Virus record (IMG/VR): IMGVR_UViG_3300043449_000169
Location: 1-35,416 of that record
Length of the DNA stretch: 35,416 nucleotides
Strand: one strand, 5' to 3'
Origin: a virus
A program made the position numbers and the translations under genes. Positions 1 to 35,416 of this stretch are shown here, one piece after another. The notes under the pieces were generated by a model. The model was not told the origin of the DNA. It worked only from the letters and a program-made list of their open reading frames with translations, and searched no databases. How positions within the stretch are numbered: the first letter of the stretch is position 1; every line of letters begins with the position of its first letter.

Positions 1-1103
1 ACGGCAGTTACACGCGCATTGTTTGTTAGGTACAAGTTGTCTAGCATCTGACGTAAAATAGTAGACTTGGTTAGTTGCAAGTCCATTGTCCGGTCTGCTA
101 GTGACTGACCAAAGAATTTGTGCGGAATAGGAATTGGGCATACAGAGTGGAATGGTACGTAGTTGCACTCTTCGTTAGATAGGATTTCTTCGCCACCAAT
201 GATAACTCTGCGTAGTTCTAGCAAACCATTGTCGTTTGTATCAACCTTAATGTAGCACTCAAATATCTCTACCTCTTCCATAGACATATCAGATGATTGT
301 GCGTAGTCTGGTTGTTCATCACGACCAAAACGAGCTAGACGCTCCGGTGAATACTCTAATCGGTCACCGGCTGGGATAGTATCTACTACATTTTTATCGT
401 AGCCCATTGCAATCAAGTCACCACGAGCAATCATCCTACGGTGAGCTGTGAATGGTGAGTCTTCAATTGTCTTAGCACGTTTGCTAATTAGGAACTCTTC
501 TGGTGGTACATTCTCAATAGCAATACGGCTTTGGTCGTTTATCTTTTGGATTGTAATGTTGTGGGTGTTGTAAGGAATACCATCAGCACCAATTACAATG
601 TCAGTCACTTGCTTGATAATTTCCCACTCACCGGTCTGCATAATCATCGCAAGCTCGTCATCAGACAAGCCTTTGTACTTCTCTTTGATGGTATCTTTTT
701 TCTCTTCCCAATAGGCTTTAACTACACCGACCTTCTGTAGCAATGCATCCTTGAACCAGTTGTGCAAGATCAAGAAGCCATCGTTGTCTTTATAGAATAC
801 CCAGTTAGCCATGTCACTAGCCTGGTCAGCGAGTTCTTCTTCACCGTCTTTAGTAGGCTCAAAGCGCACAGCATCTTCGCATGACGTGAATACACGGATT
901 AGTTGAGGTAATGCACCATCTACGGCTTCAGCTACCTCACCGGTGACTACTTGGCTGCGACCTTCTACCTCTGTGCCGTACTTGTCACGGAAGTAGTAGT
1001 TCATGGCATCAGCACGAGCTTGAACCGTATCAGACTCTAAGTAGCCAATAGCGTTATTAATCTCGTCAGCACATAGTGCCTTTAATTCTTCTTGATTCAT
1101 CAT
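1..1103 (-). CDS. Portal protein, N-terminal part (runs off left edge)
   Basis: The portal forms the dodecameric ring at the capsid vertex through which DNA is packaged and ejected. About 367 codons are open from an ATGATG start down to base 1. The start forms an ATGA overlap with the terminase stop. The product begins MNQEELKALC and contains TGEVAEAVDGALPQLIRVF and a segment near the edge reading RQMLDNLYLTNNARVTA, which I recognise from P22-type podovirus portals. The remaining C-terminal part lies at 34739-35416. The two frames do not join directly: two bases of a codon are left at base 1, so the missing DNA should be 3n+1 bases long. P22-like portals are about 700-730 residues, so about 110-140 residues are missing. 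The family assignment is from sequence recall. Confidence 0.88.
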   Translation of the reverse strand, partial: MMNQEELKALCADEINNAIGYLESDTVQARADAMNYYFRDKYGTEVEGRSQVVTGEVAEAVDGALPQLIRVFTSCEDAVRFEPTKDGEEELADQASDMANWVFYKDNDGFLILHNWFKDALLQKVGVVKAYWEEKKDTIKEKYKGLSDDELAMIMQTGEWEIIKQVTDIVIGADGIPYNTHNITIQKINDQSRIAIENVPPEEFLISKRAKTIEDSPFTAHRRMIARGDLIAMGYDKNVVDTIPAGDRLEYSPERLARFGRDEQPDYAQSSDMSMEEVEIFECYIKVDTNDNGLLELRRVIIGGEEILSNEECNYVPFHSVCPIPIPHKFFGQSLADRTMDLQLTKSTILRQMLDNLYLTNNARVTA

Positions 1104-2368
1104 ACGACCCATGCCTTATTTTGTTGTAATGGTTTAGACCATGTTGTATCTACTTCTACTAACCCTATTGCTAAGTACCTAAACGAGTCTGCAAAGTGTG
1201 ATGACCAGTCGTGAACTGGCTTATCGTAAAACACATTCTGCTTCTCGTTAAACTCACGTCTATAGTTACGCAATGCTACTAGACCGTTCTTTGTCCGTTC
1301 CATGTCAAACCAGCATCGTGGCAGCATACGTCTAACTGCTTGAATGCCATCTGCTATAGATAGGCTTGGTGCTACTGTTACGTCTAGTCCTGCTTCCATC
1401 AACACCTCAAGTCTGCTGCGACCTGTGGTCATCTCTCTGACTCTTACATCGTGCGGAAGAATCTGCTGACCCTTGTCATAACCATTATCACGCAACCAAC
1501 TAACATAGTAATCAAGTCCGACTCCGTGGTTCTCAGTACAATCTATTAGCTGTATCTCTTTGCCGACTATTTGGGCTACCCATATACAAGTAGAATCACT
1601 TACACCTAAGTCCCAGCTACATACAAGTTTTGCTAGACCGTCTTTAGGAACTTTAGTTACTCTGTTCTCGTTGTCTGCATCCATTAGTAACTTACCGTAG
1701 TAAGCACCCTCTACTGGTGCATCAAAGCTGCACTCAAACTCTTGCTTGTACTTGTCATCGCCCATCTCGTTCTTAGCACTAGCCAACTCTTGTGGATCTA
1801 GTATGCCAGTATCACTAGCCTTAAACTCTAAGAACTTCCAACCCTCGGTGACCATTGCTCGTTCTTTAAACTCACGAAAGTGATTATTGCCCTTCGGAGT
1901 ACCAATAAACAAACAGAATCCTTTTCTGTCTGCTAGTGCCGGTCTTATAATCTCATTCCAAATCTTTGGGTCTTGGTCACCTATCTCATCTAGCACAACA
2001 CCATCAAAGTATTGTCCCCTTAAACTGTCACCATTCTCACTACCGTATAGGCTGATTCGTCTGCCCAGGAAGTCCACTCGTAGCTCTGCGATGTTTGCAG
2101 TACCACCAAGTGAGCGAGTATATTCTGTTAGGTAATCCCATGCGACCCTTTTAGCCTGTGAGTAAGTAGGTGCTATATAAGCGTACCTAGGATTCTTCTG
2201 TCCGTTCTGTAATGCAGAATGAATCAATTGCACTATAGCAGAAACAGTTTTCCCCATCCTACGATGCGCTACAGCTACTACAAAACGATTCTCTCTTACT
2301 GCCTTATGTATCTCTTTCTGTGGTAACCGAGGCTTGTAGCCTAAGTCAATCGGGTTAGTAGTTGTCAT
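1100..2368 (-). CDS. terL: Terminase large subunit
   Basis: This is the ATP-driven packaging motor and nuclease that cuts concatemers and pumps DNA through the portal. The 422-residue length is typical. The N-terminal ATPase shows Walker A HRRMGKT (35-41), Walker B VVLDE (D127, E128) and a coupling-type motif IGTPKG. The C-terminal RNase H-like nuclease shows SWDLG as the first acidic motif and HDWSSHFADSFRY near the end with the last Asp. Its start overlaps the small-subunit gene by 14 bases and its stop overlaps the portal start, so the three are probably translationally coupled. Confidence 0.95.
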   Translation of the reverse strand: MTTTNPIDLGYKPRLPQKEIHKAVRENRFVVAVAHRRMGKTVSAIVQLIHSALQNGQKNPRYAYIAPTYSQAKRVAWDYLTEYTRSLGGTANIAELRVDFLGRRISLYGSENGDSLRGQYFDGVVLDEIGDQDPKIWNEIIRPALADRKGFCLFIGTPKGNNHFREFKERAMVTEGWKFLEFKASDTGILDPQELASAKNEMGDDKYKQEFECSFDAPVEGAYYGKLLMDADNENRVTKVPKDGLAKLVCSWDLGVSDSTCIWVAQIVGKEIQLIDCTENHGVGLDYYVSWLRDNGYDKGQQILPHDVRVREMTTGRSRLEVLMEAGLDVTVAPSLSIADGIQAVRRMLPRCWFDMERTKNGLVALRNYRREFNEKQNVFYDKPVHDWSSHFADSFRYLAIGLVEVDTTWSKPLQQNKAWVV

Positions 2369-2672
2369 CTATACCCGTTACCACTTGTATCAACAATGGT
2401 GCATCAGCATCACCGCTTATTTTGTTCTCTTGGACTACCTTACCATCCATTCTGTCAAAGACTTCTTTGATAGCAGATACGTCACCATCCTCTGCTTTAG
2501 CCACTAGAGCCTCGCTAATAGTCCTTGCTCTTAACCCTTCATTCTGAATTAATATACGTTTCAGAGTTTCATTCATTAATCTATTGATTTTACTTGAATG
2601 ATTGTTACCTTGATTAGCCTCTGCTGCCTTCTCTCTGGCTGCTGCTAATTGTGCTGCTTTTTCTTCTGTCAT
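2355..2672 (-). CDS. terS: Terminase small subunit (probable)
   Basis: A small DNA-recognition partner of the large terminase, which lies immediately downstream with a 14-base overlap. The 105-residue product has a charged Ala/Glu/Lys-rich N-terminus. The second half contains AEDGDVSAIKEVFDRMDGKV, a pattern seen in phage small terminase or DUF5681-type proteins. The ATG follows AGGAGT at a suitable distance. The assignment rests on position plus this motif; no helix-turn-helix was demonstrated. Confidence 0.72.
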   Translation of the reverse strand: MTEEKAAQLAAAREKAAEANQGNNHSSKINRLMNETLKRILIQNEGLRARTISEALVAKAEDGDVSAIKEVFDRMDGKVVQENKISGDADAPLLIQVVTGIDDNY

Positions 2673-2719
2673 TTTGTTGTGACTCCTAGTAGGTTGGTCA
2701 CCCTGTTGTTAAAATTAGT

Positions 2720-2800
2720 TTACCAATGATGTATTGCGTTAATAACGAGTGTAATGTTAGCGATTACAGCTAACAGGATAATAAACCAATGGTCGTTCAT
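2720..2800 (-). CDS. 26-residue single-span membrane peptide
   Basis: A tiny gene whose ATG directly follows the TAA of the upstream gene (2801-3061), suggesting translational coupling. The peptide starts MNDHWFIILLAVIANI and ends NAIHHW. Almost its whole length is one hydrophobic helix. It fills most of the only gap between the neighbouring genes. No family was recognised. It could be a small inner-membrane protein or a chance reading frame; the tight junction favours a real gene. Confidence 0.45.
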   Translation of the reverse strand: MNDHWFIILLAVIANITLVINAIHHW

Positions 2801-3061
2801 TTACCATTTAACCTTATTAGCCCAATACGCAGCACTTAGTTTGCCCTTGGCAATGTTCTCAGCGTGTCGTGCCTTAAATGCTTCGTTACGCTTGCTGCCA
2901 TCTGGACTGCCTTTTACACCTTGTTGACCAAAGCGAATAGTCTTAATCTCGTCACCGTCTTTTGCTACTACTACGTGTGACTTGGTTGGATGACCTGGTG
3001 TAGCTTTTGGCTTATTGTAACCAGATACACCAACTCTATCTAATCGTGGATCTTTAGCCAT
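2801..3061 (-). CDS. Conserved small basic phage protein
   Basis: An 86-residue, Lys/Gly-rich protein of unknown function. The N-terminus reads MAKDPRLDRVGVSGYNKPK. The central part has HPTKSHVVVAKDG and IRFGQQGVKG. The C-terminus has KARHAENIAKGKLSAAYW followed by ANKVKW. I recognise this pattern as a recurrent small protein beside terminase genes in aquatic phages, but cannot give a function. The high positive charge fits nucleic-acid binding (inference). Confidence 0.75.
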   Translation of the reverse strand: MAKDPRLDRVGVSGYNKPKATPGHPTKSHVVVAKDGDEIKTIRFGQQGVKGSPDGSKRNEAFKARHAENIAKGKLSAAYWANKVKW

Positions 3062-3063
3062 GA

Positions 3064-3219
3064 TTACTTGCCTTTGCCCTTGTTAGCCTCGCTTAGTGCG
3101 ATTGCAATGGCTTGCTTACGTGACTTAACTATTTTGCCACCTTTGCCGGAGTGAAGCTCTTTGTCTTTATACTCGCCCATAACCTTACCAATCTTTTCTG
3201 CTGCTTTATCTAATCGCAT
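3064..3219 (-). CDS. DUF6496-like small basic protein
   Basis: A 51-residue lysine-rich protein that starts MRLDKAAEKIGKVMGEYKDK, continues ELHSGKGGKIVKS and ends with RKQAIAIALSEANKGKGK. The blocks KVMxEYK, LHSG and KQAIAIALSEA match the DUF6496 family as I remember it, which is common in phages and of unknown role. AAGGGA lies 8 bases before the ATG. It lies two bases upstream of the 2801-3061 gene and two bases downstream of the HNH gene. Confidence 0.72.
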   Translation of the reverse strand: MRLDKAAEKIGKVMGEYKDKELHSGKGGKIVKSRKQAIAIALSEANKGKGK

Positions 3220-3221
3220 AA

Positions 3222-3713
3222 TTAATCCCTTGACTTATTATAATGGAATTCACCAAATTCTTTTAATGTAGCTAATTCATATGCTTTACTGGCAAGTTCT
3301 TTTGTTTCAAATAATCCTAAACAATATGATTTATTATTTGCCTTGTATCTAGCTCGCCACATATTTAAATGTTTTGATACACCTTTAAAGCCACTACTAT
3401 TTTGTGATGTAATTTTTCTGTTTCTGGCATTTTCAACATCATTGGCTAGTCTTAAATTATTAATTCTATTATCTGATGTGTTGCCATTAATGTGGTCAAT
3501 TTTACTTTTTGGAAATTCACCATATTTATAAAGCCATGCTAATCTATGACCAGCATATATTTTATATTTTATTTGTATTCTAATATAACCTTCATGATGA
3601 ACTGTACCAGCAACTTCTCCAACCTTGCGTTGATTATTAGATTTTAATCTAAAAAACAATCCAGTCGTTTCATCATAATTTAATAATTCTTTTAATTCAC
3701 TTTGTGTAATCAT
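3222..3713 (-). CDS. HNH homing-type endonuclease with AP2 domain
   Basis: A free-standing mobile nuclease of 163 residues. The HNH core is in the middle: HRLAWLYKYG, then KIDHINGNTSDNRINNLRLA. A C-terminal AP2-type DNA-binding domain follows, starting SSGFKGVSKHLNMWRARYK and containing ETKELASKAYELAT. This architecture is typical of phage homing endonucleases, which cut intron-less or intein-less alleles and spread by repair. It is visibly more AT-rich than its neighbours. It sits between two small packaging-region genes with its own AAGGGG ribosome binding site, consistent with a later insertion. Confidence 0.92.
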   Translation of the reverse strand: MITQSELKELLNYDETTGLFFRLKSNNQRKVGEVAGTVHHEGYIRIQIKYKIYAGHRLAWLYKYGEFPKSKIDHINGNTSDNRINNLRLANDVENARNRKITSQNSSGFKGVSKHLNMWRARYKANNKSYCLGLFETKELASKAYELATLKEFGEFHYNKSRD

Positions 3714-3723
3714 ATTAACCCCT

Positions 3724-3807
3724 TTAGTTAATAGCCTTATTGAATGTATTGGCAGGATAGTAAGGTTCTATCTTTTCGGTCGCTAAACCTAGCCATACAA
3801 ATTTAAT
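3724..3807 (-). CDS. Possible 27-residue peptide, non-canonical start
   Basis: Between the HNH gene and the 3803-4183 gene there is an open frame that reads like protein (KFVWLGLATEKIEPYYP, then ANTFNKAIN). It has no ATG, GTG or TTG; the only candidate start is ATT, overlapping the upstream stop. It could be a coupled gene with a rare start, or a relic left by the HNH insertion. In another frame there is an 18-residue ATG frame with no visible merit. Treat as unproven. Confidence 0.25.
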   Translation of the reverse strand: MKFVWLGLATEKIEPYYPANTFNKAIN

Positions 3808-4183
3808 CTGTCATTGGATTTTCAAATTCTTTTTTCTCCCAAACACTACATAGTCTACTGTTATGGCAAATTAATTCAAGTTTTACGCAATATCCTCTCT
3901 GAGCTTGACCATCATACAGGTCGTACTTGTTTAGTGGAATGGATTCCATAGCCTCAAACATTTCGGGAGTATTGTCGTAGTATTCGCAGTTACCGCATCG
4001 TTGACGCTTGGCTTCTGCCGGTGTGATTCGGAACATCTTAGCCATCTTTGCCCAGTATTCTGTGTTAGGCAAACTTGGGTTCATAGCTCCAAGAGAATAG
4101 TTATCAATGGCATTCTTGGTGTTGTCAGCAATCTCTTTGGTTGTGCCAATAGTAGTTTTTGTGTCTAACAAACCTTTTGCCAT
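3803..4183 (-). CDS. Cysteine-containing conserved phage protein
   Basis: A 126-residue protein of unknown function and first gene of the minus-strand packaging operon. The middle has RCGNCEYYDN. The C-terminal third has RGYCVKLELICHNSRLC, then SVWEKK, giving five cysteines able to bind metal or an Fe-S cluster. I recall a similar CxxC...C...C layout in aquatic-phage proteins, without a known role. I chose the second ATG: AGGGA then lies 6 bases upstream, whereas it abuts the first ATG at 4189. It is preceded by a structured leader and a good promoter. Confidence 0.7.
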   Translation of the reverse strand: MAKGLLDTKTTIGTTKEIADNTKNAIDNYSLGAMNPSLPNTEYWAKMAKMFRITPAEAKRQRCGNCEYYDNTPEMFEAMESIPLNKYDLYDGQAQRGYCVKLELICHNSRLCSVWEKKEFENPMTD

Positions 4184-4328
4184 AGTCATTCCCTAAAAAA
4201 TAGGAGGTTCTCGCAACTAGACTACCTCGGAGTCTACCCTATCACGTCTGAGGGGCTGTGATTGCTTTCTAGCGATGTACTGTCGCTGGAATAAAAAAGT
4301 AATGCAAAATCGCACTACTATAAATCGT
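4184..4328 (-). ncRNA. Structured 5' leader of packaging operon (candidate cis-RNA)
   Basis: About 145 untranslated bases between a predicted transcription start and the first packaging gene. Three successive hairpins are visible, in minus-strand order: AGCGA/TCGCT (4283-4287 with 4271-4275), ATCAC/GTGAT (4258-4262 with 4241-4245) and TAGACT/AGTCTA (4231-4236 with 4218-4223). The second and third loops carry CCTC and GAGG, which could kiss. An outer helix ATAGG/CCTAT (4238-4242 with 4200-4204) encloses the third hairpin and is followed by a run of U just before the AGGGA ribosome binding site. This outer helix competes with the second hairpin. I could not match it to a known riboswitch class. 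Confidence 0.45.
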
Positions 4329-4334
4329 TACGTG

Positions 4335-4363
4335 ACTTTACCATATTAATCAATCGTGGTCAA
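4335..4363 (-). promoter_or_regulatory. Promoter for packaging operon (sigma70-like)
   Basis: Minus-strand TTGACC, a 17-base spacer and TAAAGT. The -35 matches the consensus at 5 of 6 positions and the -10 at 4 of 6, with ideal spacing. It points into the packaging block and would start transcription near 4328. It lies back to back with the pqqA promoter. Confidence 0.55.
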
Positions 4364-4389
4364 TGTATCACTTTTAATGGTTTTAACTA

Positions 4390-4418
4390 TTGTTAGTGTC
4401 TAACATTAAGCACATTAT
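4390..4418 (+). promoter_or_regulatory. Promoter of pqqA with overlapping inverted repeat
   Basis: Plus-strand TTGTTA, 17 bases, CATTAT; each hexamer matches consensus at 4 of 6. A perfect inverted repeat TGTTAG-tgt-CTAACA covers 4391-4405, overlapping the -35. This is where a repressor would block the promoter. The cognate regulator is unknown; the mini XRE protein at 8134-8310 is one candidate. Confidence 0.4.
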
Positions 4419-4424
4419 TACATA

Positions 4425-4440
4425 CAAGCAATATTGCTTG
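4425..4440. promoter_or_regulatory. Perfect 16-base palindrome in pqqA leader
   Basis: CAAGCAATATTGCTTG is its own reverse complement. It lies just downstream of the predicted pqqA transcription start and 10 bases before the AAGGA ribosome binding site. A gap-free palindrome of this length is a typical dimeric-regulator operator; as RNA it would fold only with an opened centre. Confidence 0.5.
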
Positions 4441-4462
4441 GTACAGATTAAGGACTAATATC

Positions 4463-4534
4463 ATGTGGACTACACCAGCAGCTACACAAATGCGTTTTGG
4501 CTTTGAAGTTACTATGTACGTAATGAACAAATAA
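4463..4534 (+). CDS. pqqA: PqqA, precursor peptide of pyrroloquinoline quinone
   Basis: Encodes the 23-residue ribosomal peptide from which PQQ is made. In known PqqA, the radical SAM enzyme PqqE with PqqD links a Glu and a Tyr; proteases and PqqB/PqqC then finish the cofactor. Here the peptide starts MWTTPAATQMRFG and continues with FEVTMY, placing Glu15 and Tyr19 at the same positions as in the 23-residue Klebsiella PqqA as I recall it. Trp2, Pro5, Ala6, Arg11, Gly13, Val16, Thr17 and Asn22 also match. AAGGA lies 8 bases before the ATG. No other pqq gene is present, so host PqqB-F would be needed. It is the only plus-strand gene in this half of the genome and looks like an auxiliary metabolic gene. 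Confidence 0.88.
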   Translation: MWTTPAATQMRFGFEVTMYVMNK

Positions 4535-4551
4535 TATATACATTGTATATA
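4535..4551. repeat. 17-base inverted repeat directly after pqqA
   Basis: TATATACA-T-TGTATATA starts at the first base after the pqqA stop. The arms are 8 bases with a one-base centre. It is too AT-rich and lacks a U-tract, so it is a poor intrinsic terminator and more likely a protein-binding site. A related but imperfect TATAT/TTGTATA pattern occurs in the XRE-gene promoter (8340-8369). Confidence 0.4.
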
Positions 4552-4556
4552 CCTAG

Positions 4557-4805
4557 TTATGGAGTTACATTTTTCATGATGTCTTCATGACTGGGTTCTT
4601 GAGAGTATTCAAACTCTATCAGCATCTCAATAAAATGCATCGCCTTCTTTAAGTCCTCCAGACCGTTCTTATTCCTATGCCTACAAAGGTACTTAATAGC
4701 AGTAGCCTCTAGGTACGGAATGTTATTGTAATAGCAAAACTTTGCTGGCTGTATTGCAAAGCCTTTGTAGTGGTTGCCACCGTGTTGGATGTCTAGTACG
4801 CTCAT
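4557..4805 (-). CDS. DUF3310 family protein
   Basis: An 82-residue small phage protein. The signature is visible throughout: IQHGGNHYKGFAIQPAKFCY, then YLEATAIKYLCRHRNKNG and LEDLKKAMHFIEMLIEFE. DUF3310 proteins are widespread in phages and sometimes annotated as nucleotide-kinase related, but the function is not settled. Its start overlaps the upstream stop by one base (TAATG), so it belongs to the minus-strand operon above it. Its end converges on pqqA. Confidence 0.85.
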   Translation of the reverse strand: MSVLDIQHGGNHYKGFAIQPAKFCYYNNIPYLEATAIKYLCRHRNKNGLEDLKKAMHFIEMLIEFEYSQEPSHEDIMKNVTP

Positions 4806-5407
4806 TACCAGTCACTCGCTGACATTGTTGATCCGCTTACGTGGTTTTTAGGTGACTTCATATTAGCCCTGTCTATTGATCGTTGAGTCATGTAAAGATT
4901 GCTTAGTTTCCTGTCATCAAAGTTAATTACCCTTGCACCAGGCAATGTTGGTGTATTTTCGCTAACCTTAGTTTTGTATTTTCTAGGTGACACATACTCT
5001 AATGCATCCTCGTAGCTCATTAGCTTAATCGTTACAAAGCTGTAATACTTACGTGTTCCGGTATCGCTAACAACAATGCTCTTCATAAAGCCCCTAGCCA
5101 TTAAGCTCTTAATTGTGTTAGACGCAGTATTCTTATCGGCATCTAATTGTTGCTTCATGTCTGTTAAGGTCTTAGGCAATACGCAAAATTCTAGGTAGAC
5201 GTTATATCTAGCAACCATCTCTTTTGCCAACCTGTCTAGCTTTGCTTCTTGTTGTGCGTATGACTCTGCGATTCTTTTTTCTCTAAATGCTTGCTCGGCT
5301 GCCTTGGCTTCTTCTTGTGTCTGATAATTACCAATGTGGATAATCTGGCATTCTGAATCCCTAGCTGTTACTACCCATGCATCTACCTTCTTACGAAAGA
5401 CAATCAT
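4805..5407 (-). CDS. Putative winged-helix DNA-binding protein
   Basis: 200 residues. The N-terminal 45 residues (WVVTARDSECQIIHIGNY, then TQEEAKAAEQAFREKR) look like a small AP2/integrase-arm-like beta-beta-beta-alpha unit. The middle, LPKTLTDMKQQLDADKNTAS followed by NTIKSLMARGFMKSI, has the pattern of a winged helix in which a recognition helix is followed by a wing. The C-terminal tail is basic and probably disordered. It could regulate phage transcription. It starts in an ATGA overlap with the gene above and ends in a TAATG overlap with the DUF3310 gene. Confidence 0.55.
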   Translation of the reverse strand: MIVFRKKVDAWVVTARDSECQIIHIGNYQTQEEAKAAEQAFREKRIAESYAQQEAKLDRLAKEMVARYNVYLEFCVLPKTLTDMKQQLDADKNTASNTIKSLMARGFMKSIVVSDTGTRKYYSFVTIKLMSYEDALEYVSPRKYKTKVSENTPTLPGARVINFDDRKLSNLYMTQRSIDRANMKSPKNHVSGSTMSASDW

Positions 5408-5694
5408 ATTAAACCTTTCTCAATTAATCTTAGTTGCGTTTCAATAACACCCTCTAGGTGCGATAACTTCAATTCATCTCTTGTGTGGTTAGTTCTTACT
5501 CTGCCATCTATAGCATCGTGGCATCCAGAGCAACAATACGCACCATGTAGGTCGTTTACTTTCTGACCAGTACCGTGTCCATACCTAATGCCATTTAAAT
5601 GCGCCAAAACGGTTGTTTCTGGATTGCCATTGCAGTAGCCAATAATTCTGACTGTGCAGTTCTCGCCTTTAGCTGACTGTGTGATTTTAGACAT
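5404..5694 (-). CDS. DUF1364 family putative nuclease
   Basis: 96 residues from the second ATG, chosen because AGGA precedes it at a normal distance; the earlier in-frame ATG at 5712 lies deep in the methylase gene. The sequence shows SAKGENCTVRIIGYCNGNPE, TTVLAHLNG, then HGAYCCSGCHDAIDGR. This Cys/His layout is that of DUF1364 proteins, which resemble HNH-type nucleases and occur in the nin-type recombination regions of lambdoid phages. NinB is encoded two genes upstream, in keeping with that setting. Confidence 0.8.
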   Translation of the reverse strand: MSKITQSAKGENCTVRIIGYCNGNPETTVLAHLNGIRYGHGTGQKVNDLHGAYCCSGCHDAIDGRVRTNHTRDELKLSHLEGVIETQLRLIEKGLI

Positions 5695-6673
5695 TATTAA
5701 TCCTATTACCAATCCACTTCATTACAGGTACAGCCATAGAGTTACCCAACGCTTTATAGCGTGTGCTGTCACTTGATGTAGGTATGTTAGTGTAGTTATC
5801 TGGAAAACCTTGGAGTCTTTCACATTCAATAGGAGTTAACCTACGAACTCGCATATCAGCAAATAGTTGTTGATCCTGTATTGTGCTAATTGTAAATGCT
5901 TTTTCTTCGCTCCCCAAATAACCTTTACCACCACCAGCACAACCGCCTCTCACTTTAAAGCAAATAGATTTTGCTCCCTTATAATCAGTTGCAGTTAAAC
6001 TTGGAAAAGTCTTTAAATTTTCATTGCTAAACATTCTGACATTTCTTTCATCTAAAGCTACGCATTCTTCAATGCTGCTATTAGCATTGCTGGAATCTTT
6101 TTGTTGTGTTTTTTTGCTCGGTTTAATATCCCTGCACAAGCCCTCTGACTCAAAAAGTACTTTGGCTGCACTTCGCCAATTTCCAAGACATCCGACAACA
6201 AACACACGTCTGCGTCTTTGTGGCACTCCGAAATGTTGAGCGTCAAGAACTCTGTAGGCGAACCCATACCCGAGTTGAGCCAACCCTTGAAGTAAGGCTG
6301 CAAAGTCATTTCCTCCGTTGCTAGAGAGTACTCCGGATACGTTTTCCCATAAAATCCATTTGGGTTTAAAGTGGTCAGCCATTGCGAGGTAGGTAAGCAT
6401 GAGGTTTCCACGAGGGTCTGCCAAACCTTTTCTAAGTCCGGCAACGGAAAATGACTGGCAAGGTGTTCCTCCGACCAAAAGGTTGACTGGTTCATTTATA
6501 TTCCACTCCTTAAATTTTGTCATGTCACCGTAATTAGTAACATTTGGGTAATGATGTTTTAGCAATTGACTTGGAAACTTCTCAATCTCTGAATAGCCTA
6601 CTGCATTCCATCCCATGTCATGCCAAGCTACTGTTGCTGCTTCTATTCCACTACATACGCTTAAATAGTTCAT
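5687..6673 (-). CDS. DNA cytosine-5 methyltransferase
   Basis: Transfers a methyl group from SAM to C5 of cytosine in DNA. All main family motifs are present in order in 328 residues: motif I SVCSGIEAATVAW, motif IV GGTPCQSFSVAG with the catalytic Cys, motif VI ENVSGV, motif VIII QRRRRVFVVG, a variable target-recognition region, and motif X ALGNSMAVPV. No cognate restriction enzyme is next to it, so protection of phage DNA from host restriction is the likely role. The start overlaps the ninB stop by one base (TAATG). Confidence 0.95.
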   Translation of the reverse strand: MNYLSVCSGIEAATVAWHDMGWNAVGYSEIEKFPSQLLKHHYPNVTNYGDMTKFKEWNINEPVNLLVGGTPCQSFSVAGLRKGLADPRGNLMLTYLAMADHFKPKWILWENVSGVLSSNGGNDFAALLQGLAQLGYGFAYRVLDAQHFGVPQRRRRVFVVGCLGNWRSAAKVLFESEGLCRDIKPSKKTQQKDSSNANSSIEECVALDERNVRMFSNENLKTFPSLTATDYKGAKSICFKVRGGCAGGGKGYLGSEEKAFTISTIQDQQLFADMRVRRLTPIECERLQGFPDNYTNIPTSSDSTRYKALGNSMAVPVMKWIGNRINNV

Positions 6674-7041
6674 TATATGTTCTCATTAAACACAAAGCCG
6701 ATACTTCCAGCCCATATTTCAACATGACGTTGATAATCAGCCATCTCTGCCGTTGACAGTTTAGTCGTACTCTTGATGACCTCAATTGATTCGCCATTTA
6801 CGGTAGTCTGGCTGCGTAGAAACTTCCATCCCATAAGTTCATGTACTTTATCTGGTGACTCGCCAATATACTCGCCAAGCGCACCATACAACTTCCATAA
6901 TCTAGAGTTCTGCTCTAGGTTACGTGTGTGTGACTTGATCGTTACGTTAGCTACATAACCCTGCGATAAATCTAATGCCTTAATTTTTTCAAACAAGTAA
7001 GGCAAGTTACTGCTGCTAATGTTAAATTGTTTAATTTCCAT
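6673..7041 (-). CDS. ninB: NinB recombination protein
   Basis: A 122-residue single-strand DNA-binding recombination mediator (Orf/NinB family). Visible family features are RNLEQNSRLWKLYGALGEYI, SPDKVHELMGWKFLR and STAEMADYQRHVEIWA. In lambda, NinB assists annealing-based recombination; here it would work with Erf and SSB encoded at 13-14.5 kb. It overlaps the gene above by 11 bases. Confidence 0.88.
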   Translation of the reverse strand: MEIKQFNISSSNLPYLFEKIKALDLSQGYVANVTIKSHTRNLEQNSRLWKLYGALGEYIGESPDKVHELMGWKFLRSQTTVNGESIEVIKSTTKLSTAEMADYQRHVEIWAGSIGFVFNENI

Positions 7042-7225
7042 TCTTGAATAAGTCCTTTATTTTTTGTCTTGACTCTGTAGAAGTCTTAACTTTCACCGTT
7101 TCTATTGTTGAGTCTTTCTTTATTTCACCAGTTATTACCCTAGTGCCATCAGTTGCACGAAATTTACCTGTAAATCCAGCAGCCTTCATGCGTTTAATCC
7201 ATTCATTACATGAAATCATAGTCAT
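7031..7225 (-). CDS. Hypothetical protein
   Basis: 64 residues from an ATG that forms an ATGA overlap with the stop of the preceding gene; a second ATG two codons later is equally possible. The longer start at 7273 would add 16 residues inside the preceding gene and has no support. The N-terminus is NEWIKRMKAAGFTGKFRATD, the rest is Lys/Thr/Glu-rich with alternating hydrophobic residues. No family was recognised. Confidence 0.6.
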   Translation of the reverse strand: MTMISCNEWIKRMKAAGFTGKFRATDGTRVITGEIKKDSTIETVKVKTSTESRQKIKDLFKNGN

Positions 7226-7557
7226 AAACTTAATACTTTTTTTGTTTCTGTAATAAGTGTTTCGCTTTCGCAAAATGTATTCTCACCGTATTGCAGCCAT
7301 CTTGTTAGCCACTCTTTCATTGTCTTGGTGGTTTGCTTTTCAACATCAAGCATAGCCCATGCTGCTTTAGAGTTTTCTGTCATGCAATGCAACTCACGAT
7401 GTGTGACTAATAATTTTTCAATCAATTTTTCTTTGGACAATGTGTCGTAAATACTTAATCGTTTGCCTCTACAAAATGAACATTCCATCTTGTGGTCTGG
7501 ATTGTATGTTGAGCAAGAAAATCCTTCTATTCCGCAGTATTCACATTTCAAAATCAA
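7222..7557 (-). CDS. Hypothetical zinc-ribbon protein (TTG start)
   Basis: 111 residues. The N-terminus has two CxxC pairs, CEYCG and CSFCRG, about 20 residues apart, forming a probable zinc ribbon. The remainder is helical. The start codon is TTG, overlapping the preceding stop as TTGA; an AAGGAG ribosome binding site 5 bases upstream supports it, and no ATG occurs before the first CxxC. Function unknown. Confidence 0.65.
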   Translation of the reverse strand: MILKCEYCGIEGFSCSTYNPDHKMECSFCRGKRLSIYDTLSKEKLIEKLLVTHRELHCMTENSKAAWAMLDVEKQTTKTMKEWLTRWLQYGENTFCESETLITETKKVLSL

Positions 7558-8150
7558 ATCAACTCCTTCTGTGGTTTTTCACCAGTTAGTTCATTCAATA
7601 CAGCTTCAAGCATATGGTCATATTTGCTTATGCCAGATCCATCAATAGAATCTGCAAGACCAATCCATTGTGAAACCCTTTGCGCTGTATTTACCCTACC
7701 TACATGAACCCATTTATCTAACATCTTTGCTGCTTTGCAAGCATTTCTAGCTTCATCTGAAATTTTGAAGGCATCAGAGCCACCAACAAATACAGCATCA
7801 ACTCTATTCCAATCAATTGCAAAGTCACCTATGCCATCTTGTAAAACCAAAGCAACTGGCAAAGGATTAATAACATCATAAAACTGGTCAAACAATTCTA
7901 GTGTTCGTCTTGCATCACCAACAATGTCTGGAGAGCAAACAAACTTTGGGTATTCATTTTCTTTTGCTTCAGCTACTAATCTTAGCCATGTTTTTTTGTT
8001 AAATTTACTAAAACAGCCATTATCTAATCCGTAAACTTTACCGCTTAAAGCGTAAGCTGTTAGCGGTGTTCTTAATTGACCAAAATTATAGTTATAGCGT
8101 TTAGCATAATCTTCAATTTTAGCCGGTGAGCAATCAAGCATTATTTTCAC
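7554..8150 (-). CDS. DpdA-like protein (TGT-related, DNA deazapurine type)
   Basis: 198 residues starting at GTG (an ATG three codons in is an alternative). Motifs include SGKVYGLDNGCFSKF, PKFVCSPDIVGDARRTLELF, PVALVLQDG, DAVFVGGSDAFKIS and KWVHVGRVNTAQRV, with DSIDGSGISKYDH near the end. The GGS, VHVGRVN and SIDG blocks resemble proteins annotated as DpdA family, relatives of tRNA-guanine transglycosylase that insert 7-deazaguanine bases into DNA. This copy is shorter than classical DpdA, and no preQ0 synthesis genes are present, so host preQ0 would be needed. The assignment is from memory of the motif pattern. Confidence 0.5.
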   Translation of the reverse strand: MKIMLDCSPAKIEDYAKRYNYNFGQLRTPLTAYALSGKVYGLDNGCFSKFNKKTWLRLVAEAKENEYPKFVCSPDIVGDARRTLELFDQFYDVINPLPVALVLQDGIGDFAIDWNRVDAVFVGGSDAFKISDEARNACKAAKMLDKWVHVGRVNTAQRVSQWIGLADSIDGSGISKYDHMLEAVLNELTGEKPQKELI

Positions 8151-8310
8151 TAAACACAGCCTTTACTAAAATATCCATGTAAGCAGGAATCGTAAACTTG
8201 CCGGACTCGTACTTGGCAATGCTGTCCCTAGTCTTAAACAACTTAGTGCCAAACTCTTTCTGTGATAATCCTGTTTTACTACGTAGTTCTTTTAACTCTG
8301 TGTGTGTCAT
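8134..8310 (-). CDS. Mini XRE-family transcription regulator
   Basis: 58 residues, almost only a helix-turn-helix: ELKELRSKTGLSQKEFGTKL, then FKTRDSIAKYESGKFTIP. The SQKEFG, IAKYESG pattern is that of Cro/CI (XRE) domains. No dimerisation or cleavage domain is present, so it is Cro-like rather than a cleavable repressor. It has its own promoter and overlaps the start of the DpdA-like gene by 17 bases. It may control that operon, itself, or the palindromes around pqqA (inference). Confidence 0.8.
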   Translation of the reverse strand: MTHTELKELRSKTGLSQKEFGTKLFKTRDSIAKYESGKFTIPAYMDILVKAVFSENNA

Positions 8311-8339
8311 TAATAACCCTTTCTGTCGTTGATAGAATT

Positions 8340-8369
8340 ATTATATATCACGTTGTATAAAATATGCAA
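8340..8369 (-). promoter_or_regulatory. Promoter of XRE regulator gene
   Basis: Minus-strand TTGCAT, 18 bases, perfect TATAAT. The -35 matches only 3 of 6, but TTGCAT/TTGCGT also recurs in the two plus-strand promoter units. The spacer holds an imperfect inverted repeat (TTATA...TATAA), a possible autoregulatory operator. Confidence 0.45.
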
Positions 8370-8372
8370 GAA

Positions 8373-9092
8373 CTATTCAAATAACCTTTCTTGTGCAGCC
8401 TCTAGTTTAATTCTTTCAATTGACTGCTCAAAATAGTCACTATTTAATTCACATCCAATAAAAGTTCTTTTTAAATTTTCAGAAGCTATTGCTGTTGTTC
8501 CACTTCCAGAAAAAGGGTCAAAGATAATTTTTGCATCTTTAAAACACAATATTAAACTTTCAACCATTTTTACAGGAAATGCTCTGGTATGAAATTTATT
8601 TGTCCCTTCTGATTGCCATTCATCTTTGTAAAACAAATCATGGTGATTAATTTCGTTGAACAATTTAGTTTCTTTATTTTTTGTCATCCAATAAATTCTT
8701 TCTGTCATTGGATAAAATCTTATCTTGTCAAAATTTTGACTTCCATTGAACCAAACCAACTCTTGTTTAACTATTAATTTTGATTTTAATATCCACTCAT
8801 AAGGTGTAATTTGACACCCGTCTTTTATTCTATTTTTATGATTATAAAAAATGCTGCCATTTTCATTTAACAATCTATAACACTCGTTTAATACATTTAT
8901 TTGCCATTCTTGATATTCTTTTTCTGGCATATTGTCTTCATAAGGATTATGTCTTTTATTCCCAGTATGATGCGAATTGCCTAAATTATATGGAGGACTT
9001 GTTATAATTAAATCAACTGAATTATCTGGCAATGACTTCATATAATCCATGCAATCCATATTGTGTATTGTTGCTTTACCTATCGTTATCAT
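8373..9092 (-). CDS. DNA N4-cytosine/N6-adenine methyltransferase
   Basis: A SAM-dependent amino-methyltransferase of 239 residues from the ATG that follows AAAGGA. Motif IV (TSPPYNLG) precedes motif I (FDPFSGSGTT), the beta-class order. TSPPY is usual for N4-cytosine enzymes, but some adenine enzymes share it, so the base is undecided. No restriction endonuclease is adjacent. It is more AT-rich than the surrounding genes, suggesting recent transfer. It probably protects phage DNA. Confidence 0.9.
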   Translation of the reverse strand: MITIGKATIHNMDCMDYMKSLPDNSVDLIITSPPYNLGNSHHTGNKRHNPYEDNMPEKEYQEWQINVLNECYRLLNENGSIFYNHKNRIKDGCQITPYEWILKSKLIVKQELVWFNGSQNFDKIRFYPMTERIYWMTKNKETKLFNEINHHDLFYKDEWQSEGTNKFHTRAFPVKMVESLILCFKDAKIIFDPFSGSGTTAIASENLKRTFIGCELNSDYFEQSIERIKLEAAQERLFE

Positions 9093-9249
9093 TTTTAATC
9101 CTTTGTTTGGCTTCTTCCAATGTGTCGTAATAACCAATATTTTTGTTCATTTTGCTAAGACCGTACTTAACTCCGGTAGGTAAGAAGTATTTGGCTATAG
9201 TCCATGCACCAGAACTAATGTGGTATTTGTCTTGTTCTGTCCACTTCAT
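9076..9249 (-). CDS. Hypothetical small protein
   Basis: 57 residues from the second in-frame ATG, one base after the upstream stop. It reads MKWTEQDKYHISSGAWTIAK, later KYGLSKMNKNIGYYDTLEEA. The pattern W-(T)-x...GYYDTLEEAKQ resembles a small beta-strand domain ending in a helix, as in many short phage proteins. Unknown function. It overlaps the methylase start by 17 bases. Confidence 0.6.
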   Translation of the reverse strand: MKWTEQDKYHISSGAWTIAKYFLPTGVKYGLSKMNKNIGYYDTLEEAKQRIKNDNDR

Positions 9250-9250
9250 A

Positions 9251-10081
9251 TTAATCACCACAGAAACATTCTATTGAGTCATCATCTAGCAATGATAACT
9301 GACTAGCATTGTTTTTTATTAATTGTGAATAACTTGGTCTATCTATTCTAAATAACGCTCCAGTTCCAGGACCGCTAATATCAAATGCTAACTTTTCCAT
9401 GTTTGCCCACCAAATTGCTTTTTCTGGATTCATTTGAATAATAGATTTAATCTTTCCTTCAGCTTTTAAATAACATAAATCACAATTACCTAATGGCGTA
9501 ACTCCATTAATGTTAGGTAACTTAAGATCAAACTTTTGCTGTTTCCAAAAATTACCAACAATCTCTTTTGTTACTTCATCATTAGCTAATGGGCAAACTG
9601 GTTTTTCTCCTTTGCTGTCACCCTTTAATCTTATGGCTCGGTGCATTTCATCAGCTCTTATGCCAACAAACGATTGCCATTCTGTCCATCCAGTAGATTT
9701 AATGTATCTTGATACGGCTCTAATCTTTAATTCTGCTGTGCAAGATTTATTTCTAGGATTAGGAACTATTCCACGCTTTCTAATTAAAGCCTCAAAAGGC
9801 TCACCATTACGACTAGCTGTTGTGTAATCAACGACCGCAAACTTAATCTCTGCATCACGATACTCAAGCCATACAATAGGTACATTCCAATTTATAGAGC
9901 AATCATGCACAAACTTTAATGTGGCTTCTTCTTCTTTTCCTGTGTTAGCAAAACAAACAATGGCTTCTGAAGGCAATTTACCGCCATGAGCTTCCAATAC
10001 TTTCCACAACATATAGGCTGATGTTCTGCCACCACTAAAACTGATTATTGTTGGCTCTGTAATAAAATATGGATTACGCAT
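9251..10081 (-). CDS. PAPS-reductase-like PP-loop protein
   Basis: 276 residues of the adenine nucleotide alpha-hydrolase superfamily. The PP-loop SGGRTSAYM is at residues 16-24, followed by VCFANTGKEE and IVWLEYRDAE. Cysteines occur in NKSCTAELK, GNCDLCYLK and the terminal ECFCG, and may bind a cluster as in DndC-type relatives. Phage members are often annotated as phosphoadenosine phosphosulfate reductase, but sulfate reduction is unlikely. A role in nucleic-acid modification next to the methylases and DpdA-like gene is an inference. It overlaps the upstream gene by 8 bases. Confidence 0.8.
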   Translation of the reverse strand: MRNPYFITEPTIISFSGGRTSAYMLWKVLEAHGGKLPSEAIVCFANTGKEEEATLKFVHDCSINWNVPIVWLEYRDAEIKFAVVDYTTASRNGEPFEALIRKRGIVPNPRNKSCTAELKIRAVSRYIKSTGWTEWQSFVGIRADEMHRAIRLKGDSKGEKPVCPLANDEVTKEIVGNFWKQQKFDLKLPNINGVTPLGNCDLCYLKAEGKIKSIIQMNPEKAIWWANMEKLAFDISGPGTGALFRIDRPSYSQLIKNNASQLSLLDDDSIECFCGD

Positions 10082-10544
10082 AATTTTCCCCTAGCACTTC
10101 TCTTGCAGCAGTAACTGAAGTTTCCGGAAAGTTTTGTGGATTTTTTAAAATACGTTTAGCCCAGGCATGGTAGTCTGTTTTTGGTTTTAATCGCTCATGT
10201 ACATATAAAGCCAACTTATCAGCGTGAGCCTTATTGCTTTCATGGTCTACTGGTGCAGGTAGTGCCTTAAAGTCTTGTATGTTACTTGTTACGCAATGCT
10301 TTAAAAACTCATCGCAATTAGGTGCATATTGGTATTTGGCTTCTAATCCAGCTTTAATACGCTCTGCACTAATGCCGGCAAGTTCTGATGACCAAGTAGC
10401 CTTTGCGTTTGCAATACCAACATCTTCACCAGCATCGTTAACTTGACCTATCTTGAACTTATCAAAAAAGTTATTACCAAAACGACCATGTAGTCGCATA
10501 AAAATACGTTCAACCCATTCTGCTGGCAAATTAAAATTCTGCAT
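10074..10544 (-). CDS. Helicase-loader-like replication protein (lambda P type)
   Basis: 156 residues from an ATG preceded by GGAG. Features are LPAEWVERIFMRLHGRFGNN, a central LAGISAERIKAGLEAKYQ, then APNCDEFLKHC. This W...L...I..GL...(P)..EF...C pattern resembles lambda P-like replication proteins, which recruit the host DnaB helicase to the origin. It directly follows the replication initiation gene with a 14-base overlap, the O-P order of lambdoid phages. The similarity is moderate. Confidence 0.6.
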   Translation of the reverse strand: MQNFNLPAEWVERIFMRLHGRFGNNFFDKFKIGQVNDAGEDVGIANAKATWSSELAGISAERIKAGLEAKYQYAPNCDEFLKHCVTSNIQDFKALPAPVDHESNKAHADKLALYVHERLKPKTDYHAWAKRILKNPQNFPETSVTAAREVLGENYA

Positions 10545-11289
10545 GATTATCTCCAACTAATTTTATGTGAGCAGTTTGTTCTGCAATGTACTGTGGTTTA
10601 AATACTGATAGTGCTGCATTTAATGTTGATGCTTGCTTATCTATACGTCTAGCCTCTTGCCTTCTTACCCAATTGCGCCATGTAGCAAACCAATCTGTCT
10701 TAACTGCAGCAGAACCACTTTTGCTAATCCAATAGTCTTTGAATGTATCAGCTACAGATTGAACATTAAGTTCTGGTCGTTCTGTTTGGCAGAATTTTAT
10801 ATATTCTTCAGGTATTACCCAGTCTTGTGAAAGGCGAGAGCCTTTAGTAGTTTCTTTCTTTTCTTTCTTATCTATTCTAATCTCTTCTGTTCTCTTCTCT
10901 TCTCTTACCTCGGACATTCTAGGGACACTATCGGGAGTTACAAGTGAGGCTGATAACCTCTTGTTATCTCTAATAATTTGTTGCGTGTACTCATCAGCTC
11001 TAGTTGCCATCTTTAAACAGGTAATAATTCCCTTTGTATTTTCAAATAAGCCAATTTCAACCATAAATGTCATAATGTGCTGCACTAATTCTGTGCTTAA
11101 TTTAAAATCATCAGCAATTAATTCAGCATCATGTTCTAGTTCAAAAGTTAGATTATGCTTTTCAACATTGCGAGCTATTAACTCTAAGCAATACCAATAT
11201 ATGCCGTAGCCTTGTGCGCCATACTTTAATCTTAGTTTTTTTAACTTAGCATCATTACTTGCGTCTGAATCGTGTTTAAACCATTTCAT
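10531..11289 (-). CDS. Replication initiation protein (DUF4373-like)
   Basis: 252 residues from the ATG behind GGAG. The N-terminal domain, MKWFKHDSDASNDAKLKKLR, then YGAQGYGIYWYCLELIAR, matches the DUF4373-type winged helix of phage and plasmid initiators. The linker is highly charged (REEKRTEEIRIDKKEKKE). The C-terminal part, ADTFKDYWISKSGSAAVKTD and FATWRNWVRRQE, resembles DnaT/O-type C-terminal segments. It likely binds the phage origin and hands over to the downstream loader. It is preceded by an unusual leader with alternative hairpins. Confidence 0.75.
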   Translation of the reverse strand: MKWFKHDSDASNDAKLKKLRLKYGAQGYGIYWYCLELIARNVEKHNLTFELEHDAELIADDFKLSTELVQHIMTFMVEIGLFENTKGIITCLKMATRADEYTQQIIRDNKRLSASLVTPDSVPRMSEVREEKRTEEIRIDKKEKKETTKGSRLSQDWVIPEEYIKFCQTERPELNVQSVADTFKDYWISKSGSAAVKTDWFATWRNWVRRQEARRIDKQASTLNAALSVFKPQYIAEQTAHIKLVGDNHAEF

Positions 11290-11297
11290 TTGTTTTC

Positions 11298-11403
11298 TCC
11301 AAAAAAAAACCTTAGACAACACTCTCATCTTTTTTAGGGATGTTGACGGACTGGCGGATACCAGCAGAGTGTTGACTAAGGTTTATCCGATGTTCACCGT
11401 CAA
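11298..11403 (-). promoter_or_regulatory. Attenuator-like leader upstream of replication genes
   Basis: On the minus strand, arms at 11366-11384 and 11307-11325 form a 19-position helix with a single mismatch. It closes a 40-base loop and runs into nine Us immediately before the GGAG ribosome binding site of the replication gene. Two other helices, TTGACGG/CCGTCAA (11397-11403 with 11343-11349) and CGGATA/TATCCG (11384-11389 with 11355-11360), cross the first in order and cannot form with it except as a pseudoknot. This is the layout of a terminator/antiterminator switch. It could instead be an origin structure or the terminator of the VRR-NUC transcript. Confidence 0.55.
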
Positions 11404-11422
11404 GTGATAGCGTTACTTTAAA

Positions 11423-11782
11423 CTAACTTTTACCTTCTTGCAAGTAATTTGTTATTGCAGTTTTAGCTTCTTCAAAACCAAAGCATACAACCGGCAAGTA
11501 GTTCATTGAATTAGCTGCTGCCATAAACTCTTTCTGGCTATCTGACACTTTTCCAGACTTTGCCTTCATCTCAATAAACATTCCGTGATACTTACTATTA
11601 GGAATCATTAAGAATAGGTCGCTGACTCCGGCAAGCACTCCTTCTGCCTTTAAATTGACTGCCGTAACTATGTGCCGTGATCCACCGTTAGGAATTGCCC
11701 ATAGGTGATACTTGTATTGCTTGTATTGCATTCTGAACCAGGTGATTAGCATGACCTGCTCTTGATGTTCTGATACTTTCAT
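11423..11782 (-). CDS. VRR-NUC domain nuclease
   Basis: A 119-residue stand-alone VRR-NUC (PD-D/EXK superfamily) protein. Visible motifs are SEHQEQVMLITWFRMQY with the first Glu, AIPNGGSRH, LAGVSDLFLM with the catalytic Asp, and FIEMKAKSGKVSDSQKEF with the E-x-K core. Such phage enzymes are thought to process branched or replicating DNA. It is the first minus-strand gene after the divergent promoter region. Confidence 0.93.
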   Translation of the reverse strand: MKVSEHQEQVMLITWFRMQYKQYKYHLWAIPNGGSRHIVTAVNLKAEGVLAGVSDLFLMIPNSKYHGMFIEMKAKSGKVSDSQKEFMAAANSMNYLPVVCFGFEEAKTAITNYLQEGKS

Positions 11783-11797
11783 AATTATTTTTACTTT

Positions 11798-11895
11798 ATG
11801 TATAAAAAAGTATTGCGTTATTAAATTCTATGAATTAATATTATACATCAGTTAATAAAAAACAACTGACTTAATAGAAATTATGGAGAAATAAA
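11798..11895 (+). promoter_or_regulatory. Promoter-leader unit, copy A
   Basis: Holds TTGCGT (11813-11818), 17 bases, TAATAT (11836-11841), then a hairpin TCAGTT/AACTGA (11848-11853 with 11864-11869, 10-base loop), the shared TTAATAGAAA and a GGAG ribosome binding site. It is about 80 percent identical over its first 52 bases to copy B at 12336-12434. The opposite strand has a perfect TATAAT (11840-11845), so the same DNA may also drive the VRR-NUC gene divergently. Confidence 0.6.
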
Positions 11896-12336
11896 ATGGC
11901 AAAAAAATTAAAATTTAATTGTGAATGTTGTGGTGCTGAATTTACTAGGTACGAATCACTATGTATATCTAGAGGAGGAGTAGCAAGATATTGTAATCCA
12001 GATTGCCAAACAAAACATATGAAAAAAGAAAATTCAACATCTTGGAAGGGTGGAGAATATATTTCTAAAGAATCTGGAGATGTTCTTGTTCTTATTGAAA
12101 GTAAAGATACAAAAAATAATAAAAACAATATTTATAGGGCATTAAAGAGAATTGTTGCTGAGAATGCACTTGGTCGTAAATTACATAGGTCAGAATGTGT
12201 TATTCATGTTGATGGAAATAAATTAAATAATGATGTTAGTAATTTGTTTATATGTGGAATTGGTTTAACTAGAAGCATTTTTGCATATAAAACACAACCA
12301 TTACCAATTAAAGGTAATTTAGATACATATAAATAA
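11896..12336 (+). CDS. HNH endonuclease with N-terminal zinc finger
   Basis: 146 residues, rich in Lys and Asn and more AT-rich than its neighbours. The N-terminus has CECCGAEF and later RYCNPDCQTKH, a four-Cys zinc finger. The C-terminal half has HRSECVIHVDGNKLNNDVSN, then LFICG, an HNH-type core (family pattern V-x-H-x-DGNKLNND-x-x-NL). It probably acts as a mobile homing endonuclease. It sits between two copies of the same promoter-leader unit, as if its insertion duplicated or brought along the leader. Confidence 0.75.
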   Translation: MAKKLKFNCECCGAEFTRYESLCISRGGVARYCNPDCQTKHMKKENSTSWKGGEYISKESGDVLVLIESKDTKNNKNNIYRALKRIVAENALGRKLHRSECVIHVDGNKLNNDVSNLFICGIGLTRSIFAYKTQPLPIKGNLDTYK

Positions 12337-12434
12337 TGTATAAATAATACTTGCATTATTAATTTAGATGGATTAATATTACACATCGCAGCAACAAAGC
12401 GATTAATTTAATAGAAACGGTAAGGAGAAATATA
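12336..12434 (+). promoter_or_regulatory. Promoter-leader unit, copy B
   Basis: TTGCAT (12351-12356), 17 bases, TAATAT (12374-12379), then a hairpin ATCGC/GCGAT (12385-12389 with 12399-12403, 9-base loop), TTAATAGAAA and an AAGGAG ribosome binding site. The hairpin lies where copy A has one but with an unrelated stem sequence, so the fold rather than the sequence appears conserved. It drives the small-gene, Erf and SSB run. Confidence 0.6.
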
Positions 12435-12773
12435 ATGGACTATAACGCAGATTGGTACCCAGGTTGCACTAACGATCCAGATTGGCAAGACCGTGGCAAT
12501 CATAATGACAATACAGAAGAGCGTATTTATGACCACATCACAGAAACATATCAAAAATCAGCAGACGATGTATTTTCAATCGTATTAGATTACGCTGACC
12601 AGCAAGCTATTGCTCAGACTCTCAAAGCAATGGTTATTGCATACGACAATTCCTTAAACGCAGGTAGAAAAGTAGACCGTGAGCAGAGCGCACAAGATTT
12701 CGTTGTGTTTGCCAAATCATTTGCTAACGTATGTATATCTGCTATTGAAAAAGAGGCAGAACAAAATGCGTGA
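12435..12773 (+). CDS. Hypothetical acidic protein
   Basis: 112 residues, first gene of the plus-strand early block. It starts MDYNADWYPGCTNDPDWQ; the central and C-terminal parts are helical (SADDVFSIVLDYADQQAIAQ and TLKAMVIAYDN). It is acidic overall. No family was recognised; position suggests an early-expressed host-takeover or DNA-metabolism role (inference). AAGGAG precedes the ATG. Confidence 0.75.
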   Translation: MDYNADWYPGCTNDPDWQDRGNHNDNTEERIYDHITETYQKSADDVFSIVLDYADQQAIAQTLKAMVIAYDNSLNAGRKVDREQSAQDFVVFAKSFANVCISAIEKEAEQNA

Positions 12774-12882
12774 TTACAAAAACTACAAACCTAAAACAGA
12801 CTTTACACCAGTTATAGAAGGCTTATGCTTTGTGAGTGTAGTCTTATTATCAATTTTCTTATATTTATTATTGGCGGTGTAA
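12766..12882 (+). CDS. Small membrane protein
   Basis: 38 residues: a polar N-terminus MRDYKNYKPKTDFTPVIEG followed by one hydrophobic segment LCFVSVVLLSIFLYLLLAV to the end. The ATG overlaps the upstream stop by 8 bases. The longer frame start at 12679 lies inside the upstream gene and is not supported. Probably a C-tail-anchored inner-membrane peptide of unknown role. Confidence 0.6.
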   Translation: MRDYKNYKPKTDFTPVIEGLCFVSVVLLSIFLYLLLAV

Positions 12883-12883
12883 T

Positions 12884-13075
12884 ATGTCAGTTTCTTACGA
12901 ACAAGAGCGCAAACAGCATATTGCTGACCTGCAAGCGCAGTTTACAGAGTATTTATATAACAATTACAGTATAGGAAATGGCGAACAGCTTATTAATATA
13001 CTTGAGCAAGGTGATGCACTTGAGTCTTTCTTAGACCTTATGGGCTTACCAGAAGACACAGAGATTGAAATTTAA
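12884..13075 (+). CDS. Hypothetical small acidic protein
   Basis: 63 residues starting one base after the upstream stop: MSVSYEQERKQHIADLQAQF, then EYLYNNYSIGNGEQLINILE and LMGLPEDTEIEI. Amphipathic helical, acidic. No family recognised. The following erf gene has its ribosome binding site at this gene's stop. Confidence 0.65.
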   Translation: MSVSYEQERKQHIADLQAQFTEYLYNNYSIGNGEQLINILEQGDALESFLDLMGLPEDTEIEI

Positions 13076-13085
13076 GGAGAATGAT

Positions 13086-13688
13086 ATGTCAGTTTATAAA
13101 AAATTAAACAATGCTAGATTAGAGTTACAAAACACCAAACTAAGCAAGTCAGGTCACAACAAGTTTGCCGGCTATAAATACTTTGAACTGGGTGACTTCT
13201 TGCCAACCATCAACAACATATTTAGTAATGCTGGCTTATGTGGTGTGGTTAGCTTTGCGTCAGACTTGGCAACATTGACCATTACAGATGTTGATGATGG
13301 CTCACAAATTTTTATCACCAGCCCTATGGCAGATGCTAATTTAAAAGGTTGTCATCCTATTCAAAATCTAGGTGCAGTAGAAACATACACTCGTAGATAT
13401 TTATGGGTTACAGCGATGGAAATCGTTGAGCATGACGCACTTGATGCTACTACTGGAGCAGACAAGCCAGTAATCCCAGAACTCAAGTCACCAGAGTACA
13501 GCAAGGAAGAGATGGACATATTGCACTCATTAGCTGAAGGCTTTACTGCATTCGTAGCTGACAACAATCATGCTGAAGCCAAAGTAACATGGGATGCACT
13601 TGATAACGAACAGAAGTCTGTAATGTGGGGTTTGTTGGATAGCAAGACCAGGTCATCATACAAAAAATATTCTAGTACAAATAAATAG
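13086..13688 (+). CDS. erf: Erf-family single-strand annealing recombinase
   Basis: 200 residues from the ATG behind AAGGAG. The N-terminal core has the Erf features: SKSGHNKFAGYKYFELGDFL, then PMADANLKGCHPIQNLGAVE and TYTRRYLWVTAMEIVEHDAL. Erf proteins anneal complementary single strands and circularise or recombine phage DNA; P22 Erf is the type member. The C-terminal 60 residues form an acidic helical tail. SSB (14182-14562) and NinB (6673-7041) complete a recombination set. Confidence 0.93.
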   Translation: MSVYKKLNNARLELQNTKLSKSGHNKFAGYKYFELGDFLPTINNIFSNAGLCGVVSFASDLATLTITDVDDGSQIFITSPMADANLKGCHPIQNLGAVETYTRRYLWVTAMEIVEHDALDATTGADKPVIPELKSPEYSKEEMDILHSLAEGFTAFVADNNHAEAKVTWDALDNEQKSVMWGLLDSKTRSSYKKYSSTNK

Positions 13689-13697
13689 GAGATAGTC

Positions 13698-13850
13698 ATG
13701 AATAAAATTTTAATAGCTTTAGTATTATTAGTAGTATCAGTAACAGCTTACGCAGCTTGCTCTACTCACACAATCATGTCTGGCGGTAGAATTGTAACCT
13801 GCACTACTTGTTGCGATAGTCGTGGCAACTGCAACACAAATTGCTTTTAA
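13698..13850 (+). CDS. Secreted six-cysteine mini-protein
   Basis: 50 residues with a clear signal peptide: Lys3, a hydrophobic stretch ILIALVLLVVSVTAYA and a likely cleavage after AYA. The mature 30 residues carry six cysteines (C-x13-C-x2-CC-x5-C-x3-C), able to form three disulfides in the periplasm. TATGTCTGGCGG encodes the IMSGGR turn. AGGAG lies 7 bases before the ATG. I recall similar tiny Cys-rich secreted proteins in aquatic phages but know no function. Confidence 0.75.
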   Translation: MNKILIALVLLVVSVTAYAACSTHTIMSGGRIVTCTTCCDSRGNCNTNCF

Positions 13851-13860
13851 GGTAGAGCAT

Positions 13861-13998
13861 ATGGTTATCAAGTCACTATATGGCTTAACACCACCCAGCC
13901 AAAAAGAGGTGGCAGACCGTGATGCTAAAATAGCTTTGGCTATTAAGAATATGGGTCACAAATATTTACTTTCAAAACCAATGCCTAGAATTAGATAA
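13861..13998 (+). CDS. Hypothetical 45-residue basic protein
   Basis: MVIKSLYGLTPPSQKEVADR followed by AKIALAIKNMGHKYLL and a basic tail ending MPRIR. It is in the run of small early genes, 10 bases after the Cys-rich gene; its stop overlaps the next ATG (TAATG). No family recognised. Confidence 0.65.
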   Translation: MVIKSLYGLTPPSQKEVADRDAKIALAIKNMGHKYLLSKPMPRIR

Positions 13999-14171
13999 TG
14001 GAAAAAATTAATTTAACATTTTATGTAAATGTTTTTAAAAGCAGAAATGGAAATTATTTTTGTTTTGGAAATTTTAAATCTATTGAAACTGCTGAAATTG
14101 GTGCAACAAGATATAAAACTACTAACCCAGCATCAACTTTTATTAAAACAGAACTAATCAACATCAACTAA
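13998..14171 (+). CDS. Hypothetical 57-residue protein
   Basis: Starts in a TAATG overlap with the preceding gene. The sequence NLTFYVNVFKSRNGNYFCFG, then SIETAEIGATRYKTTNPAST, predicts a small beta-rich domain with one helix (AP2-like topology is possible). It is AT-rich. Translationally coupled to its neighbour; function unknown. Confidence 0.6.
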   Translation: MEKINLTFYVNVFKSRNGNYFCFGNFKSIETAEIGATRYKTTNPASTFIKTELININ

Positions 14172-14181
14172 AGGAACTAAA

Positions 14182-14562
14182 ATGAATAATCTAAACGCAA
14201 CAGGTCGCTTAGGACAAGATGCAAAATTAAGTTACACAGCAAACCAAGATGCAATCTGCAACTTTTCGCTATCATTGACTGCCGGTTATGGTGATAAAGC
14301 CACGACCACATGGTTAAACTGCAACTTATGGGGAAAACGTGCAGAAATACTTGCGCCAATGCTTCTAAAAGGCACACAAATAGGTGTTACAGGCGAGATT
14401 AGCCTCCGCCCTTACAAAGCCAAGGATGGTACAGAGAAATCAAGTCTAGAGTGTCGTGTTGGTGATGTAACATTGCTAGGTGGCAAATCTGAAGGTGGTG
14501 CAACTAAACCAGCAGCAAAGGCTGACCCAATGGAAGAAGTAGAATCAGATATACCATTCTAG
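14182..14562 (+). CDS. ssb: Single-stranded DNA-binding protein
   Basis: A 126-residue OB-fold SSB. N-terminal NNLNATGRLGQDAKLSYTAN, then FSLSLTAGYGDKATTTWLNC and NLWGKRAE are family signatures. A flexible linker leads to the acidic tip ESDIPF, the conserved tail through which SSBs recruit partner proteins. Protects single-stranded phage DNA during replication and Erf-mediated annealing. Confidence 0.95.
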   Translation: MNNLNATGRLGQDAKLSYTANQDAICNFSLSLTAGYGDKATTTWLNCNLWGKRAEILAPMLLKGTQIGVTGEISLRPYKAKDGTEKSSLECRVGDVTLLGGKSEGGATKPAAKADPMEEVESDIPF

Positions 14563-14634
14563 CGTATAGGTCGTGTTATGAAAGTTAAATGGCACGACCT
14601 TCTTTTGAAACCAATAAATTTATGGAGTTTACCT

Positions 14635-14889
14635 ATGTCTAGCAATCCTGTAACTGGAGATAGCCTAGTAAGTAAGGTTGGCAATAAAGAGCAGCAAGAG
14701 AAGTATGCTGATGGCTTTGATCGTATCTTTCGTAAAAAGAAAGACCCAATCTGTAATGTGTGTGGCAAGACTTTAAGCACTACAAAAGAATGTGCATGGA
14801 CTGGTTGCCAGCTTAACTGGGATGAAGACCGTGTAGACATTGTTGGTCAAAACGGTAACGATGGGAGTCACTATGAAAATAGCAATTGA
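14635..14889 (+). CDS. Small zinc-binding phage protein
   Basis: 84 residues from the ATG behind GGAG; an upstream ATG at 14578 lacks a ribosome binding site. It starts MSSNPVTGDSLVSKVGNKEQ and has YADGFDRIFRKKK, a pattern I recognise from small phage proteins of unknown function. The second half has CNVCGK...CAWTGC, a four-Cys zinc site. It ends 17 bases inside the next gene. Confidence 0.7.
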   Translation: MSSNPVTGDSLVSKVGNKEQQEKYADGFDRIFRKKKDPICNVCGKTLSTTKECAWTGCQLNWDEDRVDIVGQNGNDGSHYENSN

Positions 14890-15061
14890 GATTGATGATA
14901 ATAACGTCATTGCTGATGTGTTTGACACAATGGTCTTATCGCACCTAAAGACGTGTAAACAAAATATTATTGATTGGCAGTCTACTAACAAAGAAGACAT
15001 TAAACACGACAAGAAAGTAGTCAAAGCACTTAACGTAATCATTGAATATTATGGAGGTTGA
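14873..15061 (+). CDS. Hypothetical small acidic protein
   Basis: 62 residues from the second candidate ATG, 6 bases after GGGAG. It reads MKIAIEIDDNNVIADVFDTM, then LKTCKQNIIDW. The (I/V)-rich strand followed by helices fits small phage proteins of the type that modulate host enzymes, but no family is recognisable. Coupled by overlap with the preceding gene. Confidence 0.65.
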   Translation: MKIAIEIDDNNVIADVFDTMVLSHLKTCKQNIIDWQSTNKEDIKHDKKVVKALNVIIEYYGG

Positions 15062-15062
15062 T

Positions 15063-15263
15063 ATGCCATGTAACCAAAACTGTAACTGCGACCGTAGTGG
15101 AGATAGAACCGTAGTGATTGTAGCAACATTGCTACTTATTGCTGTAGTTTCTATGGGATATGGAGTTTATAAACTAATACATGGAACTAAAGGTCAAGAT
15201 TGCGCTGTAGAGGTGCAATTTGGTGGTGGTGTTAAGGCAACTTACATTGGCACTAGCGTTTAA
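15063..15263 (+). CDS. Small membrane protein with Cys-rich N-terminus
   Basis: 66 residues from the ATG behind GGAGG. The short N-terminus has CNQNCNC. It is followed by one membrane segment TVVIVATLLLIAVVSMGYGV and a C-terminal domain QDCAVEVQFGGGVKATYIG, probably on the opposite face of the membrane. Unknown function; one of several single-span proteins in this block. Confidence 0.65.
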   Translation: MPCNQNCNCDRSGDRTVVIVATLLLIAVVSMGYGVYKLIHGTKGQDCAVEVQFGGGVKATYIGTSV

Positions 15264-15308
15264 TTATTTGCGTAAAACTAAACTAAAAGTTTAGATATGG
15301 GGAATAAT

Positions 15309-15476
15309 ATGAAAATAGAATTGATAGGCGATATAAAGGATCATCCAGACGGTAGCGGTATTGCGGAGCTGGACATAGACGAAGAAGGTAAAATGTACTT
15401 GATGCAGCTAGGCTTTGAAGTTTTGCTTATGCGAGGCATTGAGGCAATGAAAGAAGAATGTAAATGTACACCTTAG
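15309..15476 (+). CDS. Hypothetical 55-residue acidic protein
   Basis: Starts MKIELIGDIKDHPDGSGIAE behind a GGGG-type ribosome binding site. The sequence continues LDIDEEGKMYLMQLGFEVLL with a helix ending EAMKEECKCTP. No family known. A 20-base stretch encoding its IEAMKEE part is repeated exactly in the downstream phosphoesterase gene (15919-15938). Confidence 0.65.
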   Translation: MKIELIGDIKDHPDGSGIAELDIDEEGKMYLMQLGFEVLLMRGIEAMKEECKCTP

Positions 15477-15607
15477 ACTACATCTTGTGTTACAAAGAGG
15501 CTTTTATACTAGGTATTGTGGTAGGGCTAATTATATCTACATACTATGCAAAATATGTATATAATAAACAAAAACATAGGAATAAATATGGTAACTCCAA
15601 TAGATGA
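15464..15607 (+). CDS. Small signal-anchor membrane protein
   Basis: 47 residues: a short N-terminus MYTLDYILCYKEA, one hydrophobic span FILGIVVGLIISTYYA and a basic tail KYVYNKQKHRNK, as in a type I-anchored peptide facing the cytoplasm with its tail. It overlaps the preceding gene's end by 13 bases and the phosphoesterase start by 20 bases. Function unknown. Confidence 0.5.
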   Translation: MYTLDYILCYKEAFILGIVVGLIISTYYAKYVYNKQKHRNKYGNSNR

Positions 15608-16754
15608 TAAATTAGCCCAGTATGCTACCAACCGACAATGGGAATACTACTCAAAGTCTTGTGAGCTAGGTTCTAATCGTGCAGCAGCCAAATTCTTTGG
15701 TGTAACTGCTACGGTAGTTGATGTGTCTGTTCGTGGCTTAAAGGCTAAAGCAGCACTAGCCGGTTACGCACCTAACCACGACATGACTAGAGTAGCACCA
15801 GAGCCGTTTATAGTTCGTGGTGTGTCTACCTACTACAATGCTGAAGGTAAGGCTAGTGGGCAATGGGTTAAGAGCCGTATTGATGACAACAAGATGCAGG
15901 AGCTTATGCTTCAAGCTGTTGAGGCAATGAAAGAAGAAATACCTCGCATCTCAATGACAGATCCTCCACCTCTAGGCAATGATAATCTCCTTAACTGCTA
16001 CGTGATTACCGATTACCACATGGGTATGCTTGCTTGGGATGAAGAGTGCGGTGAAAACTGGGATGTTAAGATTGCAGAAGCATTAATCATTAAATGGTTT
16101 GCTCAAGCAATACAGCAATCGCCTCATGCTAATCAAGCCGTGTTTGCCCAGCTATCAGACTTTTTACACTTTGATGGAATGGATGCAGTAACACCAGCAT
16201 CTAAACATTTGCTAGACGTAGACTCACGATTCTCAAAGCTAGTTCGGTCATCTATACGTGTATTGCGAACAGTAATTGATATGCTGTTACAGAAACACCA
16301 AAACTTGCACATCATTATGGCTGATGCTAACCATGATCCAGTAAGTCAGATTTGGTTACGTGAATGGTTTAGCGTTATGTACGAGAATGAGCCAAGAGTA
16401 ACAGTAGATACGTCACCTAACCCATACAATGCGTTTGAGTTTGGTAAGACTGCTTTATTCTTCCATCATGGACACAAGCGTAGGGTACACAATGTAAGCG
16501 AGGTATTTGCTGGTCAGTTCCGTGAGATGTTTGGTCGCACCAAGTATGCCTATGCCCATACAGGTCATCTGCATCATATTGACGTTAAAGAAAACAACCT
16601 AATGATAGTGGAGCAACACCGTACACTAGCACCTGCTGATGCTTATTCTGCACGTGGTGGATGGCTAACTGGTCGTGATGCTAAAGTTATAACATACGAC
16701 AAGCGTTATGGTGAAGTATCTAGACTAACAATTAATTCAGATATGCTTAAATAA
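15588..16754 (+). CDS. Calcineurin-like metallophosphoesterase with N-terminal HTH
   Basis: 388 residues from the ATG at a plausible AGGA; an earlier ATG at 15546 would extend it within the membrane-protein gene. Residues 16-55 (RQWEYYSKSCELGSNRAAAK, FFGV) resemble a helix-turn-helix. The metallophosphoesterase core has ITDYHMGM (D142, H144), QLSDFLHFDG, MADANHDP, FFHHGH and HTGHLHHID, giving all the usual metal-binding blocks, although the second is SDFLHFD rather than GDxxD. Phage homologues are annotated as DNA repair exonuclease-like; a nuclease acting on phage or host DNA is likely. Confidence 0.88.
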   Translation: MVTPIDDKLAQYATNRQWEYYSKSCELGSNRAAAKFFGVTATVVDVSVRGLKAKAALAGYAPNHDMTRVAPEPFIVRGVSTYYNAEGKASGQWVKSRIDDNKMQELMLQAVEAMKEEIPRISMTDPPPLGNDNLLNCYVITDYHMGMLAWDEECGENWDVKIAEALIIKWFAQAIQQSPHANQAVFAQLSDFLHFDGMDAVTPASKHLLDVDSRFSKLVRSSIRVLRTVIDMLLQKHQNLHIIMADANHDPVSQIWLREWFSVMYENEPRVTVDTSPNPYNAFEFGKTALFFHHGHKRRVHNVSEVFAGQFREMFGRTKYAYAHTGHLHHIDVKENNLMIVEQHRTLAPADAYSARGGWLTGRDAKVITYDKRYGEVSRLTINSDMLK

Positions 16755-17330
16755 ATGACTGTGACAGATATAAACCATGATAGAAAGTTTGCCATAAGTA
16801 ATGGCTTAACAACCTATCTTGGCAAAATATGTGTCCATGGTCATGCTGGAGTTAAATATACCAAAAGTGGCAAGTGTATTGTATGTGCTGCATTGCAATC
16901 AAAGTCTGACAACAAAAAAGAATATGATAAAAATAGGTATATAGATAATGTAGATGCTGTTAAAGAAAACAGGCTACATTCATATTATTTAAACAAAGAA
17001 AAAGAAAATGCTTACTCTAAACTTTATGCTAAGAATCATCAAGACAAAATAAGACTGATTAAAAGTAACTATAAGTTTAAAAGAAGGGCTGTAGAAAAGA
17101 CTGGTGATTCAACTAAAGATGTTGAATTATGGTTAAGTAAGCAACAAAAGATTTGTTATTGGTGTACGGCAGACTGTAATGATAACTATCACATTGACCA
17201 TTATGAGCCATTATCAAAAGGTGGCAAACATACTATTGATAATTTAGTTATTGCTTGCCCAACTTGCAACTTAACAAAGAATGCCAAAGACCCATACAAG
17301 TTTGCTTTAACAAAAGGTAAATTGTTTTAA
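16755..17330 (+). CDS. HNH endonuclease with Cys4 zinc sites
   Basis: 191 residues starting immediately after the phosphoesterase stop. The N-terminal CVHG...CIVCAA is a small zinc site. A long basic helical middle follows. The C-terminal HNH domain shows ICYWCTADCNDNYHIDHYEP, LSKGGKHTIDNLVIACPTCN and LTKNAKDP, the typical DH...N...H-type core framed by CxxC pairs. AT-rich and Lys/Asn-rich like the other HNH genes; probably a mobile nuclease. Confidence 0.92.
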   Translation: MTVTDINHDRKFAISNGLTTYLGKICVHGHAGVKYTKSGKCIVCAALQSKSDNKKEYDKNRYIDNVDAVKENRLHSYYLNKEKENAYSKLYAKNHQDKIRLIKSNYKFKRRAVEKTGDSTKDVELWLSKQQKICYWCTADCNDNYHIDHYEPLSKGGKHTIDNLVIACPTCNLTKNAKDPYKFALTKGKLF

Positions 17331-17377
17331 CAAAGAATATGGCGAGATAGAGCGACATACCTGCGACATTGGAATGA

Positions 17378-18424
17378 TTACTTAGTTTTCTTTTTTTCTT
17401 TCTTGGGTACTTTTTTGTTTTCTATATCAAGTAACCCAGATGCTACTGGAACACCTACACCTACACCAGCTAGTATGTCTGCTTCATTGCGTCTAAATGG
17501 GTCAAAGGCTGCAAAGCGAGAACGTATGTTTTTAGGGTCTAATATCATTTGTGTATTTACTGCTCTGCCCATAGAACCTTCATCTTTAAATAAATTAATA
17601 GAATCTATGTTGTCATTTTTTAATTGAGTAGTAATTTTTTCTTTTGAAACTTTAGCTAACTTATTAACCATCCCATTGTTGCCAGTTATTTCAGAAATTT
17701 GCCTCCATAGTTCTGCTTGATTTGGGTGAACATTACCTCTACCATAAGAAAACATTTCATCACCAATTTTGTCTATTTCTGCTGCACCAAGTTTATCTGC
17801 ATTTTTAACATTATCCATTGCAATTCTAATATCTGGATATTGATTAAAATATCCTCGTAGACCATCTCTAGTATTAAAACTTAATGAATTTCCCTCTCTA
17901 GTCATAAGTGGCATTTGCATTTGATTGTCAATTTTTATACCAACTGGTTTTGCACTATCTTTAACAAAGACTGAATAAGGTGTTTGCTCATCAGATGCAG
18001 CAGATACGGCACGATTAGGATTAAACCCTTCCAATGAAATTCCATTAAATCCATTTACATCAGTTTCGTGCCATTTATTATTATTAAACCCTAAAGCCTT
18101 TGCCCTATCCATAGCCGTATTACTTGCTGGCAATCCTAGACCACCTTCTGCTACTGGCAATGCTGCATTACGCTGTGCTGTTAGTTGTTTTACTTCAAAC
18201 TCTGTTAAAGGAAACTTGCTACCTGCTGCTTTAGTAATTCCCATAGGAGCAAATGCCATAGCAACATCTAAGGCTTCATTAGGCATAACTGGCGATGGCT
18301 TGTTTAATTCTTGCAAGGCTGTCATGTCACCAGACAATAGACCACCTAGTGCATTACGGTATGGTGCGCCTTTAGCGTACTGTGCTTTTGCTGCTTCAGT
18401 AATGTAATCCAATAATCCTGCCAT
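17378..18424 (-). CDS. Virion-associated protein, possible ADP-ribosyltransferase-like
   Basis: 348 residues, last gene of the minus-strand virion block, facing the plus-strand block. It starts MAGLLDYITEA, like the ejection-type protein at 21326-22729. The middle has KWHETDVNGFNGISLEGFNP, and the C-terminal part has MILDPKNIRSRFAAFDPFRR. The latter is a phrase I associate with ART-like segments of phage polyvalent or internal virion proteins. The C-terminus is very lysine-rich. It could be an injected effector; no catalytic triad was established. Confidence 0.5.
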   Translation of the reverse strand: MAGLLDYITEAAKAQYAKGAPYRNALGGLLSGDMTALQELNKPSPVMPNEALDVAMAFAPMGITKAAGSKFPLTEFEVKQLTAQRNAALPVAEGGLGLPASNTAMDRAKALGFNNNKWHETDVNGFNGISLEGFNPNRAVSAASDEQTPYSVFVKDSAKPVGIKIDNQMQMPLMTREGNSLSFNTRDGLRGYFNQYPDIRIAMDNVKNADKLGAAEIDKIGDEMFSYGRGNVHPNQAELWRQISEITGNNGMVNKLAKVSKEKITTQLKNDNIDSINLFKDEGSMGRAVNTQMILDPKNIRSRFAAFDPFRRNEADILAGVGVGVPVASGLLDIENKKVPKKEKKKTK

Positions 18425-18427
18425 AAC

Positions 18428-18877
18428 TTATCCTTGTTTATTAAATAATGCTGCTTCGTCTTTACGTCTATTGTCTAAGCCTTTTAAGACCTTGCCACCA
18501 GCTTTGTTATACTTGAGTAGACTTTTGACAGCAGCTTCATAATCGCCACGGTTAATCTTTTGACGGAGTGAGCTTCGCTGAAGTGTGCCAAGACCAAGAT
18601 TAAAGCTGAAGCTAACAAGAGCATCAAACATACCCTGTGTAAGTTTTGCAGATATATAGCGTTCAACCCCACGCTCAAATCTGTAGACATCCTTAACCAG
18701 TAATGCATTGACTTCCTCTATCTTAAATATACGATTCCAGCTATCTGGCAGTATAGCACCGTCACCAATAAGATGACCATACCCAACAGTCCAGAGTCCA
18801 GCAGGACAACGATAAGGTTTAAGTTTAAGTCCTTCATAGCGTTTTATAAGATCCAAGCCACGTTGCGATGTTTTCAT
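18428..18877 (-). CDS. Endolysin, GH24 muramidase (T4/P22 lysozyme type)
   Basis: Cleaves peptidoglycan glycan strands at lysis. 149 residues with KRYEGLKLKPYRCPAGLWTV, then GYGH. Spacing fits the E-8aa-D/C-5aa-T catalytic motif: Glu15, Cys24, Thr30, the cysteine version as in some P22-like enzymes. FDALVSFSFNLG and the C-terminal DNRRKDEAALF are further GH24 features. No signal or SAR segment at the N-terminus, so export depends on the holin encoded just upstream (4-base overlap). Confidence 0.95.
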   Translation of the reverse strand: MKTSQRGLDLIKRYEGLKLKPYRCPAGLWTVGYGHLIGDGAILPDSWNRIFKIEEVNALLVKDVYRFERGVERYISAKLTQGMFDALVSFSFNLGLGTLQRSSLRQKINRGDYEAAVKSLLKYNKAGGKVLKGLDNRRKDEAALFNKQG

Positions 18878-19359
18878 TTTTTACTAAATGCTTGTGTACC
18901 AAACCAAAATGCTACGATTGATGCCCATACAGTTTGCATATCGTTTGACCATAAACTTACCATTGCATCGTTATAGCTTATACCAGTATGAACGGCATAA
19001 TAAAATCCAAATAGCTCAACCACAACCAACAAACCAAACAGACCAAAAGTAATGGCAGGGCGAACCATAGCACGTAAGTTAATAACCCATGTTGATGCGC
19101 CTTTACCGATTTCAATATCGTGTTCGTAGAGTGCAGTTCTTTCTGCGCCAGCAACTTGCGTTTGTATCTGGTCATATTTAATTTCCTCAATGTCCTTCTG
19201 CAATACATAGCCAGCCTTCTGTAGTTCTAGCTGTTGCGTCATCTGCAATTGAGCCATAGCAAGTTCATGCTTGTTGTCAGACTTGTTTTGAAAGAAGTCT
19301 AATATCTTAGGCACACCGCCTGTTAAAAAAGATACAAGTGTAGTAAGTAAAGTAAACAT
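18874..19359 (-). CDS. Holin, 3-TM family
   Basis: 161 residues. An N-terminal hydrophobic stretch (MFTLLTTLVSFLTGG) precedes a helical, Gln-rich middle. The C-terminal half has RAMVRPAITFGLFGLLVVVE, then LFGFYY, and ends TVWASIVAFWFGTQAFSKK. The MVRP...FWFG(T/S)(R/Q)A pattern is that of the 3-TM holins (GTA-holin type). Forms the membrane hole that releases the endolysin, with which it overlaps by 4 bases. Confidence 0.85.
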   Translation of the reverse strand: MFTLLTTLVSFLTGGVPKILDFFQNKSDNKHELAMAQLQMTQQLELQKAGYVLQKDIEEIKYDQIQTQVAGAERTALYEHDIEIGKGASTWVINLRAMVRPAITFGLFGLLVVVELFGFYYAVHTGISYNDAMVSLWSNDMQTVWASIVAFWFGTQAFSKK

Positions 19360-19551
19360 TTAATCATCCAATTCTGGTCGTTCGTTAATCTGCATTGCTA
19401 AACCTGCTTCGTCTTCAAATATGCATACCTCTGACAAGTCATCTAGGAATATTACTAGCTCACCATCAAAGATAGCCACTTCTTCTATGGTCTTGCCAAC
19501 CATGTGTTGAAAGTAGTCTTGCGCCCCACCAAATAGGTTATGTACCGTCAT
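19360..19551 (-). CDS. Hypothetical small acidic protein
   Basis: 63 residues from the second ATG behind GGGA. MTVHNLFGGAQDYFQHMVGK, then TIEEVAIFDGELVIFLDD, predicts a helix followed by a beta meander, strongly acidic. It is tightly packed between a zinc-ribbon gene (14-base overlap) and the holin. No function known. Confidence 0.65.
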   Translation of the reverse strand: MTVHNLFGGAQDYFQHMVGKTIEEVAIFDGELVIFLDDLSEVCIFEDEAGLAMQINERPELDD

Positions 19552-19699
19552 AATTAATCCCAATTAAGTCACCGGAGTCTAGTAGCTCATGTGTTAGCTC
19601 GTCTTCTGCTAAACAATTATCACAAACTGTTTCGTCACCTTGCTCGTTGATAATAAAAGCCTGTCTACACTTCTCGCATAACGTAATGCGATTAATCAT
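19538..19699 (-). CDS. Small zinc-ribbon protein
   Basis: 53 residues from the ATG nine bases after the stop of the membrane-protein gene. MINRITLCEKCRQAFIINEQ, then ETVCDNCLAEDELTHELLD, holds two CxxC pairs 18 residues apart, forming a zinc ribbon. An earlier ATG at 19792 would overlap the membrane gene in another frame and is not preferred. Unknown role. Confidence 0.65.
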   Translation of the reverse strand: MINRITLCEKCRQAFIINEQGDETVCDNCLAEDELTHELLDSGDLIGINYDGT

Positions 19700-19707
19700 G
19701 ACTTGTT

Positions 19708-19884
19708 TCACTTTATTACCCAGCCATGTGCAGCAGCGTAGGCATACAGAAACATACCTAGAGCTACCGATGTTATACCACGTAATGTCCACTTACCAAC
19801 CGTAGCAAATTGCTTGTCTAGCCACTCGGAAATAGCCTCTTTGAATGCTGCCTTGTGTAATTCTTTTTGTTCTTCTGGAGTCAT
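19708..19884 (-). CDS. Small single-span membrane protein near lysis genes
   Basis: 58 residues starting behind AAGGGA: MTPEEQKELHKAAFKEAISE, then WLDKQFATVGKWTLRGITSV and one hydrophobic span ALGMFLYAYAAAHGWVIK. A charged amphipathic N-terminus plus a C-terminal span, upstream of holin and endolysin, suggests a holin-like or lysis-accessory role (inference). Similar small proteins occur among aquatic podoviruses as I recall. Confidence 0.65.
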   Translation of the reverse strand: MTPEEQKELHKAAFKEAISEWLDKQFATVGKWTLRGITSVALGMFLYAYAAAHGWVIK

Positions 19885-19893
19885 ACTATTCCC

Positions 19894-21324
19894 TTATTGT
19901 TCGTATAAAAGACCAGGAGCATTGTTGTATGCTCCTTGTTGTTGAAGTAATTGACGAATAAACGATGCATTAGGATTGTTATCTCCAAATACACCAAGAC
20001 CTTGGTTTTGCTTTTTATACAGATTTAATGCAGTCCATGCTTTTGGTTTTGGCATATCAAAAATTGACTGTGTTGCACCAAGTACAGCACCGGTAGTATC
20101 ACCTAATGCTTGACCACCAGCAGCCTTCACTCCACCGCCAATACCAAGTAAATCTCTATTTTCAATCCTAGCGGCACTTCTTTCTAAGTTTGGCATTAGT
20201 TCTAATAATTGACCTTGTTGAGCATTTAATGCGCTTACTTGTGGTACTTTAGATTCAATAGACTCTTTAGCTGCTCTTGCCATTGCTTTAAATGCTTCAT
20301 CTTCAGCTTTAGTTGATACTTGATTTTTCTTTTTATATATACCTGTTTGGTAAATATCTTGTTTAAATGCTTGCATCTGAGCCGGAGTAACAGATGTAAT
20401 TTTATTTTTCTTTAAATATTGCCTAAAATTTGATTCAATTCTATTTAATGCAGCCAAGTCTGGTTGAGCTTCAATTTTAAATCCACCTAATTCTTTTCTA
20501 ACATTATTTAGATTTTCAAATACTTTTGCTGCAGGTATTTTTACATTTGCTTCAGTAGCATTTGCAATTAATTCATCAATTCTATTGCCCAAAACATTAA
20601 TAGTTGTTTGAGCTTTACCTACACCAGAATAACTTGGCATTATTTGTTGCTCTAATGCTGTTTGAGTAATATTAGCTCGTTCTGCTGGAGATAATGTAGT
20701 AGACCATTTTGCAGCACTTTCATATAATTTTGCTGGCAATGTAGATGGAAGAACTTTTGCTGCTCCATAACCTAATGTATTAGCTGCTATGCTTAATGGC
20801 TCAATAGCTGCACCAACTTTACCAAGTGTAGCTAGTTTAGGTGCTAATGTTGCACCACCTGTTAAAACACCTGATACATCACTTAATACACCTACTGGGT
20901 CTTGTTGAATTGCTCTTAAAACATTTTGTTTGCCACCATATCGTTCTTTATAGTACTGACCAACATTACCAGCTACATCTCTTGCAGCAACACCGGCTTG
21001 TAATGCTTCTGGTCTATTAGCATCAGCTTGATTAATAAAATCAACTACATTTTGTGGCAAAGCATTTTGCAATGCGCCAGCACCAATGTCTAAAATTGCA
21101 CGACCTGTTTGCAATGGGCTAGTAATTGCCGTAGCTAAATTTTTTCCATACTGCAATGCGCTAGAAGGTACATTTTCTAAAGTTTTTGCTGCTGAAAATT
21201 CAATTGGTGCAGTTTCTTGTTGTTTAGCAACTTCATAGGCTTTTGCAACTATTTCAAACTCTTTAGAGCCTTTTTTATCTTTGTTGCTAATAATCCATTG
21301 TGCGTAATCATTTGCATTTGCCAT
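19894..21324 (-). CDS. Internal virion / DNA ejection protein (probable)
   Basis: 476 residues, Ala/Gln/Asn-rich and mostly helical. The N-terminus NANDYAQWIISNKDKKGSKE, then FEIVAKAYEVAK, is a motif I recognise at the start of large internal virion proteins of aquatic podoviruses. Ala/Gly-rich hydrophobic stretches (VGVLSDVSGVLTGGATLAPK) could interact with membranes. Likely ejected with DNA to help cross the envelope. A very compact neighbourhood: one base to the upstream gene. Confidence 0.6.
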   Translation of the reverse strand: MANANDYAQWIISNKDKKGSKEFEIVAKAYEVAKQQETAPIEFSAAKTLENVPSSALQYGKNLATAITSPLQTGRAILDIGAGALQNALPQNVVDFINQADANRPEALQAGVAARDVAGNVGQYYKERYGGKQNVLRAIQQDPVGVLSDVSGVLTGGATLAPKLATLGKVGAAIEPLSIAANTLGYGAAKVLPSTLPAKLYESAAKWSTTLSPAERANITQTALEQQIMPSYSGVGKAQTTINVLGNRIDELIANATEANVKIPAAKVFENLNNVRKELGGFKIEAQPDLAALNRIESNFRQYLKKNKITSVTPAQMQAFKQDIYQTGIYKKKNQVSTKAEDEAFKAMARAAKESIESKVPQVSALNAQQGQLLELMPNLERSAARIENRDLLGIGGGVKAAGGQALGDTTGAVLGATQSIFDMPKPKAWTALNLYKKQNQGLGVFGDNNPNASFIRQLLQQQGAYNNAPGLLYEQ

Positions 21325-21325
21325 A

Positions 21326-22729
21326 TTATGGGTTTCCTATAATTGCATCAGCTTGGTTTAATAAATCTTGATTTACTCCACCTTTTGCACCTGACAATCT
21401 TTTTACTCTATTTTCAATTTCAACACTTACAGCCCGACCTAAAGAGTTATCGTAATCAGCTAAACCTTCATAACTAAATGTATTATTACCAACATTTTTT
21501 CTTGACCAGTCAGCTAATTTAGACATACGTTTTGCATTTGCATCAGCAATTTGAGCCATTAATTCACGACCTTCTTTTGACGTTGCTAGTGTTGGGAATG
21601 ATGAACGATAAGCACCAAACTCTAGGTCAGATGTTGAGCCACTTCCTGGAGTTTTAATGCCTGTAGCAGCAATAGTAGAAATACCTTGTATCGCTTGATT
21701 AACATTAGCTGATGGACTTTTAATACCTAAGAAGTTTTGTAAATCTGCATTAAGTTTAATCAAGCCATTACCTTGCTGATTTCCAATTAATGAGTTAATT
21801 ACACGAGTTTGAGCTGCAACATTCCTAGATGTATTTGCGCCACCAGTTAGACCTTTTAATGTATCTTGGTCAACATCTAATATTGTTTGCTCACGTGGAG
21901 GCAATTTAATTGTTGTAGTTGATTTTGGTGACCTTGCTGTTTCTATTGACATATCCCAATCAGCAAATGATTTTGGTTGTCTGCCAGATGCAGTTTCTTG
22001 TTGAGCATAAAAATTATAATCTTGTTGTTTATTTGTTCCTTCATTAGGTTTAGCCGTAGGATTCATTATCCATTCCCCTTTATTTGGGTCATAAATAGGT
22101 TCACCAATACCGGCTTTAACTAAATCAGCTTTAGCTGGAGTCTGAAGTTTTTTGATTGTTTCTAATCCAGTTAAATAAGCAGTTGCCCTTGGGTCACCAC
22201 TTAATAACATTGCATTTAATGCAGTTGGACTCATTTCTTGTTTTTCTGGAGCAGTCATTACTTGCTGAGTAGTAGCTGGGGCATAAGTTTTGCTTAGACC
22301 AAAGTTAGGTACTACTGCATTTGCATCTGGAGTTTGTGGTAAATAACCACCACCAGATACTTGCTCAGTTGCATATTGTGCTGGAGTAGTTTTATATAAT
22401 CCTTTAGCAGCGACATCAAATGATTCACGTTGTGCTTTCTGACGATTCATCTCATCAATCTTAGCCTTAGTTTGATAGTCTTGCAGAGCAGTATCATAGA
22501 CACCTTGTGCGCCTGTCATACCTGCCTGTAGTGACTGACCAATGATACGACCTAGTCCTAAGTTTTGATTCTTAGGTGCTGCTAGGTAGCCTAATACAGC
22601 GTTAGCAATACCTGTGGTAGCTGCACGACTTTTTAACTTGTCTACAGCTTCTTGACCAAGCAGACCGCCCATGTACTCTGGTGGTGTTGAACCAAAACCA
22701 CTTAAATAATCTAATAATCCGTTTGCCAT
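21326..22729 (-). CDS. Structural / ejection-type protein
   Basis: 467 residues. It starts MANGLLDYLSGFGSTPPEYM, sharing the GLLDY start with the 17378-18424 product. Residues 35-60 are hydrophobic Ala/Gly/Leu (TGIANAVLGYLAAP), followed by a Gln/Lys-rich coiled region (QDYQTKAKIDEMNRQKAQRE) and a C-terminal helical part. The position between tail and lysis genes and the low complexity fit an internal virion protein. No specific family named. Confidence 0.55.
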   Translation of the reverse strand: MANGLLDYLSGFGSTPPEYMGGLLGQEAVDKLKSRAATTGIANAVLGYLAAPKNQNLGLGRIIGQSLQAGMTGAQGVYDTALQDYQTKAKIDEMNRQKAQRESFDVAAKGLYKTTPAQYATEQVSGGGYLPQTPDANAVVPNFGLSKTYAPATTQQVMTAPEKQEMSPTALNAMLLSGDPRATAYLTGLETIKKLQTPAKADLVKAGIGEPIYDPNKGEWIMNPTAKPNEGTNKQQDYNFYAQQETASGRQPKSFADWDMSIETARSPKSTTTIKLPPREQTILDVDQDTLKGLTGGANTSRNVAAQTRVINSLIGNQQGNGLIKLNADLQNFLGIKSPSANVNQAIQGISTIAATGIKTPGSGSTSDLEFGAYRSSFPTLATSKEGRELMAQIADANAKRMSKLADWSRKNVGNNTFSYEGLADYDNSLGRAVSVEIENRVKRLSGAKGGVNQDLLNQADAIIGNP

Positions 22730-22732
22730 AAT

Positions 22733-23410
22733 TTATCCTACTCCTAAATCACTTCTTTGTCGTTTATATTGTGGATAGTATTGTTGCATAAATTGAGCAA
22801 AACCTTCTGGGCTTGGTGCTTGACCTACTTCAATACGACCTGCTGGAGCTGCTTGCATTGGCTGTGGTTGAAATTGATTAGCTACCATTGCTGCACCTTT
22901 AAGATTATCAATAGACATCGCATCTGGTAATCTAGCAGATAAATCAGAACCTAATGATTGTGCGCCCATAGTAAATTTGTCTAACAAAGAACCAGTACCT
23001 GTATATATTGGAGTAGCAGAACTTGCCCCTAAATATGCCTCCGGAGCTAAATAAGAACCGGTAACAGGATTAAACACCATGCCAGAACTTTCTATAGTTC
23101 CAGCCAATGCTTCTGGAACTGCTGATTGAGCAATAGTAGGGGCTAAACTTGCAGTAGTAGTAGCAGTAGGCGCAACACCTAATAATCCGCTAGCACCTTG
23201 AGATAATCCAGTACCAGCAGCCCCAGTAGCGCCAGTAGCAGCTCCACCTGCACCAGCAGCAGCGCCAGTACCTAGTAAAGTACCACCACCGTAACCAAGA
23301 GTAGCGCCAAGAGCTGCATTTTTAAGTGATTTACCTAAACTTTTACCACTAAGTAGAGAGCCACCACCACCTACGGCAGCCCCTACCATTGCCATTGTAA
23401 CCGGATCCAT
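22733..23410 (-). CDS. Gly/Ala-rich virion protein
   Basis: 225 residues. The first 90 are Ala/Gly/Thr repeats (AMVGAAVGGGGSLLSG, GAAAGAGGAATGATGAAG), of the kind seen in membrane-active ejection proteins such as P22 gp7-like products. The C-terminus ends FAQFMQQYYPQYKRQRSDLG. It is tightly spaced with both neighbours. Function inferred from composition and position. Confidence 0.55.
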   Translation of the reverse strand: MDPVTMAMVGAAVGGGGSLLSGKSLGKSLKNAALGATLGYGGGTLLGTGAAAGAGGAATGATGAAGTGLSQGASGLLGVAPTATTTASLAPTIAQSAVPEALAGTIESSGMVFNPVTGSYLAPEAYLGASSATPIYTGTGSLLDKFTMGAQSLGSDLSARLPDAMSIDNLKGAAMVANQFQPQPMQAAPAGRIEVGQAPSPEGFAQFMQQYYPQYKRQRSDLGVG

Positions 23411-23411
23411 A

Positions 23412-24536
23412 CTAAGCTCCCTTTACCTTGCCAACAACGTAGCAAATAGGTTCAATCACGGCACGATAGATACGACCTAGTGGGTCACGTTTCTTACCAC
23501 GCATCTCTTTCCACAAGTCAGCAGTACGGTGACGTGCAATATGCTCTGCAACACGTCTTACAGCGTTTCTAAGCGCATTTGGTGTACCGTTGAAGGCATA
23601 GGCTACGACAGGTAAGAATAATGTGTGATAGCCCTTCTCAATCGTCTTAGCATTTGGCATGGTAGCTGAATGTTGTAACCATACGGCTTGACGGAATGAG
23701 CCAAAGCCATAAGCCTCGTTCATCGCGGTACATACTATTTTACCACCACTTGATGTGCTTGTAGTAGTAGAACCTTGAGGTGTACCAGATAAGTATTGAG
23801 CGTACTGGTTAAGTTTAGCAGTAGGCAAGTTCTCGTTGTAGTTAAAGCGATTGATGTCTGCCTGTAGTGCTGTGTTGGCATAGTCTTCTTGAGCTTGACC
23901 AGTTTTAAGCAATTGATTAATGTCTGTGTAATCAGCGTTAGCCAATGCAGGTGCGCCCATTGCTGCAGCCTCTTGTCTTGCACGTTCTGCATTATAGTTT
24001 TGATATGCCAAGTCACCGTACTTGTTGGCTAGTGTATTAGATAATGTATTAGCAGCACGGTTTTGAATATCAGCACTTACACCAGAGCCATAACGACCAG
24101 CCATTGATGCGCCACCTTGGGCTTGTTTAATTGCATCCATGTAGGTTTGTGTTGCACCTTGTGATGCACCGGCAAGAGCTTGGTTAAAGTATGGATTATT
24201 TTGTAGGTACTGCCCGCTAATCACGTCTTGTTGTTGTTGCTGGGCTGCTGGTAGTAATGGATTACCTGCCATAGCACGATTACCTGCTGCCGTTAATGCC
24301 TGTGTTGTTTGAGCAGATGGTCCAACATAAGTCTGACCAGGATAGTATCTTGGACTTGTGCCTTGGTATAGGTTCTTTGCTTCCTGTAAGCCGTAGCTAA
24401 CATAAGGCTTAAGTATTGGATCAATGCCAGTTTGTGATGTTGATGAACCACCACCGCCACTACCTTCTAAAGTCATGCGTTTACCTACTGGTTGGAATGC
24501 TAACTCTGGCAACATATCTAAGTGATTGTATTTCAT
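23412..24536 (-). CDS. Tail/ejection protein with conserved C-terminal domain
   Basis: 374 residues. The N-terminal 260 are Gln/Ala/Asn/Tyr-rich and helical (SASMxxxYGSG-type; GASMAGRYGSGVSADIQNRA). After a Ser/Thr linker comes a distinct domain: CTAMNEAYGFGSFRQAVWLQ, YHTLFLPVVAYAFN, then HIARHRTADLWKEMRGKKRD and ICYVVGK. I recognise this C-terminal domain from other aquatic phage tail-region proteins, but its role is not known. Confidence 0.6.
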   Translation of the reverse strand: MKYNHLDMLPELAFQPVGKRMTLEGSGGGGSSTSQTGIDPILKPYVSYGLQEAKNLYQGTSPRYYPGQTYVGPSAQTTQALTAAGNRAMAGNPLLPAAQQQQQDVISGQYLQNNPYFNQALAGASQGATQTYMDAIKQAQGGASMAGRYGSGVSADIQNRAANTLSNTLANKYGDLAYQNYNAERARQEAAAMGAPALANADYTDINQLLKTGQAQEDYANTALQADINRFNYNENLPTAKLNQYAQYLSGTPQGSTTTSTSSGGKIVCTAMNEAYGFGSFRQAVWLQHSATMPNAKTIEKGYHTLFLPVVAYAFNGTPNALRNAVRRVAEHIARHRTADLWKEMRGKKRDPLGRIYRAVIEPICYVVGKVKGA

Positions 24537-24545
24537 GTAATGCTC

Positions 24546-24935
24546 CTAAATGCTTAATTCCCAATTTCTTGGTCTAAATCCTAGTTGTTTGGCTCTCGTT
24601 TCCCATCCACTACGCATAGAAGAAAACGTCACTTTTTTGCAGTTGCCTTGTTTAGCAATGCTCTTGGCAAACTCAAGTCCAAAGGATAAATCATCAGGGT
24701 TGCTTGAATCTAACCATGCTGCCCAAATGTGCATCTCTACACCGTTAGGCTGTAATACTATAAAACCTTTCTTTTCTGGCAATATCCACAACATAGAGCG
24801 TTGCTCGTAGCAGTCGCAATAGATGTCCTCTACTAGCCACTCGGAGTGACCTTTAGCACGAACCTTCTCAAGACCCATGCGAACCCACCACCAGCAATGT
24901 CTTAGTTCATTAGGCTGTACGTATGAAAAGTCCAT
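24546..24935 (-). CDS. GNAT-like small virion-region protein
   Basis: 129 residues: LRHCWWWVRMGLEKVRAKGH, then LVEDIYCDCYEQRSMLWILP, EMHIWAAWLDS and RSGWETRAKQLGFRP. The alternating strands and the final W-x-x-x-A-K-x-L-G-F element resemble the GNAT fold. Such proteins occur near internal virion genes of T7-like phages (gp13-like). No acetyl-CoA-binding loop is evident, so enzymatic activity is uncertain. Confidence 0.5.
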   Translation of the reverse strand: MDFSYVQPNELRHCWWWVRMGLEKVRAKGHSEWLVEDIYCDCYEQRSMLWILPEKKGFIVLQPNGVEMHIWAAWLDSSNPDDLSFGLEFAKSIAKQGNCKKVTFSSMRSGWETRAKQLGFRPRNWELSI

Positions 24936-25237
24936 TATCCCACCACTATGTATTTAAAAATGCAATCAAAGTTATGTGAGCCGTGCGTTATAGTCGCAGA
25001 GCCTTTATTTAATGCTGATATATAAACTGAAGCCATCTCAGCAGCAGCCTTGTCATTCATTGGAGTAAACAATATAACCGAATCATAGCCAATGCGCTCA
25101 TCAATTATAGTTGATGTAGTTGTAGCCTGTGTGGTAGTAAAGTTACCAGTATTATTAGACTTTCCCTCAACCAAATTGTTTACCACCTCGGATATTTCAC
25201 GAGGTAATGCACCTGATGGATTAAGTTTACGATACAT
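24935..25237 (-). CDS. Conserved tail-region protein
   Basis: 100 residues. It starts MYRKLNPSGALPREISEVVN with a Thr-rich stretch, then DERIGYDSVILFTPMNDKAA, SVYISALNKGSATITH and a terminal FKYIVVG. I recall the DERIGxxSVI and KGSATI pattern in podovirus proteins beside tail hub genes; function unknown. One-base overlaps on both sides (TAATG-like) tie it to the tail genes. Confidence 0.6.
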   Translation of the reverse strand: MYRKLNPSGALPREISEVVNNLVEGKSNNTGNFTTTQATTTSTIIDERIGYDSVILFTPMNDKAAAEMASVYISALNKGSATITHGSHNFDCIFKYIVVG

Positions 25238-26667
25238 TATCTAGTACCCTGTGGAGTTATATCAACATCAAGACCAATGGCATTAGACCAATTGCTTCCA
25301 GTAGGAATTACTGATAGACGATGGTACTTACCACTACTACGTAATGATACACGATTTTCACTATCAGCAGCAGTATATGAACCTAATTCTGGTACTGCGC
25401 TTAAAAGCATCCTAGACGCTATTGCTACGCTACCAGAGCCATTATCTATGACTGGTCGTGCCAATGTAACAACTGAAGTTGTATTATCGCCTATATCGCC
25501 TGTAGTAAGTTGTGCTGAAGAATTAGCCCCAGTAAAAGTAACAATTTTGGTATCTCTTGCACCAGCAAATAAGAACTTACCACCTGCCCATAATCCATCA
25601 TCTAGTGATGTAGTCAATGTGTCCATATTACCGTATAAATCTAGACCTTCTAATGTCATGCCAACTGATGCTGAACTTGCTACAACATCTACGTCTGTTG
25701 TACAGTAAGACCATTTTTTTACTTGCCAGTTATATATTAACAAAGTATTTTGTGCAAAGTTATCAATAAACTCCCAAACTACTATTTTACGGAATGGGTC
25801 AATGGTTGATGACATTAAATTAAGTTTTGATTGGTTAACATTAGCATAGAACCAAGAATCTACTTTTTGTGTACCAATTGCAGTTACAGTAGAGCCATCG
25901 CATGAATAGAACCCATCTGCGCCTAAAAAATAAGTCATTTCACCATACTGAATAACAGAGTTTCCTTCTACACAACCAATACCACGACTAATTGTGTCAA
26001 ATTGGAAGAATAAAGGTGAGCCAATGTAAGACATACGGACAACAGAGCGATCTAAGAATATAAGACCAACCTCACCACCAGTCATACCTGTTATATTACC
26101 ACCGTCTGCAATTATTTGATAATCAGACTGACTTGCTGCACCTGGTGTCCAATTTGTTTCATCATTAATGTTAGACCATTGCACTTTATTGGCATTAGAT
26201 CCACCATCTAAGTTAGCGGCTACAACAAAATCACGTACTACGGTTACAAATTTTGCTACTGGTGCGCTTGCATTTAAGTCATCAAATAATGAACTTGCCC
26301 CTAGTGTATAACTTTGTAATTTATTTACATTGTTTGCAGCAATAATAGTATCGCCAAATTGTGTAAAGTTCCATTTAACTACACTAGAATAATTACCAGA
26401 TTTAGATACATTATCCATGCTTAAATCAGCACCATCTAACTTGAATAACTTGGTAGCACCACCAGCAAATATGTTTGTTGTAGCACTAAACTTTCCGGCA
26501 AAGACATTGTTAAGGTTTTCACTTGCAGCAGCAGAATAATCTACACCTAATGGGAATGGGCTATAGCCAAGTGCAGTAGGCACTACATTTTTTGCAACAG
26601 ATAAGTTTTCAGCAACACCAGGTAAATCTGGTGTCCATTCTGTAAATAATATTTTTTGAGTTGCCAT
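25237..26667 (-). CDS. Tail hub / DNA stabilisation protein (P22 gp10-like)
   Basis: 476 residues, beta-rich. It starts QKILFTEWTPDLPGVAENLS, then KNVVPTALGYSPFPLG, a typical opening of gp10-like head-tail hub proteins. Repeated blades such as VVWEFIDNFAQNTLLIYNWQ and KWSYCTTDV suggest a beta-propeller-like body. In P22, gp10 follows gp4 and closes the portal. The adaptor and portal genes are in the same block. Confidence 0.68.
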   Translation of the reverse strand: MATQKILFTEWTPDLPGVAENLSVAKNVVPTALGYSPFPLGVDYSAAASENLNNVFAGKFSATTNIFAGGATKLFKLDGADLSMDNVSKSGNYSSVVKWNFTQFGDTIIAANNVNKLQSYTLGASSLFDDLNASAPVAKFVTVVRDFVVAANLDGGSNANKVQWSNINDETNWTPGAASQSDYQIIADGGNITGMTGGEVGLIFLDRSVVRMSYIGSPLFFQFDTISRGIGCVEGNSVIQYGEMTYFLGADGFYSCDGSTVTAIGTQKVDSWFYANVNQSKLNLMSSTIDPFRKIVVWEFIDNFAQNTLLIYNWQVKKWSYCTTDVDVVASSASVGMTLEGLDLYGNMDTLTTSLDDGLWAGGKFLFAGARDTKIVTFTGANSSAQLTTGDIGDNTTSVVTLARPVIDNGSGSVAIASRMLLSAVPELGSYTAADSENRVSLRSSGKYHRLSVIPTGSNWSNAIGLDVDITPQGTR

Positions 26668-26680
26668 TAAAACTCCAAAA

Positions 26681-27820
26681 TTATTCGTATGTTATATTGC
26701 AAGTACCACTATCTAATAAATCAGTTCCACTAACTGTAGTAACTTGTACTCTATCTAATGTTGAACTTAGTGATTTATATCCACAATGAGAGGCGGATGT
26801 AGTGGTAAGTGTTGAAGATACATTCCCAGATGCAACCCATGTATTTGTTGCAGCAACTGTTGATGATTTTGTAAGTGTAATTGTACCCATTCTACTGTCA
26901 GTAGCTGTGCTGCCATAAACAATAAAACCTGTAGTAGCAGTAACATTAGTAGTTGAATATGTTGCAACAGAATTATATCCAGTAATTTCATAACCACCAG
27001 AATCGCCAATCTGTATTAGAATATTAGATGTGCCATTTGTCCCAGCACCAACAAAATTAATAGTTATTCTTTTTACCCAACTTGGAATGCTCGTTACAGC
27101 AGCTGACGTAACTCCAGAAAGTATTAAACTATTAGATGTTATTTTTGTTGCGCTAGTCCATGTTGTTCCACTAGACATTAATACATTGCCAATTGTACTA
27201 GGTGCAACTAAATTTCCTGACAATGCACTTGTGCCGTTTCCAAGAAGAAGGCTATTAGCAGTAATTGATGTAGATCCAGTTCCTCCATTAGATACGGCTA
27301 ATGTATCAAACAAGCCTACTGCACGACCTGTAAATGTAGTTGCTGTACCAGTACCAGTTCCAACACCGGTTGCAGTAAATCTAACTCCTACTGTATTAGC
27401 AGATGCGCCTATCAAAGTAAAATCTGTTGTCCCAACAGTTAAAATGGTATAAGTATTGCCAACAATAAAACTGCCAGAAGTTACAGTATTTGTCACAGAT
27501 ATTAAATTGCCTGTAACATTACCTGTTGTATTTCCAATGACGTTGCCTGTAACGTTACCAGTTACACCACCAGTAGCAGTAATTGCACCAGTAACAGACA
27601 TTGCACCAGTAGCGGTAGTCGTGCCAGTAACGGATAAGTTACCACCTACTACAAAGTTGTCTGCGTCTGTTCCGGTCTGTTGATCCTTAACTTGAGCCAT
27701 CAATTCACGGATAGCATTATTAATACCAGATGGAGCGCATCCTTCGGCAATATCAATACCACCAATGTCGGTATTATTTGCTGCCGTAGCACTCCACTCA
27801 CTTATTTTATTTTTTGCCAT
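26681..27820 (-). CDS. Tail fibre protein
   Basis: 379 residues. The N-terminus (KISEWSATAANNTDIGGIDI, then APSGINNAIRELMAQVKD) is the attachment region of many phage fibres. It is followed by VTGN-type tandem repeats (GNVTGNVIGNTTGNVTGN), a FIVGNTYTILTVGTTDFTLI module and GGTGSTSITAN. The distal part is Ser/Thr-rich beta. Trimeric receptor-binding or intermediate fibre; the low complexity makes exact homology unclear. Confidence 0.8.
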   Translation of the reverse strand: MAKNKISEWSATAANNTDIGGIDIAEGCAPSGINNAIRELMAQVKDQQTGTDADNFVVGGNLSVTGTTTATGAMSVTGAITATGGVTGNVTGNVIGNTTGNVTGNLISVTNTVTSGSFIVGNTYTILTVGTTDFTLIGASANTVGVRFTATGVGTGTGTATTFTGRAVGLFDTLAVSNGGTGSTSITANSLLLGNGTSALSGNLVAPSTIGNVLMSSGTTWTSATKITSNSLILSGVTSAAVTSIPSWVKRITINFVGAGTNGTSNILIQIGDSGGYEITGYNSVATYSTTNVTATTGFIVYGSTATDSRMGTITLTKSSTVAATNTWVASGNVSSTLTTTSASHCGYKSLSSTLDRVQVTTVSGTDLLDSGTCNITYE

Positions 27821-27823
27821 GAT

Positions 27824-27982
27824 TTATCCTATAACTATCCAAGTATTAGATGATTCTGAATTGTTTAACCAAGTATTAGTGGTATCTACTACATAACCGT
27901 CTTCCCAATAACCTGCAACAACATACAAATTATTTTGTATTGCCCATGTGTTATCACTAGTAATGACTTCTGTCCATGCCAT
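27824..27982 (-). CDS. Small Trp/Asn-rich fibre-associated protein
   Basis: 52 residues between two fibre genes: MAWTEVITSDNTWAIQNNLY, then WEDGYVVDTTNTWLNNSESS and a terminal NTWIVIG. The TW/NTW periodicity suggests short beta strands (W at regular spacing). Perhaps a fibre tip, connector or chaperone (inference). Its stop lies four bases before the next start. Confidence 0.6.
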   Translation of the reverse strand: MAWTEVITSDNTWAIQNNLYVVAGYWEDGYVVDTTNTWLNNSESSNTWIVIG

Positions 27983-27987
27983 AATTA

Positions 27988-29016
27988 TTAACCGTATTGA
28001 TAAACAATTACTTTACCGTCACCGCCATCGCCACCTTTGCCTGATGTTGCTACGTTACCTGTAGTAATCGCAGTACGAGCAGCACCACCGCCACCACCGC
28101 CAGCACCAACACCACCATTACCACCAGCACCGCCAGTAGCAACAATAGTACCAGTAGTACCAGTAGAAACAGCATTACCCCCACCGCCACCACCTGAGCC
28201 TTGAGTGCCAGCAGCATTGGTTGAACCAGCACCACCTGCTGTACCAGTAGCATTAACAGCAGTACTATCCCCAGTACCAGCAGTCCCACCTGAAACAGCA
28301 CCAGCCGTTGCACCTGTTGTTCCGTTAATTGCGCCAGTAGAAACACCTACTGAACCACCTGCGCCACCACCTGATGACATGAATATAGTTGCTGTAGCAG
28401 GGCTAGTTGCTTGTGGGTTGTTATCACCAGCAGATGCGTTAGTGCCATCACCACCAATTTCAATAGGTATTGTAAATCCAGCTAATATCTGTGCGCCTAA
28501 ACCGCCACCTAACAAAGTGGTATTTGATACATTGACTGTACCACCATCACCACCTTCAGCAGATAACCAATCACCAAATTTAGATACTGTTCCTGCACTA
28601 CCCGGGTTTCCTACAACACCACCGTTTGAAGCGTTACCTGTTCTGCTAACAGAAGCACCACCTGCGCCTTTAGTGCCAACAACAATAGTTTCTGTTGAGC
28701 CTAAGACTGAAGCTGGGAATACATTACGAACAGTAGCCCCTGCTCCACCGCCACCTGTGCCACCATAAGCCACGTTTTGAGATGCACCACCTGATGCTCC
28801 ACCGCCACCAGCGCCAATGGCTACGACTAATACAATCTTAGCACTACCATTCTTAGTCCAACCACCACTAAATGTACCAGCAGTAGCAAATGTATCTGTT
28901 GAAAGTAATGACATACCTCCAACAGCTACTCCATTAACTGTTAGAGCCCCAACTATATCTAATGTACCTGTAGATGGGGTTAGCTTATCTGATACTTGAT
29001 TGGTTTCAATAGCCAT
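27988..29016 (-). CDS. Glycine-rich receptor-binding adhesin
   Basis: 342 residues. A short N-terminus MAIETNQVSDKLTPSTGTLD, a strand-rich segment (GTFSGGWTKNGSAKIVLVVA), then many poly-Gly blocks (GAGGGGASGG, GGTGGGGAGA, GGAGGNGGVGAGGGGGG) alternating with Thr/Ser/Val stretches, and a terminal KVIVYQYG. This composition is that of polyglycine-sandwich phage adhesins, where Gly-rich helices pack and loops contact the receptor. Overlaps its upstream neighbour by one base. Confidence 0.75.
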   Translation of the reverse strand: MAIETNQVSDKLTPSTGTLDIVGALTVNGVAVGGMSLLSTDTFATAGTFSGGWTKNGSAKIVLVVAIGAGGGGASGGASQNVAYGGTGGGGAGATVRNVFPASVLGSTETIVVGTKGAGGASVSRTGNASNGGVVGNPGSAGTVSKFGDWLSAEGGDGGTVNVSNTTLLGGGLGAQILAGFTIPIEIGGDGTNASAGDNNPQATSPATATIFMSSGGGAGGSVGVSTGAINGTTGATAGAVSGGTAGTGDSTAVNATGTAGGAGSTNAAGTQGSGGGGGGNAVSTGTTGTIVATGGAGGNGGVGAGGGGGGAARTAITTGNVATSGKGGDGGDGKVIVYQYG

Positions 29017-29285
29017 TAGCAGTCCTCTGCGGATTCATAACCTAATTGAGTTTTTAAATTAGCATACAATTCTGGCAAAACATCACCATTAAAGTTAGTA
29101 GAATCTAATGTAAACGATTGACGCACTACTGGTCGTTTGTTATCAAGTCTAGCTTGTTCTGTAGCATGAACTTCAACAATGTATTTAACACTTGTCTTGT
29201 CACCAGCAAAGCCTTTGATTCGTGCATACGCATCAGTAAATGTTGACCCAGTTTGTGTATCGGTAATGTTTAATTTTAAAGCCAT
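29016..29285 (-). CDS. Small conserved fibre-region protein
   Basis: 89 residues: MALKLNITDTQTGSTFTDAY, then IVEVHATEQARLDNKRPVVR and a C-terminal VLPELYANLKTQLGYESA. Predicted beta-sheet followed by helix. It lies between two fibre genes and is likely a fibre connector or assembly protein. Function not known. Confidence 0.6.
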   Translation of the reverse strand: MALKLNITDTQTGSTFTDAYARIKGFAGDKTSVKYIVEVHATEQARLDNKRPVVRQSFTLDSTNFNGDVLPELYANLKTQLGYESAEDC

Positions 29286-29297
29286 TATATACTCCTA

Positions 29298-31190
29298 TTA
29301 TCCTACAACTTCTACTGTTTGAATGTGAGCAACCCAACGAATTGTTTTAGATGCCTCACCTGTTACTGTAATTGCTAATGCACCATTGGTTGTATCTGCC
29401 GTTACTGATACATCCCACGCAGTTGTGTCTTCTGCAAGTATTGTTTTTACTGGCACACCAACTAAGGCAGTAGAAGCAGCATTAGTGTTTCTGTCTATAC
29501 ATCCCTCAAACTTATAGGCAGCACTTTCATTGTCTGCGTTTGTTCTACGAGCTGAGATTGAAATAGTAAAGAAGTAGGTTGAATCATTTGGTAATACTAC
29601 TTGATTTGTCGTACCAGCAGCAGATTGGTCAAAAGTTAATACAGTTGCTGTTGCAGTAGTTGTTTGTCTTCTTGCAATATAACTACCAATTTGAGCATCG
29701 CCAAGATTGTTAAAGGCACCGTTTCCTCTTGTATTTGCTCCATAAAGTCCACGTGTTGTTGCTTCTTTTCCACCAACAATACTAGACCAGTCTCCTGATG
29801 CAGTATTATTATCCCCACCACCTACGTAAGAGGTATTACCTGATGCTGTATTATAACCACCTCCACTTACAACAGAATAATCACCTGATGCGGTATTATA
29901 TAGACCACCACCTACAGAAGAATTAAAACTATTAGCAGTATTAATTTCTCCACCAGCAATAACAGACCAATCCCCCGAGGAAGTATTACTATAACCCCCA
30001 CCTACAAATGAAGTGTCACCTGAAGCCGTATTAGAACTACCTCCACAAACTACTGTAGTAGTACTAGAGGCAATATTAGCATAACCACCACCTATAAAAG
30101 AATAGTTACCTGAAGCAGTATTTACATCTCCTGGGTCATTACCACCACCACCAGCAATAACAGAATAAAAACCGGAGGCTTCGTTATATCCACCACCACC
30201 AACAGTTGCTCCCTCTGCTGAAGCAGTATTATTACTACCACCAGCAATTACTGACCAAGCACCTGAAGCAATATTTGATTCACCACCACTTACAACAGAA
30301 TAGTTACCTGAAGCTACTTGTGTAGAGAGTGTTCGTTTGGTTTGTAAATCAACTGCATATGTACCACGCTTATCGCCACCAGTTGCCGTGCTATCAGGAA
30401 TGGCGGCTAGGATAGAACCAAGACCTTTAGGCACAATGGCTACATCAATGTCGGTAGCTGCTCCTGTTGCTGATAAGGAAGATACTGTAACTGTAGCGTT
30501 TGGTGCGGATGTGTTGTAGGCAGAAGTAAATCCTGTTAAACCACCACCGCCACCAGTTGCATCTAATGTCCCACCAGAAAATGTTAAATTTGTTCCTATG
30601 GTGACATTGCTGAACCCACCTGAACCATTCCCATAAAGAATAGACGTTCCTGATGTTGCAGGTGCTTTGCTATTAAAGGTTGTCCAATCGGTTGATGTCA
30701 AATAGCCATTAACTGAGGTCGTGGCTGCTGCCATACTTATTGCAGGAGTTGCACCACCACTTGAAACTACTGGAGAAGTGCCTGTTACTGAAGTAACTGT
30801 TCCTGCACCCTTATTGTTAAACGTATTCCAATCAGTTGATGTTAAGTACCCACTTACACTTGTCGTAGCTGCTGGCATAGCAATAACAGGTGTTGCGCCA
30901 CCTGTACTAGTAACTGGACTTGTTGCTGTAACAGAAGTTACTCCACCACCTTGTGCAATAAAGTTTAAATTGCCAGCACCGTCTGTAGATATAACATATC
31001 CTGCCGTACTGTCTGCTGTAGGCAATTCAAAAACAGTTAAAAATGATTCTAAATTACTGTCAAAAGGTTGAACAGTTACACCAATCTCTGATGTTTCAAT
31101 CTTGTCGGTATTTAAGTTTGTAAAGTTTGCATCAGCCTCAGCATACGTTAAGGCGCTACCTTTACCAGCCCTTGTGACAATTGTTGCCAT
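29298..31190 (-). CDS. Large tail fibre with YadA-like head repeats
   Basis: 630 residues. N-terminal region MATIVTRAGKGSALTYAEAD, then ANFTNLNTDKIE, is a common fibre opening. Residues about 82-175 hold two copies of a 46-residue module (TTSVSGYLTSTDWNTFNNK / TTSVNGYLTSTDWTTFNSK). Residues 294-475 hold about 11-12 copies of a 15-residue repeat with consensus SGxYSVVxGGxxNTA, like the left-handed parallel beta-roll of YadA-type adhesin heads. A beta domain of about 150 residues ends the chain. Likely a trimeric adhesin-like host-recognition fibre. Confidence 0.82.
   Translation of the reverse strand: MATIVTRAGKGSALTYAEADANFTNLNTDKIETSEIGVTVQPFDSNLESFLTVFELPTADSTAGYVISTDGAGNLNFIAQGGGVTSVTATSPVTSTGGATPVIAMPAATTSVSGYLTSTDWNTFNNKGAGTVTSVTGTSPVVSSGGATPAISMAAATTSVNGYLTSTDWTTFNSKAPATSGTSILYGNGSGGFSNVTIGTNLTFSGGTLDATGGGGGLTGFTSAYNTSAPNATVTVSSLSATGAATDIDVAIVPKGLGSILAAIPDSTATGGDKRGTYAVDLQTKRTLSTQVASGNYSVVSGGESNIASGAWSVIAGGSNNTASAEGATVGGGGYNEASGFYSVIAGGGGNDPGDVNTASGNYSFIGGGYANIASSTTTVVCGGSSNTASGDTSFVGGGYSNTSSGDWSVIAGGEINTANSFNSSVGGGLYNTASGDYSVVSGGGYNTASGNTSYVGGGDNNTASGDWSSIVGGKEATTRGLYGANTRGNGAFNNLGDAQIGSYIARRQTTTATATVLTFDQSAAGTTNQVVLPNDSTYFFTISISARRTNADNESAAYKFEGCIDRNTNAASTALVGVPVKTILAEDTTAWDVSVTADTTNGALAITVTGEASKTIRWVAHIQTVEVVG
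29766..30311 (-). repeat. Degenerate 45-base tandem repeats in fibre gene
   Basis: About 12 in-frame repeats of roughly 45 bases within the large fibre gene, encoding SG-x-x-S-x-V-x-GG-x-x-NTA units. Units vary at DNA level; some (the fourth, with PGDV inserted) are longer. This array is protein repeat coding sequence, not a CRISPR or promoter array. Confidence 0.8.
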
Positions 31191-31199
31191 AAATTATCC

Positions 31200-31820
31200 T
31201 TATCTTAACGCAACAGAAATTGCAATTGGTGAGCCAGCATATTCACCTTGGTCATCTGATACGGTTAAAGCAGTTACACCTCGGTCGTACATACTTGCCC
31301 ATGTCTGTAACCTTGCGTCATTCATTAAGTAAGGCTCTGCCTCACCAAGTGATCCATACAATAGCAAGTCTGGGCAGTTCACCATAAATACGTTAGATGT
31401 ATTAGTGTCGCTCAAGAAGTCTGGCGATGCGTAATACAGCATTTGCAATGTGTATGAACTATCTGGTATAGGTGATAATTGAAACTCATTGGCTAGCACC
31501 GTGTATTGTCTTGGTAGACCAGAGTCGGTAGTACGTGAGTTGCGGAATAGTGAACTAGGTGATTGATATTCTAATGTTGCTGCCGGTGTTGTTGCTACAT
31601 GCAAATCACGCATTTGTAAAAATGATGGTGGTAATTCTACGGTAGCAGTTCCAGCAACAGCAGTTGTTGTTGCAAACTTTAGCATTTGACGTATACGCAA
31701 CTCTCTGCGTAAACGTGTTTCAGCAAGCCTAATGAAGTCAGGTATCATTGCTGTTAAATCGCTACGTGCTAGGTAACTGGCAATCGTAGTCTGTAATTCT
31801 GCGTATGTAGTCAATGCCAT
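31200..31820 (-). CDS. Head-tail adaptor protein (gp4/gp6-like)
   Basis: 206 residues. It starts TYAELQTTIASYLARSDLTA, then IPDFIRLAETRLRRELRIRQ. The helical opening with ETRLRRELR is typical of phage adaptor proteins that sit below the portal. The beta-rich centre (VELPPSFLQMRDLHV, LSPIPDSSYTLQMLYYAS) and C-terminal helices (LLLYGSLGEAEPYLMND) fit as well. It follows the capsid genes as in P22-like modules. Confidence 0.82.
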   Translation of the reverse strand: MALTTYAELQTTIASYLARSDLTAMIPDFIRLAETRLRRELRIRQMLKFATTTAVAGTATVELPPSFLQMRDLHVATTPAATLEYQSPSSLFRNSRTTDSGLPRQYTVLANEFQLSPIPDSSYTLQMLYYASPDFLSDTNTSNVFMVNCPDLLLYGSLGEAEPYLMNDARLQTWASMYDRGVTALTVSDDQGEYAGSPIAISVALR

Positions 31821-32137
31821 TAGATGCGCCCTGCCCTTGTGCGAAATGCCCTGTTATCAGGGTTGTTTAACCATTCGTTAAATCGTTTTTTGTCTATTAC
31901 TGCAAAGCCACGTGTAATGCCTTGCTTTTCTAATTCTGCGAAAACTGTGAGCGGTATGGATGCTACCTTGTTACTAAAGGCATCGTTGCCCCATGTCTTA
32001 CGTTCATCTTGTGCAGCGTATTCACGCTTATTCATTTCTAGTATGCCGGAGATGTCTTGGCTTTTAGCAATGATTAGTTCATCACCGTTATCTATGAATG
32101 ATGTATCTGTAATGCCGTTGGATATTATATTGCTCAT
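31820..32137 (-). CDS. Conserved protein downstream of capsid gene
   Basis: 105 residues: NGDELIIAKSQDISGILEMN, then REYAAQDERKTWGN and a C-terminal EWLNNPDNRAFRTRAGRI. I recognise the final LNxPDNRxFRTRxGRI phrase from proteins that follow DUF5309-type capsid genes. A head-completion or decoration role is possible; unknown. Stop and adaptor start overlap by one base. Confidence 0.65.
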   Translation of the reverse strand: MSNIISNGITDTSFIDNGDELIIAKSQDISGILEMNKREYAAQDERKTWGNDAFSNKVASIPLTVFAELEKQGITRGFAVIDKKRFNEWLNNPDNRAFRTRAGRI

Positions 32138-32151
32138 AAGACCTCATAATG

Positions 32152-32171
32152 GGGGAGAGTTGCCCCTCCCC
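32152..32171. terminator. GC hairpin after capsid gene
   Basis: A GGGGAG/CTCCCC stem of six G-C-rich pairs with an 8-base loop, 18 bases after the major capsid stop. On the minus strand no U-tract follows, so full intrinsic termination is doubtful. It may instead stabilise or partially terminate the capsid mRNA, giving higher expression of capsid than of downstream genes. Confidence 0.5.
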
Positions 32172-32188
32172 ACATATCTAACTAACTA

Positions 32189-33133
32189 TTAAGTTAAGTC
32201 AGCAATGATACCGTGTGCTGCTTCGTTCTTAACTTCCAATGTGTACTCTACTAAAAGTTGAGTAACATCAGCGTCACCAGTTTTAGCAAGCTCATTAGTT
32301 TGGAATGGACGTAGGTAAGCTACGGCTGCCATTTCAGGATCTAGTAAGAATGCTACGTCATCTGAGTCTGTGTTAGGAATGAAACGGTTAGGTACGATAG
32401 AGATAGTACCAAAGTCAGAAACATAAACGTCTGCTGCACCGATAATTGATGCTTGAACATTACCTGGTACATCTTTGTAACGAGTAGCAATACCGGCAAA
32501 TGTAGATGCAACTACTTTTTGTGCTGGAGTTACCATCAAGATTGTTGGTGAACCACCGTTAGTGTAAGTAGATTGGATTACTGTGTTCAAGATAGTGCTA
32601 GTGAAAGCACGGTCTGTACCAGTAGTACGTGCAGTAGTACCAGAAGCACCAGCAGAACCACCTGAACCGTTAGAAGTGTTTGAAGCTAACCATGTTTGTA
32701 GACCACCCAAAACACGTGCAGTAGAAGCATCACCAGTAGCTGCAATTTGGTTGCTTAACAAGATAGCTTCCATGTCGCGTTTGATTTCGGCAGAAGCCTT
32801 AGCCAATTGGTATGCTTTTTCTGATTTACGACCAGCTTTGTTTACAGTTTCCAAAGTACCAGAAATCTTAACAGTTTTTTGTGAGATTTGAGTACGGTTA
32901 CCGATACGAGTAGTTGGTGACATTGTAGCGTCAGATGCAGTAGCACCCTCAACAACAGCGTTTGATACGTTTACAGAAGCCAAGCTGTCTTTTTGCCATT
33001 CGTGATAAACAGCAGTAGCTTTGGTTTTACCAACAGATGTCATGAATGGAGTATCTGTAGGTGAGATGTTGTAAATAACATCAGCTAAATCTTCACGATT
33101 GCCGATGGACTGATAGGTTTGATATGTTGCCAT
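32189..33133 (-). CDS. Major capsid protein (SU10/DUF5309 type)
   Basis: 314 residues. N-terminal YQTYQSIGNREDLADVIYNI, then SPTDTPFMTSVGKTKAT, and middle KISGTLETVNKAGRKSEKAY are typical of the DUF5309 / SU10 major capsid family (HK97 fold). The C-terminal part has PNRFIPNTDSDDVAFLLDPE and LAKTGDADVTQLLVEYTLEV. Preceded by the scaffold gene and followed by a GC-rich hairpin. Forms the icosahedral shell. Confidence 0.92.
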   Translation of the reverse strand: MATYQTYQSIGNREDLADVIYNISPTDTPFMTSVGKTKATAVYHEWQKDSLASVNVSNAVVEGATASDATMSPTTRIGNRTQISQKTVKISGTLETVNKAGRKSEKAYQLAKASAEIKRDMEAILLSNQIAATGDASTARVLGGLQTWLASNTSNGSGGSAGASGTTARTTGTDRAFTSTILNTVIQSTYTNGGSPTILMVTPAQKVVASTFAGIATRYKDVPGNVQASIIGAADVYVSDFGTISIVPNRFIPNTDSDDVAFLLDPEMAAVAYLRPFQTNELAKTGDADVTQLLVEYTLEVKNEAAHGIIADLT

Positions 33134-33142
33134 GATAGTTCC

Positions 33143-34108
33143 TTAAATAAAGTTTTCAAAAGCAGATGCAGCGTCACGCACCTTGCCTGTTTTTTGTAAT
33201 TGAGCCAAAGCCTTCTTAGCCTGGTCAGTATTTGCTGCTGTGTTACTGTTACCAGACTTAATAGTCTTAGGCGGTTCACTAACCCTCTTATTTAGTTGAG
33301 GCTTAGACTGTTGTAATTTGTCGTACTGCATTGCCTTATACAATGCCATAACGTGCCGAGCATCTCGTACTGCTGATAGCTCTTGGTCTGAGAAACCTAA
33401 GTTCTTTGCGAACGAGCGCAAGTCTGACCTTAGTTTTTCGCCCTTAACTGGATCGCTATATTCCGGTAGCGTTTCAGATAGTACAGCAGCCTGTTGAGAT
33501 AGGTATTGTTGCATTCCTTGCTGTTGCTCCGCTTGTTGCATCTCTGCAATGCGTTGACGTTCAGCTTGTATTGCGTATAGCTTCTCTTTGTTCTGCGACA
33601 TCTCTGCCACTCGTACAGCGTAACCAATAGGGTCTGACTCTTTTAGGGACTCTAAGTCTTCCTGTGGTTGTTGTGAGCTAAGTAACTGCTCCATTGCTTG
33701 CAACCGTTCTGCATAAGCATCACGCATGTATTTGGCTTCTTCAATAGCTCGTTGTTCAGCCTCTACTGCTTTGCGTTGCTCTGCTACTTGTTGCGTCTTT
33801 TTGGTATAGTCAGCGCCTTGTTGAGCTAGTGTCTTTAGTTCAGTTAAGGTTAGTTCTTTATCTTCGCCAGCAACTTTAACGTTAAAACGTTGTTCTTCTG
33901 GTTCTGATTCAGACTCCTCTGAGCCATCGTCATCTTGCCCTTCTTGTTGCTCTACACCTTCGTCATCCTCTTGTTCTGGTTGCTCTTCTGCTTGCCCTTC
34001 TTCGGGTGCTTCCGATGCATCCATTAAACCTAAGAATGCGTTTGTTGCTTCATTGATAGTGCCATTACTTTGTGTTTCACTCCCCGAAGGGTTGGTGACG
34101 GTTTCCAT
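33143..34108 (-). CDS. Scaffolding protein
   Basis: 321 residues, very acidic in the first third (EEGQAEEQPEQEDDEGVEQQ) and Gln/Glu/Ala-rich with long coiled helices (EQRKAVEAEQRAIEEAKYM, QAERQRIAEMQQAEQQQGMQ) in the middle. The basic C-terminus (KPQLNKRVSEPPKTIKSG) is the expected capsid-binding end. It lies directly upstream of the capsid gene. Composition, coil and position identify it as the procapsid scaffold. Confidence 0.85.
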   Translation of the reverse strand: METVTNPSGSETQSNGTINEATNAFLGLMDASEAPEEGQAEEQPEQEDDEGVEQQEGQDDDGSEESESEPEEQRFNVKVAGEDKELTLTELKTLAQQGADYTKKTQQVAEQRKAVEAEQRAIEEAKYMRDAYAERLQAMEQLLSSQQPQEDLESLKESDPIGYAVRVAEMSQNKEKLYAIQAERQRIAEMQQAEQQQGMQQYLSQQAAVLSETLPEYSDPVKGEKLRSDLRSFAKNLGFSDQELSAVRDARHVMALYKAMQYDKLQQSKPQLNKRVSEPPKTIKSGNSNTAANTDQAKKALAQLQKTGKVRDAASAFENFI

Positions 34109-34144
34109 CTTTTACTCCTAAATTAGCCATTATTGGCAAAAGCG

Positions 34145-34375
34145 TTAAAGTATCTTCCAGCGTTTTGCATTAATCTTTCTATCATCTGCCATGCCAACTA
34201 TATGAGCCATTACTTCACGTATAGCAGTTAGCTTTGTGTAAGCATCTTGTCGCTCATCGTAATCATAAAGCGGTGAATTAGCCCACCGTAACATTTGCAA
34301 ATCTTCCATCTCTTTAAACACATCCAAGAAGTTTTGATCTTGGAGCATATTGTTTGCCCACTCTGATTTGGTCAT
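34145..34375 (-). CDS. Conserved small virion-region protein
   Basis: 76 residues, helical: MTKSEWANNMLQDQNFLDVF, then EMEDLQMLRWANSPLYDYDE and LTAIREVMAHIVGMAD. Found between portal and scaffold, where P22-like phages often carry a small protein. Unknown role; its start overlaps the upstream stop by 4 bases. Confidence 0.65.
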   Translation of the reverse strand: MTKSEWANNMLQDQNFLDVFKEMEDLQMLRWANSPLYDYDERQDAYTKLTAIREVMAHIVGMADDRKINAKRWKIL

Positions 34376-34707
34376 AGGAATCTGCCAGCACCGCTTGATG
34401 CTGATTGTGCTGCGCCTTGACCGCCAAGTAAACCGGCACTTGCTTGTGAGTCACCTTGCATACCTTGTGCGCCTTGCATTAACTCTGGAAATAATGCAGC
34501 AATATCAATTGGAGTAAATTGTTGCGCTGGTTTTGCAGTCATGGATTGATTATTAAAATTAGTAAGATAGTTACGTTGTGCTGAATTTTTCATTAAGCCA
34601 AATACGGGATTAAGGAATGCGCTTTGTCTAGCTGGTTGAGTATAGTATTGACCTGTATCAGCATCATAATATACTTGACCTTGCTGTGGCTGTGATTGCA
34701 TTCCCAT
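34372..34707 (-). CDS. Gln/Gly-rich small virion-region protein
   Basis: 111 residues. MGMQSQPQQGQVYYDADTGQ, then YYTQPARQSAFLNPVFGLMK and IDIAALFPELMQ, with a Gly/Ala/Ser/Gln tail (SAGLLGGQGAAQSASSGAGR). The YYDADTGQYY phrase is a recurrent short element in phage proteins. Low complexity; probably a minor virion or assembly protein. Confidence 0.6.
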   Translation of the reverse strand: MGMQSQPQQGQVYYDADTGQYYTQPARQSAFLNPVFGLMKNSAQRNYLTNFNNQSMTAKPAQQFTPIDIAALFPELMQGAQGMQGDSQASAGLLGGQGAAQSASSGAGRFL

Positions 34708-34738
34708 AATCTATCCTTTATACACTATATCTAGTAGT

Positions 34739-35416
34739 TTAATCTTCATAATCTACTATATCTTGTGACTCTGCCTTTATACCACTTTTTACCATTTCAT
34801 TCAAGCTAGTAATAGCTGACATGATTGCGTTAAGTTGCTCTGTCTGTAGTTTACCGTCTGTTGCCTGTGTCTTCATCTCTAGTTCCATTTGTTTCAATTG
34901 CAGCTCAGCTTCCTTGATACGATATTCACCCTCAAGTTGCATTTGTTTTTGTTGGAACTCTAATTCTTTACGAGCGTTATCTACCTGCATTTGCTCACGG
35001 TCTAGTTGTAGCTTGGCTTGAGAAGTCTGTGCAGATAATTGAGCCTTCTGTTCTTCTACCTTGGCATATAACTGTGCTGCCTCAGACGTTGGATCAGCAG
35101 GTGGCTGTGATGCCTGTTGCATTATTTGCTGCTCAACCTCTGGTGTAATGTCATTAATGAATGATGTTGTGTCTTTAAAGCCAGCCATCTCAATCATGCG
35201 ACCAAGTGTGCTGCGGTATTGCGTTACAGTCACCAATGGGTTGTTAGCACCGTACTTGCCGATGATTTCTTCCTGTTTAGCCATAATCATTTGCAACATA
35301 GCAATCTGCTCTTGGCGGTTACCGTTACCCAATCCTACGTTGATTGACACATCATATAGGTCAGACCACTCACGAGGGTCATAAGATACCCATTTGCCAC
35401 GCATACGGATTGTCTT
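34739..35416 (-). CDS. Portal protein, C-terminal part (runs off right edge)
   Basis: 225 residues open from the right edge to the stop. The frame begins before the first ATG of the window (KTIRMRGKWVSYDPREW), so the true start is elsewhere: the N-terminal part is at 1-1103. KWVSYDPREWSDLYDVSINV and GLGNGNRQEQIAMLQMIMAK are characteristic of this portal family. The last third is a long Gln/Lys/Glu coiled coil (QAKLQLDREQMQVDNARKEL), the barrel or crown part. Confidence 0.88.
   Translation of the reverse strand, partial: KTIRMRGKWVSYDPREWSDLYDVSINVGLGNGNRQEQIAMLQMIMAKQEEIIGKYGANNPLVTVTQYRSTLGRMIEMAGFKDTTSFINDITPEVEQQIMQQASQPPADPTSEAAQLYAKVEEQKAQLSAQTSQAKLQLDREQMQVDNARKELEFQQKQMQLEGEYRIKEAELQLKQMELEMKTQATDGKLQTEQLNAIMSAITSLNEMVKSGIKAESQDIVDYED

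Follow-up and report, generated by a model that had tools for sequence, protein, structure and literature searches.

The viral record IMGVR_UViG_3300043449_000169, analysed over its full 35,416 nucleotides (hereafter the window), carries a gene for PqqA, the precursor peptide of PQQ. We consider it likely that a Methylophilaceae phage here carries a functional pqqA of the host type, which would feed the consumed PQQ substrate peptide to the host PqqB-E proteins during infection. A first-pass annotation made from the sequence alone had proposed both the gene and its role. The phage-borne PqqA is supported by protein profiles, by the phage nature of the contig and by the methylotrophic hosts of other pqqA-bearing phages, while the metabolic effect, more PQQ and sustained methanol oxidation, is one that we continue to infer.

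Identification of the pqqA gene

The gene comprises an ATG, 22 further codons and a TAA, and is translated as MWTTPAATQMRFGFEVTMYVMNK. Both curated PqqA profiles place this product above their cut-offs, with 35.0 bits for Pfam PF08042 (E=1.4e-8, cut-off 21.1) and 35.1 bits for the NCBIfam equivalog TIGR02107 (E=8.4e-9, cut-off 20). With a model of viral PqqA the window ORF scores 60.6 bits, whereas nothing above 13.7 arose when the whole window was shuffled 100 times with dinucleotides preserved. By the curated cut-offs the gene is a genuine pqqA, correctly identified in the first-pass annotation, for which such a profile search had been suggested; the coordinates and residues named there (W2, P5-A6, R11, G13, E15-V-T and Y19) all agree with the translation. 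The peptide has the Glu-x3-Tyr pair, at E15 and Y19.

The peptide differs from the Methylophilaceae host PqqA MWTTPAATEMRFGFEVTMYVMNK by a single change at position 9 (E9Q), and the nearest host genes, of the Methylotenera type, differ from the window gene at 3 of 66 nucleotides. Such closeness suggests that the window gene probably comes from a metabolic gene of a host, and it is probably functional. Glutamine at position 9 was found only in the window; at the 303 other viral sites listed this residue is E (259), D (33) or one of K, V, N and T.

Table 1. Positions of pqqA and associated features in the window and in the L559 segment of the large-phage fragment G018
Feature	Position	Strand	Basis or remark
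Window
Large terminase subunit, by which the record is recognised as a tailed phage	1100..2368	-	closest to Methylophilales phage Venkman, 63.5%
Divergent neighbour heading the block that runs to terminase	3803..4189	-	no family match
Intergenic leader between gene 3803-4189 and pqqA; presumed divergent promoter region	4190..4462	+	sequence; upstream sequences of relatives
Shine-Dalgarno-like AAGGA, 8 nt before ATG	4450..4454	+	sequence
pqqA, PQQ precursor peptide gene, 23 codons	4463..4534	+	passes both curated profiles (PF08042, TIGR02107); chance control
Codons Glu15-Val-Thr-Met-Tyr19	4505..4519	+	translation; Glu15/Tyr19 correspond to Glu16/Tyr20 of Methylorubrum, which PqqE cross-links (PMC10906245)
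Terminator-like hairpins immediately downstream of the pqqA stop codon, extending over the end of the converging DUF3310 gene	4535..4595	+	fold z=-4.56
DUF3310 protein, convergent neighbour; last gene of the leftward methyltransferase/replication block	4557..4805	-	Pfam PF11753
Major capsid protein	32189..33133	-	76% identical to MW202481 (Manatee Spring phage, also with pqqA)
L559 (G018:C1:24000-43900)
PQQ methanol/ethanol dehydrogenase	9990-11864		608 bits
Formate dehydrogenase alpha subunit	11944-14784		885 bits
pqqA	about 17888		adjoins the SoxYZ-like carrier
Quinoprotein-dehydrogenase-associated SoxYZ-like carrier	18071-18790

Genomic context of pqqA

The record is a bona fide tailed-phage genome, in which pqqA is surrounded by genes for terminase, portal, major capsid protein, SU10-type adaptor, a DNA-ejection-like protein, endolysin, SSB, Erf and DNA methyltransferases (Table 1). 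The second terminase match is to MW202481 (63.1%). As the first-pass annotation had described, the gene is encoded on the plus strand and has a minus-strand block on either side. It converges on the DUF3310 gene and diverges from the gene at 3803-4189. Neither PqqE nor PQQ alcohol dehydrogenases were matched in the window, and nothing convincing was found for PqqB, PqqC or PqqD. Tyrosine integrase was not detected in the record by PF00589, a search that does not extend to serine integrases or missing ends.

Several other features of the record were noted. Of the portal family, only the C-terminal portion is represented in the ORF at the window end (34739-35404), and the portal gene is therefore probably split across the record ends, window 1-1100 being the other end, as in a circular or permuted genome. 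Periodic repeats of 45 nt at 29769-30314 lie inside a 630-aa gene (29298-31190, minus strand) and probably represent a tail-fibre repeat region. Another gene of the auxiliary type, similar to phosphoadenosine phosphosulfate reductase (PHROG 424), occupies 9251-10081 on the minus strand. The Rfam int-alpA RNA matches 3734-3798 on the minus strand (40.8 bits, gathering threshold 35.8), just upstream of an HNH endonuclease gene (3222-3713, minus strand) and not of an integrase.

The pqqA leader contains a perfect 16-bp palindrome, CAAGCAATATTGCTTG, at 4425-4440. Its arms, AAGCAA and TTGCTT, are kept in three relatives, and other relatives have a different inverted repeat, GTACAC...GTGTAC, in the same place; the leader palindrome is a possible operator. 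A promoter scan near pqqA yielded no confident call, its matches being no more frequent than expected by chance. Folding of the leader before the Shine-Dalgarno site is not specially stable (mean z -1.0), and for this reason an RNA switch, considered as a candidate, is not claimed. Hairpins after the stop codon, on the other hand, occur at most pqqA loci, with a mean z of -2.8 in phages and -3.7 in hosts. Since they are general in both, the gene on the phage resembles a further orphan unit of pqqA.

Conservation of the locus in close relatives

In 23 IMG/VR contigs whose TerL is at least 87% identical to that of the window, pqqA is found antisense to terL, 1.2-3.1 kb upstream. This answers the proposal of the first-pass annotation to look for the gene at the same locus in related contigs; frameshifts and loss of Glu15 or Tyr19, which it had named as signs against its reading, are absent from the copies found in close relatives, and variants such as MWTSPAATEHRIGFEVTAYIMTR keep both residues. 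Among the 16 relatives for which 3.6 kb or more of the upstream region is available, the gene is at this place in 12 and elsewhere in one more; it was not seen in the remaining three (90-91% TerL identity). Two leader types occur upstream of pqqA in this group, which points to apparent exchange of the gene together with its leader. Relatives near 68% TerL identity have no pqqA in the sequence examined, perhaps due to other hosts.

Cultured methylophages

A tblastn search of 50,697 phage records with the peptide identified P19250A, Venkman, MEP301, MEP401, MEP402, four Melnitz genomes and MW202481. All pqqA-bearing phages with a known host infect methanol-oxidising Methylophilales. The place of pqqA has no annotated feature in P19250A, MEP301, MEP401, MEP402 and Venkman, and a "hypothetical protein" is called on the opposite strand in the Melnitz genomes and MW202481. 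The gene, which the first-pass annotation had called easily missed, is thus unannotated or mis-stranded in nine genomes of cultured methylophages. It also goes unmentioned in the publications describing MEP301, MEP401, Venkman and Melnitz. MEP431-434, MG-MtP1 and other Methylophilales phages listed in the taxonomy, which may or may not be in the collection, were not among the matches, and our claim is therefore that nine cultured genomes were found with pqqA, not that all have it.

Nothing else in the collection matched apart from a mislabelled contig: in "Acinetobacter phage MD-2021a" (CAKLQF020000010.1), rejected as a pqqA phage, the gene stands beside ppk, pqqB and pqqC and the sequence looks like a bacterial chromosome. 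The Acinetobacter PqqA used as query returned identical phage records; therefore, at this sensitivity, such a gene was not detected in the phages of other PQQ producers in the collection, for example the many Pseudomonas phages.

Distribution and constraint in viral contigs

A degenerate DNA pattern had at least 120 matches in IMG/VR, and two sub-patterns, fitting 8 and 10 of the 120 matches listed, again had at least 120 each. If the first 120 are representative, this roughly suggests at least about 1,400-1,800 IMG/VR contigs with pqqA, redundant ones included. At least 304 distinct sites were collected, and 303 of the 304 listed are intact, that is, have a start codon at most three codons from the Trp and a stop soon after the Tyr. 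An SD-like site precedes 301 of the 303 intact sites among the matches listed. The listed 304 sites encode 119 different peptides, and no pqqB-E was detected in the flanking sequence retrieved. The genes next to pqqA in the first IMG/VR set form 113 clusters, of which 72 have a single member, and every strand arrangement occurs; pqqA is also present in virus records of 87-266 kb. Two records, IMGVR_UViG_3300012348_000046 (G101) and IMGVR_UViG_3300048670_001567 (G105), have two copies each. Viral pqqA thus usually appears as a stand-alone unit with its own SD site and post-stop hairpin, like the orphan copies of the hosts.

Synonymous divergence among viral copies is strong (pS about 0.6), and pN/pS is about 0.20, or about 0.30 over the codons left free by the search pattern. 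W2, P5, R11, G13, Glu15, Tyr19 and the C-terminal tail are retained; the Glu15-Tyr19 motif was built into the DNA pattern, and independent support for it comes from the profile-found copies in TerL relatives, which keep both residues. Viral pqqA is under purifying selection in many unrelated phage contexts, a signal that could be partly inherited from the hosts if phages often re-acquire the gene, since phage and host copies are closely alike.

pqqA in the host family

In coastal waters and lakes, methanol oxidisers of the family Methylophilaceae (OM43, Methylopumilus, Methylotenera) are abundant. A pqqA pattern of the Methylophilaceae type matched GTDB records named Methylophilaceae or unclassified MAGs. 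All 60 sampled Methylophilaceae genomes have pqqA, 58 of them in at least two copies (range 1-12, median 4.5), and full-length PqqE is present, usually once, in nine of the ten genomes sampled for it; these partner-enzyme counts refer to the inferred host family of the window phage. Multi-copy pqqA with the other pqq genes in single copy has been described for the family (PMC4109929), and the five pqqA copies of another methylotroph differ in expression (PMC9851590). Host copies often lie outside the pqqABCDE operon, which itself was seen in L334.

At seven OM43-type loci (L145, L148, L207, L217, L222, L240 and L329) pqqA forms a tandem pair about 200 bp apart, with the ends YVCN[KR] and YVMNK. 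A contig binned in a bacterial MAG (L223, CAIYXB010000030.1) is 86% identical to P19250A over 322 bp around pqqA and is probably a phage contig. Since small MAG contigs with a "host" pqqA may be phage, only whole genomes were used in counting the host copies.

PQQ supply and methanol oxidation

Methanol dehydrogenase needs PQQ. PqqF/G, PqqB and PqqC turn the cross-linked PqqA product into PQQ, so that each PQQ uses up one PqqA. The cross-link joins the Glu and Tyr of PqqA and is made by PqqE with PqqD, the three forming a PqqA-PqqD-PqqE complex (PMC10906245). The most abundant OM43 transcript is xoxF (PMC5120137). In Acetobacter, over-expression of pqqAB raised PQQ by 29% and that of the complete operon eightfold (PMC7936290); the effect of pqqAB alone being so much smaller, precursor supply matters but need not be the main bottleneck. 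The hosts already own several pqqA copies, so that any gain from one more is a presumed one.

A 72-kb virus record, IMGVR_UViG_3300025120_009955 (G018; loci L046 and L559-L561), encodes ribonucleotide reductase and groEL and has strong matches to phage protein families. Besides pqqA, with the SoxYZ-like carrier gene beside it, the record has genes for methanol and formate dehydrogenases (Table 1), a possible phage methanol-oxidation cassette in a large-phage fragment. Neither terminase nor capsid was found among the G018 proteins tested, so that it is taken as viral from its IMG/VR classification and the phage families. The association is a strong one, and the predicted gene set fits phage support of methanol oxidation.

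Proposed role and alternatives

We propose that the phage would express pqqA during infection, that its peptide would enter the host PqqD/PqqE complex, and that the added gene dose may maintain the supply of PQQ and methanol dehydrogenase under failing host transcription or a rising demand for energy. The likeness of phage and host copies, often 0-4 of 66 nucleotides apart, and the lack of pqqA in some close relatives would also fit a neutral passenger, host DNA with pqqA being repeatedly gained and lost without benefit to the phage. This is unlikely, as the gene is retained both in 35-kb genomes and in very different phages of up to 266 kb, nearly all listed viral copies are intact and constrained at the codon level, and their leaders and hairpins are phage-specific; moreover, similarity between window and host extends over no more than the gene (77 nt), so that flanking host DNA was not carried along. 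Extremely improbable is a pqqA-like core for integration into host pqqA genes: hosts do offer several copies, and short genes such as tRNAs serve some phages as attachment sites, but the window lacks a tyrosine integrase domain, the entire gene is kept with its own start and hairpin, and a pS of about 0.6 is at odds with the DNA identity that an att core needs.

PQQ has users in bacteria besides methanol oxidation, and the cofactor supplied might serve these instead, for example other PQQ dehydrogenases or redox protection. We hold this to be improbable, given that the known hosts are methanol oxidisers and that methanol dehydrogenase co-occurs with pqqA on phages (G018; PMC7678222). An unproductive analogue could, through the PqqA-PqqD-PqqE complex (PMC10906245), block PQQ synthesis in the host and shut down methanol oxidation. 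In such a decoy one would expect the reactive pair to have been lost, whereas Glu15 and Tyr19 are kept together with W2, P5, R11, G13 and the C-terminal tail, and G018 adds a methanol dehydrogenase rather than removing one; a blocking function is thus highly improbable. Supply of precursor for PQQ synthesis remains our preferred reading, and pqqA is probably a common methylophage means of sustaining methanol oxidation, because nine cultured genomes and hundreds of related viral contigs carry it.

Relation to known systems

Cellular Methylophilaceae PqqA (PF08042, TIGR02107) shares with the window copy its length, the invariant residues and the architecture of orphan copies, with their own SD and post-stop hairpin, and differs in one residue, Q for E at position 9; in contrast to it, the window copy is on a phage, away from pqqBCDE. 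PqqA on a virus is already known. The Lake Baikal viral population VP_266 is reported to encode it, VP_139 and VP_266 are reported to encode methanol dehydrogenase, and the same functional proposal was made (PMC7678222, 2020); pqqA is also in a list of viral genes from reservoir sediment (PMC13188868). Like the window phage, VP_266 is a Methylophilaceae phage with PqqA proposed to support methanol dehydrogenase; unlike it, VP_266 is T4-like and its population also has methanol dehydrogenase, whereas pqqA alone was found in the 35-kb genome of the window phage. Beyond VP_266, the gene is located here in cultured methylophages that lack its annotation. Within the literature searched, which excluded most subscription journals and all preprints, neither the wide distribution of the gene among methylophages nor its occurrence in cultured models appears to have been reported.

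Host metabolic genes kept by phages of one metabolic guild are exemplified by the auxiliary genes psbA of cyanophages and pmoC of methanotroph phages. Phage pqqA resembles them in this respect but encodes a consumed substrate peptide and not an enzyme, which makes it a different lever from the enzyme genes usual in phage reports. Gene callers that apply a length limit do not see the gene, and it can serve as a host-guild marker for uncultured phages. Existing pairs, namely P19250A with its LD28-type host, Venkman and Melnitz with H5P1, and MEP301 with HTCC2181, allow a direct test.

On balance, although less firmly than for the window phage itself, we favour the broader view that pqqA is a near-universal and systematically missed hallmark of Methylophilaceae phages from 35 kb to 266 kb. 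One 72-bp gene, by adding copies of a consumed precursor, would then determine how much of a host redox cofactor is supplied in the course of infection, and some large phages may add methanol and formate dehydrogenases to it.

Follow-up and report, generated by a model that had tools for sequence, protein, structure and literature searches.

A compact leader ahead of phage replication genes, probably an RNA attenuator that is antisense and target in one molecule

The locus analysed here raises the question of what a short stretch of interlocking inverted repeats does directly ahead of a phage replication gene, and whether it does so as RNA or as DNA. The stretch lies in a virus record of 35,416 bases, the whole of which was analysed and is called the window below. 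Because the portal family phrog_1216 was matched at both ends of the window, with the portal protein split between 1-1112 and 34739-35416 (family positions 11-390 and 522-692), the record suggests a complete, circularly permuted genome. The gene in question (10531-11289, minus strand) is the first of its operon and encodes a phage replication protein with a Lin1244_N/DUF4373 domain (PF14297, 2.5e-14; phrog_2562, replication initiation protein, 2.7e-12). Its predicted start is the ATG at 11289, which was preferred over an in-frame ATG at 11328, inside the terminator stem described below, because the Lin1244_N domain begins near MKWFKHDS at 11289. The gene upstream (11423-11782, minus strand) encodes a VRR-NUC nuclease (PF08774, 8.9e-11), and the replication operon includes a phosphoadenosine phosphosulfate reductase-like gene (9251-10081, minus strand; phrog_424, 8.8e-47). 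Elsewhere in the window, an int-alpA RNA (RF02996, 40.8 bits) was located at 3734-3798 on the minus strand, a short distance ahead of an HNH endonuclease gene (3222-3713), while no integrase was found among the window proteins scanned. Several short inverted repeats seen by eye at 4300-4190 (minus strand), upstream of the gene at 3803-4189, may be another structured leader.

The results showed an RNA element of about 108 nt on the minus strand, which is also the strand of the gene, at about 11408-11301 and directly ahead of the replication gene, with six helices recovered from a comparison of 64 rows. It opens with a 5' hairpin, P0 (ATCAC-TTGACG-GTGA(A), 11393-11408), the loop of which displays a (TTGACGG, 11397-11403), the partner of a'. 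This is followed by b (CGGATA, 11384-11389), the partner of b', by c, the 5' strand of a terminator stem (11366-11383), and by a small hairpin, P2 (CTGG-TATCCG-CCAG, 11351-11364), the loop of which displays b' (TATCCG, 11355-11360). After these come a' (CCGTCAA, 11343-11349), which lies unpaired in the junction of the terminator domain, a third small hairpin, P4 (CATC-CCTAAAAAA-GATG, 11326-11342), and c', the 3' strand of the terminator stem (11308-11325), so that c to c' spans 76-78 nt and forms a C4-like core. The U-tract of the terminator (11301-11309, nine A on the plus strand) has about three residues inside the stem and six free by the pairing of the present analysis, and it runs into a Shine-Dalgarno GGAG (11297-11300) recognised from its sequence. 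P0, a/a', b/b', c/c', P2 and P4 are supported by the covariation of helices 1 to 6, respectively, together with exact complements at freely varying positions for a, arm complementarity for c and c', and sequence plus alignment for a' and b'.

Much of this anatomy had been anticipated by the original prediction, which described a long helix with 18 of 19 positions paired (arms 11307-11325 and 11366-11384, 95% complementary), nine Us (11309-11301) just before the GGAG (11300-11297) of the replication initiator gene, and two further helices, TTGACGG 11403-11397 with CCGTCAA 11349-11343 and CGGATA 11389-11384 with TATCCG 11360-11355, that nest mutually and cross the long one; all three descriptions hold, on the minus strand. 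The span it gave, 11298-11403, is real, but the true start lies earlier, at 11408 on the minus strand, TTGACG being the loop of P0. The display hairpins, a promoter at the edge of the element and a likeness to C4/CI RNAs had escaped it. The folding energy of the 111-nt RNA was -34.6 kcal/mol in comparison to -23.0 +/- 3.4 for shuffled sequences (z = -3.4), and none of 200 shuffles did as well. A stable stem with a U-tract directly behind it, as in intrinsic terminators, is thus present in the element, although five T had been part of the pattern used to find its relatives.

To compare the element among phages, relatives were collected from IMG/VR in several ways. A search with the replication protein left 80 kept loci, several of which carry diverged leaders where TTGACGG/CCGTCAA and CGGATA/TATCCG are swapped for other complementary pairs. 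The exact arm AACCTTAGWCAACACTCT is present in 20 stretches, some of them before a different gene, and one of the 20 (L087) has none of the other parts. A degenerate pattern, in which the three central positions of loop a and those pairing with them could vary and the letters ATCRCTTG, GYGA, C, CAAC and TTTTT were fixed and are therefore uninformative, gave at least 69 distinct matches from 203 viral loci, the window itself included (L001). Among the matches listed, the free triplets of a and a' were exact complements in 62 of the 69 distinct viral matches in comparison to one of 117 matches of the same pattern in genome contigs, where chance would give 1 in 64. Five matches (L101, L134, L164, L192 and L197) had neither a/a' complementarity nor, on sight, any other feature and were dropped as spurious, while L138 and L146, in which a and a' are inexact complements that pair through G-U, were kept, and the 64 rows derived in this way from the 69 distinct matches listed were aligned with MAFFT.

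In this alignment, 95.6% of 2673 cells over 42 pairs were paired, in comparison to 75.4% for shuffles and 33-44% for slid partners. Changes on both sides were seen in 33 of the 42 pairs, with 493 such cells in comparison to a shuffle mean of 115.1, and none of 500 shuffles reached 493, although many rows are related and the cells do not count as independent events. The percentage of paired cells was 94.7% for helix 1 (P0), where pair 4-13 is GC in 33 rows and AU in 31, and 100% for helix 2 (a/a'), where three of six pairs vary and always change on both sides. For helix 3 (b/b') it was 95.1%, with five of six pairs changed on both sides, and for helix 4 (c/c') 98.7%, with all 17 pairs so changed. 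Helix 6 (P4) reached 94.9% with three of four pairs changed on both sides, and helix 5 (P2) 77.6% with four of four, the latter percentage including rows of the CACC/GGTG type, in which MAFFT misaligns P2 by one position. RNAalifold with no structure given returned P0 and c/c', with double changes in 17 of 22 pairs. The covariation check on related leaders that had been proposed earlier therefore favours, ahead of the replication gene, a terminator and a second pairing that exclude each other, and relatives retaining a single helix, which had been named as grounds for giving up that reading, did not appear among the 64, in which the long helix and both crossing helices are all kept.

A covariance model built from the alignment (R1) scored the window at 100.6 bits and, when run with default filters on 57 source loci (E-values rough), added L035, L036 and the named record MW202462 (L324), all of which lie outside the search pattern. 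Their P0 stems differ, and a/a' and b/b' are, by eye, again complementary. The public annotation of MW202462 places a hypothetical protein antisense to the element (L324 817-1059), which is probably a false gene. There is one element per record in 30 long records, apart from three weak antisense echoes. An R1 search of 369 genomes of one class, limited to 10 scored candidates in each genome and with none of its positive controls recovered, gave no match and carries little weight; C4 was found in five of 143 genomes of that class.

The original prediction had offered an origin of replication as the main alternative. Taken more widely, the inverted repeats would work as DNA or single-stranded DNA in an origin or a recombination site. 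The element does adjoin a replication gene, and the sign of the GC skew changes near 11.5 kb, which is also the place where gene direction switches. A DNA origin should look alike on both strands, yet the alignment holds 106 G-U cells in comparison to nine A-C cells, and because of this imbalance the pairs are those of RNA from the minus strand; what is conserved is thus a minus-strand RNA and not a DNA origin. A promoter stands at a fixed distance, the element also occurs ahead of unrelated genes, and the U-tract is on one strand (a feature that the search pattern had itself required), all of which makes an origin or recombination site extremely improbable.

Taken as RNA, an element in which a pseudoknot-like topology is followed by a terminator could also be a ligand riboswitch or a protein-binding leader, with the crossing helices forming an aptamer whose occupancy sets termination. 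Such pockets need a conserved unpaired core, whereas the invariant columns of the alignment fall, with about one exception, in paired stretches or in letters fixed by the pattern, both crossing helices change sequence freely, and no Rfam riboswitch matched. The riboswitch reading is thus very unlikely; the earlier comparison with the build of riboswitches and attenuators stands for the attenuator and not for the ligand riboswitch, almost no unpaired base being invariant.

The two crossing pairs behave like matched codes. The 64 rows show at least 29 distinct combinations of a and b, drawn from ten a codes and 17 different b sequences. Over all pairs of rows the differences were similar, at 0.46 for a, 0.47 for b and 0.40 for c. 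Rows picked for like c stems make c look slow by construction, and elements with like promoters were used instead; among these, b differs by 0.26-0.33, c by 0.04-0.12 and the P4 hairpin, a plain stem, by 0.14-0.30. Fast change of a and b was considered as proof of selection and was rejected, the P4 hairpin differing nearly as much as b, and drift of pairs explains much of the excess of b over c without selection for new specificities.

The best sigma-70-type pair upstream of the element in the window is TTGCAA (11438-11443) and TAAAGT (11415-11420), both on the minus strand, with a spacer of 17 nt and 8 of 12 matches to the sigma-70-like pattern; its -10 ends 6 nt before the element, and the promoter overlaps or abuts the 3' end of the nuclease gene. 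In 56 of 64 rows, a gap of 5-7 nt separates the -10 of a sigma-70-like promoter from P0, and the mean promoter score was 8.06 of 12 in comparison to 4.72 for 3000 random 45-mers, from which transcription is predicted to start at about the first base of P0. For the full-length RNA the terminator fold was computed to be more stable than the alternative in all 64 rows, while for RNA cut after a' the fold with a/a' and b/b' was more stable than P0 plus P2, again in 64 of 64. By these energies, the early fold is able to hold termination back, and the late one to bring it about. In the computed best folds of the cut RNA, a/a' was present in 62 of 64 and both pairs in 34 of 64, so that in these models the early-fold argument appears weaker for b/b' than for a/a'.

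An element at the very start of an early transcript could in principle resemble the put RNA of phage HK022, whose 5' hairpins act on RNA polymerase so that later terminators are passed. The element carries its own terminator inside and has recognition pairs that vary in sequence, and we consider a put-like role highly improbable.

The reading that we favour, and which we hold to be probable though by no means certain, is that the element forms the 5' end of the early transcript of the replication operon and acts as an attenuator based on RNA-RNA pairing, in which antisense and target are parts of the same molecule. The comparison itself provides an intrinsic terminator (c/c' and the U-tract) and two recognition pairs crossing it, a/a' and b/b', which change in concert from phage to phage. 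Under this model, transcription would begin at P0, and nascent a and b, being made first, would pair with a' and b' and hold c in a loop; this early pairing in cis would delay the terminator, and the gene would be read. A part of the transcripts would terminate, and the released leader would show a' in its junction and b' in the loop of P2. Leader might accumulate from the many genomes present in a cell or from a resident relative with the same code, and it would pair in trans with a in the P0 loop and with b of a nascent leader, whose a' and b' would be left free, so that the terminator would form and synthesis of the replication protein would stop. Because P0 and P2 are themselves kept by compensating changes, a and b' seem to be offered to a partner molecule, and we infer that the released leader acts in trans on nascent copies of the same code. 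The succession of a and then b occurs once in the window, with no separate target copy.

The design has close parallels in known RNA systems. C4 RNA is processed at its 5' end by RNase P and acts in trans. With the Rfam C4 model (RF01695), slices of the window, L125 and L109 gave no match at E values as high as 10, nor did ten loci at E up to 1, while the positive controls P1 and P4 scored 68.8 and 74.9 bits; conversely, R1 gave only 7.4 bits for P1 C4 and 2.0 bits for P4 CI. Membership in the C4 family was therefore rejected, the element being below the gathering threshold and below Rfam detection. Other candidates were rejected as well: bglG-cis-reg reached 25.9 bits against a cut-off of 80, the match of freshwater-2 in the window was limited to the Shine-Dalgarno end, and miRNA models were weak. 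The earlier statement that no known class could be recognised overlooked the likeness to the P1 C4 and P4 CI RNAs.

That likeness is one of parts and their function. As in C4, directly behind the b' hairpin (P2) comes single-stranded a', which matches a target further upstream. In P1, a1 (TTGACAG) and b1 precede C4, and the core reads GCTGG-b'-CCAGTCTGTCAAC; in P1/P7 C4 (RF01695, RF03163) a hairpin with b' in its loop is likewise followed by a' ending in CAAC, and the targets a1 and b1 lie upstream on the same transcript, as they do in the element. The length of C4, about 77 nt (PMC5320573), is close to the 76-78 nt of the core. The order differs: C4 runs outer stem, tetraloop hairpin, b' hairpin, a', outer stem, whereas the element runs outer stem, b' hairpin, a', P4 hairpin, outer stem, so that the extra hairpin precedes the b' hairpin in C4 and follows a' in the element. 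C4 works through a2b2, close to the icd ribosome site, whereas the core of the element carries a U-tract and is a terminator.

In phage P4 (by Rfam, C4 at 74.9 bits, isrK at 60.8 and c4-a1b1 at 44.1, just under its cut-off of 46.7), a hairpin whose loop contains a1 comes first in the sequence; b1 and an intrinsic terminator are next, and behind them lie the CI core, with its b' hairpin and a', and a second target. The seqA/CI region of P4 (RF01695, RF01394) resembles the element in the 5' loop with a1, b1, the terminator, the b' hairpin followed by a' and the position before replication genes (DUF4373 in the window; DUF1376, DUF4373 and others elsewhere), with a in the P0 loop, b, and c/c' plus U-tract as the corresponding parts here. 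P4 spreads target, terminator and CI RNA as distinct pieces along about 300 nt and has the second target seqC downstream, whereas the element fuses them within about 108 nt and has neither a separate CI core after the terminator nor a seqC, and there is no similarity at the level of models. According to PMC4825925, the replication genes of P4 are shut off by premature termination when CI RNA pairs with seqA and seqC. The IsrK RNA of Salmonella Gifsy-1 (RF01394) is also a short leader that ends in an intrinsic terminator; as described in PMC4825925, this terminator is partly read through, and the short RNA works in trans on the long one. IsrK differs in that it turns on translation of an antirepressor operon and has no fused C4 core. 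In the plasmid antisense attenuators of pT181 and pIP501, RNA pairing sets termination before a replication initiator gene, with the antisense made from the opposite strand, whereas in the element the antisense would be the leader itself. In the genomic C4 loci L328 and L333, an intrinsic terminator was seen by eye between the a1b1 target and C4. The element has the parts of the C4/CI design fused and permuted, with the C4-like core itself serving as the terminator; it would work like the C4/CI family, and common descent is possible. No published description of the element was found in the literature searched, to which subscription papers mostly did not belong (cf. PMC5320573, PMC4825925, PMC2864571, PMC8198154, PMC12197685, PMC4936722).

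The main alternative to trans action is an attenuator that works in cis only, its exclusive folds being chosen by transcription speed, by ribosomes or by a phage or host protein, and its released leader having no trans role. The mutually exclusive folds on which it relies are well supported by the alignment and the energies, a second target is absent from the window, and the carrier phages look mostly non-integrating. What this account leaves unexplained is the display of a and b' in the loops of the covarying P0 and P2, the many matched codes and the C4/CI parallel. A further point comes from a second leader family (family B, the present one being family A), which stands ahead of the same replication genes in other phages and is unrelated to the element (L005 2876-3000 and L335-L371, for example L366 and L370). 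Among its 37 stretches, 20 are distinct, and in all 20 a run of 6-7 nt in the 5' part is the exact complement of a stretch inside the terminator hairpin, with four codes (GGACAAG, GGTCAAG, GGACTAG and GAGCAG). Computed folds of eight such leaders placed the terminator copy in the hairpin loop and the 5' copy in or beside a loop. Cis pairing between such loops would not break the terminator stem, which counts against the cis-only account. The first genes of families A and B agree at 88% or more over 60 residues in eight of 14, no locus with both families was found, and family B matched no Rfam family (best freshwater-2, 19.3 bits against a cut-off of 49.9). The principle common to the two families is that the start of the transcript is complementary to a loop of the terminator domain, and because two folds share it we rank the trans model above the cis-only attenuator, which we consider rather unlikely. 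In L059, L063 and L069, more leaders with seemingly complementary loops were seen by eye before the replication gene, for example GTGTAAGC/GCTTACAC in L069.

As to the phages that carry the element, the first genes behind it encode DUF4373, DUF1376 and no-Pfam proteins, a methylase-helicase, and HNH and GIY-YIG endonucleases (20 first genes scanned, picked as different; 12 with a family at E 0.001 or better). Our reading of these neighbourhoods is a promoter-leader cassette that would head the replication operon, with an endonuclease gene sometimes inserted behind it. Neither a tyrosine nor a serine recombinase was found in 27 of 30 long carrier records, some of which may be incomplete (tyrosine in one, serine in two), a ParA-type ATPase (PF13614) in none of the 30, and no recombinase among those frames of the window that were scanned with PHROGs. 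Because most long carrier contigs are thus without recombinases, immunity of the lysogenic kind may not apply to the carriers. HTH_3 was matched in 13 of the 30 carrier contigs at E 0.001 or better, in two of them above the cut-off, so that a Cro-like repressor protein in carriers is possible. One of the 13 is a 67-aa frame of the window (8197-8295, minus strand) in the same operon as the replication gene, with 22.2 bits, below the cut-off of 23, and it is possibly a small Cro-like regulator.

RNA immunity of the C4/CI type is familiar from a few temperate phages and satellites. Here, a compact C4/CI-like form, invisible to Rfam, is common in uncultured phages mostly without a recognisable recombinase and heads the replication operon as a single copy. 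We suggest, tentatively and as one conceivable role, that such self-recognising leaders let phages that are largely non-lysogenic check quorum or copy number, in that leader released from one genome would silence the replication genes of every genome with a matching code, and that at least two unrelated folds have converged on it. If this is true, virulent phages would have a means of superinfection exclusion, or of timing replication, that is coded in RNA. The paired codes provide natural variants by which the question of cis or trans action is directly testable, the compact one-piece form would be an easy model for RNA-controlled termination, and the codes could predict mutual exclusion among phages.
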